A model generated the notes under the pieces. It did not search any database, was not told the origin of the DNA, and saw only the letters and a program-made list of their open reading frames with translations. This document shows positions 1 through 64,000 of a stretch of DNA of 64,000 nucleotides, one piece after another. The number at the start of each line of letters is the position of its first letter. Positions within the stretch are counted from its first letter, which is position 1. The position numbers and the translations under genes were made by a program. This DNA comes from Escallonia rubra. Lineage: Eukaryota; Streptophyta; Magnoliopsida; Escalloniales; Escalloniaceae. The DNA is taken from NCBI GenBank assembly GCA_033065855.1, contig JAVXUO010000982.1, positions 28,075-92,074 on the forward strand, in the 5' to 3' direction.

Positions 1-535
1 GCCCGAATAGGCCCTTCATAGGAAAAACTGAAAAAATTACGTGTCTCGTTTTTTGCCAAAATTCATATAAATGGGCTAACTAGCGTGCCTGAGGTGCAAT
101 GAGCGAAAAAAAAGTGACAAAAAAAATTACAACTTTTTTCGCAACCTAACAATTGGGCGCTAAAGTGTGCCCGAATAGGCCATTCATAGGAAAAACTGAA
201 AAAATTAGGTGACTCATTTTTCGCCGAAATTCATATAAATGGGCTAACTAGCGTGCCTGAGGTGCAATGAGCGAAAAAAAAGTGACAAAAAAAATTACAA
301 CTTTTTCGCAACCTAACAATTGGGCGCTAAAGTGTGCCCGAATAGGCCCTTCATAGGAAAAACTGAAAAAATTACGTGTCTCGTTTTTTTTGCCAAAATT
401 CATATAAATGGGCTAACTAGCGTGCCAGAGGTGCAATGAGCGAAAAAAAAAGTGACAAAAAAAATTACAACTTTTTTCGCAACCTAACAATTGGGCGCTA
501 AAGTGTGCCCGAATAGGCCCTTCAAAAAATATCAA
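1..535. repeat. Tandem 168-bp repeat 3' of the left MULE transposase
   Basis: Three full units begin at 1, 169 and 337 and a fourth starts at 507, each opening with GCCCGAATAGGCC. The block lies just downstream of the stop codon of the minus-strand transposase. The same repeat, inverted, lies just downstream of the right-hand transposase (59190-59940). It is therefore an internal 3' array of this MULE family rather than satellite DNA. The array may continue left of the window. It contains no credible ORF. Confidence 0.9.
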
Positions 536-631
536 TAATCCACAAACCAAATAACAAATTATAGATTTCACAAACCAAATCACGAATATAAACATTATAA
601 AAGTTCAATTTATACAACTGAAACATTAACC

Positions 632-2923
632 CTAACACTCTTCCTCATCATCGTCCTCCTCGACCATACTGCCAGGTTCGATACCTAGCACTTTATAATG
701 ATTTCTCTTGTCATGATCAGTCATTTTATTACACAACGCACACTTTCGCAATTTTTTTTGACCCGTTGCTTCTTCAATCGGATTCTTCATACGTATTGCT
801 CGTTTTCGCCCTTTTGTTTGAGAAATAATTGGATAAAAAATGTCATCCTCCTCACGTTGCATGCTAGTGCTGTCAATGATTGGCTGTGAAGCTCGATTGA
901 ATCTACTGGCTGGAGTCGTCCGAGGGTCCCGTCCTTCTGGTAATGCCATCCTAAACTGTGTATGCTTAGCCTTATCCCGTGCGGCTGCTTCAACTTGATA
1001 CTTGTACCCATCAAATGTTGACGCTGCATCCATTGATAAACCGTGCATGATGTTACAAAGGTGATTATATCGCAGCGACTCAGATTGCTCGAAATCGACT
1101 GAAACATTGGGCACGTAAGGAATGTGACCGTGGACTCTATTGGCTTCCTTCGTCCACCGATCCAAGATATACTCTGGAGGGATTTCACGAGCATTCTTGG
1201 CGCTAAAAACCCTCAACGCGTGTCGACAAAGTATACCTTTATGCTCAAACAGTTGACAGTAGCAATTAACAAACCCGGTGTCCATACAAACGGCTACGGT
1301 AAAATGTCTTCTGTTCCTCGGAGCCGACAAAGAGCACGGATTGGCGAAATTCATCACATTTGTGAAAGCATAAACCTTGAGGTCCCTGGTGGAAAACTCG
1401 TGCAACTTTGTCATGCTATATTGATTCGACTTTAGTAGTTCCTCTTGAAACAGTCTAAACATTTCCTTTGTATAAACTTGAGCCGCATGAGCCTCCAAAG
1501 GTGAAAAAACTACTATTTGTCTTTCTCTGTAAACCGTAGCCGCGTCGGCTTCTCTCTCAAGGAAAAATTGCCTGTCTTGGGCTTTCTGCATCTCTAGTAC
1601 GAACTCTGTTATACTTGAAGAATGGCCTACGTACCCATCAAAGAATGAATTCATACCTTCGCTTCTCGAGGTCGTAGTCATTCCGGCTGCAAAAAACTTC
1701 TTGGTGTAGGCACCGACCCACTGTGTCTTGATCTCATACAACGATTGTAACCATTCATGATTGTGCAAAGAGTAGTCATACATTAACTTGGCCCACCTCT
1801 CCTCGAACACGTCTACCGTCAACGATTTCTTCACACATGTATTAAAGTCAGTCTTAAATGTCGGATGGTGGGCATATACATTGTGAAGCCGTTCGGAATA
1901 TTTGTTGCTTATGTGACATGTGCACAGGCCATGGTGAGTATCTGGAAGGACCCTAGCGATTGCATTTTTCATTGCCAGATCTTGGTCGGTGATGATGGTC
2001 TTTGGAGGAATATGATACATTGCTTTAAGCCACGTTTCAAATAACCACGTAAACGACTCCTCCGTCTCATCCCTAAGCAGGGCAAAGCCAAACAATATTG
2101 ACTGATAGTGGTGGTTCACCCCGGTGAACGGAGCAAAAGGCATAGAGTACTTATTTGTGCGGTATGTGGTGTCAAACGTCACAACATCCCCAAAATTTTG
2201 GTAAGCAGCTCTAGAACGGGCATCCGCCCAAAATATAGTACTAATGTGGTTCTCGTCATCCAGTCGGAGACTATAGAAAAAGACAGAATTCTCACTCTGA
2301 AGGCTCCTGAAGATATCAAGTGTAGCTTGAGAATCACTCTTACTGAAAGACTCTCTCCTCTGAGCACGAAGTTGATTTCGAAGGTCTACGTCGTTGAAAC
2401 TCAACTTGTCAATCCCCCCAGCCTGGCTTGACAAAACCCCCATCATTCTAGAAGGTGGAATTTTAGCCTCGGCCATTGTAAATATCAGTTCCCTGTGTGC
2501 CGTGCTTATTTGTCGGTGCTGATGAATTTGACCAATCTTACTAGGGGTCATCAACTGATGATTATGGCTCAACTCCACTGCCGTCACAACCCAATGGTTC
2601 TCATTTTTCCGGTGTACTGCATAAACATGGGCCTTGCAGCCGGTACCCGAAAATGTGTCCCGCTTTCTTTGTCTTGATGGCCCTTCGTCACTGATCCGAA
2701 CAACCAGGGGTACATGCGGTCCTCCTCTATGACACTCAAATAGTTTTCCACAAATTTGATTGGTATTCGCCCGTTTTCTAGTCGTCTTAATTCTAATACC
2801 GAAACCTATCGTTTTCGAATATGCTCTATAGTATGCTTCAACTTCGTCCAGTCTTTGAAAAACTTGACCTAAGTAAGGTGGATCAGAATCTTCACAAAAA
2901 TTATTTCCTCTAGTTGCATCCAT
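632..2923 (-). CDS. MULE transposase, MURA/FAR1-like, intact 763 aa
   Basis: This protein catalyses cut-and-paste transposition of MULEs in the nucleus. Domains in order: an N-terminal FAR1-type zinc-binding region (about residues 20-125, ending in SHNH); a MULE DDE domain with FDTTYRTNKY (first Asp near residue 250), TDQDLAMKNA (second Asp near 313), a Cys/His motif near 332 and SRSEGMNS (Glu near 420); a SWIM zinc finger (CYC...CRH, about 553-569); and a C-terminal CxxC...H...H knuckle near 730 followed by an acidic tail. The reading frame is open throughout in one exon. The ATG at 2923 lies just after a splice acceptor (AG at 2931-2932) and matches the start in the right-hand copy (56802). 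One oddity is CTCHI in place of CTWHI, which both other transposases in the window have. The family call is firm. Activity is untested. Confidence 0.93.
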   Translation of the reverse strand: MDATRGNNFCEDSDPPYLGQVFQRLDEVEAYYRAYSKTIGFGIRIKTTRKRANTNQICGKLFECHRGGPHVPLVVRISDEGPSRQRKRDTFSGTGCKAHVYAVHRKNENHWVVTAVELSHNHQLMTPSKIGQIHQHRQISTAHRELIFTMAEAKIPPSRMMGVLSSQAGGIDKLSFNDVDLRNQLRAQRRESFSKSDSQATLDIFRSLQSENSVFFYSLRLDDENHISTIFWADARSRAAYQNFGDVVTFDTTYRTNKYSMPFAPFTGVNHHYQSILFGFALLRDETEESFTWLFETWLKAMYHIPPKTIITDQDLAMKNAIARVLPDTHHGLCTCHISNKYSERLHNVYAHHPTFKTDFNTCVKKSLTVDVFEERWAKLMYDYSLHNHEWLQSLYEIKTQWVGAYTKKFFAAGMTTTSRSEGMNSFFDGYVGHSSSITEFVLEMQKAQDRQFFLEREADAATVYRERQIVVFSPLEAHAAQVYTKEMFRLFQEELLKSNQYSMTKLHEFSTRDLKVYAFTNVMNFANPCSLSAPRNRRHFTVAVCMDTGFVNCYCQLFEHKGILCRHALRVFSAKNAREIPPEYILDRWTKEANRVHGHIPYVPNVSVDFEQSESLRYNHLCNIMHGLSMDAASTFDGYKYQVEAAARDKAKHTQFRMALPEGRDPRTTPASRFNRASQPIIDSTSMQREEDDIFYPIISQTKGRKRAIRMKNPIEEATGQKKLRKCALCNKMTDHDKRNHYKVLGIEPGSMVEEDDDEEEC

Positions 2924-2930
2924 ATTTATA

Positions 2931-5301
2931 CTGAAATCGAAAAAATAAAAATTATATCATTCTCTACAAGTCATAGAATTAAATAAAAAAATAATAAAAA
3001 TTATTTAAAAGTCATTCGGAAAATTTGTGTAATGTAAAATTACCAAAATAGCCCCCGATGAGCGACAAATTACCGAAATGCCCCTGGGGGTTCATTATCA
3101 CCCCAACGCCCCAAATCAGTTTCAAAAGCACCTTTCAGGTGCTTTGCTTACATTTCTGGACTAAGAAGTCCTTTGAAAAACTTAACACTGTAAAATTACC
3201 AAAATACCCCTCGGGGCGGCGAATTACCAAAATGCCCCCTGGCATCAGAAAATCTCAAAAGTGTTTTGAAATGGGATTTTAAGCTTCTTGAATTTATTTT
3301 TTAAAATAACTTTTTGGGTGTCTCACACCCTTTCCCGAACTAAAAGTCATTCGGAAAATTTGTTACAATGTTCAGTTACTAAACTACCCCCGGTGGGCGG
3401 TAAATTACCGAAATGCCCTCGGGGGTTCATTATCACCCCAACGCCCCAAATCAGCTCCAAAATAACATTTCAGGTGCTTTGCTTACATTTCTGGACTAAA
3501 AAGTCCGTTGAAAAACTTAACACTGTAAAATTACCGAAATAACCCTCTCGTGGCGGCGAATTACCGAGATGTCCCGTGGCATCGGAAAATCTCAAAAGTG
3601 CTTCGAAATGCTATTTTAAGCTTCCTGAATTCATTCTTGATCTAAAAAGTATTTTACGGAGGTTTCGCCCAAAAATCCCGAACCGGTGTCCGGATCGAGC
3701 GCTTAAAGGCTCGTTCGGCCAAAAAAATAGGTAACAGCTTTGGAATGGCCCAAATTCCTGGGGAATGGAACTTCCCAACATCCTAGGGTTCTCATAAAAT
3801 TTTCACGTGAAATTGCGCTAGCTTGATATTTTAAAATACACTGCAGAGTTACAAGGTTCCCCGTATCAGTTAACCCCTTTCCAGTCTTTGGAAAAATCTG
3901 AAATTTTTTCCTCACATAGATCCTTTAAGAATAACTAGGGTCTGTTTTTTGTACTTTGGCAAAATCTAGATCTAGCTATTTTTTATAAATTCGTGAAAAA
4001 CTGTCTAATTAAGTTTTCACCTTTAACGACAATTACGCGCGCCAAATCAGCTCCAAAGCAACCTTTCAGGTGCTTTGCTTACATTTCTGGACTAAAAAGT
4101 CCGTTGAAAAACTTAGCACTGTAAAAATTATCGAAATGCCCCTCTCGGGGCGGGGAATTACCGAAATGTCCCCTGGCATCGAAAAATCTCAAAAGTACTT
4201 CGAAATGCTATTTTAGGCTTCTTGAATTCATTCTTGATCTAAAAAGTATTTTACGGAGGTTTCGCCCAAAAATCCCGAACCGGTGTCCAGATCGAGCGCT
4301 AAAAGGGCCGTTCGCCCAAAAAAATAGGTAACGGCTTCGGAATGGCCCAAATTCCTGGGGAATGGAACTTCCCAACATCCTAGGGTTCTCATAAAATTTT
4401 CGCGCGAAATCGCGCTAGCTTGATATTTTAAAATACACTGCAGAGTTACAAAGTTCCCCGTATCAGTTAACCCCTTTCCAGTCTTTGGAAAAATCTGAAA
4501 TGTTTTCCTCACACAGATCCTTTAAGAATAACTAGGGTCTCTTTTTTGCACTTTGGCAAAATCTAGATCTAGCTATTTTTTATAAATTCGTGAAAAACTG
4601 TCTAATTAAGTTTTTACCTTTAACGACAATTACGCGCGCCAAATTAGCTCCAAAGCAACCTTTCAGGTGCTTTGCTTATATTTCTGGACTAAAAAGTCCG
4701 TTGAAAAACTTAGCACTATAAAATTACCGAAATACCCCTCTCGGGGCGGCGAATTACCGAAATGCCCCCTGACATCGGAAAATCTCAAAAGTGCTTCGAA
4801 ATGCTATTTTAGGCTTCCTGAATTCATTCTTGATCTAAAAAGTATTTTACGGAGGTTTCGCCCAAAAATTCCGAACCGGTGTCCGGATCGAGCTCTTAAA
4901 GGCCCGTTCGACCAAAAAAAAAAAGGTAACGGCTTCGAAATGTCTCGAATTCCTGGGGAATGGAACTTCCCAACATCCTAGGGTTCTCATAAAATTTTCG
5001 TGCGAAATCGCTAGCTTGATATTTTAAAATACACTGCAGAGTTACAAGGTTCCCCGTATCAGTTAACCCCTTTTCAGTCTTTGGAAAAATCTGAAATTTT
5101 GTCCTCACACAGATCTTTTAAAAATCACTAGGGTCTCTTTTTTGCACTTTGGCAAAATTTAACTCTAGATATTTTTTATAAATTCGTGAAAAACTGTCTA
5201 TATTTGGCGCCCTAAAAAATCGCTATTTTGGAATCTATAAATGTAATACGCTGATTTGTATAAACCTAACATTGAATTATAAGGAAATTAAAAATACTTA
5301 C
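2931..5301 (-). repeat. 5'-UTR intron of left transposase with subterminal repeats
   Basis: A GTAAGT donor (minus strand, 5296-5301) and a TTTCAG acceptor (2931-2932) bracket about 2.37 kb without coding sequence. The interval is built from roughly 600-bp tandem units. Each contains the core GAACCGGTGTC near 3679, 4280 and 4876, stretches such as AAATTACCGAAATGCCCC, and a segment ending near a CTAGATCTAGCTA-type motif. The homologous intron in the right element uses shorter (about 313-bp) units, so unit length has evolved. Small ORFs inside are not conserved coding sequence. Confidence 0.75.
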
Positions 5302-5471
5302 TTGATTTATTTAAAGAAAAATCCACCGATCTTCTAGCTGTTATCCACCGATCTTCTAGCGTAAAATTTTTTGGTTTGTATTGTTGTGGAGATTATGTAG
5401 GTGAGACATGGAGTATGAAGACAGTTGATAAATATGATGGAGTGTGGAAAAAAGGGTTCGGGGAGAAGGGA

Positions 5472-5481
5472 TTATAAAGAG
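5472..5481 (-). promoter_or_regulatory. TATA box of left MULE transposase
   Basis: On the minus strand a TTTATAAT sequence sits about 170 nt upstream of the 5'-UTR donor. It is followed by a CT-rich leader (GAGAGAAAAG tracts on the plus strand). The position matches the TATAAAAA box of the right element at 54425. The assignment rests on sequence and position only. Confidence 0.5.
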
Positions 5482-5754
5482 AGAAAAGTGAGAGAGAGTG
5501 AAGAAAGAAGACAGAAAAAAAAATCCGTGAGTGAGCAGTCAAAGGCTGTGGCAGAAAAAAAAAATGGCAGAAGACTCTGTGGCCTGAGCTGACACAGAAA
5601 AAAAAAAAAAAAAAGGAGGGGGGAAGGACACCACGTGGGGGCATCACGTGGCATCACGAGAGGGGGAAGGGGAAACACGTGGCATCACGGTAGGGGGAAG
5701 GGGGGGCCATGGGGGGAAGGGGGCATCACATGGGGGGCCGGGTGGGCATTAATG

Positions 5755-5818
5755 CCAACCGCATATAAGAGTTGCGGTTGGGCCATTAATGCCAACCGCA
5801 TATAAGACTTGCGGTTGG
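5755..5818. repeat. Two palindromes inside the left MULE terminus
   Basis: Two direct copies (5755-5781 and 5792-5818) each have 9-bp arms CCAACCGCA / TGCGGTTGG around a 9-nt spacer containing TATAAGA. A partial variant follows near 5920-5945. They sit about 175-240 bp inside the element end, where the right element has a different palindrome (53934-54086). They are candidate transposase-binding or fold-back sites. Confidence 0.7.
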
Positions 5819-5991
5819 GCTTTTGCCCTTTATTTCATTTTCTCGTCCCATTTTCTCGTGAAATTTTCATTTTCTCGTGCCATTTTCATCCACTTTTAAG
5901 CCGCAACACGCTTTTTTCCCAACCGCTGCTCCTAGCTGCAGTTCGGTGGATAATTAAAATTTTTCCCACCGGTAGACAGGGGGATCGGCCC

Positions 5992-5993
<2 letters not shown>

Positions 5994-6022
<29 letters not shown>
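5994..6022. repeat. (TA)n microsatellite abutting left MULE end
   Basis: An uninterrupted AT dinucleotide run directly touches the GGGG terminus of the left MULE. It is the presumed insertion target, comparable to the runs at 35708, 48031 and 53869. Confidence 0.85.
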
Positions 6023-6026
<4 letters not shown>

Positions 6027-6435
6027 TAGGAAACTCATGCACTGAGCTTAGTTTGTCGATTCTATGTACGAGTCATCGTGGCATACGTGTGTGTGCTGCG
6101 TGCGTGCATTTGTCTGACAGTGTCTGTGTGGGTAGGTGTGACTCTCTTTTTGTGTGTGTGCGCGCATGTGCGCTGTGACTGTGTGTGTATGACAGTGCCT
6201 TTGTTGGTGAGTGTGAATCTGTGTGTGTGTGTCAAGAAAAAGGACGAAAAAGAAGAAGGCGAATAGAGAAACGACGGTTTTATCCATAAATTAACGGACA
6301 TTGATTAACAGAAGCTAAGAAAGTGAGCTGATCAAAACGTATTTCAAAATTTAGTGGTCAATTTGACACAATTGGATATCGAGTCACTAAAGTTAAGTTT
6401 GCCTAATAGTATAGTGGTCAACCTAGACATGAAGC

Positions 6436-6473
<38 letters not shown>

Positions 6474-6960
6474 CTTAGCTTGTGGATTTTAAGTACGAGT
6501 CATTGTGGCATACACTATGCGTGTATAAGAATAAAGTTGATAATATCAATTTTGTTAAATAAAATCAAGCATCACGTATAAGTGTTTATTATCACATTCG
6601 GTAAAATAAATCTTAAATTGTAAAAAAATAAGTTAGTTAGTCATGCGTGTGGCAAAATAATGAATTTGAAATTGTTAAAACCAAACATGTGCAAAGATAA
6701 AGTTAGTAATATGATATTTTTGTAACATCAAGTTTGGTCTTTATAATTTATTTTAACTATATTTTTTAAAATTTAAATTGTGAAAGCCAAACATGTCATT
6801 ATAAGTAATTATTAGCATTTAAGATTTATATTTTGTGTCAAATTTTTTTTAATTTCTTGGGATGTCACTTGTCACCATTCTAGATAGGTAGTGAGTAGCA
6901 CCAAAGAGGTGTTACACCAAAAGAGGTTTTTCCGTTATATACAGTATAGACATAGATAGA
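6023..6960. repeat. GT-rich tract, second (TA)n and local duplication
   Basis: No gene is visible. A GT/TG-rich stretch covers about 6070-6235. A second (TA)n run is at about 6436-6470. The sequence after each microsatellite is related: GAGCTTAG...TTGT.GATT and ACGAGTCAT.GTGGCATAC occur at 6044-6085 and again at 6469-6513. This suggests a duplicated or MITE-like segment bounded by TA repeats. The remainder to 6960 is AT-rich with nothing recognisable. Confidence 0.5.
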
Positions 6961-6974
6961 TATATGGGTTAGGA

Positions 6975-7212
6975 TTTGGTTGAATGTTGAACTCGAATAC
7001 GAGCCGAGTTCGTGAACTCGTGTTCGGCTCGTATTGTTAAACGAGTTGAACGAGTCGAGCTCGAGTTTCATAATCACGAACTCGAGCCGAGTTCGAACAT
7101 TGATTTTTTGGTTCTAAACGAACACGAGCCGAGCTCGAACATACTAAAATTTAAACGAACCGACTTCGAAGACACCCATGTTCGGCTCGAACTCGGTTCG
7201 TATACAGCCCTA
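6975..7212. mobile_element. hAT-like element end (fragment)
   Basis: A dense cluster of alternating CTCGAGCCGAG / GTTCGGCTCG motifs runs to a terminus whose reverse complement starts TAGGGCTGTATACGAACCGA. Such motif-rich subterminal regions ending in TAGGGCTGTA are common in plant hAT-derived elements. I could not pair it with an opposite end or an 8-bp target duplication, so it is called a fragment. Confidence 0.5.
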
Positions 7213-8555
7213 CCTACAAGTGGAACCGATTGTAACTCTTTTATTTTTTCATTTATTGAGATAAATGTTTATGCGCTTTTGCATACAAATTGTATGTATT
7301 TACCAAATTTGTTTATTTTGTAGGTCAAGATATGCCGTTTATACCTGATGTTCCCCTTGATGTGCCTTCTACGTCGGTGTCACAACAATTGTCATATAGT
7401 TATTCTAAGCCAATAGACAACACCTTCCACCATGAGTTCGTACCTTGTTTTGGTAATACTAATGTCACACTACTTTTGAGCCAGGTTATAAAAGTTCTAA
7501 TTTATTTAAGAATGTTTTTTTTTCCAGTATAATAATATGTCACTAAAAATGCATTTCTTTATTTTAGGGGTAGTCCTAGAGTTTCGTCGGTTTGCTTAAC
7601 TCTTGCCATGTTAAGCCACAGGTATACTTTGTCCTTGTTAATAACTTTTTGTCAAAAAAAAAAAAGTCTAATTTTTTTTTTCCGTTACAGGATTTTTTTT
7701 TACCTCAGAAGAACTTAATGGAGGAATATCAAGCAAACATTGAAGCTCCAAGTTTATCATACTTGAAAACTTCTAAATGGAGATTAGTTATTTAGTCATT
7801 CTTTTTTAGCATATTACTTTTGGTTATTACGATTTTCATAAACAAGATAAATTGTTGATAAGTGACGATGGTGAAGGTGGGACTGGTTAATGACTTGATT
7901 GTGTTTTGCTTGATGTACTGGTGGCTAGTTGTTAAACTTCTGTCACTAAGTTGATAACAATAGAGTAATTGTTAATTCACAGGGCTTCAAGGAGTGAAGT
8001 ACTTGACATTTGCAGCTCTTTAGTGTAAAAACCAACTTAAACACTATCAGAGTTACATATAAGCAAAAGTTTGGAACCAAGTTGCCATACTTGGTACTAA
8101 TTCAACATTGTCTCTTACTTACTCTATGTTCTGGGACACAGCAAGTTGGATAGAGTTACCATTATCAACCAATATATCTGCGGCACATCATTGTCATGTT
8201 ATCTTTACCCAAGTGAAGAAGGGGAACAAACTTTGCAATGGCTATAAAACCAAGTCAAATCCTGAATAAGCAATAAAAAATCATTAACAAATTTACAAAT
8301 GTAACTACCATATGCACTATAGTCCTAAACTACAGCAGCTATGCTATCTGATTTGAATCTCACAACCCTTCCGCGAAAGGCCTGCAACAAATCCTCGGTA
8401 GTAACACGGAGTAGAAAGAACAATGAAGCAAAATATTGAACAAAACGTAACCACTGCCCAGCTGAAAGCATGAAACAACTAGCTTCAACTCTCTGCTTTT
8501 ACCACCCATCCCTAGTCGAAAATGGTAACGGTATACTTTCTCAGGTAGGAAATTC
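7213..8555. other. Intergenic, no recognisable gene
   Basis: AT-rich sequence with a few short open stretches, for example 7320-7500, which follows a TTTTGTAG acceptor-like site. None shows a domain I recognise. Short poly-T and poly-A runs occur near 7515, 7660 and 7690. Confidence 0.5.
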
Positions 8556-8642
8556 TCATTTTGCCGCTCTTAGCGCTCCTCTTGCAATCTCACGCTTCAT
8601 TTCTGCTGTCTTGCCCCTGACTTGGAAGTACATGTATACTCG
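8556..8642 (-). pseudogene. Last-exon-like fragment, unidentified
   Basis: A splice acceptor (CATTGTTCAG on the minus strand, just above 8642) is followed by 28 codons beginning RVYMYFQVRG, rich in Lys/Arg/Ala, and a TGA stop. Composition and the clean acceptor suggest a real terminal exon. I do not recognise the protein and no upstream exon of the same gene is evident. Treat it as a candidate gene fragment. Confidence 0.35.
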
Positions 8643-8867
8643 CTGAACAATGAGAGAAACGAGTCAGCTAACTAAAAGGAAATAACAATTGGACAGAGTA
8701 TAATTATATACCAACGGGGAAAAGACATTAGCTGAAATCTCCAAATGTTCCAAACCTTTTGGTAGTTAATTATTTAATTTCTTGTGATCATAATTAGCTG
8801 AAATCTCCAAAAGTTCCAAATTCCACTTAACTCAGCGAATAAAGTTCCACTTGATTGAGTCGTTATT

Positions 8868-9150
8868 AAAGGCTCACATCTTTGTAGCCTACAAAAGGAC
8901 GAAATATATCTACAAAACTGAAGTGAAGGAATTGCAATACAAAGGTACCAAAAAAGTTCAAGTAAATATTTCTTCCTTTCGAAATGTTCCCTAGATATTC
9001 GAGCCATGGCAAATAGAATGGACCAGCTACTTGCCTGCGTGAACAATTCGCAGGCAAGCCCTCCACAAACAGAGTACTGCCTGCATCAGGGTGCACCACT
9101 GATCTGTCCCGCAGGTTCACCCCAGCATACGATGGAAGTTGCTGGCATAA
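8868..9150 (-). pseudogene. RRM RNA-binding protein fragment
   Basis: Exon a (about 9150-9024) codes for a stretch with the RNP-like STLFVEGLP segment and a following Arg-Arg. Exon b (8909 to about 8868) codes for DIFRPFVGYKD. Joining GT at 9022-9023 to AG at 8910-8911 keeps the frame and links the two into the start of an RRM of the type found in plant nuclear RNA-binding proteins. The rest of the RRM (RNP1 side) and the C-terminus are missing, so this is a truncated copy. It lies beside the P450 fragment on the same strand. Confidence 0.6.
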
Positions 9151-9311
9151 TGGACTAGTATATTAAAGTAGAAGCATCTAATTAAGTAGAGAAGTTGGTA
9201 TGAAGTGGGCTCTACTTGGATTCCCCCGTTGCTTTATTCTCTTCTTCGCTGAAGGAGGTGGGTGTAGCTGAGAGATGGATCCATCACTGCTGGTCGTAGT
9301 AGTAGTTGAAG

Positions 9312-10320
9312 GCACAAAAATATTTTCAGTAAGATTGTTGGTGATCCCACTTATGATTGAACGGATTCAATCAAATGGCAGTAGGGGCGGATCCAGAAAG
9401 TCTAATTGCGGGGGGCCAAAAAGTAAAATAATAATAATTTAATGGCTCACTTAAAAGAATTTTAAAAGGTTCAAGTTTACATAAACACATGACAAATCAT
9501 AAACATAATGTAATTAGCATCACTATATACAAAATACCTGCTCAATTTGACTACTAATCATATAATTTTACTATTCAAAGTGATTTATTTAACTTGGTAA
9601 GATTAGTAATAACAAATTACTAAACTTACACGAAAGAATTTATTAATGTTATTATCAATTGTATGAGTACAATAGTAACATATAAGTTAACATATGTATA
9701 AAAAATTTAAACTCAAAAAAAAAAAACAAAACAAAAAAGGACTAATCTTGACCTACTCTTTTCTTTCTTTTCTTTTTTATTTATTTAATTTTTTTTTTTG
9801 TAATATGAAGTTTTAAATTTTAGAATATAGAAGAGTCAAGATCGAACAAAGACATCAAAAAGTCTAATATATCATGACCGATGGCACAAATAGTAAACAA
9901 CACAACAAAATAAAATCTTAATTAATTATTATAACTGCATTTTTGTAATTTATTTAAATATATTTATGCACTATCTATATATCCAAAAGAAAATTTTCCA
10001 AAAAATGGGGGGGGGGGGGGTGCCATGGCCCCCACCGGTCAGGTGGGTGGTCCGCCCCTGGATGGCAGACCTTCTCTTCTCTGATAGTGCGAAATTATCA
10101 CCTGCACTTTATTGGCAGTTATGAGTTCCAAGGTGCAAATTTTACGCATTTGTCTCTAGTAATTCCCATAGCGAGAAGTAACAATGTCCACACAGTCACA
10201 AATGATGATCTTGGTTGCTACTACTTGTTGCCTATCTGCGAACGCAAGATCATGCGTCTTCATGAACTCTTTAGCCATTTGAGGCGTTGATACGACGACC
10301 ACAGAGATTTCACCCAGCTG
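9312..10320 (-). pseudogene. Cytochrome P450 exon-1 fragment, split by a MITE
   Basis: Two blocks (10061-10320 and 9312-9381) align closely with exon 1 of the intact P450 at 20130-20380 and 20066-20130, on the same strand. They cover the part from the [12 protein letters not shown] region through the [12 protein letters not shown] region. Start, heme-binding half and intron are absent. The open stretch near the 5' side carries substitutions and the frame runs into unrelated sequence beyond 10320. The two blocks are separated only by the 679-bp element at 9382-10060. It is a dead duplicate of part of the neighbouring gene. Confidence 0.88.
9382..10060. mobile_element. hAT MITE (679 bp) in P450 fragment
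   Basis: Termini are TAGGGGCGGATCC on the left and, as reverse complement, CAGGGGCGGACCA on the right. Flanking 8-bp duplications are AATGGCAG (9374-9381) and GATGGCAG (10061-10068). The intact P450 at about 20120-20131 has a single GATGGCAG, giving an empty site that confirms insertion and shows the left copy gained one G-to-A change. The interior is AT-rich with a G12-like run near 10008-10020 and no ORF. 8-bp TSD plus short TIR points to hAT. Confidence 0.88.
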
Positions 10321-10389
10321 TACTGAACTGATATAACTCAAATATAACTTCCAATAATTGGGGAACACCCGGCGAATCCCAGTCAAACT

Positions 10390-11426
10390 GGGAGATTTAT
10401 GATTATCTTATCAGGATTCTAAAAGAGTCTTCAAAAACTGTGATGTGATCCTTGAGGATCCTAACGCGATCCTAACACATCTGGCCCACGGCCCAGTCCT
10501 ACTAGGACTTTTCTCCTATAGCTATATAAAGGGGTCTACCCCCCATGTATGAGGACAACTACACACAGATACACATTGTGTCTTTCATGCTTTTCAGAGT
10601 TATTATTCTGTAGTTGCGCTCTGACTTAAGCATCAGAGAGCTCTCCGCCAGGAACCCCACCCGGCGGTCACTTGTTTTCTGTCTTCCAGGTCATCGGTCC
10701 AGGCTCGGGTTCCGCAATTTACGTGGATCATATTTTTAGCAGCAACAGATTGGCGCCATCCATGGGACCCGCCGGTCAAGCCGTTTGACCTCAAAAAAAT
10801 TCAACAGTTTATCCAAAATTACCGGCGACAACGTGTTGGAACCACCAACAAAACCGACGGCGCCACAAATTTCCAGATTGAATTATCGTCAGTCGCAAAA
10901 TATACAAACACGCGTTGTTCGAACAAAATTCAGAACTAGCAAGGTGCCGCGAGCCACCGACGGCACCTCCGAGGAAAAAAGTCCAGTAAAAGGAAAAGAA
11001 ACACTAGTAGCAGAGCCACCACCGGCGCAACCACTTCGATCTCCGGCGTCACGAACCGTCAGCGGAAAGTTGCCGGAGCAGATACAACAATCACATTAAA
11101 AATCAAAAGAGAAGAAGCAGTAACGGCGCCGCCACACAGGGTCCAAGCCCAAACAGACCACCGCCGCCTCTTTCCATCAACGCCCTCAACGTTGCAATGG
11201 GCACCGTCACTAAGCCCATCTCATACAGACCACCGCGTCGGTGCCAGTTTCTTCTGAGATCAGTCATCACGACGCCAATACCTCCGGCCGCTAACATCCT
11301 GATCAGAAAGCACCGCCAACAACGACGACAACCTACAATTGACGTACAATTGCGGGAACAACGTTGAAAAAAAAAAACACAAAGAAGAGAATAGAGATCG
11401 CGGTTGCTGTTGCTGTGCACCAGTGC
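10390..11426 (+). mobile_element. LTR retrotransposon 5' fragment with PBS-like site
   Basis: A TATA-like CTATATAAAGG (10515 region), a leader and a sequence ending ...GCAGCAACA are followed by TTGGCGCCATCCATGGGA (about 10750). This looks like the LTR/primer-binding/leader junction of plant Ty3/gypsy elements. Downstream, 10785-11100 is open, Pro/Ser/Thr-rich and not recognisable. 11100-11426 is GC-rich with no clear coding. No second LTR was found, so this is a truncated relic; lineage is uncertain. Confidence 0.5.
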
Positions 11427-13437
11427 TGTGAGAACCCAACATTTTATATGCTTTGATTACATATTTAAGTATGATTAGATAAACCACTTTATGTGAAAAT
11501 GGTTATGATGAACTATGCATGATAACATATTCGAATGTATGTTGAAATGTTAAACACATTGTACTAAGTAAATTGTCTAAGGAGGTGAACGAAGTGCTAG
11601 AAATGGAAAAGAGTATTTGATGTTTAGAAACTTTAAATGATCACTTAGAATGACCAAAAATATTCTCAGAAGAGTTGGAAACGAAAAATTGTGAAACCTT
11701 CAGCTAGGAGTAACCGGTTGTTGACCGGACTGCATGTGAATTGTTTTGCTTTTTGCAAAGAATTGTGCCACCTCGTCCTTGTGACGTGTCAACCTAGCAC
11801 TGCAACACGTCGTGCTTTGAGCCTTGTCGTACTTTGGTTAGCATTGTCGTGCTTGCTAGGTGGCATAATCTTGTCATGCCACCTCATGCTTCCAGCCTTG
11901 TCATACTTTGCTTAGCCTTGTCATGCTTGCTAGGTGGCACAACTGTGTCTTGCCACCTCGTGCTTTGAGCCTTGTCGTGCTTTCCAGGTGGCACAACTGT
12001 GTCTTGCCACCTTGTGCTTTGAGCCTTGTCGTGCTTGCTAGGTGGCACAGCCGTGTCTTGCCACCTCGTGGTTGACTTTTCCACCTCGTCACCTCCACTT
12101 GACACCTCCTACTTGCTTCTAATTTGATATAAAAGACCCAATTGACATGCTTAAATTCTTTACCTCGTTTATGAGAGAAAAGTGCAAGAAAAGCAACAAA
12201 AAACCTCACAAAATCTAGAATTAAGGCTTGTTTTTTAAAGGGAACCTTAAGCAGTTGATTTGGAAAGTTTTTATGAGTTTCAAACAGTGTTTTGAACGTG
12301 TTTTGAGGAGTATTTTGAAGGTGTTTCAAATCTGAAAATTGGGTTCTTTCATCTCTTCTTTAAGGTAAGATAGTTAAAGCTTTTTAATGGGCTTTTAAGA
12401 CATGAATATGAATATATGTTATGTTAGCGTAACTTTTTTAGTATGAATCATTTGTCAAACTTTTAAATACTTGTTAGAGACTTGTTAATAAGTGAATCTA
12501 TTCATGTTTAACATATTGGAGGTTATGGAAGACGTGAAATAGGTTATGGTATGTGTGAATTATGGAATTATGTCAAATTAGACATGGTTAGAATATGGTT
12601 TTGGACATGTTTGTTAAGTTCTATAATTGAAGCTCATTTGCTGAATATAAATAATTATGTTACATGTTCAAGATATTATGAAGATGATGTTACATCCTTT
12701 CATTGTAAGGGATGGTTGATATATTGTTGATGATTATTATACCACCCTATTCAAATGATTGGGGGTTGATTTGATTGTGTTTGAGTAGCGGTGCACCGTA
12801 TGAGCCGAACAGTTGTATCTCCGACTGCTACCTGAGGCAGTATCGGTATTCAATTGTTTTCGGGTACTTTGCCTTTGGCCGAGGCAAAGGTTGTGATCTT
12901 ATACCCCGGGTGTGGTGACATAAGGGTGGTCTATTGATGAGACTGAATTCGGGAATGGTAAACTCCTGTAATGCTCAACTAAGTGTGAACATGTGATATG
13001 TGTTATGCACATCTAGAACTGCTTAATGTGATTGAATTGCAATAGCATGCATTATCAGTATTCTTGAGTTGAAAGTTACATTAAATGTCTTTGATTATCT
13101 TATTGAGCCAGTGGGCTGACGGGTTTTTACCCATAATAAAATTTTAGATCAAGGAGCCGGTCTCTCGAAAGGCAAGGAGAAGGTGTGAGGCACGGTGAGA
13201 AGACAGTCACTTGTACATTTGTGAATTAAGTGATACTTAAATAGTACAGTATGTCAACTTTGAGATCTGGCAGAGAGCTTACTAGGTGTGTTTTGTAATA
13301 GTAAACTCTTTAATTTTGTATAATATGGTTTAATTACCAAGTGATTTAGAATGAGTGATATTATCAATATGATGTGATTAGCTGATATGTCGTAATGCTC
13401 CAGCCGGGTTGAGATAACCTTAAGTTGGGGCATTACA
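11427..13437 (+). repeat. 5' LTR of the gypsy element
   Basis: It starts TGTGAGAACCC and ends GGGGCATTACA just before the PBS. About 2.0 kb, non-coding. The 3' boundary is set by the PBS. The 5' boundary is only the best TG start, because no 3' LTR is available for comparison. Confidence 0.6.
11934..12080. repeat. 54-bp tandem repeat inside the LTR
   Basis: GTGGCACAACTGTGTCTTGC recurs at 11934 and 11988, with a variant at 12042, alternating with GCTTTGAGCCTTGTCGTGC. More divergent units reach back to about 11800. It probably lies in U3, upstream of a plausible promoter near 12120-12140. Confidence 0.8.
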
Positions 13438-13441
13438 GTTG

Positions 13442-13452
13442 TGGTATCAGAG
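13442..13452 (+). other. Primer-binding site (tRNA-Met type)
   Basis: TGGTATCAGAG directly follows the LTR end, complementary to the 3' end of initiator tRNA-Met as in many plant Ty3/gypsy elements. Confidence 0.8.
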
Positions 13453-13605
13453 TGTAGTTAAAGGCTGGGATAAGATCCTAAGGCCTTGTGTGGTTAGTGA
13501 TTATTGAATATTGCATATTATACGGGGGTACTTATGCGGAGTTTTGTCTGTAGGCCTACAACAAAGCCAGAGCGTGGAGCGGGAAATCAAGGAAATAATA
13601 GAAAA

Positions 13606-14500
13606 ATGGCTGATGAAGGAACTCAAAGAAGGAATAATCCCGAGTTTAATGCTGAAGGTCAGGGTGGGCACAACCCACAGGTAAATGTAGAAGAGCACTT
13701 CACTGGAAATAATAATCATGTGACTAATAGTGGATTACTGGAGGCTTGTCAGATACTCTAGCAAGTTGTAGATGAAATGAGACAAATGGGTGGAAATCCC
13801 ACTGTAGATACAAATGTGCAAAAGTAGTGAATGAAGGCAATGTTAGAGGTGCTCAACAAGTTGAGCAACCCCAAGAGATGTTGAATACTGCTCAAGTGTT
13901 GGGAGATGGGGGTCTTACCCTTGATAGGTTTGTTAAACTGATAAAGAACCCATTTTTTGGGAAGCCAGATCCAACGATAGCCGGAGAATGGTTGGCTAGA
14001 GCGGAGAAAATTCTTGATACTGCTAGGATTCCGAATTCTCAGAGATTGGTGTATACTAGCTTTATGCTAGAGGTTAGTGTAGAAAGATGGTGGAAATTTT
14101 TATTTATGAAGTGGGAGCAGGAAGGAGTCCCATCGACTTGGGAAAGCTTTAAAAGGGAGTTCACTAATAAGTATGTTCCAGCGGTGACCCAAGAGAGGGG
14201 AGAAGTAAATTTTATAAAGTTTGAACAACGAAATATGTCGGTATCAGTTTATGAATCACAGTTGACTGATTTAGCCAGATTTTGTCCGCATCTGGTGGAC
14301 ACCGAAGAAAGAAAAGTAAGAAAGTTTGTTAAAGATCTGAATAAGGATCTTCGGGATAAGTTGATCCCTTTGTAGTTACAATCTTATATGGCAGTTGTTG
14401 ATAGAGAGTTGGCTATTGAGAATGATTTGGAAGGCCAAAAGAATGTTGATACAAAACCATTTAGAGCACCGTCATACGGTGGATAGGGAAACCGTAATAG
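13606..14500 (+). pseudogene. gag region of the gypsy element
   Basis: The reading begins MADEGTQRR at 13606. The frame changes near 13820, after stops at 13759-13761 and 13825-13827. The retrotransposon gag core (WLARAEKILD ... FKREFTNKYVP ... FEQRNMSVSVYE) follows at 13940-14370. Stops occur at 14373-14375 and near 14485. It would build the virus-like particle. It is inactive as it stands. Confidence 0.85.
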
Positions 14501-14507
14501 TGGGAAT

Positions 14508-15263
14508 GTGAACCCTGGTGGAAGGGGCCAAGGGAATACTTGGCAGGGAAATTTTCAAAGGGCTTTACAAGGAAGAAATCATATTTTTTATGAAAATGGT
14601 CAGGGAAGAGGTCGAGGTAATCAAATGAATGATTATACTGGTAGTCAAGCTAGCTTTACAGCATCATCCCCAGGTGACAATAATAAAAGAAGAAATCAGA
14701 CTGAGATATCAAGCACGCAACCATCAAAGCAGGCAAGAATTAGAGATCGATGTACGTATTGTAATTGGACTGGACATACAGAGAATGAATGTCGCAGAAA
14801 AATGGGTTTGTGTATCAGGTGTGCTCAGCCTGGACATATTGGGAGAAATTGCCCTTATTCTGGAAATCAAATTGTGCCTCGAGATAACCAAGGTAGAGGG
14901 AATCTGCAAGGGAATGCTGAGAAGCCAAGAATGCAAGGACGAGCATATGCATTGGAATCTCAGGAGGTGCGAGATACTAGCGGAGTTATTGAAGGTACAC
15001 TCACTATTTTTCAATGTGTTGCTAGAGTAGTATTTGATCCTGGTTCTACCCATTCGTTCATTTCATCATATATGGTGCCCATGTTACCCCAAGAACCTGA
15101 GTTACTACCATATGTGTTGGAAATTAACACTTTTCTAGGAGAAAGTACTCTAGTTAATCTGATATATAAATCTTGTTCAATGATTATGGGTGAGCATACG
15201 GTACATGCTGACTTGATTGTTTTGCCTAGAAGAGGATTTGATGTATTGTTGGGGATGGATTAG
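14508..15263 (+). pseudogene. gypsy zinc knuckle and protease
   Basis: Same frame as gag. A CCHC knuckle CIRCAQPGHIGRNC lies at about 14810-14855. Before it is a second Cys-rich motif, CTYCNWTGHTENEC. The aspartic protease follows with FDPGSTHSFIS at about 15030, so the active-site triad reads D-P-G. The segment ends at a TAG (15261-15263) where relatives have Trp after GMD, consistent with a TGG-to-TAG change. Confidence 0.85.
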
Positions 15264-16936
15264 TTGTCATCTAATCGGGCATCACTAGATTGTTTTCATA
15301 AGGTTGTGACATTTACTACATTTGATGGAGAATTATGCAAGTTTCAGGGTAGAAAGGATGGGGATATGAATATTATTTTAGCTATTCGAGCAGAGAAATT
15401 ACTCTTTAGAGGTTGTATGGGATATTTAGCTTATATGGTGGATAAGCAGAAAGAAAATGTTAAAATAGAAGATATACATGTAGTAAATGAATTTGTGGAT
15501 GTATTTTCTGAGGATGTCACAACATTACCGGTTGAGCGGGAAATGGAATTTGTGATAGAATTGTTGCGGGGAACAGCCTCAATTTCAAAAGCACCGTATA
15601 GGATGGCTCCGGCTGAATTGAGGGAGTTGAAGTAACAGTTACAAGAATTACTAGATAAGGAGTTTATTAGACTTAGTGTATCACCATGGGGAGCCCCAAT
15701 TTTATTTGTTAAAAAGAAAGATGGTACAATATTGAGGTTGTGCATGGGTTATCGGCAGTTGAATAGAGTAACAATAAAAAATAAGTATCCACTACCGCAC
15801 ATAGATGATTTGTTTGATCAGTTACAAGGGGCAGTGTTATTTTCTAAGTTGGACTTGAGATCTGGATACCATCAATTGAGGATAAGAGAGGAAGATATTC
15901 CGAAGATAGCTTTATTTTCTAAGTTGGACTTGAGATCTGGATACCATCAATTGAGGATAAGAGAGGAAGATATTCCGAAGATAGCTTTCCGTACAAGGTA
16001 TGGACATTATGAATTTGTTGTCATGCCGTTTGGATTGACGAATGCTCCTGCAGCCTTCATGGACTTAATGCATCGAATTTTTAAAGAGTTTTTATATCAA
16101 TTTGTAGTAGTTTTTATCGATGATATTTTGGTCTATTCAAAAAGTACATAGGAGCATGAGCGTCATTTGAGGATTGTACTCCAAGTACTACGAGATAAGA
16201 AATTGTATGCTAAGTTTAACAAATGTGAATTTTGGTTCAAGCAAGTGGCCTTCTTAGGTCATATAGTGTTTGAAGCAGGGGTGACTGTTGACCCGTCTAA
16301 AATAGAAGCTGTTTTGAATTGGCAAGTGCCAAAGAATGTAGCAGAAGTTAGAAGTTTCTTAGGATTGGCGGGATATTATCGTCGATTTGTACAAGATATT
16401 TCAAGGATAGCTGCACCACTGTCCACATTGACTCGGAAGGAAGTGGCATATCAGTGGACCGATAAGTGTGAGGTGAGTTTTCAGGAGTTAAAAATGAGAT
16501 TAACTACAGCTCTAATTCTGACTTTGCCTAGTGGAACTAAGAATTTTGTGGTGTACAACAATGCTTCAAAGGAAGGATTATGCTGTGTTTTGATGCAAGA
16601 TAACAAAGTTGTGGCTTATGCTTCGAGAAAGCTGAAGCCCTATGAACAGAATTATCCAACGCATGATCTTGAGTTAGCAGTATGTTTGCATTGCATAAGT
16701 GGAGGCATTATTTGTATGGTGCTGAGTTTGAAATTTTTACTGATCATAAGAGTTTGAAATACTTATTTTCTCAGCAAGATTTGAATATGAGACAGAGAAG
16801 GTGGATGGAAGTACTCAATGATTATCACTGTACAATTCAGTATCATCCAGGTAAAGCCAATGTTGTTGCAGATGCACTAAGTAGGAAAGTGCAAGTTGCT
16901 AGCTTAATGGTGAAAGAGTGGAAGATGATTGAGTAA
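15264..16936 (+). pseudogene. gypsy reverse transcriptase and RNase H
   Basis: RT motifs are in order: [53 protein letters not shown] and the catalytic [11 protein letters not shown] near 16115. Stops lie at 15633-15635 and 16149-16151. A 75-bp segment is duplicated in frame (see separate entry). RNase H runs through YNNASKEG and YASRKL; a 1-bp loss near 16683 moves the frame, and TDHKSLKYL and DALSRK continue in the new frame to the stop at 16934-16936. Confidence 0.9.
15837..15986 (+). repeat. 75-bp in-frame tandem duplication in RT
   Basis: 15837-15911 and 15912-15986 are identical direct copies coding for the 25 residues around [11 protein letters not shown], an RT core motif. The absence of differences implies a recent event in an already dying element. 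Confidence 0.93.
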
Positions 16937-16993
16937 GCTTGTTCATGGGAGTTATCTATTACTGAGTCAGGAATTATTCTTGCAAATTTACAA

Positions 16994-18275
16994 GTGAAAC
17001 CAGTGTTATTACAGAGAATCCAGGAGGAACAAGAAAGAAATTTAGAGTTGCAGATAGAAGTGAAGGATAAAGATGGAACCTTTAAACCTGAGTTTTCTAT
17101 GGATATTGATGGTGTCTTATGGTATAAAGACAGGATAGTTGTGCCTAACAATGAAGAGTTGAAAGGAGAAATACTGAAAGAGGCCCATAAGTCAAAGTAT
17201 ACAGTGCACCCAGGTGGAACAACGATGTATTGAGATTTGAAATGTAATTACTGGTGGAATAACATGAAACGAGAAATAGCTGACTTTGTTTCAAGATGTA
17301 TTGTATGTCAACAAGTGAAAGCCGAACACCAAAGACCGGCAGGTCGATTGGAACCATTACCGGTACCCGAATGGAAGTGGGACCATATAACAATGGATTT
17401 TGTTACAGGATTGCCAAGGACCCGTGATGGGCATGATTCAGTATGGGTGATTGTGGATAGATTGACGAAATCTGCTCATTTCCTACATGTACTTAAGACG
17501 TACTCATTGGATAAATTAGCCCGAGTGTATGTACAAGAAATAGTTCGATTGCATGGAATACCAGTAAGTATTGTAAGTGATAGAGATCCAAGATTTACAT
17601 CTTATTTTTGGAAAAGTTTGCAAGGTGCATTGTGTACAAATTTGAAATTTAGCACATCATTTCATCCTCAGACTGATGGACAATCTGAGAGAACTATTCA
17701 AACATTGGAGGATATGCTTCGTGCATGTGTGATAGATTTCAAAGGAAGTTGGGATCAACATCTGGCATTGATTGAATTTGCTTATAATAACAGTTATCAG
17801 GCCACTATCGGAATGGCACCATATGAAGTTCTATATGGACGAAAGTGTCGCTCACCAATTTGTTGGAGTGAAGTCGGAGAAAGGATTTTAATTGGGCCAC
17901 AAATAGTTCAAGAGACCACTGAAAAAATTCTGCAAATTCGGTAAAAGGTTTTGACTGCTCAAAGCCGATAGAAAAGTTATGCTGATAACAGACGAAGAGA
18001 GTTGGAATTTTCAGTGGGAGATTTTGTATTTCTCAAGGTGTCGCCATTCAAAGGATTAAAGCGATTTGGAAAGAAAGGCAAGTTGTCACCGAGATATATT
18101 GGCCCTTATGAAATATTGGATCGTGTTGGAAATTTGGCATACAGAGTTGCCATACCTGTGTCTTCGGAAGGAGTACATGATGTGTTCCATGTTTCTATGT
18201 TGCGAAAGTATAACCCTGACCCATCTCATGTGATAAGCCCCGAACCGATATCAGTCCATCCCATTATGCAATTAT
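16994..18275 (+). pseudogene. gypsy integrase
   Basis: The zinc-binding His-His-Cys-Cys region spans the stop at 17231-17233 (a CGA-to-TGA-type change after TTMY) and includes CIVCQQVK. The catalytic core has the first Asp in TMDFVTGLP, the second in VSDRDPRF and the Glu in GQSERTIQ. Further stops lie near 17942 and 17968. The C-terminal DNA-binding fold (GDFVFLKVSP ... LSPRYIGPYEIL ... HVSMLRKYNPD) follows. The sequence stops before a chromodomain. Confidence 0.9.
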
Positions 18276-18516
18276 TCCAACAATATTCAACTTGAAGCCT
18301 CTTGTTGAGATGATTGCTTAGCTCAAAACACAACTGTAGGAGAAGATACACACTTAGCGATTTTTATTACAAACATTTACTTTGTTGACATGTAATGGCG
18401 TATAGCTGCACCCATAAGGATCTAACAGCACACAGTATTTCATGGTTTTGATATAGTGCAAACAAAAACATATAAAGGCCTTCAACATGCTTTCACGAGC
18501 GGATACTGCACCAAGT

Positions 18517-20592
18517 TTACGAGTTAGAAGTAGCAATTACCAACAGGTTTTCTTTTCTTCCAGCAGTGGCTCCAAGTGTCTCAGTCATATCTAAGTGCTC
18601 AGGCTTAATACCACTAGGCAGCTTCCAGTTGAAGTGATAGAGTAATTGAACAAGAGGAAGCTCGACATTGGCTATACCCAAAGAAGTGCCTGCGCAAGCT
18701 CTTCTTCCGGCTCCGAATGGGATATACTCCAAACTGTTTCCAGTGAAATCAAGAGAGGTATTTTCAAATCTCTCCGGAATAAAACTTTCAGCGTCATTCC
18801 AATAATCGGGATCCCTTCCAATTGCCCATGCATTGATATAGACTTTTGTATTTACAGGTATTCTGAATCCTTCAATCTCACATTCCTCCCTGCATTGTCT
18901 AGGTAGTAACAATGGAAAAGGCGGATGCAATCGTAGAGTTTCTTTGATCACGAGCTTTAGGTAGCTCAAGTCTTGAATATCCACCTCGTGCACTATCTTT
19001 TTCCCCTTTAGTACTCGTCGAATTTCAGCTTGTGCCTTCTCCAGTACTCCTGGGTTTCTTATCATTTCTACCATCGCCCATTCGATTGTTCTGGATGATG
19101 TTTCAGTTCCAGCTGATAACATATCCTGCATAAGAATTCATTTAAGATTCAAGTTGATCCACGTTTGCAGGAGGAGAGCTACAGGACATCTTGATTCACA
19201 CTTATATATGAGGTAATGTGTTCTAGACCAACGACATGGAATTACACGCTGGAATTGATGGTGCTGCAGTTTGTGGCGAGTTTGGTATGTGCTGGGTTTT
19301 GTTGTGGTGGGGATGATTGTAGTGGGTTTTGTGGTGGTGGGATTGTGAGAGCTACAGCTATAGTAGGTTTGATGGTGGTGTTGGTTGGGTTACGGTTGTG
19401 TGGGTGTTGTGGGTGGTGGTGGTGGTGGGTGGGTGGGCTTGGCTGTGGCGGATGGGTTGTACAGTGGTGGCGGTGGTGGTGGTGGTGGAGTGGATGAATG
19501 ATTGAACAGAATGTGTGAGTTGAAGGAAGTGACGTTGATGCAATGTATATTTAATAGGGTAAATGACGATCAACCGAGTTTGACCGTCATTTCCTATTGA
19601 AAACTGCCATTGGTTCTAATTTTAGGAGACATCCACAATTAGTTTGAAGTGCTAGTTGCAGTTTATCCTGTTAAAACCTTAAAGTTTAACATACTAACCA
19701 TTGTAATGGCTTTGATATGGTTGGATGTGATGGGAAACTCCAGACCGGCACTAGCTTGAAGTCTTAGTAGAACGTCAACTAGATCTTCCTCAGTTTCACC
19801 AATATTTTCCTTTTTTCTTATCTCAATATTCTCTCTATGCTCTCTGATAATGTCATCCAAGATCTGGTCAACCTTGTGGTGTATCTTCAACAGTTTAGGC
19901 CTCAACCCTGTAAGGAAATGAAGATACTTGTATGAAGGAAATAAATCAGCAATATCAAAACCTCCTGCTAGTAGTGCTGTTAGTTTTATTTGCTGTATCA
20001 ATATATCTTGATGTTTGCATCTCCTTCCAACTGTCACCCTGCATGATACTACATTTAGCAACGCAAAAATCTTTTCAGTAAGATTGATTGGTGATCCCAC
20101 TGATGATTGAATGGATTCAATGAGATGGCAGACCTCCTCTTCTCTAATAGCGTGAAACGATTGCACTTTCTTGGCAGTTAGGAGTTCCAAGGTGCAAATT
20201 TTACGCATTTGTCTCCAGTAATTCCCATAGCGAGAAAAAGCAATATCCTCACAGTCGTAAAGGATGATCTTCACTGCTAGTACTTGTTGCCTGTCTGCGA
20301 CAGCAAGATCATGCGTCTTCATGAACTCTTTAGCCATTTGAGGCGTTGAAACGATGACTGCAGAGACTTCACCCAGCTGTAGATGCATGAGGGGCCGATA
20401 TTCCCGAGCCAAATCTCTTAGAGCACGATGTGGTGCTGAACCAACTAAGCACCACATGTTCCCTATAAAAGGCAGCTTCCATGGCCCAGGGGGCAGTCCT
20501 TTGGTTTTGCCCTTTTTCCTATGTGCATGTAAGAAGAAGCAGAAGAGAAGAGCAAGTACAGGGATAAGAAAGTAGGATAATTGGAGCTCCAT
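18517..20592 (-). CDS. Cytochrome P450, CYP71 clan (CYP71D-like), 500 aa
   Basis: A membrane-anchored haem-thiolate monooxygenase of the ER that would use NADPH-P450 reductase to hydroxylate small molecules, typically specialised metabolites. The substrate cannot be told from sequence. Exon 1 is 19699-20592 and exon 2 is 18517-19125; GTTAGT donor and GCAG acceptor give a phase-0 intron as usual in the family. Visible parts: N-terminal hydrophobic anchor (residues 5-24), [13 protein letters not shown] hinge, I-helix AGTETSS (about 302-308), K-helix KETLR (about 358), PERF, and the haem loop [10 protein letters not shown] with Cys near 440. Length matches the family and no break is seen. A partial copy of exon 1 lies at 9312-10320. 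Family is certain, subfamily is likely. Confidence 0.93.
19126..19698 (-). other. P450 intron with GGT-rich tract
   Basis: The single intron contains a long G/T-rich, GGTGGT-type stretch (about 19300-19500), with extended G runs on the plus strand. It holds no coding sequence. The tract could form unusual structures but shows no specific motif. Confidence 0.75.
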
Positions 20593-20701
20593 TCAGGAAC
20601 TGTTGGGGGGCGGAGGGGTGAGCAAGTAAGTATATTTTTTTTTTGGTTGAAATGAGCAAGTAAGTATATGCTTCTCATTCAAGTGTGCTGCTGAGCGTCT
20701 T

Positions 20702-20712
20702 GTATTTATAAA
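20702..20712 (-). promoter_or_regulatory. Putative TATA box of the P450 gene
   Basis: TTTATAAATAC on the minus strand lies about 110 bp upstream of the ATG, at a plausible distance for a plant TATA box with a short leader. No other core element is clear. Confidence 0.45.
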
Positions 20713-23100
20713 CTCATGCATTATCAGTTCTGGACTCTTTCCCCGTTCCCACGGTCAAGATGCTTTCGGGGCCGCAAATGAAAACAACTTCAATACAAAA
20801 CTACATCCCAATATTTTAAAGTAGCAGCGTGTTGTACCTCACAAACTGTTTATTAGGGTAAGAGACATAATTTCAATTGTTTATTTGGTACTGAAAATGT
20901 CATGTCAGTTGTTTATTTCGGTGCAAAGAGAATCGATTATATGCGATGAAAGTGCACGAATTAAGAATAGCACATGCTTGAAACATGGAGCAACGCCACG
21001 TTGATTAAAAAAATATTCATGTACAATCCCTACTACAATAATTGATTTTTGTGACATTTATAAACCGTCAATAGTGAAAACAAAAACGCCATTAAAAGTC
21101 CTTCCCGACATTTATGCAGCGTTTGTTCGAAGATTGAAATAAATCCCGTCGCAAAACAAGTAACAACATGCTTTTGTAAATATCACAATCTTTATCGGTG
21201 TAGTTACCGACCTTTACGTGCGTCGAAAAATAACGGCGTTTGCTAGTGACGCTATTTTGTGGCATTTGTAAATGCCAGAAAATTACTGCATATAACAACG
21301 CCGCAATTTTGCGGCATTTTCTGATATCAATAGTTACTCGCATTGGAGATGCTGCAAGTGGATGGCGTTTGTTCATTTATGTCACATTTAAGTGATGTTT
21401 GTTAACGACCGTCTACAGCGGGTTTTGCGAATGCCATTGATTTGCAACGATTTGCTATGCCTTTCTGTCTTTGACAAGTCATAAACATTAGTTTTTTATT
21501 GATGTTAATTTCCAGAAGGCGCGGAATTTGCATTTCAGCATTTTATTTTCTGTGTCAAAAAATTTGGACGCAACAAAATGGCTATTGGTGAAGGGGAACC
21601 TAATTTACAAATTTTGATCAATTTAAGCTAATTGTAAAGACTTTCAGCATTCGAGAAAGATTCCATTCAAACGATCATGATACAATATCCATCCAAAGTC
21701 AACATGTCACATGTACCATAAGCTCTTGCATTATCAATTTTGGAATCTTTCACCGATCACATGGGCTTATTTTTTACAATTTTTTTTATTATGATAAGAA
21801 CGTCATTTCAATTGTTTATTTGGCATAGAAAAGGTCAGTTTAGTTGTTTCTTTTGGTGCAGAAAAAATGAACTAATTAAGTTGACCATATTTTCTTTTTG
21901 GGCTATTCCCAAAAAGTACTCACTTTCCAAATTAAAAAAAAGATTATGATGGTGTTTTTTCATATTTACCTTTTTTCACTTTTTTATTCTATTTTTTCCT
22001 CCACATTTAGAGGGCGTTTATTGGGATTGATTTTAGGATGGTCAAACCTAAATTAAATCAGGTATCTCAATATTTGGCCGAAAAGATTATGAGATTTAAT
22101 CTATCTCAAAGATCTAAAAACTGATTTAATCACAATACTAGAATGAGAAATAAACAATATATGACTTATATCTTTAATATGTGTGTCAAGTCAACATGAA
22201 GTAATTAAATTAGGACATAAGTAATATTATTATGCAATGAAAATACATGAAATAAGAATAATTCATCCTCAAAACATGGCCACGTCATGTTACTTAAATG
22301 ATGTTTATATACAATCAGTACTCTACATTAACTGCTTTTTTGGCTTTCATAAACTGCCATTAATAAAAGCAAAAATGCCACAAAAAGTATTTCCCGACAT
22401 TTATGCGGCATTTGTAGGAGGATTGGCATATAAATCCCGTCGAAAAATTGAAAATGACAAAGTTGGAAATGTCGCCATCTTTAACCGCGTAATTATTTTT
22501 TGGCTTTTATGTGTGCTGAAAAATAACGACATTTATTAGTGACGCTATTTTGTAAACACCAGAAAAGTACGGTGTGTAACAACGCCACAATTTTGTGGAT
22601 TTTGTAAATATCAATAATTAACCACACTTAACGATGTACGACATTCATTAATGTCACAATTATAAGTGATGCATGTAAACACTTGCATATAGTGAGTTTG
22701 TGAATGCTATTGATCTGTCACAATTTGGTACCCCTTTTTATTTGTGACAAGTCACAAACATCAGTTTTTGTAAAAGGCACCGAAATTGCATTGTAGCATT
22801 TGTTATATATGCCAAAAATTTTGGGCTAAACAAAAATATTTTTGGAGAAAGGGAACCTAATTTACAAATTTTGATCAATAATTTAAGCTAATTGTAAAGA
22901 TATTCGATCAATCCCAAAGAGGTCCAATTCCAATAATCATATTACGATATCCATCCAAAGTCAACATCTCACATGTACCATAAACTCATTATCAGTTTTG
23001 GACTCTTTCCCTGTTCCCACAGTCAAGATGCTTCCGAGGCGGCAAATGAAAATAGTTTTAGTCAACAACTCTACCATTATTTCAAAGCAGTAGGTTGCAT
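20710..23100. repeat. Duplicated P450 upstream block with CACTA-like ends
   Basis: A segment of about 1.0-1.3 kb occurs twice in tandem (about 20710-21740 and 21740-22990) with a partial third start (22980-23100). Markers are GACTCTTTCCC, TTTCAATTGTTTATTTGG, CCCGACATTTATGC and ATCCATCCAAAGTCAACAT. The inner part, from CTACTACAATAATTG (21028), carries repeated GCATTT.TAAATGCC-like motifs, resembling the subterminal regions of CACTA elements. Both copies have diverged and neither codes for a transposase. It may be a non-autonomous CACTA derivative co-duplicated with P450 promoter sequence. Confidence 0.6.
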
Positions 23101-23439
23101 GCGAATTTTATGAAATCTGTACTTGCCCCGGTTTTATAATAAACAACTCCGACCCGCCCTACTCCACAATCAGGTCAAGGGATGGAAATGTCATTTTCCA
23201 TCCGACAGACTTTTGAAAAGCCCGACCCGACCCCTATTTTCTCCAACGATTATCGAGGTAGAGAGTGACATGGACTAAAGCTAGTATAAATTTTGAAAAG
23301 GTCAATAACTAAATTCAAGAATTAGGACAAATATGGAGGCAGAAATGAAAATGGATGGCAAACACGCCCCAAAATCATTTATTGGGCTGGATATTAAGAA
23401 ATGCATGCACTCTTTCTAAAATCCTTTTTCACCTGCAAA
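23101..23439. other. Intergenic, no recognisable gene
   Basis: A short GC-richer piece with repeated CCCGACCCGACCC-type motifs (about 23140-23240), reminiscent of hAT subterminal regions, sits in otherwise plain sequence. I cannot define an element. Confidence 0.4.
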
Positions 23440-23985
23440 GTTTAACCGTCTCGAGCAACAACAGATAGATAAAGTTCCCTGAGCAATATGGAGGGGAGCA
23501 AGATGGATGGAGGACCAAGAACGACTGTACAAAGCCACCGTACATTACTCAGCCTCAGCAGAAGAGCAAGAAACTGTATTGTGGTTCTTTGTCCTCCAAG
23601 ATATAAGGCTACGGCCAAGAAAGATACAGTAATAAGTTGTTGAATGATTTGTGATGGGACAACTATCCCAATCTGAATCAAAATAAGCTCAAAGAGAAAG
23701 ATTAGAAGTATATGATAAAGCCTTGACGAGAGTATTTTTTGAGTACCACAAGGAGCGATATGCTGCATCTAAGTGTAGTTGTCATGGCTCATAAACTGGC
23801 TAAGTATGTTCATTGAGTGCACAACATTAGACCTAATGACAGTAAGACATATCAAGCGGCCAATCATACAACGATAAGAAGATGGATCCAATAATAGATC
23901 TCCGCTAGAGTCTGATAGTTTCATGTTTTGTTTTGTTGGAGATTTAGTTGTATGAGAATGAGTCATACCACAATATGTCAAAATA
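23440..23985 (-). pseudogene. Ty1/copia RT/RNase H fragment
   Basis: On the minus strand, from about 23930, the reading GDLLLDPSSYRCMIGRLI ... HSMNILSQFM matches the region between the RT and RNase H domains of plant Ty1/copia polyproteins. A stop at about 23770 and at least one frame change follow, and the later part (towards 23450) has the SWRTK- and SSAEAE-type RNase H signatures in another frame. No LTRs are evident nearby. It is a relic of an otherwise lost element. Confidence 0.8.
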
Positions 23986-24479
23986 TGTATAGTGCAATGC
24001 TTGTTGGAAAAAAGTAAGAACCTGTTGATTATATTGAGAACGCCACCTAGGTTTTGCTAACACGTATACGTAAGCGAACATGTACATTGCACAGATAACA
24101 AATTAGATAATGAACCAAAAAGTTTTCTTTGCCATGTCTACGAGCTCCCAGACCTTTATAAAATGATTCCTTAAGTTACAAATGTAAGGGGATTTTTCTC
24201 TTTATATATTGGAGCTTTCTTCCTAAAATTTGGTGCATTCTTTAATTTATAGTGAGAATTGAAAATATAATCAAAACGCTTTTCAATTCCGTAGTTTACT
24301 CGCATCGTGGATCCGTCATGAGGTTGTTCAGAGTCTTCTATGTGAGTGCCATCTCGAAGTAGGATTTACATTGGTTTCTAGATTAGAATAATGAAGTCTC
24401 TATTGGTTCCTTTTTCTCACGACCTCGCCTCGGCCAAAAGATCTAAAAAAACATGAAAAATTAGATTTTCCTCTTGGAC
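23986..24479. other. Intergenic, nothing clear
   Basis: AT-rich sequence between the copia fragment and the caulimovirid relic. I see no domain, splice structure or repeat here. Confidence 0.4.
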
Positions 24480-25860
24480 ATGAAGGTTTTTTATACGGCA
24501 AATTAGAATTTTTTTTTTCTAATATATCTTCCCCATGATTTTGGTTGTTCTATTGATGGATTAAATTTTCTTGTCTGAAACTTTTTCCATTTCCTCCCAT
24601 ATCTTTTTTGGTTTTCAAACCTTTGTTTCTCGAAAATTTTCTTCGTGAAGTTTGACTTATTTTCGCATTCATAGTTGTTTACCATGTTATCGACTTTAGA
24701 ATAACAATCATAACTCATATAAGCTTTTTTCATGTCTATTATTGTATGTCCTTCAGTATAATATTTCTTTAGAATTTCTTCTACAGCTCCTATTCTTCCT
24801 CCTAAGGAATCGCAAAACATTTCATCATTTAAGAGTTTAACAAATTCTTTTTCTGCTAACTCGTACCCTGATTTGGGAAGTTTGACAATAAATTTGTTTT
24901 GCCAATGGAGGCTGTCTCTGAATTCTAACTTGTAAAAATATTTTTTAAATTCACAAGTGTGTAATTTTTAAAATAGCACATATCACATATTTGTAGTTTG
25001 TCAAGTTTGTGAAAGCACTTTTTTCTTGAATAGCTATATTATTTATAGATATTTCGCAGAACTCTCTTTTGAGGTTATCTGCATAAAATATTATCCATTC
25101 TTCAAAAATATTAAGCTTGATATGGGCTTCAATTATTCTTTCGTTATCTGTTATGCTATTCCAGAACCTAGCTGCGTTTCCTCGTAGGGTTGCTTGAATA
25201 AAATGTTTCATAGCATGCCTTTCTGTTAAATTATAATGGCAAATTTTAAGGCTTGTGACCAATTATCTATTATTTCTTGAGTATTTGAAATACGATCGTT
25301 ATCAAGATATATGTCGTATTAATTTACGGGCTCATTTATTCCAATCTTAGGGAAAAATTCTTGTTTTAAATTTGTCCTTATAGGGGCGTTGCTAAATTTA
25401 GAATTTCATTCTAAATTTAATTCTGGATTCGACGCTCTTACATAGTTTGGATCAGTTTCTCTGCTCTTTAAATTAATATTAGCAAACGCTTTATTTACTT
25501 ATGATATGACTCTTTTTTCTTCTTATTTATATTGCTATTCTTTTAGAAGAGCTGGATCTATTTCATCTATCATTGTTTTTTTCAATGATTTTTCTTTTTC
25601 TACTTTGTCTAAGTCGTCATTTATTATTTTTTCTGGTTCTTCTACACCCATTCCCTTTATGGGATCTTTGGTGTCTTTTGAGCCACCCAAAGAGGGTTTT
25701 CTTTCGCCTTCGCTATCACTGTATGTTATAACTTCTTCAAATGCATATGAAGTTTCGTTGTTATAGTATTTGCCGGTAGTGTAATAACTTCCAAAGTTTG
25801 ATAAGAAGTTATTTGAGTTTAGGACGTGGTTTTCACTTCCTAACCCTTTCTCTGAATTGT
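24480..25860 (-). pseudogene. Endogenous caulimovirid relic, coat-protein-like region
   Basis: Read on the minus strand, 25860 to about 25430 is a strongly acidic and Lys-rich segment, 25262-24951 an alpha-helical segment, and 24820-24503 a very basic segment. This is the composition order seen in caulimovirid coat-protein precursors. The frame is broken between the parts (stops near 25500, 25400 and 24950), and the CCHC zinc finger that should follow the basic stretch is not visible. The call rests on composition, order and proximity to the clearer movement-protein and RNase H regions. This is an old, non-functional copy. Confidence 0.55.
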
Positions 25861-25888
25861 ATAATTCAGTTAATATCTGAGATGTTAT

Positions 25889-28800
25889 TGTAATATCTCA
25901 AACTCCAGGCGCTGCTTAAAATAACCATCCATGCTCCGAAAAATAAACGGGCGATAAATTTGAGCAATGCTCGGGTATTAGTAGAGTATCAGAGCTTAAA
26001 AGAATTTTATTTGGGGCAAAAATGCAATTTTAGAAAACTTTAGGGGCATAAATGTAAATTATGATTTTAGTGATGAAAAATAATGAAATGGGAAAATTTT
26101 GGAAAAATAGTGCTCATGTGTCAATTTATAAAGAAATTGTCATAGGGAAATGCCACCACCTACTTGGTTAAGGGGTGACTAATCACATTATAATATAAAC
26201 TAATGATTTATGTTTTTATTCCTTAGGTAATTAAACTAAATAAAAGGAAAACAAAACAAAGTCAAAATTTTTTTTTTGGAGAGATGAACAGTAACCGAGA
26301 AAGAAGAAAACAGTAGCTAGAAATAAAGAAAACAGAGCAGGGGAATGATGGAAATAGAGAAAGAAGAGAAGAGAGAAATTCGTGCAAGGGGAGAAAGGAA
26401 AGAGGAAAAAGGGATTGGGAAAAACTTCCCAAGGGTAAAAAAAAATTCACTTATGGTGTTGATTTCAGTGTGCGTTTGGATGATTTAGTGTGTATTCTTC
26501 GGGTTCGGGGATTTGATTTGAATGATATGTGTTTAATTGTGTGTAATTGATGTATATAAGTTGGGTTAGGGCATGAACAATTGGATTGTAATGAGTTTAA
26601 TTGGTTTAAGATAAGTTATTGAGGGAAATCCACGCGTGATTGTGAGATGAATATACCCAGGTATGCAGCTGATTGAACGAGGAAGAAGACACGTGTGTGT
26701 TCTAAAGGTGTAATAGTGCGTGTTCGAATTTGAACAGTAGATGTTTTCGTTGCTAAAAATGAAAACTTAATTAATAGTTTCTAATCCCAATTTTTAAAAC
26801 CATTTAGGGTCAGATTTAGCCAAAGTACAAAAAATAGAGCTTAGTTATTTTTAGGAGGCCTACATAGTGGAAAAAGTTCGGATTTTTTTGAGGTCAGGAA
26901 GGGGGTTAACCGATGCGAGAATCTTGGAACTTTACAGTAAAATTTCAATATCAAACTAGCACGGTTTCACACGCACATTTTATGAGAACCCTAGGATGCT
27001 CAGAAGTTTCACTTTCCAGAATTTCGGGTCATTCTGAAATCATTAGCTATTTTTGGCCGAACAGGCTTTTAAGCGCTCTGTCCGGACACCGGTTCGGGAT
27101 TTTCGGACGAAAATTTTCTAAAATACTTTTTAACCAAAAAATGACTTCAGGATGCTTAAAATAGTATTTTAAGACATTTTTTGGGATTTTTTCGGTCCCG
27201 AAAACCCTCAGGGGGTATCTTGGTAATTTGCCACCCCGAAGGATGTATTTTGGTAATTTTACCTAAAAAAGGTATTTTGAGATAAATTCACATACAGTAA
27301 CATTGTTTGAGTGATTTTACTTGCGGGAATGCTATTTTTGTGATTCAAGTGTGAGAGGGGGTATTTTGGTAATTTGACCTAGGAAAGGTATTTTTGGTTA
27401 AATTTGCATACGGTAATATTATTATAGTGATTCTACTTATGAGAAGACCATTTGGTGATTTAAGTTTGAGAGGGGCATTTTGGTAATTTTACATACACGG
27501 TGAAGGAAGTTTATTTTGGGAGTATGTGTGAGTCCGTATTAAATTAAAATATTGTATTGTAGGTTGTGTTATGATGATTCAATTATTTCATTTAGGGTAA
27601 AGCTAAAGACTTTCCGCTGAGGATAATCTAGCTGTGGATCCAAGTAAGGGATTTTATCTTAACCCTCGGTAAGGACTTTCGTCCGAACCCTTATTTTGAT
27701 AACTCGTACTCGTAAGTACTCCTTTGATTTACTTATGCTAATGTCGAACTCTGAATTATGTATTGATATCAGCATGTATTTTCCTAGAAAAGCCTAATAT
27801 TGAACCATAATCGATTATTTGGAAATCTTGTAAAGCTCGCCTATTATTGCATGCTGAGCAAATTTGATAATTGTTTGTATCTGTTCTTCTGAATTGTTGT
27901 GCATAAACTTGATAACTATTCGCAATCATTTTTTTGCTGTTTATTTGTGATTTTTCTTCTGAAATATTGAATGATGACTTGTATTATTGGGACCCGAATT
28001 GATTTCGGTGATTTGAGTTTATGTTAACGCTCATTGATATTGTTAATTTTTCTGTGTTGACCTGGGTATCCGTGTTGACCTGGGTATCCGTTCCGTAGGG
28101 AGGCGGTATAAGGCTGGTTTGAATCCTGCATGAAACACAGGCTAGTACATAATGGGACTAGTAATTATTATGGTACATCATGCATGTGTACACTACCAAC
28201 TTTGCCTGAGTGGCATCGTAACCGCCCAGGATCAACGTTGATTTTTTATTTTATCTGCACCATATGTACCATGATTGTTACGGAAATGACTAAGAAATGA
28301 TTATCTCAAATGGTTTGAAATCCCTCGAGAAATCTTTGTTATATTTTGGAAATGATGACCTTGGAAATGATCTTTTATTGATCGTTTTGGAATCCGTTGT
28401 GATTGTATTTGTCTATTTTGGTATTTATTTATGATAAATTTTAATCATTTTAGAAATCATTGAGTTTTTTCTATCGTTCGAAGTGTTTTGGAAATCATCG
28501 TCGGTTGGATTCTTTAGAATCGTGTTGTAATCTTTTTTTTTTTGTAGTCCTTGTAAGATCTTAGTGAGCTCTCAAAAGCTCACCCTTGGTTTTGCTCCCT
28601 TCTGCACGTGGTGATCACCTGTAGCATGTTCGGGAATGAGTTAGAGTCTGTGTGAGATTCCGGTGAGCCCATCACTATTGTATAGAAAAGCCCATGCGCA
28701 GGTTGGTACTGTTAATTGGTTCTTAGGAATTTGAATTGCGAAGGATTTCATCTGTAATAGTTTAAGCTAAGCTGTTGTGATCTAGTATTTTGAAAAATCT

Positions 28801-28929
28801 GAGTTAATGTTGAATTAGATTATTTAGAATATGTGTTAGTGAACAAATTTGAAATGTTTGATGTGATCTGGTAGGTTAACGTTCCAGGAGTTCGGGGCGG
28901 CAGAGATCCGGATTTTTGGAGTTGTTACA
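25889..28929. mobile_element. Solo LTR, 3041 bp, with 5-bp TSD GTTAT
   Basis: It begins TGTAATATCTCAAAC and ends GGAGTTGTTACA (TG...CA, inverted TGTAA/TTACA ends). It is flanked by GTTAT at 25884-25888 and at 28930-28934. No internal retrotransposon domain or second LTR is present, so this is a solo LTR left by recombination between LTRs. The length and ends suggest a Ty3/gypsy chromovirus-like element, but the source family is not otherwise in the window. It interrupts the caulimovirid relic. Confidence 0.85.
26813..27500 (+). repeat. Segment of the solo LTR shared with MULE family A
   Basis: It contains, in the same order as the MULE intron repeats at 54820-55230, GCCAAAGTACAAAAAA, AGGGGGTTAACCGATGCG, GAGAACCCTAGGATG, TCCGGACACCGGTTCGGGAT and repeated GGTATTTTGGTAATTT. 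The order and spacing match over several hundred bases, so this is common ancestry rather than chance. Confidence 0.8.
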
Positions 28930-29107
28930 GTTATCTTGTTTAGATTTCTACAGATATTTAAAGTTTCATGAAATACATCCATTATTTGATTGAATAATCT
29001 GGTTATCTCAGTTTTCCAACTCCATGGTCTACGCGTATAGTTCCTATCACATGATTAATAAACAAGGAATTTTTATGACTTTTTCGGTTGGATCTCGCAT
29101 TTGATTT

Positions 29108-29120
29108 GGCTCTGATACCA
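29108..29120 (-). other. tRNA-Met primer-binding site of the caulimovirid relic
   Basis: The minus strand reads TGGTATCAGAGCC, the primer site used by plant pararetroviruses (and by many LTR elements). No LTR ends immediately before it, and it lies downstream of the RNase H region on the same strand, so a caulimovirid intergenic region is the better reading. Confidence 0.55.
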
Positions 29121-29129
29121 GTTTTGTAG

Positions 29130-30055
29130 GGCCAATTTCTGCTTTGTTTAGGAATGACAAGTTCTAATCTTGAGAGAAATCAAACTTTTGAGAAGTATGA
29201 GGTCACTGCTTTCTTCTCTATTCTTATTCGAGATTGGGGTTCTTAGGTGTGACAACCGCCTTATCCATTAATTTTAAGTGAACTACTTAGAAGTTGAGGG
29301 GCTAAAAAGGACATTAACCAAAGACTTGGCAACTTGCTAATGCTAGCATTTTATCTTGTCTAGATTAGGTCTTCTCCTTCAATAGTGCTAGATAACCCTA
29401 AAACTCTAGATAAATATAATTTTATGCACAAGAATAATTTGTCACGTAAAAAAAGAATCACACAAGATTATTTTATGATATATAATGGTACTTACAAAGT
29501 CGTTATTCTGTCTTTGAATCTACACCCGTAATGCTTCTCTTATTGCTTTTCGACATCCAAGCTTTTCACCAAGTAGACATGCAGCTCGATGCCTCAGAAT
29601 CGGCTAATGGCTATAATTAAACACTCTCAAACTTTCAAAATATTGGTTTGAAAATTGCACTAGAAAAATGTCGTATTACAACCAATATTTCTTTATTTTT
29701 ACTGTAAAGAAAATTTTACATAGGAGCAATAGAAAGGAATGCTTCCTTCGATTGTTGCACACACTAATACTTAGTACACTTCACACTCTTTCAAACTTCA
29801 TCTGCCTTCTAACTCTTACTTCGACCTTTTTTATAAATGAAAGGAGCAGGTGCATAGGATTCTTCAATAGTGAAAATCTTATATTATTTTTTGTAAGGTC
29901 ATCTTTTTCTTTATTTATGGCAGACATTTATATTCAGTTTTCCACTTGGCTTTGTCATTTTTCGCTGGCACTTATGTCCATTTCAATTTATGCTCAACGT
30001 GTGGTCCGGAACCCTCTTGTACAGCTCAAAAGTTTGGCTAAGCAAATCAGGTTCT
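29130..30055. other. AT-rich region, possible viral intergenic region
   Basis: No coding sequence is supported on either strand. The long plus-strand open stretch at 29668-30273 has no recognisable domain and overlaps minus-strand relic coding. A GATATATAAT element near 29490 (plus) is not convincingly placed for the minus-strand transcript. Confidence 0.4.
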
Positions 30056-30059
30056 TGTT

Positions 30060-30740
30060 GTCCTTATCTATTGAAATGTTCATAGAGTTTGCTTACCTGA
30101 TCTTGACTCTGTTTGGAGGGCTCTATGAATACTCTACACCCCCTCAGGATTACTATCCTTCGTCCATCGTAGAAGCATGCTTCTTGAGGATCGGCTACTA
30201 TGTTTTCAATGGTTTCATGGACAAAACTGATTCTTTCAAAATTGTCTTTCTCCGCATTATATGTATTCCATAGATCATCCTTGTGTGGCGGCATGAATTC
30301 ATTAACCTTTTATTAGTTGATCGATAAATGAACCAAATCTGGTATGGCTGGTAAAATTTTGTTTCACTTCTTTCTGTCAAGGTTGACAATATCTGGACTC
30401 TGATATTCTGTTGACTGAATCCCATAACTCCAAGAGTATATCGAATTATAGCTGGGAGACTCTCGATGAGTTGCCAATCTGGGCCTATTTCGATTATGTC
30501 TGCGAGTCCATGTTCAATCTATTTAAGATTAATCTTGCCTAATGGTAGTGTGAGGCTTGGCCATCCATAGTCCCAGTTCAGGAACACTTTCATTTCTGGT
30601 TTGCAAAGGATTTCTTCGTGTTTATTTTCCTTCTTAGCTAGTTCTTTTGTTCGAGTATTGATATAAGATGGGAGAAATGGTTCTAGTTTTTCTAGAAATC
30701 GGATTCTTTCTTCCTTTTCATGCAGAACTATCATTCATTC
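30060..30740 (-). pseudogene. Broken ORFs downstream of viral RNase H, unidentified
   Basis: Minus-strand open segments at 30734-30519, 30425-30198 and 30294-30064 are in different frames and appear to be pieces of one eroded gene. The first is charged and helical. I do not recognise a domain. Position after RNase H and before the primer site would fit the last ORF (transactivator-like) of a cavemovirus- or solendovirus-type genome, but this is inference. Confidence 0.3.
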
Positions 30741-31152
30741 TTCCTCGTTTATATTAAGCTTTTTTTCTATGTTCTTAACATAATCAGTTAATTGGCTGAA
30801 GGTTTTTCGTAACTCTTTTTGGTAATTTTCCCTAAGGTAGTACCATATATTTCTAAAGAGATTTTTGCTCTTTGCACATAACCCTGGATCTTAAAACGGC
30901 TTTGTTTTATTATCATTGGCTTGTGTTATGGTAACATTCTATTTTGAAGCTTTTTCATCTTCTTAGTTGCCATTTTTCCCTTTAGATCCATTTTGGTAGG
31001 ATAGTAATTTTTTATTTTCTTGTCCATTTGTTTAGGGCACTTCACTGTCGAGGTTTTAGCCATACTCTCTTTGCTCCAAAACTTATGCATCAGTTTTCAC
31101 TGCTTAGTTTTGTATCATCCTGTTTCAGGGCTTGCGGGTTGGTAGTCCCAAC

Positions 31153-31514
31153 TATTAGGATCAAGCGCTTACCACTGCACCAGAAGCAATTGCTGTTAGT
31201 AAGGGTGCCACTTTATTTTCTTATAGTCCTGGCACAGCAGCCAGCGCACACGGTTGAGTACACAAGGGAGTAGATGGACGCGGCCAACCTCCGATCTGCC
31301 AACAATCCCTTCCCCAGATACACCTTGGGGGACTCGAACCCGTGACCTGCTCTGATACCAATTGTTAGGATCAAGCGCTTACCACTGCACCAAAACCAAT
31401 TGTTGTTAGTACGGGTGCAACTTTATTTCCTTATAGTCCTGGCACAGCAGCCAGCGCACACGGTCGAGTACACAAGGGAGTAGATGGACGCGGCCAACCT
31501 CTGATCTGCCAACA
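31153..31514 (-). mobile_element. TRIM element, 362 bp, with 5-bp TSD CCAAC
   Basis: Two 152-bp direct repeats (31153-31304 and 31363-31514) flank a 58-bp interior. On the minus strand the LTR runs TGTTGGCAGATC...CCTAACA. It is followed by a PBS, TTGGTATCAGAGCAGG (just below 31363), and a purine tract GGGGAAGGGA precedes the second LTR. Target duplications CCAAC lie at 31148-31152 and 31515-31519. All parts of a terminal-repeat retrotransposon in miniature are present, with no coding capacity. The interior also contains GGTTCGAGTCCCCC, which resembles a tRNA T-arm. Confidence 0.93.
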
Positions 31515-31559
31515 CCAACCATCCTCTTCTACTACTGGGAGAAGGTTTGTTAATGACAA

Positions 31560-32300
31560 AGAATTGTCCTCTCGTTTAGGATAAATGATGTAGTAGTCGA
31601 ACATTCCTTATGGTTCTCCCAATAGATCAACTTCGGGATCTCCTACTTTATACCTTTCTTTTAAGGCCTTTTGAGTAGTCTTTTTTGAAGTTATAACTCC
31701 TTGCATCATAAAGAATCATTCCCTAGTTAGGCAATCTACAAGTGCCTTTTTGGCTGATTAGTTATTATTCTACATCAAAAGTATAATAGTTGAACAATTG
31801 TTGCCATCAATAAAGTCTTGTTTGACGAACATCTCTTGGGTCTCTCTTAAGGAAAGCTTTAAAACACCTATTATTTGTTCTGATAAGAAAGTGTTCTGAA
31901 TCTAGAAATATATAAAAAAGTTTTTATGCAACGTTTTATAACTAAAAACACTTTCTCGTTTATGTGATACCAAGTTTCTGCATCTTGGAAGAGTCCACTC
32001 CAATATCCACATAATCGTTCTTCAGTTTGATCATAGGGTATTGCTTTTAATATTGCACCCTAATGAGAACTCTCGCTGGGCCTTTTAACCTTCGTTTTAG
32101 TATTTGAGGAATCTGTCTTCTAAATTCCTGGACCATCTCAAGACTATGTTGTATTGATTTTATGTTAACCACATAATCTTTCTCCTTAAAGGTCAATGCC
32201 GCCCAAGATTTTTCATTTTCCCACAATTTAGCAGGTCATCACTAAAATTACTTTCTAACATATTTTCTATGCTATCAAGACTAGGAATTTCTTTTCCTTG
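31560..32300 (-). pseudogene. Caulimovirid RNase H region, broken
   Basis: From about 32090 to 31690 the minus strand keeps the pattern of caulimovirid RNase H: a TW/YH-type segment with Glu, an RTN- or RTDN-like segment, a Lys-rich AFLKRD-like segment and a final DCLTRE. It is divided among three frames with several stops. A Lys-rich tail continues to about 31560. I found no YxDD box between this and the protease, so the RT core seems deleted. It is non-functional. Confidence 0.7.
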
Positions 32301-32306
32301 TTTGCA

Positions 32307-32930
32307 TTAATAATGTTGGTTCATTTTTTTAACCCAACTGTCATCTTTTTTCGTTACTTCTTCGTTAAGTAATTCTTCTTTGGTTATTTCTTCTTCGAGT
32401 AACCTTTTCAATGAGGCTACTTTGTTCTCCTCACCACGCTGGGCTGTATAGAGAGACTCACTATTGATATCTTTTTGGATTTCACTTAGTTTTTCTGGAT
32501 AAAAACTAAATTTACATATTTGAGTAGCATATTTTAACAACGGTATTTTTTGTCATTTTATTTCAAGATGGAACTCTTATTGAATAAATGGTCGATATTC
32601 AGGCTGTTTAGGAAAAAAACATTTCCTATTAGAAAATCGTCGTTTAAAAAGTCGAATTGGATTAATCGCTCTATAATGAATTGTTTTCCATTAATTATAA
32701 TCGGAATATAATGTGCTTCATATTCTAGTTAATTCAAACTCATCCCTATTTGCCATTCGGATACTCATGAGTTGATCTATTTTGATCCCTTTTTCATTTG
32801 GTAAAATATCTGGTCTTGCCAGATAATAGGATGCTCTTATATCTACTATAGCATCTATTTTATAAGGATGATATCCCTGGAAGTTAAAACTTAATTCTAT
32901 TTAAGACTTGTTTGGACTTATTCCCATTCA
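32307..32930 (-). pseudogene. Caulimovirid aspartic-protease region and linker, broken
   Basis: At about 32880-32590 (minus) a retropepsin-like region can be followed. The active-site position reads D-I-R-A-S instead of the family's D-T/S-G-A-S, and a downstream hydrophobic DFLIGN-like segment is present. At least two stops break it. A Glu/Lys-rich linker is open at 32540-32307. Order (movement protein, protease, RNase H) is that of caulimovirids. The altered catalytic triad and the stops show it is dead. Confidence 0.6.
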
Positions 32931-33104
32931 TTTAGTACTTACCTTTCCAGAGGTTCTTTTACCCTTAATAATACTCATAATTGCTTGAACACACTTTTCA
33001 AGCTCATCTCCTATCAAACTCTTTTCTTTAAGCTTTTTCTTGACAGTGTCATGTATGGATGTTGTGATCGTTACATGTATGGTTTCTACATGTGATGACA
33101 TACT

Positions 33105-34094
33105 TCATCTGATAAGAATGGTAACTCTTTTGTACCGTAAGATGATTTCATCAAAACATTCTTCTTCTTTGGTAGAGTCTTCTACCATTTTTTCCTTACC
33201 TTTGCCTTTTAGATTTCTAGACATGGAAGATGTAGAAGAGACGAAATGTCTCTTTGGTTCTTTGAGGATGACAACTCTTTTATTTTTCCTAATCTGCATG
33301 TGTTCTAGTTGTTTACTATCTAATCCTTCTTCTATCACATATTTTTTAAGCCATGATAGTTGCTTTCGATTTATCTTCCGCGCTTTTATTGCTCGGACAT
33401 TACTACTTATTTGTTCAAATTGTTCTACTTTGCTATTTAGTATTTTACTTAATGGATTCGTGGTATTTACCACTTTGTAAACTAGACGATATTGTACTGC
33501 AATATTTTTGCGGACTTCTCGTAACTCGGTCATGCCTTGAGTCTGAATCCTCAATCCTAACACTTTGTTAAGATAAGGATCTTTTAAAAACATGAAGTAG
33601 TTTGGTGTAGTTTTAAACTAATTGGTCCATTATACAAGTTACTTTGTATTCCCCCTATTAGAACTTTTTCAAAAGTTTTTCTCCGTTTGTCTGTTAAATT
33701 AACAACAAATTACCGGTGTATTTCTGCCATGTATGAATTATGGACAAATACTAACTTGTATCATTCTAAGATGAACATAATTGTATCCGTCTCTAAGGTA
33801 TTGTTTTACCTTATCTATCATGAAAAGAGGAATGTCTAGTATTTGTTTTTCTCAGTCTGCCCTATAGAGGTTTCTCCGTCAGAGATCTCCACATTCATCT
33901 TATTTCTGAACCTGAATATGAAATTTTTGTATATTTCTTCAACCTTGATTTTAGGCATCTCCCAATGATTTATAATAGAACCGGAAGTTTCTTCTTCAAT
34001 TGATTCACTTTGACGAATTATGTTATTGGATAAATGAATCATCTCTTTTACATGGTCATAGATTTCTGACATCATAAAGATTGTGCCTATGTCT
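33105..34094 (-). pseudogene. Caulimovirid movement-protein region, broken
   Basis: The movement protein of plant pararetroviruses forms tubules at plasmodesmata. The open stretch 33593-33105 covers its C-terminal core (LGLRIQTQGM ... YKVVNTTNP) followed by a Lys/Glu-rich tail. The upstream core continues at about 33840-33600 in other frames. The N-terminal part (34094-33836) is rich in acidic and Asn residues and starts right at the MULE insertion (34104-35222). Frame changes and stops separate these parts. It is the clearest caulimovirid signal in the window, but clearly inactive. Confidence 0.72.
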
Positions 34095-34103
34095 TTTAAA
34101 GTT

Positions 34104-35222
34104 GGGATAATTGCGTAAAATACCCCTGTGGTTTGGGGTCGTTGCAAAAAGACCCCCGTTGTTACAAATATTGCAAATAGACACCTGTAATTGTAAAAGT
34201 GTTGCATCCGACAGTTTCTATAACGATTTAAATAAATTGTCCAAAATACCCCCATATATAAACCCAATTTTGTTTGTGTGTTGAAGGAAGTCTTGACAAG
34301 GGGCGGCAGCACCACCGTAGCCATAACCGCTGCCACTCAAGCCCCACGCTTCATCGCCGCCCAAGCCCTCTCTCTCATCACAACCATCCAGCCCCTACCA
34401 CCACCACCCAGCCATGCTCGTCGCTTCCCTAAGTCCAAGCCCCCTGCTTTCGTTGCCGCCACAACCCTGTCAAACCAATCGCCTTCCCTTTCGTCGTCAA
34501 ACCAATCTCACTGCCGCAATGCCTTCTTCTCGATTCTTATGGAGTTTTAATGTGATGGGATTTGTTTGTGGAATAAAACCTATGTGATTAGGTTTAGATG
34601 TGGTTGATTTACCCAAATTGCACAAACTTAGATCTAGGGTTTCTATCGCAATATGCGATTAAAACCCTAGATCTGAGTTCGTGCGATTAGGGTGGCGATT
34701 CGGTTCGACGCAAGGTTGGCGGTGGTGCAAGTGGTTCGGTTGATGACGGGTCTAGCGATGCAGAACTCACGGTGGGTGGCTGCGGCGCACTTGGCGCTGA
34801 AAATTGGGGAAATTGGTGATTGGGCTCTGTGGTGATAGAAATTGGGGATGGTTGGTGGTCGAGGCTGGGTGGTTGCAGAAATTAGGGATGGTGGTGGTCG
34901 ATGGGGCTCCGTGGTGACAGGAATTGCGACTTGGGGTTTGGTTTAAAGTGGCGGCTAGGGTTAGGGTTTGGTTGGATTGGAGAAGAAATTGGGACTTGAT
35001 TGGGAGAGAAAAAAGTGGGGAGGGTATTTTTGTCTTTTTAATGTATTAAAATCTTTCAAATGCACCTTTTAATAGAGTGAAGATCACGCTCCGTCAATTT
35101 GGATGATTTCTTTAACGATTGTAACACTTTTACAATTACAGGTGTCTATTTGCAATTTTCGTAACAACATGGGTCTTTTTGTAACGACCCCAAACCACAA
35201 GGGTATTTTATGCAATTATCCA
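34104..35222. mobile_element. Non-autonomous MULE, 1119 bp, with 9-bp TSD
   Basis: Terminal inverted repeats of about 105 bp begin GGATAATTGC.TAAAATACCC on each side. A TTTAAAGTT duplication lies at 34095-34103 and 35223-35231; 9 bp is the Mutator signature. The interior (34270-34550) is C-rich, open and Pro/Ala/Ser-coding, then G-rich to 35030, unlike the flanks. It may therefore carry captured host sequence (Pack-MULE), but I cannot name a source. It is inserted in the viral relic. Confidence 0.92.
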
Positions 35223-35231
35223 TTTAAAGTT

Positions 35232-35400
35232 TTGTTTAAACTTTCTTCATCATCTGATGTTGTTTCATCATCAGACTCGCAGTCGTATTATGAAACAAGC
35301 TCTTCTCCTTCGTCTTCGGAATCTAATTCGTACCTCAATTCTAGCTCGTATCTTTCTTCAGCGAGTAAGAAATATCTTATATTTGGTTTTCTTTTCTTAC
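35232..35400 (-). pseudogene. Continuation of viral relic beyond the MULE, Asp/Ser-rich
   Basis: The minus strand codes for a highly acidic, Ser/Asp/Glu-rich stretch that would join the 34094 side once the MULE and one TSD are discounted. Such acidic stretches precede movement or coat domains in caulimovirids. It ends where LTR-like sequence begins at 35409. Confidence 0.5.
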
Positions 35401-35408
35401 TTGGAATT

Positions 35409-35701
35409 TGTAACACCCCGAAATAATTTCTCAGATTAATTTCGGCTTTTAAACGGCAATTTATTTTCTTAGCATTAATGTACTTAGTATCGACATGTGT
35501 TTTTAGCGGCAAATAGATTTTTACTTAACGCCGATATTTTTGTTTAGCGACTTTGAGCGTCGATTAGTGTAACGGGTCTAGTATATTAATCTATCATAAA
35601 TAATTAATTTGGTTCTTTTCGTAACTATGAAAAGTGTTGGGTAAATTTAGAATAACTAACAATGTATAAAGGGATTTTGGTCATTATTCCTTCTAGGGTT
35701 T

Positions 35702-35707
<6 letters not shown>
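35409..35707 (+). mobile_element. LTR start fragment (TGTAACACCCCG)
   Basis: It begins TGTAACACCCCGAAATAAT, a typical start for plant chromovirus LTRs, and runs about 300 bp to the (TA)n run where the 12.3-kb MULE inserted. I could not find its continuation beyond 48320 with confidence. Confidence 0.5.

Positions 35708-35741
<34 letters not shown>
35708..35741. repeat. (TA)n microsatellite at left end of 12.3-kb MULE
   Basis: A pure TA run directly adjoins the element's terminal GGAGCTGATC. The matching run on the other side is 48031-48061. Confidence 0.95.
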
Positions 35742-35743
<2 letters not shown>

Positions 35744-36362
35744 AGCTGATCCGTTGAGAGCGCTAGCAATATAGCCTATTTTTCTAGCGTGATCTGGCCG
35801 TTCATCCTGAAAGATGGACGGCCCAGATCGCGCCTTTTTTGAAAACTGTCAGTCATCCGCCATACAGTGTCGCGGACAGACTTTTTTTACCTTTTTGCCC
35901 CTCTGCGCCTGTCTGCTACACTATATAGCGGACATCATTAAAGTCCTGATGGGAGACAACAAAAAGACGTCGGTGAATCTGTATAGCGGACGTCTTTTTG
36001 CTGACACTTTACCTTTTTGCCCCTCCACACCGTCCGCTATACTGTATCCCGGACGATATTGAAGTCCTGACATGGGACAACAAAAAAGGTATCCGCTATA
36101 TAGTGTAGCGGATGTTCCCTACGCTGACACCTGTCAGGTCTGTCAGGACCTTATTTCAGGGACTTTATTTCTGCACGTGTCAGAGTGTCAGGAATAATTT
36201 CCGCAATACAGTATCGCAGACATTATTTCACGTATACCCCAATGTTCCCTAATTCTCAGCTCTTTCGGCAAAATTTTCTTCTCCTTCGGATTCACTTGCT
36301 TCCATTTTCGGCTCCCCTCAAGCTTCGAGTAAAACTTGCTTCAATCTTCTTCAGTCAAGCAA

Positions 36363-36831
36363 GGTAAGTTTCTGATCTCAAATATTTTCTGGGTGGATTG
36401 ACTGATAAAGTAAATATTTTTTTTTTGGACAAAAAAGTATAGATTTTTTATGATGTTCTAAAAATTTGTCACTCTATTCATCAACTTGTGATGTTCTAGA
36501 AATTAATTTGTTAACTTTAAAGAAGTTTATTGTAGTTAATTTTGATTTTTTTGAGGGGCGCTAACTTCGGCACATCTATCCTATTTAAATTTGAATTTTT
36601 TGAGATACGTTTGTTGTATTTTGGCATGATGATTTTGTCTATTTATCTTAGTAATTTTAATTTGTTATGTTCAATAAATCTATAATTAGCAAAATGGGTG
36701 ACTTTTGAGATTATGTATATGGTATATTTGTCATCCTAAATTGGTCTATTCGTCAAGATAATTTTTAGGTAATATTTTCAGTTGAAAATGTCATTTGATT
36801 GTTAAGCGTAGTCTATATTTCTACATAGGTC
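36363..36831 (+). other. 5'-UTR intron of family B transposase
   Basis: GTAAGT after CAAGCAAG (36362) and TTCTACATAG at about 36831 bracket a T-rich intron, followed 11 nt later by the ATG. The same arrangement (leader exon, intron, ATG soon after the acceptor) is seen in family A. Confidence 0.6.
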
Positions 36832-36841
36832 TTGTTTCACA

Positions 36842-39495
36842 ATGTCTGATTTCGTGTCGAGCTCCAACACCCCCGTAGATGCTAGTGATCCGTATCTAGG
36901 ATGAACCTTTCAAACATTGGAAGAAGCTGGAGAATGTTTCCGAGCGTATTCATTGAGGGTTGGATTTGACATTAGAATAAAGACTACAAGAACGAGCAAC
37001 GTAACGAAAAAGATATGCTCTCGCTTATACGAGTGCCATAGGGGCAGAAACCCAGTGCAAAATGAGACACGCGTAGGCAACGATGATAGTGATGACGAAA
37101 TAGGATATTCGCGCAGAAGACGGGACTGCTTTGCGCGAACGAATTGTCAGGTCAAGATGTTCGTAAGCTATAAAGCCAAGCAAGATCATTGGCTTATTAG
37201 CAGCCTGGAACTGGCACACAATCACCCGTTAGTAACCCCTTCTAAGGTGAGTCAGATGCATCAACACAAGAAGATGGGTAAGGTCGCGAGGAGCCTCATT
37301 CACACAATGAGCGATGCGCGGCTAGGACCTATCGACATGATTAATGTTCTTGCTGAACAGGCCCGGGAAATTCAAAATTTAAACTTTAACACAACAGACG
37401 TTCGTAACGCGGTCCGAACCCATAGACGAGCCGCGTATGACCTCAATGATGCTCAAGCCACAATGAGCCTATTGAAGCGGATGCAGATGGAGGACTCGCA
37501 ATTTACCTTCGATTATAAACTTGACGAGGAGCATCGAGTTAGCACAATTTTTTGGGTCGACGGTCGTTCGAGGCTTACTTATAAGCATTTTGGGGATGTT
37601 GTGACTTTCGACACCACATACCGTACCAACAAGTACTCGATGTCGTTTGCCCCTTTTACGAGGGTCAATCATCATTATCACTCCATCATGTTCGGGTTCG
37701 CCTTGTTAAGGGACGAGAGCGAGAGTTCTTTTGAATGGTTGTTTAGAGCGTGGTTGGAAGCCATGAACTTCAAAGCACCCAACGTAATCATCACCGATCA
37801 AGATTTGGCAATGAAGAAGGCTATTGCCACCATCTTCCCAGATACTCGACACAACTTGTGCACTTGGCATATAAGCAACAAATACCCCGAACGTTTGCAT
37901 CACGTGTACGCAAAGTTTCCAGACTTCAAACATGATTTTGACACGTGCATTAGCAAGTCGTTAACGATTGAGGAATTTAAGGAGAGGTGGGAAAAGCTTG
38001 TTGAGGATTACTCATTGCAAGACAACGGGTGGCTCCAGCACTTGTACGTGCTCAAAGAGCAATGGGTTGGCATTTACACGAGGAGGCATTTTTCTACTGG
38101 CATGAAAACGACGAGCAGGAGTGAATCTATGAATGCCACGTTCGATAGTTACGTTGGTACATCTACCAATTTGAAGAGTTTTGTCACATCCGCACAGAAA
38201 GCGGTTACATCGTTGTTCGTGAAAGAAAGGGCTGCATACTTTGCAACCACGTACAAACAGAGGAGAAGGTTGCTTGAGACCCTGCTTGAGACCCTGCGGA
38301 CACGTGCATTAGCAAGTCGTTAACGATTGAGGAATTTAAGGAGAGGTGGGAAAAGCTTGTTGAGGATTACTCATTGCAAGACAACGGGTGGCTCCAGCAC
38401 TTGTACGTGCTCAAAGAGCAATGGGTTGGCATTTACACGAGGAGGCATTTTTCTACTGGCATGAAAACGACGAGCAGGAGTGAATCTATGAATGCCACGT
38501 TCGATAGTTACGTTGGTACATCTACCAATTTGAAGAGTTTTGTCACATCCGCACAGAAAGCGGTTACATCGTTGTTCGTGAAAGAAAGGGCTGCAGACTT
38601 TGCAACCACGTACAAACAGAGGAGAAGGTTGCTTGAGACCCTGCTGGAGCTGAACGGTGCCAAAGTCTATACGAAGGAGATCTTCTTGCTATACCAAGTA
38701 GAGCTGCAGAAATCGGGACGATACTGTATAAACAAGGTGGCCAAAAATTCTACGCGTGAGTACAAGGTTTATTCACTCGTGAATGACCTCGTTCCTGAGA
38801 AGCTGCGCAGAATGTATACGGTGAGCCACGACACATTGACGGACTCGGTGACATGTGTTTGCAAGAAGTTTGAGTTCCATGGCATCCTGTGTAGACACAT
38901 TCTGCGATTTTTCACCCAGAAGAATATCAGGACAATCCCCGATAAATACGTCTTGCCACGGTGGACGAAAGGTGCTAACAGGTTGCACGGTACCATTGCC
39001 TTTCCGGAGCACCCGTATACTGACTTTGAAGAATCGGAGACGTTGCGGTATAATCATCTGGTGACGATGTTCACCTGTTTGTCCGTAAAGGCTGCTTCTA
39101 CAATGGTCGGTTATAAACATCTCCTCGAGGTAGCTCAGCAGCAAGAGCCCATCGTCGACCAGTTGGAAGCAGCTTCCGTCACCAATCTAGTTGACACCGA
39201 GCCTACGACGGGGTCAGAAGATGACGAGCCGGGGGAGGAAGACGACAATGATATCCGGCCGTTGGATCCAGTTATATCGCAAACGAAAGGCCGCAAGAGA
39301 TCTACGCGGATGAAAAGCTCTATTGAAATGGCAACTCAACCTAAAAAGCTGCGAAGGTGTGCATTGTGCAACAAAATGACCGACCACGACAAGCAGAACC
39401 ATTACAAGGCACTGGGGATAAGTTCAGGGGGTTTGCAAGACGGGAAAGAAGATGACGCCGAAGATGAGGATGAACAAGCTGCAGTGGACCTTTAA
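36842..39495 (+). pseudogene. Family B MULE transposase, FAR1-like, disrupted
   Basis: The frame opens at ATG 36842 and is broken at once by TGA 36902-36904 (a CGA-to-TGA-type change in YLG.TFQ). It is then open to about 38320. The zinc-binding N-terminus, FDTTYRTNKYSMSFAPF (first Asp), TDQDLAMKKA (second Asp), CTWHISNKYPE and SRSESMN (Glu) are all present. A 359-bp tandem duplication (copies from 37941 and 38300) then shifts the frame. The remaining SWIM finger (CVC...CRH, about 38857-38900), the CALCNKMTDHDKQNH knuckle and the acidic C-terminus are open to 39495. It is clearly related to family A transposases but diverged. Catalytic residues survive, yet the gene cannot make the full protein. 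Confidence 0.92.
37941..38658 (+). repeat. 359-bp tandem duplication in the transposase
   Basis: ACACGTGCATTAGCAAGTCG begins both copies (37941 and 38300). The copies are almost identical, with one visible difference (GCATAC vs GCAGAC near 38235 and 38594). The unit is not a multiple of three, so it breaks the frame. It is evidently recent. Confidence 0.93.
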
Positions 39496-39639
39496 TTTTT
39501 TGTATAAGTTTGACATTTGTAATAATTTTTTTCTAATAATTTTGAGACCGAATACTGTAATTTTTTTTCTGATGGACCTATGAGAGGCCATCAAATCAAA
39601 TCTAAAGTCTTAAGTTTTTTATTTATTTTTGTCAGCCCC

Positions 39640-39892
39640 GTTCGTTATACAATGAAGTGGACGGATATGCAGAGCCCTATTTTTTTGGGGTTATTTTAAG
39701 TCCGCTATACAATGAAGCGGACGTTATGGCGAAAAAATTTTGGTCGTCATTTATGTCCGCTATACAATGTAGCGGACGACATCGCAGAAAAACTTTTGAT
39801 CTTCTTTTATGTTCGCTATACAATGTAGCGGACGGCATCGCAGAAATTTTTTTGGTCTTCTTTTATGTCCGCTATACAATGTAGCGGATAAC
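39640..39892. repeat. Palindrome cluster 3' of family B transposase
   Basis: Five copies of the family palindrome (for example GTCCGCTATACAATG.AGCGGACG) occur at about 39645, 39692, 39752, 39812 and 39868, spaced roughly 47-60 bp apart. They differ slightly in the central triplet and arms. Confidence 0.88.
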
Positions 39893-40070
39893 TCTATACT
39901 ATTATATATATTAATCATATCGGGCAATTAGGTGTGTTATCAGTCCGCTGAGGGCACTCTCTCTGTCTCGAACATCTTAACCCACGTCACTACCCCATAT
40001 ACGGCAACCCACATCTCCGGTGACCCATAACTCCGGCGACACCACCGTCCTCCCCTCAACGCCGACCTCG

Positions 40071-40538
40071 ATGGCTTCTGGATCGGAGACCACCTACGAT
40101 TTTATTGGCAACTTGCACCTGGCAGGCAAACACTTTTTCAAAGTCATGATGCCGAGATTTAAGAATGAACTTGTAGGCCATCCCTCTTTCTCTGTATTTT
40201 CGTGTGTTAAAAGTTTGATCTTTTGGTTAAAAACTAACCTATTTTTTGTATTGTATTTGTTAGGACATACCGGAAGCCTTGACCAATCAATTACAACAAT
40301 TCATGACAGTGCAAGATTATATAGCCGTAAGGGGGCATGGCAGGTTGAAATCAAGCTGAAGCCCGGCCGACCCCAAAAAAAACAATTCGCAGAGGGTTGG
40401 AACGTCTTCGTGCGCCAGCATGGCCTCGAACTCGGGGACTTTGTAGTGTTTGAACACCTTGGGTGGTGGGATTTTCAAGTTGTAATCTTTGATCGGAGCG
40501 CTTGTGAAAAAATTTCTTTCCCCCAATTTGAACCCTAA
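40071..40538 (+). pseudogene. B3-domain DNA-binding gene in the MULE
   Basis: Exon 1 (40071-40172) and exon 2 (from 40264) flank a 91-bp intron with a GTAG donor and TTGTTAG acceptor. The product would have a REM-type B3 fold: GKHFFKVMMPRF as first strand, DIPEALTNQL, then GAWQVEIKLK, FAEGWNVFVRQHGLELGDF and VVIFDRSA. B3 domains bind DNA in the major groove. The first half of exon 2 is in one frame and the rest, from about 40305, in another, so a 1-bp indel seems to have broken it, unless a different splice is used. No other B3 or auxin-factor domain is attached. The transposon location suggests it recognises element DNA; this is inference. Confidence 0.7.
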
Positions 40539-40691
40539 TTTATTATTAATAAAAAAATTTATGTTCTTGTTCATTATGTTTCCAAATTTTTTCTCGCTTA
40601 ATTGTGTCGTTTGAGATTCCCTCGATATATTGAGATCGTTGATTGTGAATTGTATATTATTCATTGTTTATCGATATTAAGATTGTTGAGT

Positions 40692-40857
40692 CTGTCGCCA
40701 AAACAAGTCTTCGGGCGCCAATTTATTAAAACAGCATTATGCTACAATGTCGCTAAAACAAGTCTTCGGGCGCCAATTTATTAAAACAGCATTATGCTAC
40801 AATGTCGCTAAAACAAGTCTTCGGGCGCCAATTTATTAAAACTGCATTACGCTACAA
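40692..40857. repeat. 55/56-bp direct repeat, three copies
   Basis: TGTCGC.AAAACAAGTCTTCG opens units at 40692, 40748 and 40803. They lie just beyond the B3 gene and before the next palindrome. They are nearly identical, so recent. Confidence 0.9.
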
Positions 40858-40888
40858 CGTCTAGCTCTACTATATAGTGGACATAAGG

Positions 40889-41430
40889 CCTCCGCTTAGG
40901 CCGGGGTTCGGGAAGGTCGGAACTAAGTGTCTGATTCGTGCCAACCATTTTCTGGTCCAAGTTGCAGACAATGATCTGCACCACTATGACGTAAGATCCT
41001 CAGCTGTGCAACTTTCTGCTTGGTTATGTATTCTGCAGGGCTGTCTGCTATACTATATAGCGGACATAGGTAGGAGAGGAAAAAACCTAAGTGTTGGCGA
41101 TCTGTCTTTTTGCTTGGCCGTCCGCTATATAGTAGAGCGGACGGCCCAGCAGAAAGTTTTTTCTGTTTCTATCCAGATTCGCCATACTATAAAGCGGACG
41201 GCACCGCAGAAAGAAAGTCTCTAAGACAATACATGATTAGCGAGGAAGTATTATCGTAATACATCCACGCACAACAGAAACCCACACACAAACAAAAGGT
41301 GCACAACTGAGGATCTCACGTCATAGTGGTGCAGATCATTATCTGCAACTTGGACCAGAAAATGGTTGGCACGGACCAGACATTTAGTTCCGACCTTCCC
41401 GAACCCCGGCCTAAGCAGAGGCCTTATAGC
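40889..41430. repeat. Inverted duplication with about 125-bp arms
   Basis: 40889-41013 and 41300-41430 are reverse complements: GCCGGGGTTCGGGAAGGTCG in one, CGACCTTCCCGAACCCCGGC in the other, and the CATTTTCTGGTCCAAGTTGC block likewise. Three palindromes lie in the loop (about 41041, 41120, 41178). The right arm abuts the 3' end of the 41449 gene. Confidence 0.9.
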
Positions 41431-41448
41431 CTTAGAAGAACTCGATCT

Positions 41449-41880
41449 TCAGTCATCTTCATCTGAAACTAGAGCATCGGAAACAGATCCTAGTTCGAAG
41501 CTCATGTTCCAGTATACTTGTGCTTCATTGTTGTTGCCATCTTCATGTGCATCACGTGCCATACGACGTAAGTTATGCCTACTTTGACGAACTCTCATTC
41601 TATTATTTTCTTCACGTATTCGATGCAGTGCCCTTTCAAGCTCCATGTGCGTAATTCGAGGCATGTTGATTGGCTTTTGTCGAGGTATGGGTATATTCAT
41701 GCACCGTGAATCAGCTACTAAGACCTCATATTCATTCATCCGATAAGACCATTCTGCACGTAATGTATTAACATAGCTTGATGAGTAACGCAAACTTGGA
41801 CGCAAAGAATAGTGAAATTCATCTTCGCCCGCCCAGTAACGACCCATTGCTTCAAAAATATCTCGTGGAGTATATGACAT
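41449..41880 (-). CDS. Small MULE-borne protein, 143 aa, unknown function
   Basis: It opens MSYTPRDIF at 41880 and ends SDALVSDEDD. I do not recognise a domain. It is charged, with a helical, likely coiled-coil middle (RALHRIREENNRMRVRQSRH) and an acidic tail. It resembles the protein at 42245-42631: both have a LRxEWxYR segment, an xPxPRQ/PQRxxxMxR segment and an RIRxENNxMxxR segment in the same order. The two genes are divergently arranged about 360 bp apart. No break is seen. It could be an accessory factor of the transposon. Confidence 0.65.
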   Translation of the reverse strand: MSYTPRDIFEAMGRYWAGEDEFHYSLRPSLRYSSSYVNTLRAEWSYRMNEYEVLVADSRCMNIPIPRQKPINMPRITHMELERALHRIREENNRMRVRQSRHNLRRMARDAHEDGNNNEAQVYWNMSFELGSVSDALVSDEDD

Positions 41881-42244
41881 TTCCAGAGTTGTTATGAAAT
41901 TGGGAGTATATCACTCTATGCCCTTTGCCCTTCGTGCAATGCATGTACTTATATATACTTTGAAACGAGACCACTTTATGAGATGCTACAGGTTCAACTT
42001 TATGAGATGCGATAAGCCTCTGGAATAGACTAGAGACTTGTCTTGTCACCAAAGACTTGTCAAATTTATGACACGGGCATGCTATTGTCTCCAACTATTG
42101 TCATCTTCAATGTCCAGAGACTTGTCTTGTCACCAGAGATGAGCAAGCTATTGTGTAGCTATCACACCAATATATTATGTATGTGTGTGTGGGATTATTT
42201 ATATATGTTAGCCATGCTCATCGCATTAGAACCGCCTAAGTTAA
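41881..42244. promoter_or_regulatory. Shared upstream region of the two small genes
   Basis: The divergent genes share this 364-bp gap, which should hold both promoters. It contains a repeated CAGAGACTTGTCTTGTCACC (variants near 42027 and 42114). No clear TATA pair can be assigned. Confidence 0.4.
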
Positions 42245-42631
42245 ATGGCAGGAGTTCCTGGGAGTTCTAGTCTGCGGGGACGTGAGACTGTGTGGTTGTT
42301 GTGTGAAAGGAACGACGACTACAAAGAAGTGAAGTACACGGATCCGAGAGAGTATTATTGCGGTTTACGGAGAGAATGGGCATATCGAGTTAAGGAATCA
42401 GAAGCACTACACCAAGATCTCACCACGCTGAGGGCACCTGTGCCACAACGTCGTTCACTTAGTATGTCGAGGCGTAATGTTAAGCAGTGTAAGAAAGCTG
42501 TGCGCCGAATTCGTATGGAGAATAACTGGATGTTGCTGCGTAGAAAAGATTTTACATACTTCAACTTGCGGAAGAAATGGCCGAGGCTAGTGGGAGGCAC
42601 CTCAAATCAAACGAAAGAAACAATATTTTAA
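42245..42631 (+). CDS. Small MULE-borne protein, 128 aa, paralogue of 41449
   Basis: It opens MAGVPGSSSL. The matching parts are GLRREWAYRVKESEAL, VPQRRSLSMSR and RRIRMENNWMLLRR, after which the C-terminus lacks the acidic tail and ends in an unrelated basic stretch. The segment similarity to the 143-aa protein is visible by eye but modest, so the two separated long ago. Function is unknown. Located between the shared upstream region and the palindrome array. Confidence 0.6.
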   Translation: MAGVPGSSSLRGRETVWLLCERNDDYKEVKYTDPREYYCGLRREWAYRVKESEALHQDLTTLRAPVPQRRSLSMSRRNVKQCKKAVRRIRMENNWMLLRRKDFTYFNLRKKWPRLVGGTSNQTKETIF

Positions 42632-42966
42632 CCAATGATCAGTACTTATCTTATGAGTATATGTCAAATGAAGAGTGATATATATATCTCTTCCTATTGC
42701 ATGTTAGGATTTCATTCCAACTGGCACTTATCCACATGTCACTCTAATTAGCGAATCCCGTCTTTTGAAGCATGTAAAATGTTGGGAATTTATGTTTCTA
42801 ACTACATCCGCCATACTATAAAGTGGACGGCACCGCAGAATCACAGTTTCCAAACCTTGGTTTTTCTTTTGTCCTATGCATGTCCGCTATATAGTAAAGC
42901 GGACAGCACAACAGAAAGTCAGAAGAAAGAGTCCCCAACACTTAGTTTTTTTTTGGCCCTATCTAT

Positions 42967-43530
42967 GTCCGCTATACTATATAGCGGACATTCAAGCAGA
43001 AGGAAGAGTCCCCAACACTTAGTTTTTTTTTTGGCCCTATCTATGTCCGCTATACTATATAGCGGACAGTCAAGCAGAAGGAAGAGTCCCCAACACTTAG
43101 TTTTTTGTTTGGCCCTATCTATGTCCGCTATACTATATAGCGGACAGTCAAGCATAAGGAAGAGTCCCCAACACTTAGTTTTTTTTTTGGCCCTATCTAT
43201 GTCCGCTATACTATATAGCGGACATTCAAGCAGAAGGAAGAGTCCCCAACACTTAGTTTTTTTTCGGCCCTATCTATGTCCGCTATACTATATAGCGGAC
43301 AGTCAAGCAGAATGAAGAGTCCCCAACACTTAGTTTTTTTTCGGCCCTATCTATGTCCGCTATACTATATAGCGGACAGTCAAGCAGAAGGAAGAGTCCC
43401 CAACACTTAGTTTTTTTCGGCCCTATCTATGTCCGCTATACTATATAGCGGACAGTCAAGCAAAAGGAAGAGTCCCCAACACTTCGTTTTTTTTTTGCCC
43501 TATCTATGTCCGCTATACTATATAGCGGAC
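42967..43530. repeat. Array of eight palindromes, 76-78-bp period
   Basis: The 23-bp palindrome (arms GTCCGCTATA / TATAGCGGAC, 3-bp centre) starts at 42967, 43045, 43123, 43201, 43278, 43355, 43431 and 43508. The spacers (CAGCAGAAGGAAGAG-like, CCCCAACACTTAG, a T-run, GGCCCTATCTAT) are almost invariant except for T-run length. Single diverged palindromes flank the array at about 42808 and 42882. Confidence 0.97.
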
Positions 43531-43780
43531 AGTCCAACAGAAACACAGTCTCCAAACACTTGGTTTTTACACTTTGTTTCCTCCTGGTCAAAGCAAATCA
43601 CACAGAACAAATCAAACACTCAGATCAACAACACAACGATATCAGTGAATCAAATCAATCGCATTCAACACCGATCACATCTCAGTTAACACAAATGAAA
43701 TCATCAATCGCATTCAACGATAAGATTCAACGATAAGGACAATTAAAAAGTGAATATAATGTTATTATAAGCAAACATTG

Positions 43781-46700
43781 TCAATTGGGGCCCTCAACCC
43801 CTGCGGGATCCCCCTTGTTACACGGATTTACAATAAATATAATAGCTCTAGGCCAGCCATTGATAATTTGCCAAGCCATCCTATACCTAAAGCAGTCTAT
43901 GCATTCTTGGCTCCAGACGGTCTTCTTGAGGCTCTCAGACCGACAGATGTAATCCATGTACATGCAGACGAAGACGCCGCAGTCCGAGGAATTAAGTTGC
44001 TTGGGCCTACTCCTCTTCAATCGGAGAACAAGCTTCGTATTGACCGGTGCCCTCTCTCGACGCTTACTATTGACCATGGCAGCAAATAGATTCTGCGAGA
44101 AACATAATAAGCATTAAACATTAAACATAGCAAACATAATAAGATTAATCAGTTCTACAATATGCAAGTTACAATAAGAAGTAAACATGATCTTACCATG
44201 GCATCCAACTGGCCTAAGCCTCGGTACATTTCAATCACACCCATCACGGGGGTATCATCGTAGAGACTGTCGAGGACTGATACGGTCTTCGCTACCGGTT
44301 CATAGCAAACCAAGTACCAGTGGGCATTCACTATAAATGGGATTAGAAACACGTCCGCCACACTTGCGCTCACTGGACTCGGCCGAGCAAGATATGCTTG
44401 TAGGTTAGCGGACGGTCTCCACTGGAGCTGGGCTTTCCCCTTTCTCGCTTGCCTCGCCTTGTCCCAGTCACCCCACTCTTGTACTAGGATGCCATGAAAG
44501 TAAGCATCGAGGATAAAAATGCGCGGACCGTAGTTAGGCTGCTCCCGACCCCTTTGCCTCAGAATTTACACGTAGTGCGAGATGACAAAGTTGTCTAACC
44601 AAGTTCCCGGTGCCAGCGAGGACAGTTCTCTCCACGAGGCATTGTAATCCAAGCCCTGCGGGTGATCCACGTCATACGACGCTTCGTCTGGGGGGGCCCG
44701 CTAAAATAACGGGCTCGGATTAGGTCATGTTTATGCGGCTTCAGGGGCCTGGCTGGATGCCCTTTCGGATATTGCCCTCGGGAGTCGACCGGTTGCTCTT
44801 GCCCTCCGTCGGGGGGCAAGAGCAACGAAAGAAATTGGACTCTAACCAACCGATCGGATGCTGATAATCGCCTTCGGGGGCCCCGGCCGTCTGATATTGC
44901 TCGCCGGCCATTTCTTTCGCCGGTTGATATTGCCCTTCGGCGGCACCAAGTGGTCCCGCCCACGGGACAATGGGCAGTGCCTCGTTGAAACCGTAAGGCC
45001 AGTCTTGCGTGACTTGACTCTGAGAGAGGGGTTGGGGTTCCGGGAACAAATTGAAGGTCGGGCCGCTGTAATCGGCCCACGACGCTTGAGCATGTCCCAT
45101 CCCCGGTACAGAGGGACCACCAACTCCCTGGCTCACCCCTGAAGCTTGCCCGGAGGGATCAACGTTATACGGGCTGACGCCCGTATAACCCATTCCCGGG
45201 CTGTCGACCGAAGACTGTCCCGATGCTTGTCGCACAAAATTCCCGCAGCCTAAAGCCAGTGCAGCAGCCTGTTGGCGAAGATCCTCGCCCATTGCGCTCA
45301 CCAGATCCTTCCGCTCACTCAACTTCTGGAAGAATGCAAGCGAGGCATTAACCTACATCCAAAGAGATAACAAATAAGTAACTTTAATCAGACATTTATA
45401 TTCAACATATACAAGACAAGTCAGACTAGTTGGGCAACTTATGAGATTGTATGCCATACGCTCGTCGATCTGACCCCTAGGCGCATACCTCTCCCCGCGT
45501 TCAAAGTTCACTGGGGCTACTCTCCTCCGCGTGATGCGGTAGTACCACTCATCGTACTGTTCGATGCTGATAACGGGGTCCGGCTCCGAGACGATGGCCG
45601 CCAGTGTGTCCTGCCAAGAAGTCCAAAGCTCTAGTTCGGCCGCGCACAATTCTTGCGCATTGGCCTTGCCAAACCGCCCGACATCCGGTGGGTCCCTGTT
45701 AACCCTCATATCTGGGGCACCGGCTGGCAAACCCTGCTCCAACTCAAAATGGCGCATTGCTCGGTCTGGCAGCTGCCACTCTGCGACCTCGAAGTGGATG
45801 AGGGGTGTGCGCTGCAACCCGGAGAGCGTGAAGACGAACGACTCTTCTACCCGTCGCGCCAAACGTATGTACGGTGCCCAACGCAATTGGCCCGGAGATA
45901 GACGGTCGAACTCCCCTCGATAGTACGTGATGTTGTGATGGGGATCGACTCTCCTGCGGTAGTGGCTATTCTTCCGGCTGTACTCCCAAGCACCTAACTG
46001 AGGCCACACTCTATCGGTTCCATCCCTACGCGTTGGTGCACCGGGAGCAAGGTGTTCATAAGACCACACCTGAGAACATGGGCAAATTATATTTATATCG
46101 TCGATTCAACAAAAGAAAAAACAAAAAAAAAACAATAACGAAGACAGGATTTATATGATATACCTGCAATAGCGAGAGACATGCACATATGGCTTTGGAG
46201 TCGGGCCTCGTTGCCTTGTGCAATGCTCGGTACAGATACGAAAGAACCGCTGCACCCCATGCATAATCTCCAACCTCAGCCAGGTTACCCAACAACGGTA
46301 AATATCTCACGCTGACCGTGTTCTTCGACGTCGTTGGGAATAATATTGCCCCCATCACCCACCAGAGGAAGGCTTGTGTGTACAGCACAAGGTCACGGCC
46401 CGTATAGTTTTCCGGCAAAACCCCGTAGGTATCTACCAACCACTTCAACTTGATACCACCACTGCTAAATTGATCCTGGGGTATCGAAGTTAAGAAGTCC
46501 CTAGCGGTTCTCTTATTCGTTGCTTCTGACGGAGGAGCAATTACCGGCCGCCCCGTCACCGGCAACCCTAAGATGAACCCTACATCTTCTAGGGTAATTG
46601 TCATCTCTCCGAGCGGGAAGTGAAACGTATTCGTTTCACTTCTCCACCTCTCAACAAGGGCACCTATCAAGGCCCGGTCAAGCTGTTGAAATATCTGCCC

Positions 46701-46983
46701 ATGCGTGAAAATCCCAAACCCAATTCCACGCAGTATCCTCTTCTGGGCGGTGTTCAGTTTCCACGATGTGAACTCGCGAGATACTTCTACGGTGTTGAGA
46801 AGTTCTCTTTCCTACGAATTAATAAATACAATTTAAGCAAAACAAACGGTATATACAACGTTCGTAAGAATAAGAAAGTCAATAAATAATGTATCTTACT
46901 CCACCATCCCATATGAGCGTACTGATATGGTTGGCTTGGTCGTATAACACGGATGGGTCTTCTGGTCCAGGGTTAAATTCCAT
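43781..46983 (-). pseudogene. PMD-Ulp1 fusion gene of family B MULE, disrupted
   Basis: Exons (minus): 46983-46900, 46811-46164, 46069 to about 45430, 45352-44197 and 44092-43781. Exons 1-3 code for a plant mobile domain (MEFNPGPEDPS; ALVERWRSETNTFHFPLGEM; TLEDVGFILGLPVTGRP; YLYRALHKAT; DRAMRHFELEQG). Exon 4 has a Gly/Pro/Gln-rich linker, then the Ulp1 (C48) fold with catalytic His in AHWYLV and Asp in VLDSLYDD. Exon 5 has the Gln and Cys in QLNSSDCGVFVCMYMDY. Defects are a frame change around 44740-44650, a TAA at 44566-44568 and a doubtful exon-3 donor. Ulp1 proteases cleave SUMO-type modifiers. PMD proteins of the MAIN/MAIL type act in silencing and genome stability. All catalytic residues are still visible. 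Confidence 0.85.
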
Positions 46984-47471
46984 TTTTTGCAACTGAAATT
47001 ATGGAAAAACCTTCTCAGTTTGGATTTTACGTTTTGGATTTTGATAATCGCTCGCAAAAATACGACGCTAGCACATGCATAATACATATAACGCAAGCAC
47101 ATGCATGATGCATACAATGTTAGCATATGTACTCATATGTATAATAGATATATATACATATACGGAATCGAATTTTACAAACGCTAGCACATGAACAAAA
47201 ACATAGATATATAAAACGCAATATTCATCACAACTATCGATTATAAACAAAAGCTAGCACATGCATATTACATATAACGCAAGCACATGCAAAAAATGCA
47301 TACAATGTTAGCATATATACTCATATGTATAATAGATATATATACATATACGGAATCGGATTTTACAAACGTTTGCACATGAACAAAAAACATACATATA
47401 TAAAACGCAATATTCATCACAACTATCGATTACAAACAAAAAAAAGTATAGATTTTGTGAACTTACGTGAT
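46984..47471 (-). other. 5'-UTR intron of family B PMD-Ulp1 gene, with duplication
   Basis: GTAAGT after CGATCAC (47470, minus) and TTTCAG just before TTGCAAAAATGG form a leader intron. It contains a tandem duplication of about 180 bp (47084-47262 and 47268-47440) with AGCACATGCA, ATACAATGTTAGCATAT and CAATATTCATCACAACTATC in each unit. Confidence 0.7.
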
Positions 47472-48027
47472 CGATTTAGGGTATTAAAGGTGTTCTTAAG
47501 ACGGAATTGCGCCGATCTGCTTGCCAATGCTGCTGGGAAATTTTGTGAGTAGAAAGAATGGAGAAGAGTGTCGTAGTTACTGTTTTTTGAACGTATATTG
47601 AATGTCCGTTATACAGTATCGCGGAAGGCTATTACGTCCGCGATACAGTATCGCGGATGACTATAACGTCCGCTACACTGTGTAGCAGACACTGTTGACG
47701 AGACAGATAAGGACAAGATAACCGTCATTGCCGAAAAGGACTGACGGCTCAGGACGTGACAGGTGTCAGTCTGGGGGACGTCCGCTATACATTGTCGCCG
47801 ATGTCTTTTTGCTGTCTCCCATCAGGACTTTAATGATGTCCGCTATACAGTGTAGCGGACAGGCGCGGAGGGGCAAAAAGGTAAAAAAAATCCATCCGTG
47901 ACACTGTATGGCGGACGACTGACAGTTTTCGAAAAACGCGCGATCTGGGCCGTCCATCTTTCAGGATGGACGGCCAGATCGCGCTAGCAAAATAGGCTAT
48001 TTCGCTAACGCTCTCAACGAATCAGCT

Positions 48028-48030
<3 letters not shown>

Positions 48031-48061
<31 letters not shown>
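48031..48061. repeat. (TA)n between the 12.3-kb MULE and a MITE
   Basis: A TA run separates the GGAGCTGATT end of the MULE from the GGAGTTGATC end of the MITE. A further TA run followed by (TG)n continues at 48257-48320. Confidence 0.93.
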
Positions 48062-48063
<2 letters not shown>

Positions 48064-48065
<2 letters not shown>

Positions 48066-48254
48066 AGTTGATCCTTTGCTAGCGCTAGCAACTTAACCTA
48101 AGTTGCTAGCGCGATCTGGCCGTCCACACGCGAGAATAGACGGCCAGATCGCACGCCACAACAGCAATTTTTTTCACCGTCCGCAACATAATGTAAATTA
48201 TCGTCCGCTACATTATGTTGTGGACGGTCAAATCGCACTAACAATGGATCACGA

Positions 48255-48256
<2 letters not shown>
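48064..48256. mobile_element. 193-bp MITE related to family B MULE
   Basis: Inverted ends are GGAGTTGATCCTTTGCTAGC and GGTCGTGATCCATTGTTAGT. They match the terminal sequence of the 12.3-kb MULE (GGAGCTGATCCGTTGAGAGC, followed in each by GCGATCTGGCCGTCC-type sequence). Inside are two diverged palindromes (CACCGTCCGCAACATAATG; CGTCCGCTACATTATGTTG). It is bounded by TA runs on both sides. Confidence 0.88.
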
Positions 48257-48325
<69 letters not shown>

Positions 48326-48513
48326 TTCACGAATTAAACAATTGGATAACATGATTTGAGTAAATGACTCTGTCTGTAACGTGTGCTAATTATTTAAAAA
48401 AAAAAATTGGCTGTTGATCAATGCATTATCTAGTTTCAATTATGACATCAGTTACTTTAAACAGCTAGGGTAAAAGCTTTTGCTTTGGTACTAGGCAAAA
48501 TGCCAAGATACTT

Positions 48514-49420
48514 AGGGCCGTTTGACAAGCCTTTTTTCCCCTCTTTTTTGGCCAAAATTTAAAATTTCTCAAGAAGCCCAAAAAACTGAGGTGTTTGGTG
48601 GTTCTTTAGTTTTTAAAAAAGCCCAAGACTTTAAAAAGAATGGCCTGTTTTAAAAAAGAGCTAATAGCTCTTTTTGAAACCCATTTTCACGCGGTTCGAA
48701 TGGCTGGATTAATGAGGTCTGGACTTCGAGTCTTCCTAGCAACATAAAATAAGATGGAAAAAACCAAAGAATTAAAACATTAGGGTTCTCATCTCTTCGG
48801 CCGGATCGCATCCGGGGGAGCATCTGCTCTGCTCGATCGGCCGCATCGCATCTCTCACGGAATCCACAGCCACCGCCTCCATTGCCGGTCACCGCCTCCG
48901 TCCCTTCTTTCTCCGGCGCAGCCACGAACATCGCATCTGGGGGAACAGATCGCGGAGTCCACAGCCACTGCCTCCATTGCCGGTCACCGGTCACGGCCTC
49001 TGTCCCTTCTTTCTCTGGCGTAGCCACGAACATCGCATCTGAGGGAACAGACATTCGCTGCTTTGCTCGATCGGCCGCATCGCATCTCTCACGGAGTCCA
49101 TAGCCACCGCCTCCAACGCAAAACACCGGTCACCGTCACCGCCTCCGTCCCTTCTTTCTCCGGCGCAGCCACGAATTGTAATATATTTGTTCAATATTGT
49201 TTAATTATGTTAAAATTAAAATAAAAAAATACCCCAAAGAGCTTTCCTATCAAACGCTTAGACTTTTCTTTTTTTGAAAAAATAAATCTATCAAACAGCC
49301 CCCAGTTTTTTAAACTGGTGAAAAAATAACCAGAACTCTTTTCATTTTTTTAGGAAAAAAATCTTTTCATTTTTTTAGGAAAAAAAACTGAAAACTTACA
49401 GTGTTACCAAACAGACCCTT
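48514..49420. mobile_element. MITE-like element with internal tandem repeats
   Basis: The left end reads AGGGCCGTTTGACAAGCC and the right end, reversed, AAGGGTCTGTTTGGTAACAC. These are the ends common in plant hAT-type MITEs. Inner parts are also inversely related (CAAACAGCCCC; poly-A/T blocks). The centre (48790-49170) is GC-rich and built of about 130-bp repeats marked by CCTCCATTGCCGGTCACC and TCTTTCTCCGGCGCAGCCAC. No clean TSD could be assigned and no gene is visible. Confidence 0.6.
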
Positions 49421-49618
49421 AGTTGCTGGATGGAAAAGTCTTCAAAATTTATCCCTTAGCTCCAGTAACCGAGATTCCTAATCTTTTGGACTCTTTCATA
49501 TAGCCAGCAATATAAAATTGGAGCCAACGGAGACAGAGGTTTATATTTTGATGCAATAATAATAGTGCTTTGCCAATGGAGATCCGATAATGGTGCTGTG
49601 CCATCACATGTGTACGTA

Positions 49619-49626
49619 GCTGGGCA
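49619..49626. repeat. hAT target-site duplication, left copy
   Basis: GCTGGGCA, identical to 53635-53642. Confidence 0.95.
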
Positions 49627-50116
49627 TAGAGTTGTCAAAAGGGCCGGGCGGCCCGTGGGCTGGCCTGACCCGGCCCGTTTCTGGCCCGGCCCTTTCGGTG
49701 AATAGTGACGGCCCAGTACAGTTGGGCTTGGGGCTAGGGCTTGGACCAGGAAATCTGGAATAAAGCCCGGCCCGGCCCGAAAAAAGCTCGGTTTTGGCCC
49801 GGCCCGGTTTTAGCCTGGTTCTGCGGCCCGGTTCGGGGCCTGGTTCTGGCCCGGGTCTGCTGCCCGGTTCGGCCCCACCTGGTTTGAATTTTTTGTTTTT
49901 CCCCCCTTTCTCCCACCCCCTTTCCTCCAACGGAAATATTCCTCCAAAATTCCACTTTTACCCCCCCAACAGCAATATAACGACTAGTTTGGGGGGTATT
50001 TTAGTCTAACTTAATTTTTCCAACTCCTTTAAAGGTTTTTACACTCTTACCCTCGCCAACAACTATAAACGGATAGTTTGTAGGGGTATTTTGGTCTTTT
50101 GTGAAGTTTCTAAAAT

Positions 50117-50125
50117 CTATAAATT
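50117..50125 (+). promoter_or_regulatory. TATA-like element of the hAT gene
   Basis: A CTATAAATT sequence lies about 430 bp before the ATG and is followed by a pyrimidine-rich leader with many AATTACTA repeats (50220-50420). Confidence 0.4.
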
Positions 50126-50548
50126 CACACCATTTCTCTCTAATTTTTCACACCAATCTTCTTACTCTCTCTTACCTAAACATTCTATATTTCTACAAGC
50201 TTTGCTACTATTTTCCTCTCCAATTACTACTCTTGCTAATTACTACTAGTATTTACTAATTAGTACTCTTGTTTATTAATTACTAGTCTTACTAAATTCT
50301 AATTACTAACTACTACTCTTATTAATTTGTTACTCTCTAATTCTTTTGTCTAGTAATTAGTAATTAGTGAATTTTTATTTATTAATTACTATTACTAAAT
50401 GCTTTTTAATTACTAACTCTCTCCACATTGGATCAGAATTACCCTCAGTGATTAATATTTGTTACTCGTTCATTCTTTTAATTGTTATTTCTTATTACTA
50501 CTCTTATACTTGTGTATTTAGTTACTCTTACAATTTTTAGCGTGAAAT

Positions 50549-52761
50549 ATGGCTGGATTATTGAAGAAAATGAGGCGTGCATCGTCATCACGAAAAACAT
50601 CATCATCATCGCAAGCACCACCACCAGCACAAGCGCCAGCGCTACGGCCATCACAAACACCAATCCAAGCACCAACACAACCATTCGTTCCTGGACGAAT
50701 GAGTACAGGCTGTATGATAGATACCCAAGCCAATTGGGAGTTCAATCAAAACATTCCAGATTTTGAATACACGCCTGATGAAGACCCCCCGCATTATAGT
50801 CAAGGACGCAGCTCGGTTGGCGAAGCTACTACTCCGTGGCATAATCTCAACCCTATGCCTGGTCATGATGAAGAAGGGCCGAGCAATGCCTCCGGTAACG
50901 TGCCAGAAGTCCAAAAGGGAAAAAAAAAGAAAGCCGAGTGTTGGAATCATTTCGATGTAGTTACGGTGGACGGCATCCGAAAAGCTCGATGTAAGTACTG
51001 CGCTAAATTATTTTCGTCTGGTAGTGGTAATGGACATCTTAACAGGCATTACCCTCAGTGTGCACCTCGACAAGGACACGTCGAACCTACCCAAACGCAG
51101 TTATCTTTTGACGGTAAGTTATTTGTTTATAATCAGCGAGAGCAAAGAGACGGTCTCGCTGAATTTGTTATTCATGATGAACAAGCCTTTTCTTTTGCCG
51201 ATAATCCTAAGCACTCTAGATATATGAACACATGCGTTCAACCTTTGTACAAAAAGGTTCATAGAAACACAACTAGATCCGATGCACTCTGACAGTACAA
51301 TGCTGCCAAAGCACGCCTTATCGATTATTTCGATAAATTTGACGGTAAAGTTAGTCTCACTTCTGATATTTGGCAATCTCCTTATACTTTTGTTAGTTAT
51401 TCTTGTGTGACCACTCATTGGATTGATGCAGATTGGGTTATGCACAAGAGAATCATCGCTTTCGAGCACTTTCCTTTTCCGCACGATGGAATGAACATTG
51501 CTATTCTTATATTAAAAGCATGTACCACATTTAAAATAAAGGATAAGATTATGAGTGTTAGTTTTGATAATGCTTCTAATAATAAAGCTGATGTTGCAGC
51601 TTTAAACGACACGCTTCAACCTGTACTTAATGGTGAATTATTTCATGTTCGCTGTGTTTGTCACATTATTAATTTAATTGTTCAAGATGGTTTAGTTGCT
51701 GCAGGAGATATTCTTGTCAAAATGAGGGGTATGACAGCGTATGTTAATAGCTCGAGTTTGAGAACACAACAATTTAAAACGTTGTGTGTTCAATATAATA
51801 TGCCTCGCAGGAGAGCAGTTACAGATGTGGTCCACAAGTGGAACTCTACATACCACATGCTTTTACACATTCTGGCATACCGAGAAGTCTATACGCATTT
51901 TCTACTAACCCAGTTCCCAGCCGGCTTGCCAACTCAAGAGGAATGGCAGATGGCCACATACCTAGCTGAATTTTTAAAGGCATTCTACACGTCTACCAAT
52001 TTATTTTCTGGTACATACTATCCCACCTCTCCTCTCGCTGTAATAGAAATTCTCAAGATGGCTACAATGTTAACAAAATGGAGATATATAGGACCCTTTA
52101 GGAAAATAGTAAAAGTGATGGATGAAAAGTTTAATAAATATTGGAGTAAACTGCCTGTTATTTTTACTGTGGCTACTTGTTTAGATCCTAGGTTAAAGTT
52201 GCATGGCGTGAACGCCTCGATATAAGAGATATCGAAATTAATGTGCTACAGAGCAGAGGAGACAACCGCACTCACAGCAAAAGTGAGCAAGAGGTTTGAG
52301 GACTTGTTCAACCTCTATCGTAATTCTGCTGACGTGCGGGGGCGAGCTACATCATCATCCACTGTTGAGAGGTATTATGCGCCATACCTTCAGGGCTTTG
52401 AACATCTAGTAGCAAGACAGCTACCAGGTGAAGGTACTTCTAATTCGGCAGGTCGTATACTTTTTCCTCTTTTAATGAGATTGGTGTATATGCAAATACT
52501 GATCATTATTTTGATTTATCAAGGCAAGAACAGGTTAATTTTAATTTGTTAAATTTTTGGAAACAAAATCAAAACATGTATAAAACTTTATCCCAAATTG
52601 CACGGGATGTGCTGCCAGTGCAAGCCTCCACGGTTGCTTCAGAGTCGGCATTTTCAGCCAGCGGGAGGGTTTTGGATGACAGGATGAGTCGTCTTAATCC
52701 CGAGTCGCTCGAGCTATGTGTATGTTGGAAGGATTATCTTGATGCGAAATACCGCGAGTAA
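50549..52761 (+). pseudogene. hAT transposase, three lesions
   Basis: It begins MAGLLKKMRRA. A low-complexity Ser/Ala/Pro N-terminus is followed by a BED zinc finger (CKYCAKLF...HLNRHYPQC, about 50985-51060), the catalytic core (TSDIWQSP, SFDNASNNK, RCVCHIINLIVQDGL) and the C-terminal hATC dimerisation motif (ASTVASESAFSASGRVLDD, about 52620-52680). Lesions are TGA 51290-51292, TAA 52223-52225 (both in the main frame) and a frameshift between about 52440 and 52480. The last exon-like part ends at 52761. Without these the product would be roughly 700 aa, normal for the family. As it stands it is inactive, although the ends could still be mobilised in trans. Confidence 0.93.
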
Positions 52762-53208
52762 GATAAACCGATTGATGATAGGAAGAGCAGTGACTCGGAT
52801 ATTGAAGTACTTCCGGATGATTAGGTAATTTGTTTTTATTTTCCTTCTCTTAAGTTTTAAGAATAAATTTTTTCACAAAATATACTTTTTTTCCATATAT
52901 ATAAAATAAATTTTTAAAAGCAAGATATATATTTTTTCGTATATATAAAAAAATAGGTAACTTCGCCTGTTTGTTTACAAGCCGGTCCCAAGCCCGGATA
53001 AAAGGAGGAGGGCCTATGAACACATTTATTTTTCTATACTTATTACTTAAGATCGTCTCGGGAATTAACATGTATCAATCCCGGGTTTTCGGCCAATTAG
53101 TTTGAAGTAAAATATCAAATAGTAGAAACAGTCTCTCTTAAATAGTAATAATTGTTATGTGTTCAGATTTTTATTAATAAAGATCACCAAGAAGAGTAAG
53201 AAAAGATT

Positions 53209-53270
53209 TAACATATAGCAAAAAATAAAATGAGAGACAAATAAATATATCTATACATACATATATATCT

Positions 53271-53325
<55 letters not shown>
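53209..53325. repeat. (TA)n and ATACAT-rich microsatellite inside hAT
   Basis: Imperfect TATCTATACATACA units grade into a pure TA run. It lies in the 3' untranslated part of the hAT element. Confidence 0.85.
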
Positions 53326-53327
<2 letters not shown>

Positions 53328-53634
53328 TATTACATATAATGAAATAAAAGGATAAAAATTAGATTTGTCAAATTTTGAAAATTGGACATGCCTAAACATG
53401 AAATTTAAAATTGAATAACAAGAAAATTAAAAAAAGGGCCCGGGCCGGCCCAAGCCCGACCCTAGAAATTAGGCCTAGGGCCTGGGCCTGGACTGGGCCT
53501 AGCATTCCTCCCCAGTCGGCCCGGCCCGGCCCGACCTGGATTGGCAGCCCCTTGGCCCGGCCCCGGCCCGGCCTCGCTTCAAGCCCGATGGACCCGGGCC
53601 GGGCGGCCCAAGGCCGGCCCGTTTGACAACTCTA

Positions 53635-53642
53635 GCTGGGCA
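53635..53642. repeat. hAT target-site duplication, right copy
   Basis: GCTGGGCA, identical to 49619-49626. Confidence 0.95.
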
Positions 53643-53868
53643 TTAGTTAAAGCTATTCACGCGTGCCATTTTGAAATAATGGATACATAAACTTATCATC
53701 ATAACAAAACAACAAAAATGACAAACTCAACGATATATTTGTCGTTATATCTTCGAGTGTCTGGTCAAAAGATGCCTTCGGATATGATTCTTTTTAATTA
53801 GAAGGAAGAAATATAGATTTGAGAGGTATCACATAATTTTGCTTTAACTCGACGGTCTGAAATCTAAT

Positions 53869-53890
53869 TTTATATATATATATATATAGG
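53869..53890. repeat. (TA)n abutting right MULE end
   Basis: The TA run directly precedes the terminal GGGGTTCGAT of the right MULE. Confidence 0.88.
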
Positions 53891-53933
53891 GGTTCGATAC
53901 ACACCCACCGGTGGGAAAAAAAATTTTTCCCAC

Positions 53934-54086
53934 CCAATCGCTTGACAGTCATGCGATTGCATAAAAAAAAAAGGACGGCTGGACTGGGCCATTTATGGCG
54001 AAAAGGGCCAATGATTGGCTTTGGGCCAATCGCCCGAAAGTCAGGCGATTGGGCCAAAGCCAATCGCCTGACTTTCAGGCGATTGG
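53934..54086. repeat. Palindromes inside the right MULE terminus
   Basis: Three units lie at 53934-53960, 54026-54052 and 54060-54086. The best has 12-bp arms CCAATCGCCTGA / TCAGGCGATTGG around CTT. They hold the same position as the different palindromes of the left copy (5755-5818). Confidence 0.82.
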
Positions 54087-54424
54087 CCCAATGCCCCGTC
54101 AGCCGCGCCGCTGTGGCCCAGCCTCCCCGTGGCCCCCACCTCTCTTCCCCACCCCCTCCCTTGGCCCCCCCCTCCCCCCTTCGGGGCAGTCACCCGAATT
54201 TCCCCTTGGCCCCCACCCCTCTTCCCCCTCCCCACTTGTTTATTCCCCCCCCCCCTAGGCCCCCACCCCCCTCCCCACTTGTCCAAAATTTTTCCCAGAC
54301 CCCCACCCCATTCCCCACTTGTCCAATTTTTTCCCTAGACCCCCACCCCCCCTTCGGCAGACCTTCCTCCCTCCAATTTGCTTGTTTGTTTTGCCCTCCC
54401 CCCTCCCACGGCTCACTTTTCTGC

Positions 54425-54433
54425 CTATAAAAA
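54425..54433 (+). promoter_or_regulatory. TATA box of right MULE transposase
   Basis: CTATAAAAA lies after a long C-rich tract (54110-54420) and about 170 nt before the leader-exon donor at 54599. It is the counterpart of 5472-5481 in the left element. Confidence 0.6.
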
Positions 54434-54598
54434 CCCTCTTCCCCCGAATTATTTCTTACACTCTCATCAGTCTCCCTATCTCACCTACATAATCTCCACA
54501 ACAATACGAGCGAAAAAAAATTTACGCTAGAAGATCGGTGGATAACCGCTAGAAGAAGATCGGTGGATTTCTTCGTCATTTTTTTCAAGTCAAAACAA

Positions 54599-56794
54599 GT
54601 AAGTATTTTGAATTTTCTTATAATTCAATGTTTATTTAAATTGTTGTTACGCTTAAATTGTTCTTACCATAGCCTAAAATTCGTGTTTAGGGCGTCAAAA
54701 TTACGTTTTTACAAATCGGGGTATTACATTCGAAAGATTCGAAAATAGCGATTTTTTAGGCCGTCAAAATTATGATTTTTCACGAATCTATAAAAAATAG
54801 CTAGAGCTAGATTTTGCCAAAGTACAAAAAAGAGACCCTAGTTATTTTTAAAATATCTGCATCATGTAAAAATTTCAGATTTTTCCAAATACTGGAAATG
54901 GGTTAACTGATACGCGCAACCTTGTAACTTCGCAGTGTACTTTAAAATATCAAGCTAGCGCGATTTCGCGCGAAACTTTTTTGAGAACCCTAGGATGTTG
55001 GAAAGTTCCATTCCCCATGAATTCGGGCCATTCCGAAGCCGGTAGCAATTTTTTGCCGAACGGGCTTTTTAGCGCTCGATCCGGACACCGGTTCGGGATT
55101 TTTTGACGAAAAATCCCTAAAATGCTTTTTAGATCAAGGATGCACTCAGCAACCTTCGAATAGCGTCTTAAAGCACGTTTGAGATTTTTTCCGATGCCAG
55201 GGGGCATTTCGGTTATTCGCCGCCCGATAGGGGTATTTTCGTAATTTTGCCCCTTTCAACTTTTTTGACATGGGATGCTTACTCCATAAATGTAAGCACA
55301 CCCTAGCGAAGGCGGGGAAGTTCCATTCCCCAGGAATCCGGGCCATTCCGAAGCCGGTTGCAACTTTTTGACGAACGGGCTTTTAAGCGCTCGATCCGGA
55401 CACCGGTTCGGGATTTTTTGACAAAAAATCCCTAAAATGCTTTTTAGACCAAGGATGAACTCAACAACCTTAGAATAGCGTCTTAAATCACTTTTGAGAT
55501 TTTTCCCGATGCCAGGGGGCATTTTGGTAATTCGCCGCCCGAGAGGGGTATTTTCGTAATTTCACGCTGTCAACTTTTTCGAGCGTCAATACTGTTCGTA
55601 AATGTAAGCACACCCTAGCGAAGGCGGCTAGGGTTACTCCCCACGAATCTGGGCCATTCCGAAGCCGGTAGCAATTTCTTGCCTATGAAACTTTTAAGCG
55701 CTCGATCCGGACACCGGTTCGGGATTTTTTGACAAAAAATCCCTAAAATGCTTTTTAGACCAAGGATGAACTCAGCAACCTTAGAATAGCGTCTTAAATC
55801 ACTTTTGAGATTTTTCCCGATGCCAGGGGGCATTTTGGTAATTCGCCGCCCGAGAGGGGTATTTTCGTAATTTCACGCTGTCAACTTTTTCGAGCGTCAA
55901 TACTGTCCGTAAATGTAAGCACACCCTAGCGAAGGCGGCTAGGGTTACTCCCCACGAATCCGGGCCATTCCGAAGCCGGTAGCAATTTCTTGCCCCGAAT
56001 TATCTTTTAAGCGCTCGATCCGGACACCGGTTCGGGATTTTTTGACAAAAAATCCCTAAAATGCTTTTTAGACCAAGGATGAACTCAGCAACCTTAGAAT
56101 AGCGTCTTAAATCACTTTTGAGATTTTTTCCGATGCCAGGGGCATTTTGGTAATTCGCCGCCCGATAGGGGTATTTTCGTAATTTCACGCTGTCAACTTT
56201 TTCGAGCGTCAATACTGTCCGTAAATGTAAGCACACCCTAGCGAAGGCTGATTTGAAGCCGTTTCGCGGGGCGTTGGGGTCCTAATGAACCCCGGGCCAT
56301 TTCGGTAATTTGCCGCTCATCGGGTTCTATTTTCCTAATTTTACATTACACGAATTTCCCGAACCACTTTTAGTTCAGGAAAGGGTGTGAGACATCCGAA
56401 AAGTTATACTTTAAAGTTGTGAATTAGATAAAGCTTGTTGGGGCGATGACTGAAAAACTATGAAGCTTTTCTGATGGCAGGGGGCATTTTGGTAATTCGT
56501 ATTCCCGAGAGGGGTATTTTCGTTACTTTGCCCCTTTCAGTTTTTCAAATGACTGCTTCGTCCAGAAATGTAAGCAAAGCACCTGAAAGGTGCTTTCGAA
56601 GCTGATTTGGGGCGTTATGGTGATAATGAACCCCCGGGGGCATTTCGGTAATTTGCCGCTCATCGGGGGCTATTTTGGTAATTTTACATTATACTAATTT
56701 TCCCCGCTATTACACTGCAAATAGAGTCCATTCTTCTTTTATTTAATTCTATGACTTGTTGAGAATGATATAATTTTTATTTTTTAGATTTCAG
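54599..56794 (+). repeat. 5'-UTR intron of right transposase with about 313-bp repeats
   Basis: Donor CAA/GTAAGT (54599) and acceptor TTTTAG or TTTCAG (56787 or 56794). Inside, units with TCGATCCGGACACCGGTTCG recur near 55075, 55388, 55702 and 56013. Each also has GGGGCATTTTGGTAATTCGC and GTAAGCACACCCTAGCG. No coding sequence. Confidence 0.82.
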
Positions 56795-56801
56795 TATAAA
56801 T

Positions 56802-59102
56802 ATGGATGCAACTGGAGGAAATATTTTTTGTGAAGGTTCTGATCCACCTTACTTGGATCAAGTTTTTCAAACACTTGACGAAGTCGAAGCATACTACAGA
56901 GCATATTCGAAAACGATGGGTTTCGGTATTCGAACTAAGACGAGTAGAAAACGGGTGAATACCGATCAAATTGGTGCAAGGTTATTTGAGTGTCATAGAG
57001 GAGCACCGCATGTACCCCCGGTCGTTCCGATCAGTGACGAAGGGACAACAAGACAAAGAAAACGCGACACATTTCCGGGTACCGGCTGCAAGGCCCATGT
57101 GTATGCAGTACACCGGAAAAAAGAAAACCATTGGGTTGTGACGGGAGTGGACTTGAGTCATAATCATCAGTTGATGACTCCCAGTAAGATTGGTCAAATT
57201 CATCAACACCGAGAAATTAGCGCGGCACACAAACAACTGATTTTTACAATGGCCGGGGCTAAAATTCCACCTTCTAAGATGATGGGGGTTTTCTCAAGCC
57301 AGGCTGGGGGGATTGACAAGTTGAGTTTCAACGACGTAGACCTTCGAAATGAACTTCGTGCTCAGAAGAGAGAGTCTTTCGGTAGGAATGATGCTCAAGC
57401 TACCATTGATCTCTTCAGGTGCCTTCAGAGTGAGAATTCTGGATTTTTCTACAGTATCCAACTCGATGATGAGAACCGCATTAGTACTATATTTTGGGCG
57501 GACCCCCGTTCTATAGCTGCTTACCTAAATTTTGGGGATGTTGTGACGTTTGACACCACATACCGCACCAATAAGTACTCTATGCCTTTTGCTCCGTTCA
57601 CGGGGGTGAACCACCACTATCAGTCAATCTCGTTTGGCTTTGCCCTGCTTAGGGATGAGACGGAGGAGTCATTTACGTGGTTATTTGAAACGTGGCTTCA
57701 AGCAATGTATCGTATTCCTCCACAGACCATCATCACCGACCAAGATCTGGCAATGAAAAATGCAATCGCTAAGGTCCTTCCAGATACTCACCATGGCCTG
57801 TGCACGTGGCACATAAGCAACAAATATCCCGAACGGCTTCACCATGTATATGCAAACCATCCGGAATTCAAGACTGACTTTAATACATGTGTGAAGAAAT
57901 CGTTGACGGTAGACGTGTTCGAGGAGAGGTGGGCCACGTTAATGGATGACTACTCTTTGCACAATCATGACTGGTTACAATCGTTGTATGCGATCAAGAC
58001 ACAGTGGGTCGGTGCCTACACCAAGAAGTTTTTTGCAGCCGGAATGACTACGACCTCGAGAAGCGAAGCTATGAATTCATTCTTTGATGGGTACGTAAGC
58101 CAGTCTTCAAGTATAGTGGAGTTCGTACTGGAGATGCAGAAAGCCGTTGATAGGCAATTGTACCGTGAGAGAGAAGCCGACGCGGCTACGGCTTACAAGG
58201 AAAGAGCCATACTACTCTTTTCACCTTTGGAGGCTCATGCGGCTCAAGTCTATACCAAGGAAATGTTTAGACAGTTTCAAGAAGAACTACTAAAGTCGAA
58301 TCAATATGGCATGACAAAGTTGCACGAGTATTCCACCAGAGAGCTCAAGGTTTATGCTTTGACGAACGTAACGAATTTTCCCAATCCGTGCTCTTCGTCG
58401 ACTCCGAGGAACAGAAGACATTTTACCGTGGCTAAATGTATGGACACCGGGTTGGTAAATTGCAACTGTCAATTGTTTGAGCATAAAGGTATACTTTGTC
58501 GACACGCGTTGAGGGTTTTGATCTCGAAGAATGCTAGTGAAATCCCTCAACAGTATATCTTGGAACGGTGGACGAAGGAAGCCAATAGAGTCCACGGTCA
58601 CATTCCTTACGTGCCCAATGTTTCAGTTGATTTCGAGCAATCTGAGCCGCTGCGATATAATCACCTTTGTAACATCATGCACAGTTTATCATTGGATGCA
58701 GCGTCAACGTTTGATGGGTACAAGTATCAAGTTGAAGCAGCCGCACGGGATACGGCTAAGCATGCACAGTTTAGGATGGCTGATCCACAAAGACGGGACA
58801 CTCCGACTACTCGGACGACTCGAGCCGGTAGATTCAATCGAGGCAAACAGCCAGTCATTGACGGCACTAGCATGCAAGGTGAGGAGGACGACATTTTTGA
58901 TCCAATTATTTCTCAAACAAAAGGGCGAAAACGAGAAATACGCATGAAGAATCCGATTGAAAAAGAAACGGGTCAAAAAAAATTGCGAAAGTGTGCGTTG
59001 TGTAATAAGATGACTGATCATGACAAGAGAAACCATTATAAAGCGTTAGGTCTTGCACCTGGCAGTATGGTCGAGGAGGACGATGATGATGAAGAGTGTT
59101 AG
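56802..59102 (+). CDS. MULE transposase, MURA/FAR1-like, intact 766 aa
   Basis: It is the closest relative of the protein at 632-2923; most residues are identical and the few differences are scattered. It has the FAR1-type zinc-binding N-terminus, FDTTYRTNKYSMPFAPF (Asp near 250), TDQDLAMKNAIA (Asp near 313), CTWHISNKYPERLHHVY, SRSEAMNSFFDG (Glu near 420), SWIM finger CNC...CRH (553-569), C-terminal CALCNKMTDHDKRNH and acidic EEDDDDEEC end. It has one open exon, with the ATG about 7 nt after the splice acceptor. All expected catalytic and zinc residues are present, so it could be functional. Transcription probably starts in the element end. Confidence 0.95.
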   Translation: MDATGGNIFCEGSDPPYLDQVFQTLDEVEAYYRAYSKTMGFGIRTKTSRKRVNTDQIGARLFECHRGAPHVPPVVPISDEGTTRQRKRDTFPGTGCKAHVYAVHRKKENHWVVTGVDLSHNHQLMTPSKIGQIHQHREISAAHKQLIFTMAGAKIPPSKMMGVFSSQAGGIDKLSFNDVDLRNELRAQKRESFGRNDAQATIDLFRCLQSENSGFFYSIQLDDENRISTIFWADPRSIAAYLNFGDVVTFDTTYRTNKYSMPFAPFTGVNHHYQSISFGFALLRDETEESFTWLFETWLQAMYRIPPQTIITDQDLAMKNAIAKVLPDTHHGLCTWHISNKYPERLHHVYANHPEFKTDFNTCVKKSLTVDVFEERWATLMDDYSLHNHDWLQSLYAIKTQWVGAYTKKFFAAGMTTTSRSEAMNSFFDGYVSQSSSIVEFVLEMQKAVDRQLYREREADAATAYKERAILLFSPLEAHAAQVYTKEMFRQFQEELLKSNQYGMTKLHEYSTRELKVYALTNVTNFPNPCSSSTPRNRRHFTVAKCMDTGLVNCNCQLFEHKGILCRHALRVLISKNASEIPQQYILERWTKEANRVHGHIPYVPNVSVDFEQSEPLRYNHLCNIMHSLSLDAASTFDGYKYQVEAAARDTAKHAQFRMADPQRRDTPTTRTTRAGRFNRGKQPVIDGTSMQGEEDDIFDPIISQTKGRKREIRMKNPIEKETGQKKLRKCALCNKMTDHDKRNHYKALGLAPGSMVEEDDDDEEC

Positions 59103-59189
59103 GGTTAATGTTTCAGTTGTATAACGAATAACGTTTATAATGTTTAAATTTGTGATTTGGTTTGTTGAATCTTTAATTTGTGATTTGGT

Positions 59190-59940
59190 TTGTTCTTCCG
59201 AAAAATCTCGTAATTTTTTTTGTCATTTCTTTTTTGCTCATTGCACCTCAGGCACGCTAGTTAGCCCATTCGTAAGAATTTCGGCGAAAAACGAGACACA
59301 TTATTTTTTGGGTTTTCCTAGGAAGGCCTATTCGGGCACACTTTAGGGCACAATTCATAGCTTCCGAAAAATCTCGTAATTTTTTGTCATTTCTTTTTTG
59401 CTCATTGCACCTCAGGCACGCTAGTTAGCCCATTCGTAAGAATTTCGGCAAAAAACGAGACACATTATTTTTTGGGTTTTCCTAGGAAGGGCCTATTCGG
59501 GCACACTTTAGGGCACACTTCATAGCTTCCGAAAAATCTCGTAATTTTTTTTGTCATTTCTTTTTTGCTCATTGCACCTCAGGCACGCTAGTTAGCCCAT
59601 TCGTAAGAATTTCGGCGAAAAACGAGACACATTATTTTTTGGGTTTTCCTAGGAAGGGCCTATTCGGGCACACTTTAGGGCACACTTCATAGCTTCCGAA
59701 AAATCTCGTATTTTTTTTTTGTCATTTCTTTTTTGCTCATTGCACCTCAGGCACGCTAGTTAGCCCATTCGTAAGAATTTCGGCGAAAAACGAGACACAT
59801 TATTTTTTGGGTTTTCCTAGGAAGGGCCTATTCGGGCACACTTTAGGGCACAATTCATAGCTTCCGAAAAATCTCGTAATTTTTTTTGTCATTTCTAGTT
59901 AGCCCATTCTTTTTTGCTCATTTCTTTTTTGCTCATTGCA
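59190..59940. repeat. 165-168-bp tandem array 3' of right transposase
   Basis: CTTCCGAAAAATCTCG recurs at about 59196, 59361, 59526, 59693 and 59861. Each unit also holds CTCATTGCACCTCAGGCACG and GCCTATTCGGGCACAC. It is the inverse of the array at 1-535. It separates the convergent transposase and PMD-Ulp1 genes. Confidence 0.93.
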
Positions 59941-59942
59941 CG

Positions 59943-62900
59943 CTAATTAGGATAATGGTAATGAAGCCATCTAGCTTCATTTTTTTTCAGCTCCCAGGCT
60001 ATCCTATACCTAAACGTCAAGGCAGCCTTCCTTGTCCACGACGTATATCTGAGCACCTCCGAGCGAGCAATGTAGTCCATGTACTTGAGGACGTAAATCC
60101 CGCAATCATGACTGTTATATTGCTTTGGTCGGTCATGTATCATCTCGACCGTCCAAGGATCTACCGTCGAATTCCTGGTGATGGATTCCCCCGAATAATC
60201 TCGGCACGCTAGCGAGAAGATAGTAGTCTGCATGTAACAATAAAAAAAGGTCATCAATATATGTTACAATAAGAATATACTATGAGCCAAGGTCAACCGA
60301 AAAAAACTAACCACTGCAGTGATGTACTCGCTGTATGTCTGTGCCAGCGACCGAAAGGGAGAGTCCTCCCGTAGGCTATCGTATATGTTGACCAATCTGT
60401 TCGCTGGATAGAGAACTAATAGGAACCAGTGGTGTTCGTGATGGCAAGGCATCATGACAAGGTTCGCATGAGCAGCGTGACATTGATTCTCTGCGGTCAA
60501 CAGGGCTAACAAGTTTCCAGCTGGTTTCCACTTACCCATGCCTGCCCCTCGCCTCCTCCACTTCTGTGAACTCCCTCATGCTGGTCACCATTAATGGGAC
60601 AAGATAAGTGGGATACATGTTAATATTCAAATCTTCGCGCTGGTTATAACGTAGCTCTCTAATCCGGAGCAGATCTATATACGCGTTCATGACAAAATTT
60701 GAAATATCTGTCTCCGGTGCCAACATTCTCACATCCGTGTGACCTAGCAATGTTCCAAGAGGAAAGTCTGTTGAATCGTTGACAGGCTCAGGCCCGAAGT
60801 AGTGCTGGTCGATCCAACCCCGCTTCCATCGCCCCAATGGCTTTGTCGCTTGTCCTTTATCCGACCGGTTGCTTGGGCGCGAGGCCTGGGTGCCTACTTG
60901 GGTCACTTGACTCTGGCGCTGAGAGTCGTACGTGTCAGGAGGCAAGCGACTAGACGGCTCCCACACCTGACTCTCGGGCTGAAACCCGTACGCGTCAGGA
61001 GGCAAGCCACTAGACGGCTCCCACACGACGTTCGGGCATGTACGCGTCAGGAGGCAAGCCACTAGACGGCTCCCACACCTGACTCTCGGGCTGAAACCCG
61101 TACGCGTCAGGAGGCAAGCCACTAGACGGCTCCCACACCCGACGTTCGGGCTACGCGTCAGGAGGCAAGCCACTAGACGGCTCCCACACCTGACTCTCGG
61201 GCTGAAACCCGTACGCGTCAGGAGGCAAGCCACTAGACGGCTCCCACACCCGACGTTCGGGCTATGTACGCGTCAGGAGGCAAGCCACTAGACGGCTCCC
61301 ACACCTGACTCTCGGGCTGGGGCTGAGAGCCGAACGGGTCAGGAGGCAAGCGAGTAGACGGTTCCCCTTGGTAACCCCGGTACGCAACACCAAAGTTGTG
61401 AAGATCAGTCTTGTACGACTCAACGGAGCTCTTGAAACTGTCAGGCGCATGCGCGACATACCAGTCAAACCGCTCGAGCTGCTTGAACATCTCAGTGCCC
61501 TTGTCAACCTACAAACATGCATAGACAAATCACCGTCATCATTTCAGGCATGGTCGAGAAGGTGCGCAAATAAATATTGAAACGACACTCAAGCTGACTT
61601 ACAATGCTCAATGCCCAGAACTGGTCATAGACCTCACGTGGCGCGTACGATGACGTCCTCACTTCGGAAGGGCGATTCACCCTCGTGCGCGTCACCCTGA
61701 GAAACCACTGTAAGTATTCCTCAGTACTGGTGCCGTCGTCCTTGAGCGATACAAGGCTATCATACGTTTCCTGCCAGGTATTCCACTGATCCACCTCGTC
61801 ACCCAACAAAATCAAGGCATTAGCCACCTCGAAGTTCGGCCCTCGACCACCCCTGTATGGCCGCATGTCTACAGCGAGTTTTGGAATCCCTTGTGGACAG
61901 CCAGCTTGCTTCATAGCTCGATCGGGCATCTGAAACTCACATACTTCGAAATGAATAAGTGGCACCCGAACCAAACCTGCCAGCACGTACGACACCGGCA
62001 GTTGCCAACACGTCTCATCCAACCGATGCATCACCTTCCCATATGGCTGCCACGTCACCAGGGATGCATCCATCATATCTAGTTCCCCCCGATAGAACAT
62101 TAGATTGTGGTGAGGGTCTACCCGTTTAGTCCGTCTGGGCCTAGGCCCCCAGGCCCACACCCTAGGCCACGTCTCATCGGAATCAGCTACGGGCTGTGGA
62201 CGACCCGTGGGTAGCCTCTCGTAAGACCAAACCTGTGAATGCAAACATAATATGGAATTAGTTATTAATCACGAATATATTGACACGTCAACGAAGAATA
62301 TTAATGCTCAAACCTGTAACAGAGTGATGCAGGCGGCAATGGACTTGGCACCCTTTCTCGTAGCTTTGTGCAATGCTCGATATAGGTGCGCAAGGACAGC
62401 TGAACCCCACGAATACGAGTATACCTCCCCAAGATCCTCCAAGAACACCATATACTTCGGATGCACCGTGTTTTTTTTTTGCGTCGGAAGTAATATAGAT
62501 CCAATAATATACAAAAGGAATGCCTTCGTATACACCGAAAAATCATGAGGAGTGTATTCATCCGGTAGCTCGCCGTACTGCTCTCTCAGCCATTTAAGTT
62601 TTATGCCGTTGGTTGTAAGAGCTTCCCTTGGAATTCCCGGAAAATACTGCATAGCCATCTTCGCTATGGATGCAGACCCATTACTCGAAGTAATGGGTCT
62701 ACCGTGACATGGGATTCCAAGTATAAATCCAACGTCCTCTAATGTAATAGTCATTTCACCAAACCGGAAGTGAAATGAGTTCGTCTCGCCCCTCCATCGT
62801 TCAACTAGAGCAGATATAAGGCAATCGTCGTGCCGAGCCCAAATCCCGCAATCGGTGAACACCGTCAAATTTTGATCTCGCAGTAGTTCTATTTGTTCCT

Positions 62901-63045
62901 CATTCAGTACCCACTCGGAATGGCCACTTGTGCTTTGACGTGTTTCCAAAACACCCCTATCGACACCGTTAAATACGTGCCTCGCGACGTGGTCATCGTC
63001 ATCGTATAGGATTGATGTATCATGAGGTCCAGGGTTGAAATCCAT
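59943..63045 (-). CDS. PMD-Ulp1 fusion gene of family A MULE (frame changes in linker)
   Basis: Exons (minus): 63045-62314, 62232-61603, 61508-60312 and 60227-59943. All junctions are GT...AG and the first two are phase 0. Exons 1-2 give a plant mobile domain (MDFNPGPHDTS; ALVERWRGETNSFHF; TLEDVGFILGIPCHGRP; HLYRALHKAT; DRAMKQAGCPQG). Exon 3 has a Pro-rich repeat linker and the first half of the Ulp1 fold (His in HHWFLL, Asp in NIYDSLRED). Exon 4 has Gln and Cys in QYNSHDCGIYVLKYMDY. The frame changes once inside the 60-bp repeats (61230-61060) and back near 60535, so either the gene is broken or these two places contain errors or unusual splicing. Function by domain: SUMO-type protease joined to a PMD protein. 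A 5'-UTR intron acceptor (CTTACAG) lies 2 nt before the ATG. Confidence 0.85.
60940..61320 (-). repeat. Coding minisatellite in the PMD-Ulp1 linker
   Basis: The unit is about 60 bp and contains GTCAGGAGGCAAGCCACTAG and GGCTCCCACAC (plus strand). In the linker frame it gives WEPSSGLPPDAYGFQPESQV. Six or so units occur, some shortened (CCGACGTTCGGGC in place of CTGACTCTCGGGCTG). The shortened units change the frame, giving an alternative CGSRLVACLLTRTGF reading. Confidence 0.9.
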
Positions 63046-63199
63046 ATCTGTAAGAACAAAATATAATCGTACATTAACTTAGCGTCCATAATATTTACAT
63101 TCCAAAACTGTAACTGAATCGTTAACCTAGCTTACCAACGCAATAACAATAGTCATTAAATCATTACTTTAATGTATGAAAACCATTCCTCACTTCCCA

Positions 63200-64000
63200 C
63201 GACTCCGAACGCTTAATAACCCTAGCCGCCTTCTCTAGGGTTTGCTTACATTTACGGACTGAGCAGTCATTCGAAAAAGTTGACAGCGTGAAATTACGAA
63301 AATACCCCTATCGGGCGGCGAATTACCAAAATGCCCCTGGCATCGGAAAAAATCTCAAAAGTGATTTAAGACGCTATTCTAAGGTTGCTGAGTTCATCCT
63401 TGGTCTAAAAAGCATTTTAGGGATTTTTTGTCAAAAAATCTCGAACCGGTGTCCGGATCGAGCGCTTAAAAGTTTCATAGGCAAGAAATTGCTACCGGCT
63501 TCGGAATGGCCCGGATTCGTGGGGAGTAACCCTAGCCGCCTTCGCTAGGGTGTGCTTACATTTACGGACAGTATTGACGCTCGAAAAAGTTGACAGCGTG
63601 AAATTACGAAAATACCCCTCTCGGGCGGCGAATTACCAAAATGCCCCCTGGCATCGGGAAAAATCTCAAAAGTGATTTAAGACGCTATTCTAAGGTTGCT
63701 GAGTTCATCCTTGATCTAAAAAGCATTTTAGGGATTTTTCGTCAAAAAATCCCGAATCGGTGTCCGGATCGAACGCTTAAAAGCCCGTTCGGCAAAAAAT
63801 TACTACCGGCTTCGGAATGGCCCAACTTCCTGGGGAATGGAACTTCCCAACATCCTAGGGTGTGCTTACATTTATGGAGTAAGCAAGACATGTCAAAAAA
63901 GTTGAAAGGGGCAAATTACGAAAATACCCCTATCGGGCTGAATTACCGAAATGCCCCCTGGCATCGGGAAAAATATCAAACGTGCTTTAAGACGCTATTC
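63200..64000. repeat. Inverted subterminal repeats upstream of right PMD-Ulp1
   Basis: Units of about 317 bp (GGTGTCCGGATCGA near 63443 and 63760) match the reverse complement of the transposase intron repeats at 55075-56230, including GCCGCCTTCGCTAGGGTGTG. They lie in the presumed 5'-UTR intron of the PMD-Ulp1 gene. Confidence 0.9.

What the first reader, a model, noticed from the sequence alone, without database searches (positions are those of the whole stretch)
43781..63045. Two MULE families carry a PMD-Ulp1 fusion gene opposite the transposase
Seen: in the 12.3-kb element and in the right element a minus-strand gene faces the plus-strand transposase. Both code for a plant mobile domain, a variable linker and an Ulp1-type protease with His, Asp, Gln and Cys in place, and share splice positions. 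Known: Ulp1-like genes occur in plant MULEs (for example Kaonashi-type) and PMDs are linked to transposons; maize MuDR has mudrB convergent to mudrA. Inference: the fusion is a conserved accessory factor (anti-silencing or SUMO-related) that has kept the mudrB position in two lineages. I do not know of a description of this exact fusion.
Basis: partly seen in the sequence, partly recalled or inferred. Interest (0 to 1): 0.92.

Follow-up and report, generated by a model that had tools for sequence, protein, structure and literature searches.

The report
Jumping genes carrying a fused PMD-protease
Two related plant jumping-gene families each carry, facing their transposase, the decayed remains of one shared gene that joins a plant mobile domain to a SUMO-protease-like domain; it resembles known transposon genes that switch off host silencing, but its function is untested.

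Summary
Elements A (35742-48030) and B (about 54450 to beyond the window end) have FAR1+MULE+SWIM transposases (Jittery-like). Each has a convergent minus-strand gene with PMD (PF10536), a variable linker and Ulp1 (PF02902) with His, Asp, Gln and Cys. Three phase-0 introns correspond. The two proteins align end to end, so the fusion is most simply ancestral. An uninterrupted 909-aa PMD-Ulp1 protein is annotated in Heracleum sosnowskyi (P0003).

Corrections: both window copies are broken as sequenced, and A's transposase too. PMD antisense in MULEs, and ULP in Jittery-like MULEs, are each in print; in 10 searches of open papers I saw no description of the fusion.

New here: A holds a 23-bp palindrome at 30 places (up to 5 mismatches), all outside its transposase and PMD-Ulp1 genes; one more lies just outside A. 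That layout resembles the targets of VANC anti-silencing proteins, which carry the PMD-like DUF1985 domain and, in KIU versions, Ulp1. Best reading: a VANC/KIU-like anti-silencing factor built on PMD. The anatomy is shown; the function is inferred. Copies elsewhere in the genome are untested because the genome search did not complete.

The parts
35742..48030 (.). Element A, a 12.3-kb Jittery-like MULE set in (TA)n on both sides
   Evidence: Inverted repeat 35709-35994 / 47777-48062, 286 bp, 92%; (TA)n at 35707-35741 and 48031-48062
36842..39495 (+). Element A transposase (FAR1, MULE, SWIM), broken by an in-frame stop near its start and a 359-bp tandem duplication at 37940-38657
43781..46983 (-). 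Element A PMD-Ulp1 gene remnant: exons 46983-46900, 46811-46164, 46069-45443, 45352-44197, 44092-43781
   Evidence: Pfam PMD and Peptidase_C48
42882..43568 (.). Element A array of a 77-bp unit carrying the 23-bp palindrome, just past the 3' end of PMD-Ulp1
39683..39889 (.). Element A array of a 56-bp unit carrying the same palindrome, just past the transposase
47604..47690 (.). Element A 32-bp units carrying palindrome variants, upstream of PMD-Ulp1
35911..36113 (.). Palindrome sites in and next to the left end of element A (a site in the right end at 47838-47860)
54450..64000 (.). Element B, second Jittery-like family, cut by the window end; left limit approximate
   Evidence: Start taken from where homology to copy C begins; inverted ends
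56802..59102 (+). Element B transposase, 766 aa, open
59943..63045 (-). Element B PMD-Ulp1 gene remnant: exons 63045-62314, 62232-61603, 61508-60312, 60227-59943
   Evidence: Pfam
60927..61319 (-). 60-bp (20-aa) minisatellite inside the linker of the element B fusion; the frame changes within it
55012..56248 (.). Element B left-end array of 311-bp units (inverted counterpart 63215-64000)
59195..59896 (.). Element B array of 167-bp units between the facing 3' ends of its two genes
632..2923 (-). Copy C, a second open transposase of the B family; its accessory gene, if any, lies beyond the left edge of the window

Best explanation
Shown: two Jittery-like MULE families each carry, convergent with the transposase, the remains of a multi-exon gene joining a plant mobile domain to a C-terminal Ulp1 cysteine protease through a variable, in B partly repeat-built, linker; the two genes are homologous along their whole length. 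Inferred: they descend from one ancestral fusion, and the protein is a transposon-encoded anti-silencing factor that works like VANC/KIU of VANDAL MULEs. It would find its own element through short motifs amplified in the element's non-coding DNA (for A, the 23-bp palindrome), through the PMD and/or the variable linker. It would then use the protease to strip SUMO from silencing proteins, or the PMD to interfere with the host MAIN/MAIL1 PMD silencing complex, so that the transposase is expressed.
For: Domains in both copies. End-to-end alignment with 46% identity over 446 PMD codons and 31% over 226 Ulp1 codons, third positions changing most (PMD 0.395/0.345/0.65; Ulp1 0.571/0.451/0.668), as expected if both parts were once under protein-level selection. 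Three corresponding phase-0 introns. Uninterrupted PMD-Ulp1 in Heracleum, P0003, with the catalytic residues aligned to SENP1. PMD tree: A, B and P0001-P0004 lie on one side of a 100/100 branch from 47 other plant PMD proteins, many annotated MAIN-LIKE 2. Palindrome: 30 sites in the 6503 bp of A outside its two main genes, 0 in the 5851 bp those genes span, none in the three smaller ORFs checked, 1 elsewhere in the window, in several different repeat units. VANC parallels: DUF1985 domain, tandem repeats inside the protein, and targets amplified as non-coding tandem repeats (PMC5735166 passages); VANC genes with Ulp1 (KIU) as told by the review PMC13317346. PMD and DUF1985 show weak similarity: 12 of 31 rows at E<=0.01, best 4.3e-7.
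Against: No expression, binding or methylation data. The palindrome was picked after seeing the sequence and could equally be a transposase site. In element B no motif passes a fair chance test: the 9-mer tried (11 sites) is shared by only two kinds of unit, and by my arithmetic about 0.4 such coincidences are expected. No covariation between palindrome arms beyond shuffles (134 observed, 133.8 mean). Both window copies are broken. Only 1 of the 120 listed hits (466 in all; 346 not seen) carries both domains; P0001, P0002 and P0004 gene models lack Ulp1. A search with B's Ulp1 part alone found nothing. The structure model of P0003 had low confidence (mean pLDDT 46.4), so no fold support. The genomic context of P0003 is unknown.
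Confidence: 0.42

Rival explanations
1. Passenger: an ancestral MULE captured a host PMD gene and a Ulp1 fragment (transduplication); the fused gene was carried along and conferred nothing.
For: MULEs capture genes and Benjak 2008 suggests ULP transduplication by MULEs happened several times (or that ULP is often lost) (PMC2528002 passages). Both copies here are broken while B and C transposases are open. Element A also carries a B3-domain ORF that may be captured.
Against: Third-position excess and retained catalytic residues across two diverged families, three corresponding introns and an uninterrupted 909-aa relative in Heracleum speak for long selection. The gene keeps the same place in both elements.
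Confidence: 0.22
2. Transposition helper: the protein aids the transposase (stability, nuclear SUMO state, excision), as is supposed for mudrB of MuDR, and the palindromes are transposase sites.
For: Same convergent layout as mudrA/mudrB (recalled). Palindromes also lie in the terminal repeats, where transposases bind (recalled).
Against: Palindromes also fill internal arrays between the genes, which would be unusual for a transposase site (my judgement). The closest studied architecture, VANC/KIU, is anti-silencing.
Confidence: 0.22
3. PMD and Ulp1 are two adjacent separate genes, joined only on paper.
For: P0001, P0002 and P0004 gene models show PMD without Ulp1, and the third intron of A lacks a GT donor.
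Against: In the models of A and B the linker and the first part of Ulp1 share one exon. B has GT-AG at the joining intron. P0001 and P0002 read on from PMD into the linker exon at the same place. P0003 is one 909-aa annotated protein with both domains. P0001 ends within the linker and P0004 ends a few residues past that junction, as truncated models would.
Confidence: 0.07

Closest known systems
VANC / KIU (KAONASHI) anti-silencing proteins of VANDAL MULEs
   Same: Accessory gene of a MULE. A domain (DUF1985) that PMD proteins resemble weakly. Internal tandem repeats in the protein. Ulp1 in the KIU form (told by review PMC13317346). Targets are short motifs amplified in non-coding tandem repeats (PMC5735166).
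   Different: Here PMD, not DUF1985. FAR1-type Jittery-like transposase, not VANDAL. Long inverted ends present. No activity shown.
PMD genes antisense in MuDR-type MULEs (Dupeyron 2019, PMC6446971, Table 1)
   Same: PMD gene on the strand opposite the transposase, listed as antisense for group 42 and for some or most members of groups 47-50.
   Different: The main text has 0 occurrences of protease, ULP, peptidase or C48. The plant Jittery subgroup is listed with FAR1 only.
MULE-borne PMD fused to the transposase in grasses and Amborella (Ikeda 2017, PMC5418596)
   Same: PMD in a MULE; the authors speculate on anti-silencing (passages).
   Different: There the PMD is described as fused with the transposase; here it is a separate convergent gene fused with Ulp1. 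The text has 0 occurrences of Ulp1.
ULP-bearing Jittery-like MULEs of grapevine and melon (Benjak 2008, PMC2528002)
   Same: Jittery-like element with ULP sequence downstream of the transposase.
   Different: 0 occurrences of 'plant mobile domain' and 'PMD'; ULP discussed there as transduplication (passages).
Host MAIN / MAIL PMD proteins
   Same: PMD core.
   Different: The MAIN-LIKE 2-named hits listed have no C48 among their precomputed domains; 47 listed PMD proteins, many of them so named, form a separate group with short branches in the tree.
SENP1 / Ulp1 SUMO proteases
   Same: Catalytic His, Asp, Gln and Cys aligned; SENP1 E=2.1e-5 for the P0003 domain.
   Different: Distant; substrate unknown.

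Membership tests
Jittery-like (FAR1) MULEs | Transposase with FAR1 DNA-binding domain, MULE core and SWIM | tested here: met
   all above Pfam cut-offs (A split over two ORFs); no transposase tree was built
Jittery-like (FAR1) MULEs | Terminal inverted repeats | tested here: met
   A 286 bp 92%; B 515 bp 97%
Jittery-like (FAR1) MULEs | 8-bp target-site duplication | tested here: inconclusive
   A sits in (TA)n on both sides so a duplication cannot be told apart; B right end is outside the window
PMD family PF10536 | Whole PMD profile above the curated cut-off | tested here: met
   B 230 bits, profile 15-346 of 347; A 242.8 bits, 12-346 of 347; cut-off 34.9
Ulp1 / C48 peptidases | Profile match plus catalytic His-Asp-Gln-Cys | tested here: met
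   B 63.1 bits, A 50.2 bits, cut-off 20.7, both on read-through proteins; residues
Ulp1 / C48 peptidases | SUMO-cleaving activity | not testable with these tools
   Needs enzyme assay
VANC / KIU | DUF1985 domain | tested here: not met
   B 26.2 bits against a cut-off of 35.1; A no match at E<=0.1; PMD is the better match. So not filed as a VANC, only as working like one
VANC / KIU | VANDAL-type transposase partner | tested here: not met
   Partner has a FAR1 domain; Table 1 of PMC6446971 lists none for VANDAL
VANC / KIU | Cognate motif amplified in non-coding tandem repeats of the same element | tested here: inconclusive
   Strong palindrome in A, not established in B; binding unknown
VANC / KIU | Induces loss of DNA methylation at its own family | not testable with these tools
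   Needs transgenic plants
mudrB | Sequence homology to mudrB | not tested
   Only position compared; mudrB layout recalled

The most novel reading that the evidence does not exclude
Jittery-like MULEs of campanulids carry a second, PMD-based class of sequence-specific anti-silencing factor. It is a mimic of the host MAIN/MAIL silencing protein fused to a tethered SUMO protease, guided to its own family by a co-amplified 23-bp palindrome, and it shares with VANC/KIU a common 'PMD-like domain + variable repeat linker + Ulp1' plan.
Probability: 0.22. Interest if true: 0.85.

Novelty: new variant of a known kind. Interest (0 to 1): 0.6.

Why it matters
Host PMD proteins silence transposons in plants by an unknown mechanism, while MULE-borne PMDs and Ulp1 domains have been reported separately without a known role. 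A conserved fusion of the two in one transposon gene suggests that PMD and SUMO removal act in the same process. The palindrome arrays of element A give a concrete DNA target to test. If it works like VANC, anti-silencing by sequence-specific MULE proteins would extend beyond VANDAL elements.

Tried and rejected
Own-genome survey: the genome search was asked 12 times and never answered, so copy number and co-travel of PMD, Ulp1 and transposase are untested.

Protein searches: the single-sequence search with A found 2 proteins (which scored only the 7989 candidates sharing most words); the Ulp1 part of B found none among 1483 candidates; the A+B profile found 466, of which 120 are listed.

Structure: AlphaFold of P0003 with 31 rows gave mean pLDDT 46.4, with the Ulp1 region almost all under 50. 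I ran no fold search because a poor model gives meaningless matches.

dN/dS of the fusion: not computable, synonymous sites saturated. For the B and C transposases the ratio is 0.51 (NG86, dN 0.072, dS 0.143), 0.60 (LWL85) or 0.56 (YN00), which says nothing about the accessory gene.

Motif of element B: TCGTAATTT has 11 sites, all in B arrays, but it was chosen after looking and is shared by only two kinds of repeat unit (about 0.4 expected by my arithmetic); dropped as evidence. Palindrome arm covariation: none beyond shuffles.

Tree rows: 47 proteins were picked by hand from the 116 listed after P0004; the program warns of long branches, and there is no outgroup from other PMD clades. Whether those 47 lie in transposons was not checked.

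Literature: 10 searches of open papers. Some listed papers holding two or more of the terms were not opened (for example PMC4583175, PMC9569675, PMC6117577), so the absence is of what I saw. Subscription papers are mostly not held. Sasaki 2022, Hoen 2006 and Fu 2013 were looked up and not held; they, van Leeuwen 2007 and Babu 2006 are known here only through citing papers or recall.

One search was a filing that did not fit the form.
Full report
Where it is. The nearest proteins in the database come from Escallonia rubra: P0001, 97% identical to the element A protein over 64% of it, and P0002, 87% over 52%. The window is therefore probably from Escallonia or a close relative. P0001 is not identical to A, so it is another copy or allele.

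The elements. Element A runs from 35742 to 48030, between inverted ends of 286 bp at 92% identity, with (TA)n directly outside both ends. Element B begins near 54450, judged by where homology with copy C starts, and its right end lies beyond base 64000. Its inverted ends contain arrays of a 311-bp unit. Copy C, at the left edge of the window, is a second member of the B family in the opposite orientation; its accessory gene, if present, is outside the window. The transposases have FAR1, MULE and SWIM domains. Dupeyron et al. 2019 (PMC6446971; section 6 with Table 1 read, plus passages) list FAR1 at the N-terminus and SWIM or CCHC for the plant subgroup of Jittery; I built no transposase tree. 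A and B transposases are 52% and 48% identical over two stretches. B and C transposases are both open, over 766 and 763 codons, with dN 0.072, dS 0.143 and ratio 0.51 (NG86). A's transposase is broken by an in-frame stop near its start and a 359-bp tandem duplication, 350 of 359 positions identical.

The facing gene. On the minus strand A has five exons (46983-46900, 46811-46164, 46069-45443, 45352-44197, 44092-43781) and B has four (63045-62314, 62232-61603, 61508-60312, 60227-59943). These are models from sequence, not from transcripts. The last three introns correspond, all phase 0 and 81 to 104 nt long: two at identical aligned positions, the third coincident and one residue apart. A has one more near the N-terminus. 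Translated and read through with X at frame changes and stops, B matches PMD at 5.9e-68 and C48 at 4.2e-17, A matches PMD at 7.6e-72 and C48 at 3.8e-13. Catalytic His, Asp, Gln and Cys are in place in A, B and P0003; the P0003 domain aligns to SENP1 at E=2.1e-5 with those residues matched.

State of the copies. Neither is an open gene as sequenced. In A the joining intron has AT where B has GT, the frame changes twice in the linker exon and a stop lies in the Ulp1 part. In B the frame changes inside a 60-bp minisatellite, which also holds a stop, and again within Ulp1. Sequencing error cannot be excluded for the changes in runs and repeats.

Is it one gene? In both models the linker and the first part of Ulp1 share an exon, and the intron before it joins them to PMD. 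The E. rubra proteins P0001 and P0002 read on from PMD into the linker exon at that junction. Heracleum sosnowskyi P0003 is a single 909-aa annotated protein with PMD (3.7e-59) and C48 (1.3e-21). Against: P0001 stops within the linker, P0004 (Daucus) stops a few residues past the junction, and P0002 runs from PMD into a PPR region. None of the three shows Ulp1. Among the 120 listed hits of 466, one carries both domains; the other 346 were not seen.

Age and selection. A and B share 46% identity over 446 PMD codons and 31% over 226 Ulp1 codons; third codon positions differ most in both parts. Synonymous change is saturated, so no dN/dS is given for the fusion. In a tree of 53 PMD rows, A, B and P0001-P0004 stand on one side of a 100/100 branch from 47 other plant PMD proteins, many annotated MAIN-LIKE 2. 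The rows were picked by hand, the program warns of long branches and there is no outgroup. One ancestral fusion predating the split of Escallonia from Apiaceae is the simplest reading; convergence is not excluded.

Non-coding repeats. Element A carries a 23-bp palindrome, GTCCGCTATACNNTATAGCGGAC, found by eye and then searched for. The tool lists 43 matches on both strands with up to 3 mismatches, which are 22 places, and none in 100 shuffles of the window (shuffles do not model tandem repeats). With up to 5 mismatches there are 31 places: 30 in the 6503 bp of A outside the spans of the transposase and PMD-Ulp1 genes, none in the 5851 bp of those spans, none in three smaller ORFs of A, and one at 48203 just outside the element, in adjoining DNA that resembles A's own left end. 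Eight of the places are exact and belong to one array; the others lie in units of 56 and 32 bp, in and near both ends, and singly, so this is not one array copied. The arms show no covariation beyond shuffles. Element B has arrays at both ends and between its facing genes, but the one motif I tried there does not survive a fair chance test.

What is known. PMD genes antisense to the transposase are listed for several MuDR-type groups (PMC6446971). ULP sequences are described in Jittery-like MULEs of grapevine and melon (PMC2528002, passages). Ikeda et al. 2017 (PMC5418596, passages) report PMDs captured twice by MULEs, there as fusions with the transposase, and speculate on anti-silencing. [quoted passage not shown] PMC10398659 passages). 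A 2026 review says that some VANC genes contain Ulp1 (KIU) and act on their own kind, citing Sasaki 2022, which is not held (PMC13317346 passages). PMD-type rows hit DUF1985 weakly in 12 of 31 cases, so the two domains may be distant relatives. In the Amaranthus EPSPS cassette PMD and Ulp1 are listed as separate genes (PMC5240378 passages). In 10 searches I saw no description of the fusion, but some listed papers were not opened, and subscription literature and Repbase were not searchable.

How it most likely works. Shown: the anatomy, whole-length homology, retained catalytic residues and palindrome layout. Inferred: the PMD or linker brings the protein to repeated motifs in its own element, and the protease removes SUMO from silencing proteins there, or the PMD competes with the host MAIN/MAIL1 complex. 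It works like VANC/KIU in my reading, but is not filed as a VANC because DUF1985 and the VANDAL partner were tested and not met.

Verdict. A real and probably ancient accessory gene in a decayed state, combining two associations each already known. New variant of a known kind; interest 0.6.

Noticed in passing
39981-40538 (+): Element A also holds a B3 DNA-binding domain ORF (PF02362, E=6.4e-8) just past the transposase, apparently with one intron; possibly captured, or a further DNA-binding accessory.
   Followed up: partly
41449-41910 (-) and 42245-42631 (+): Two further ORFs in element A, related to each other (37% over 65 aa, E=5e-13) and with no Pfam match above cut-off.
   Followed up: partly
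40883-41015 / 41295-41427: A 133-bp inverted repeat (94%) inside element A with palindrome sites between its arms, possibly a nested small element.
   Followed up: no
48031-48152: DNA directly right of element A resembles A's own left end after (TA)n (83% over 124 positions), so a related element may be adjacent; insertion into (TA)n microsatellites may be a target preference.
   Followed up: no
37940-38657: 359-bp tandem duplication inside the element A transposase (350 of 359 identical); recent, or an assembly artefact.
   Followed up: partly
1-524 and 59195-59896: Copies B and C of one family share a 167/168-bp array just past the transposase.
   Followed up: no
50546-52225 (+): hAT-like transposase remnant (hAT-like RNase-H E=1.4e-11; BED finger just under the cut-off).
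   Followed up: no
13776-17944 (+): Ty3/gypsy-type retrotransposon remnant (gag, protease, RNase H and integrase pieces).
   Followed up: no
18517-20592 (-): Cytochrome P450 gene in two ORFs.
   Followed up: no
P0002 (Escallonia rubra): Annotated protein joins a FAR1-like C-terminal stretch (by eye only), the PMD and a PPR region; probably a merged gene model.
   Followed up: no
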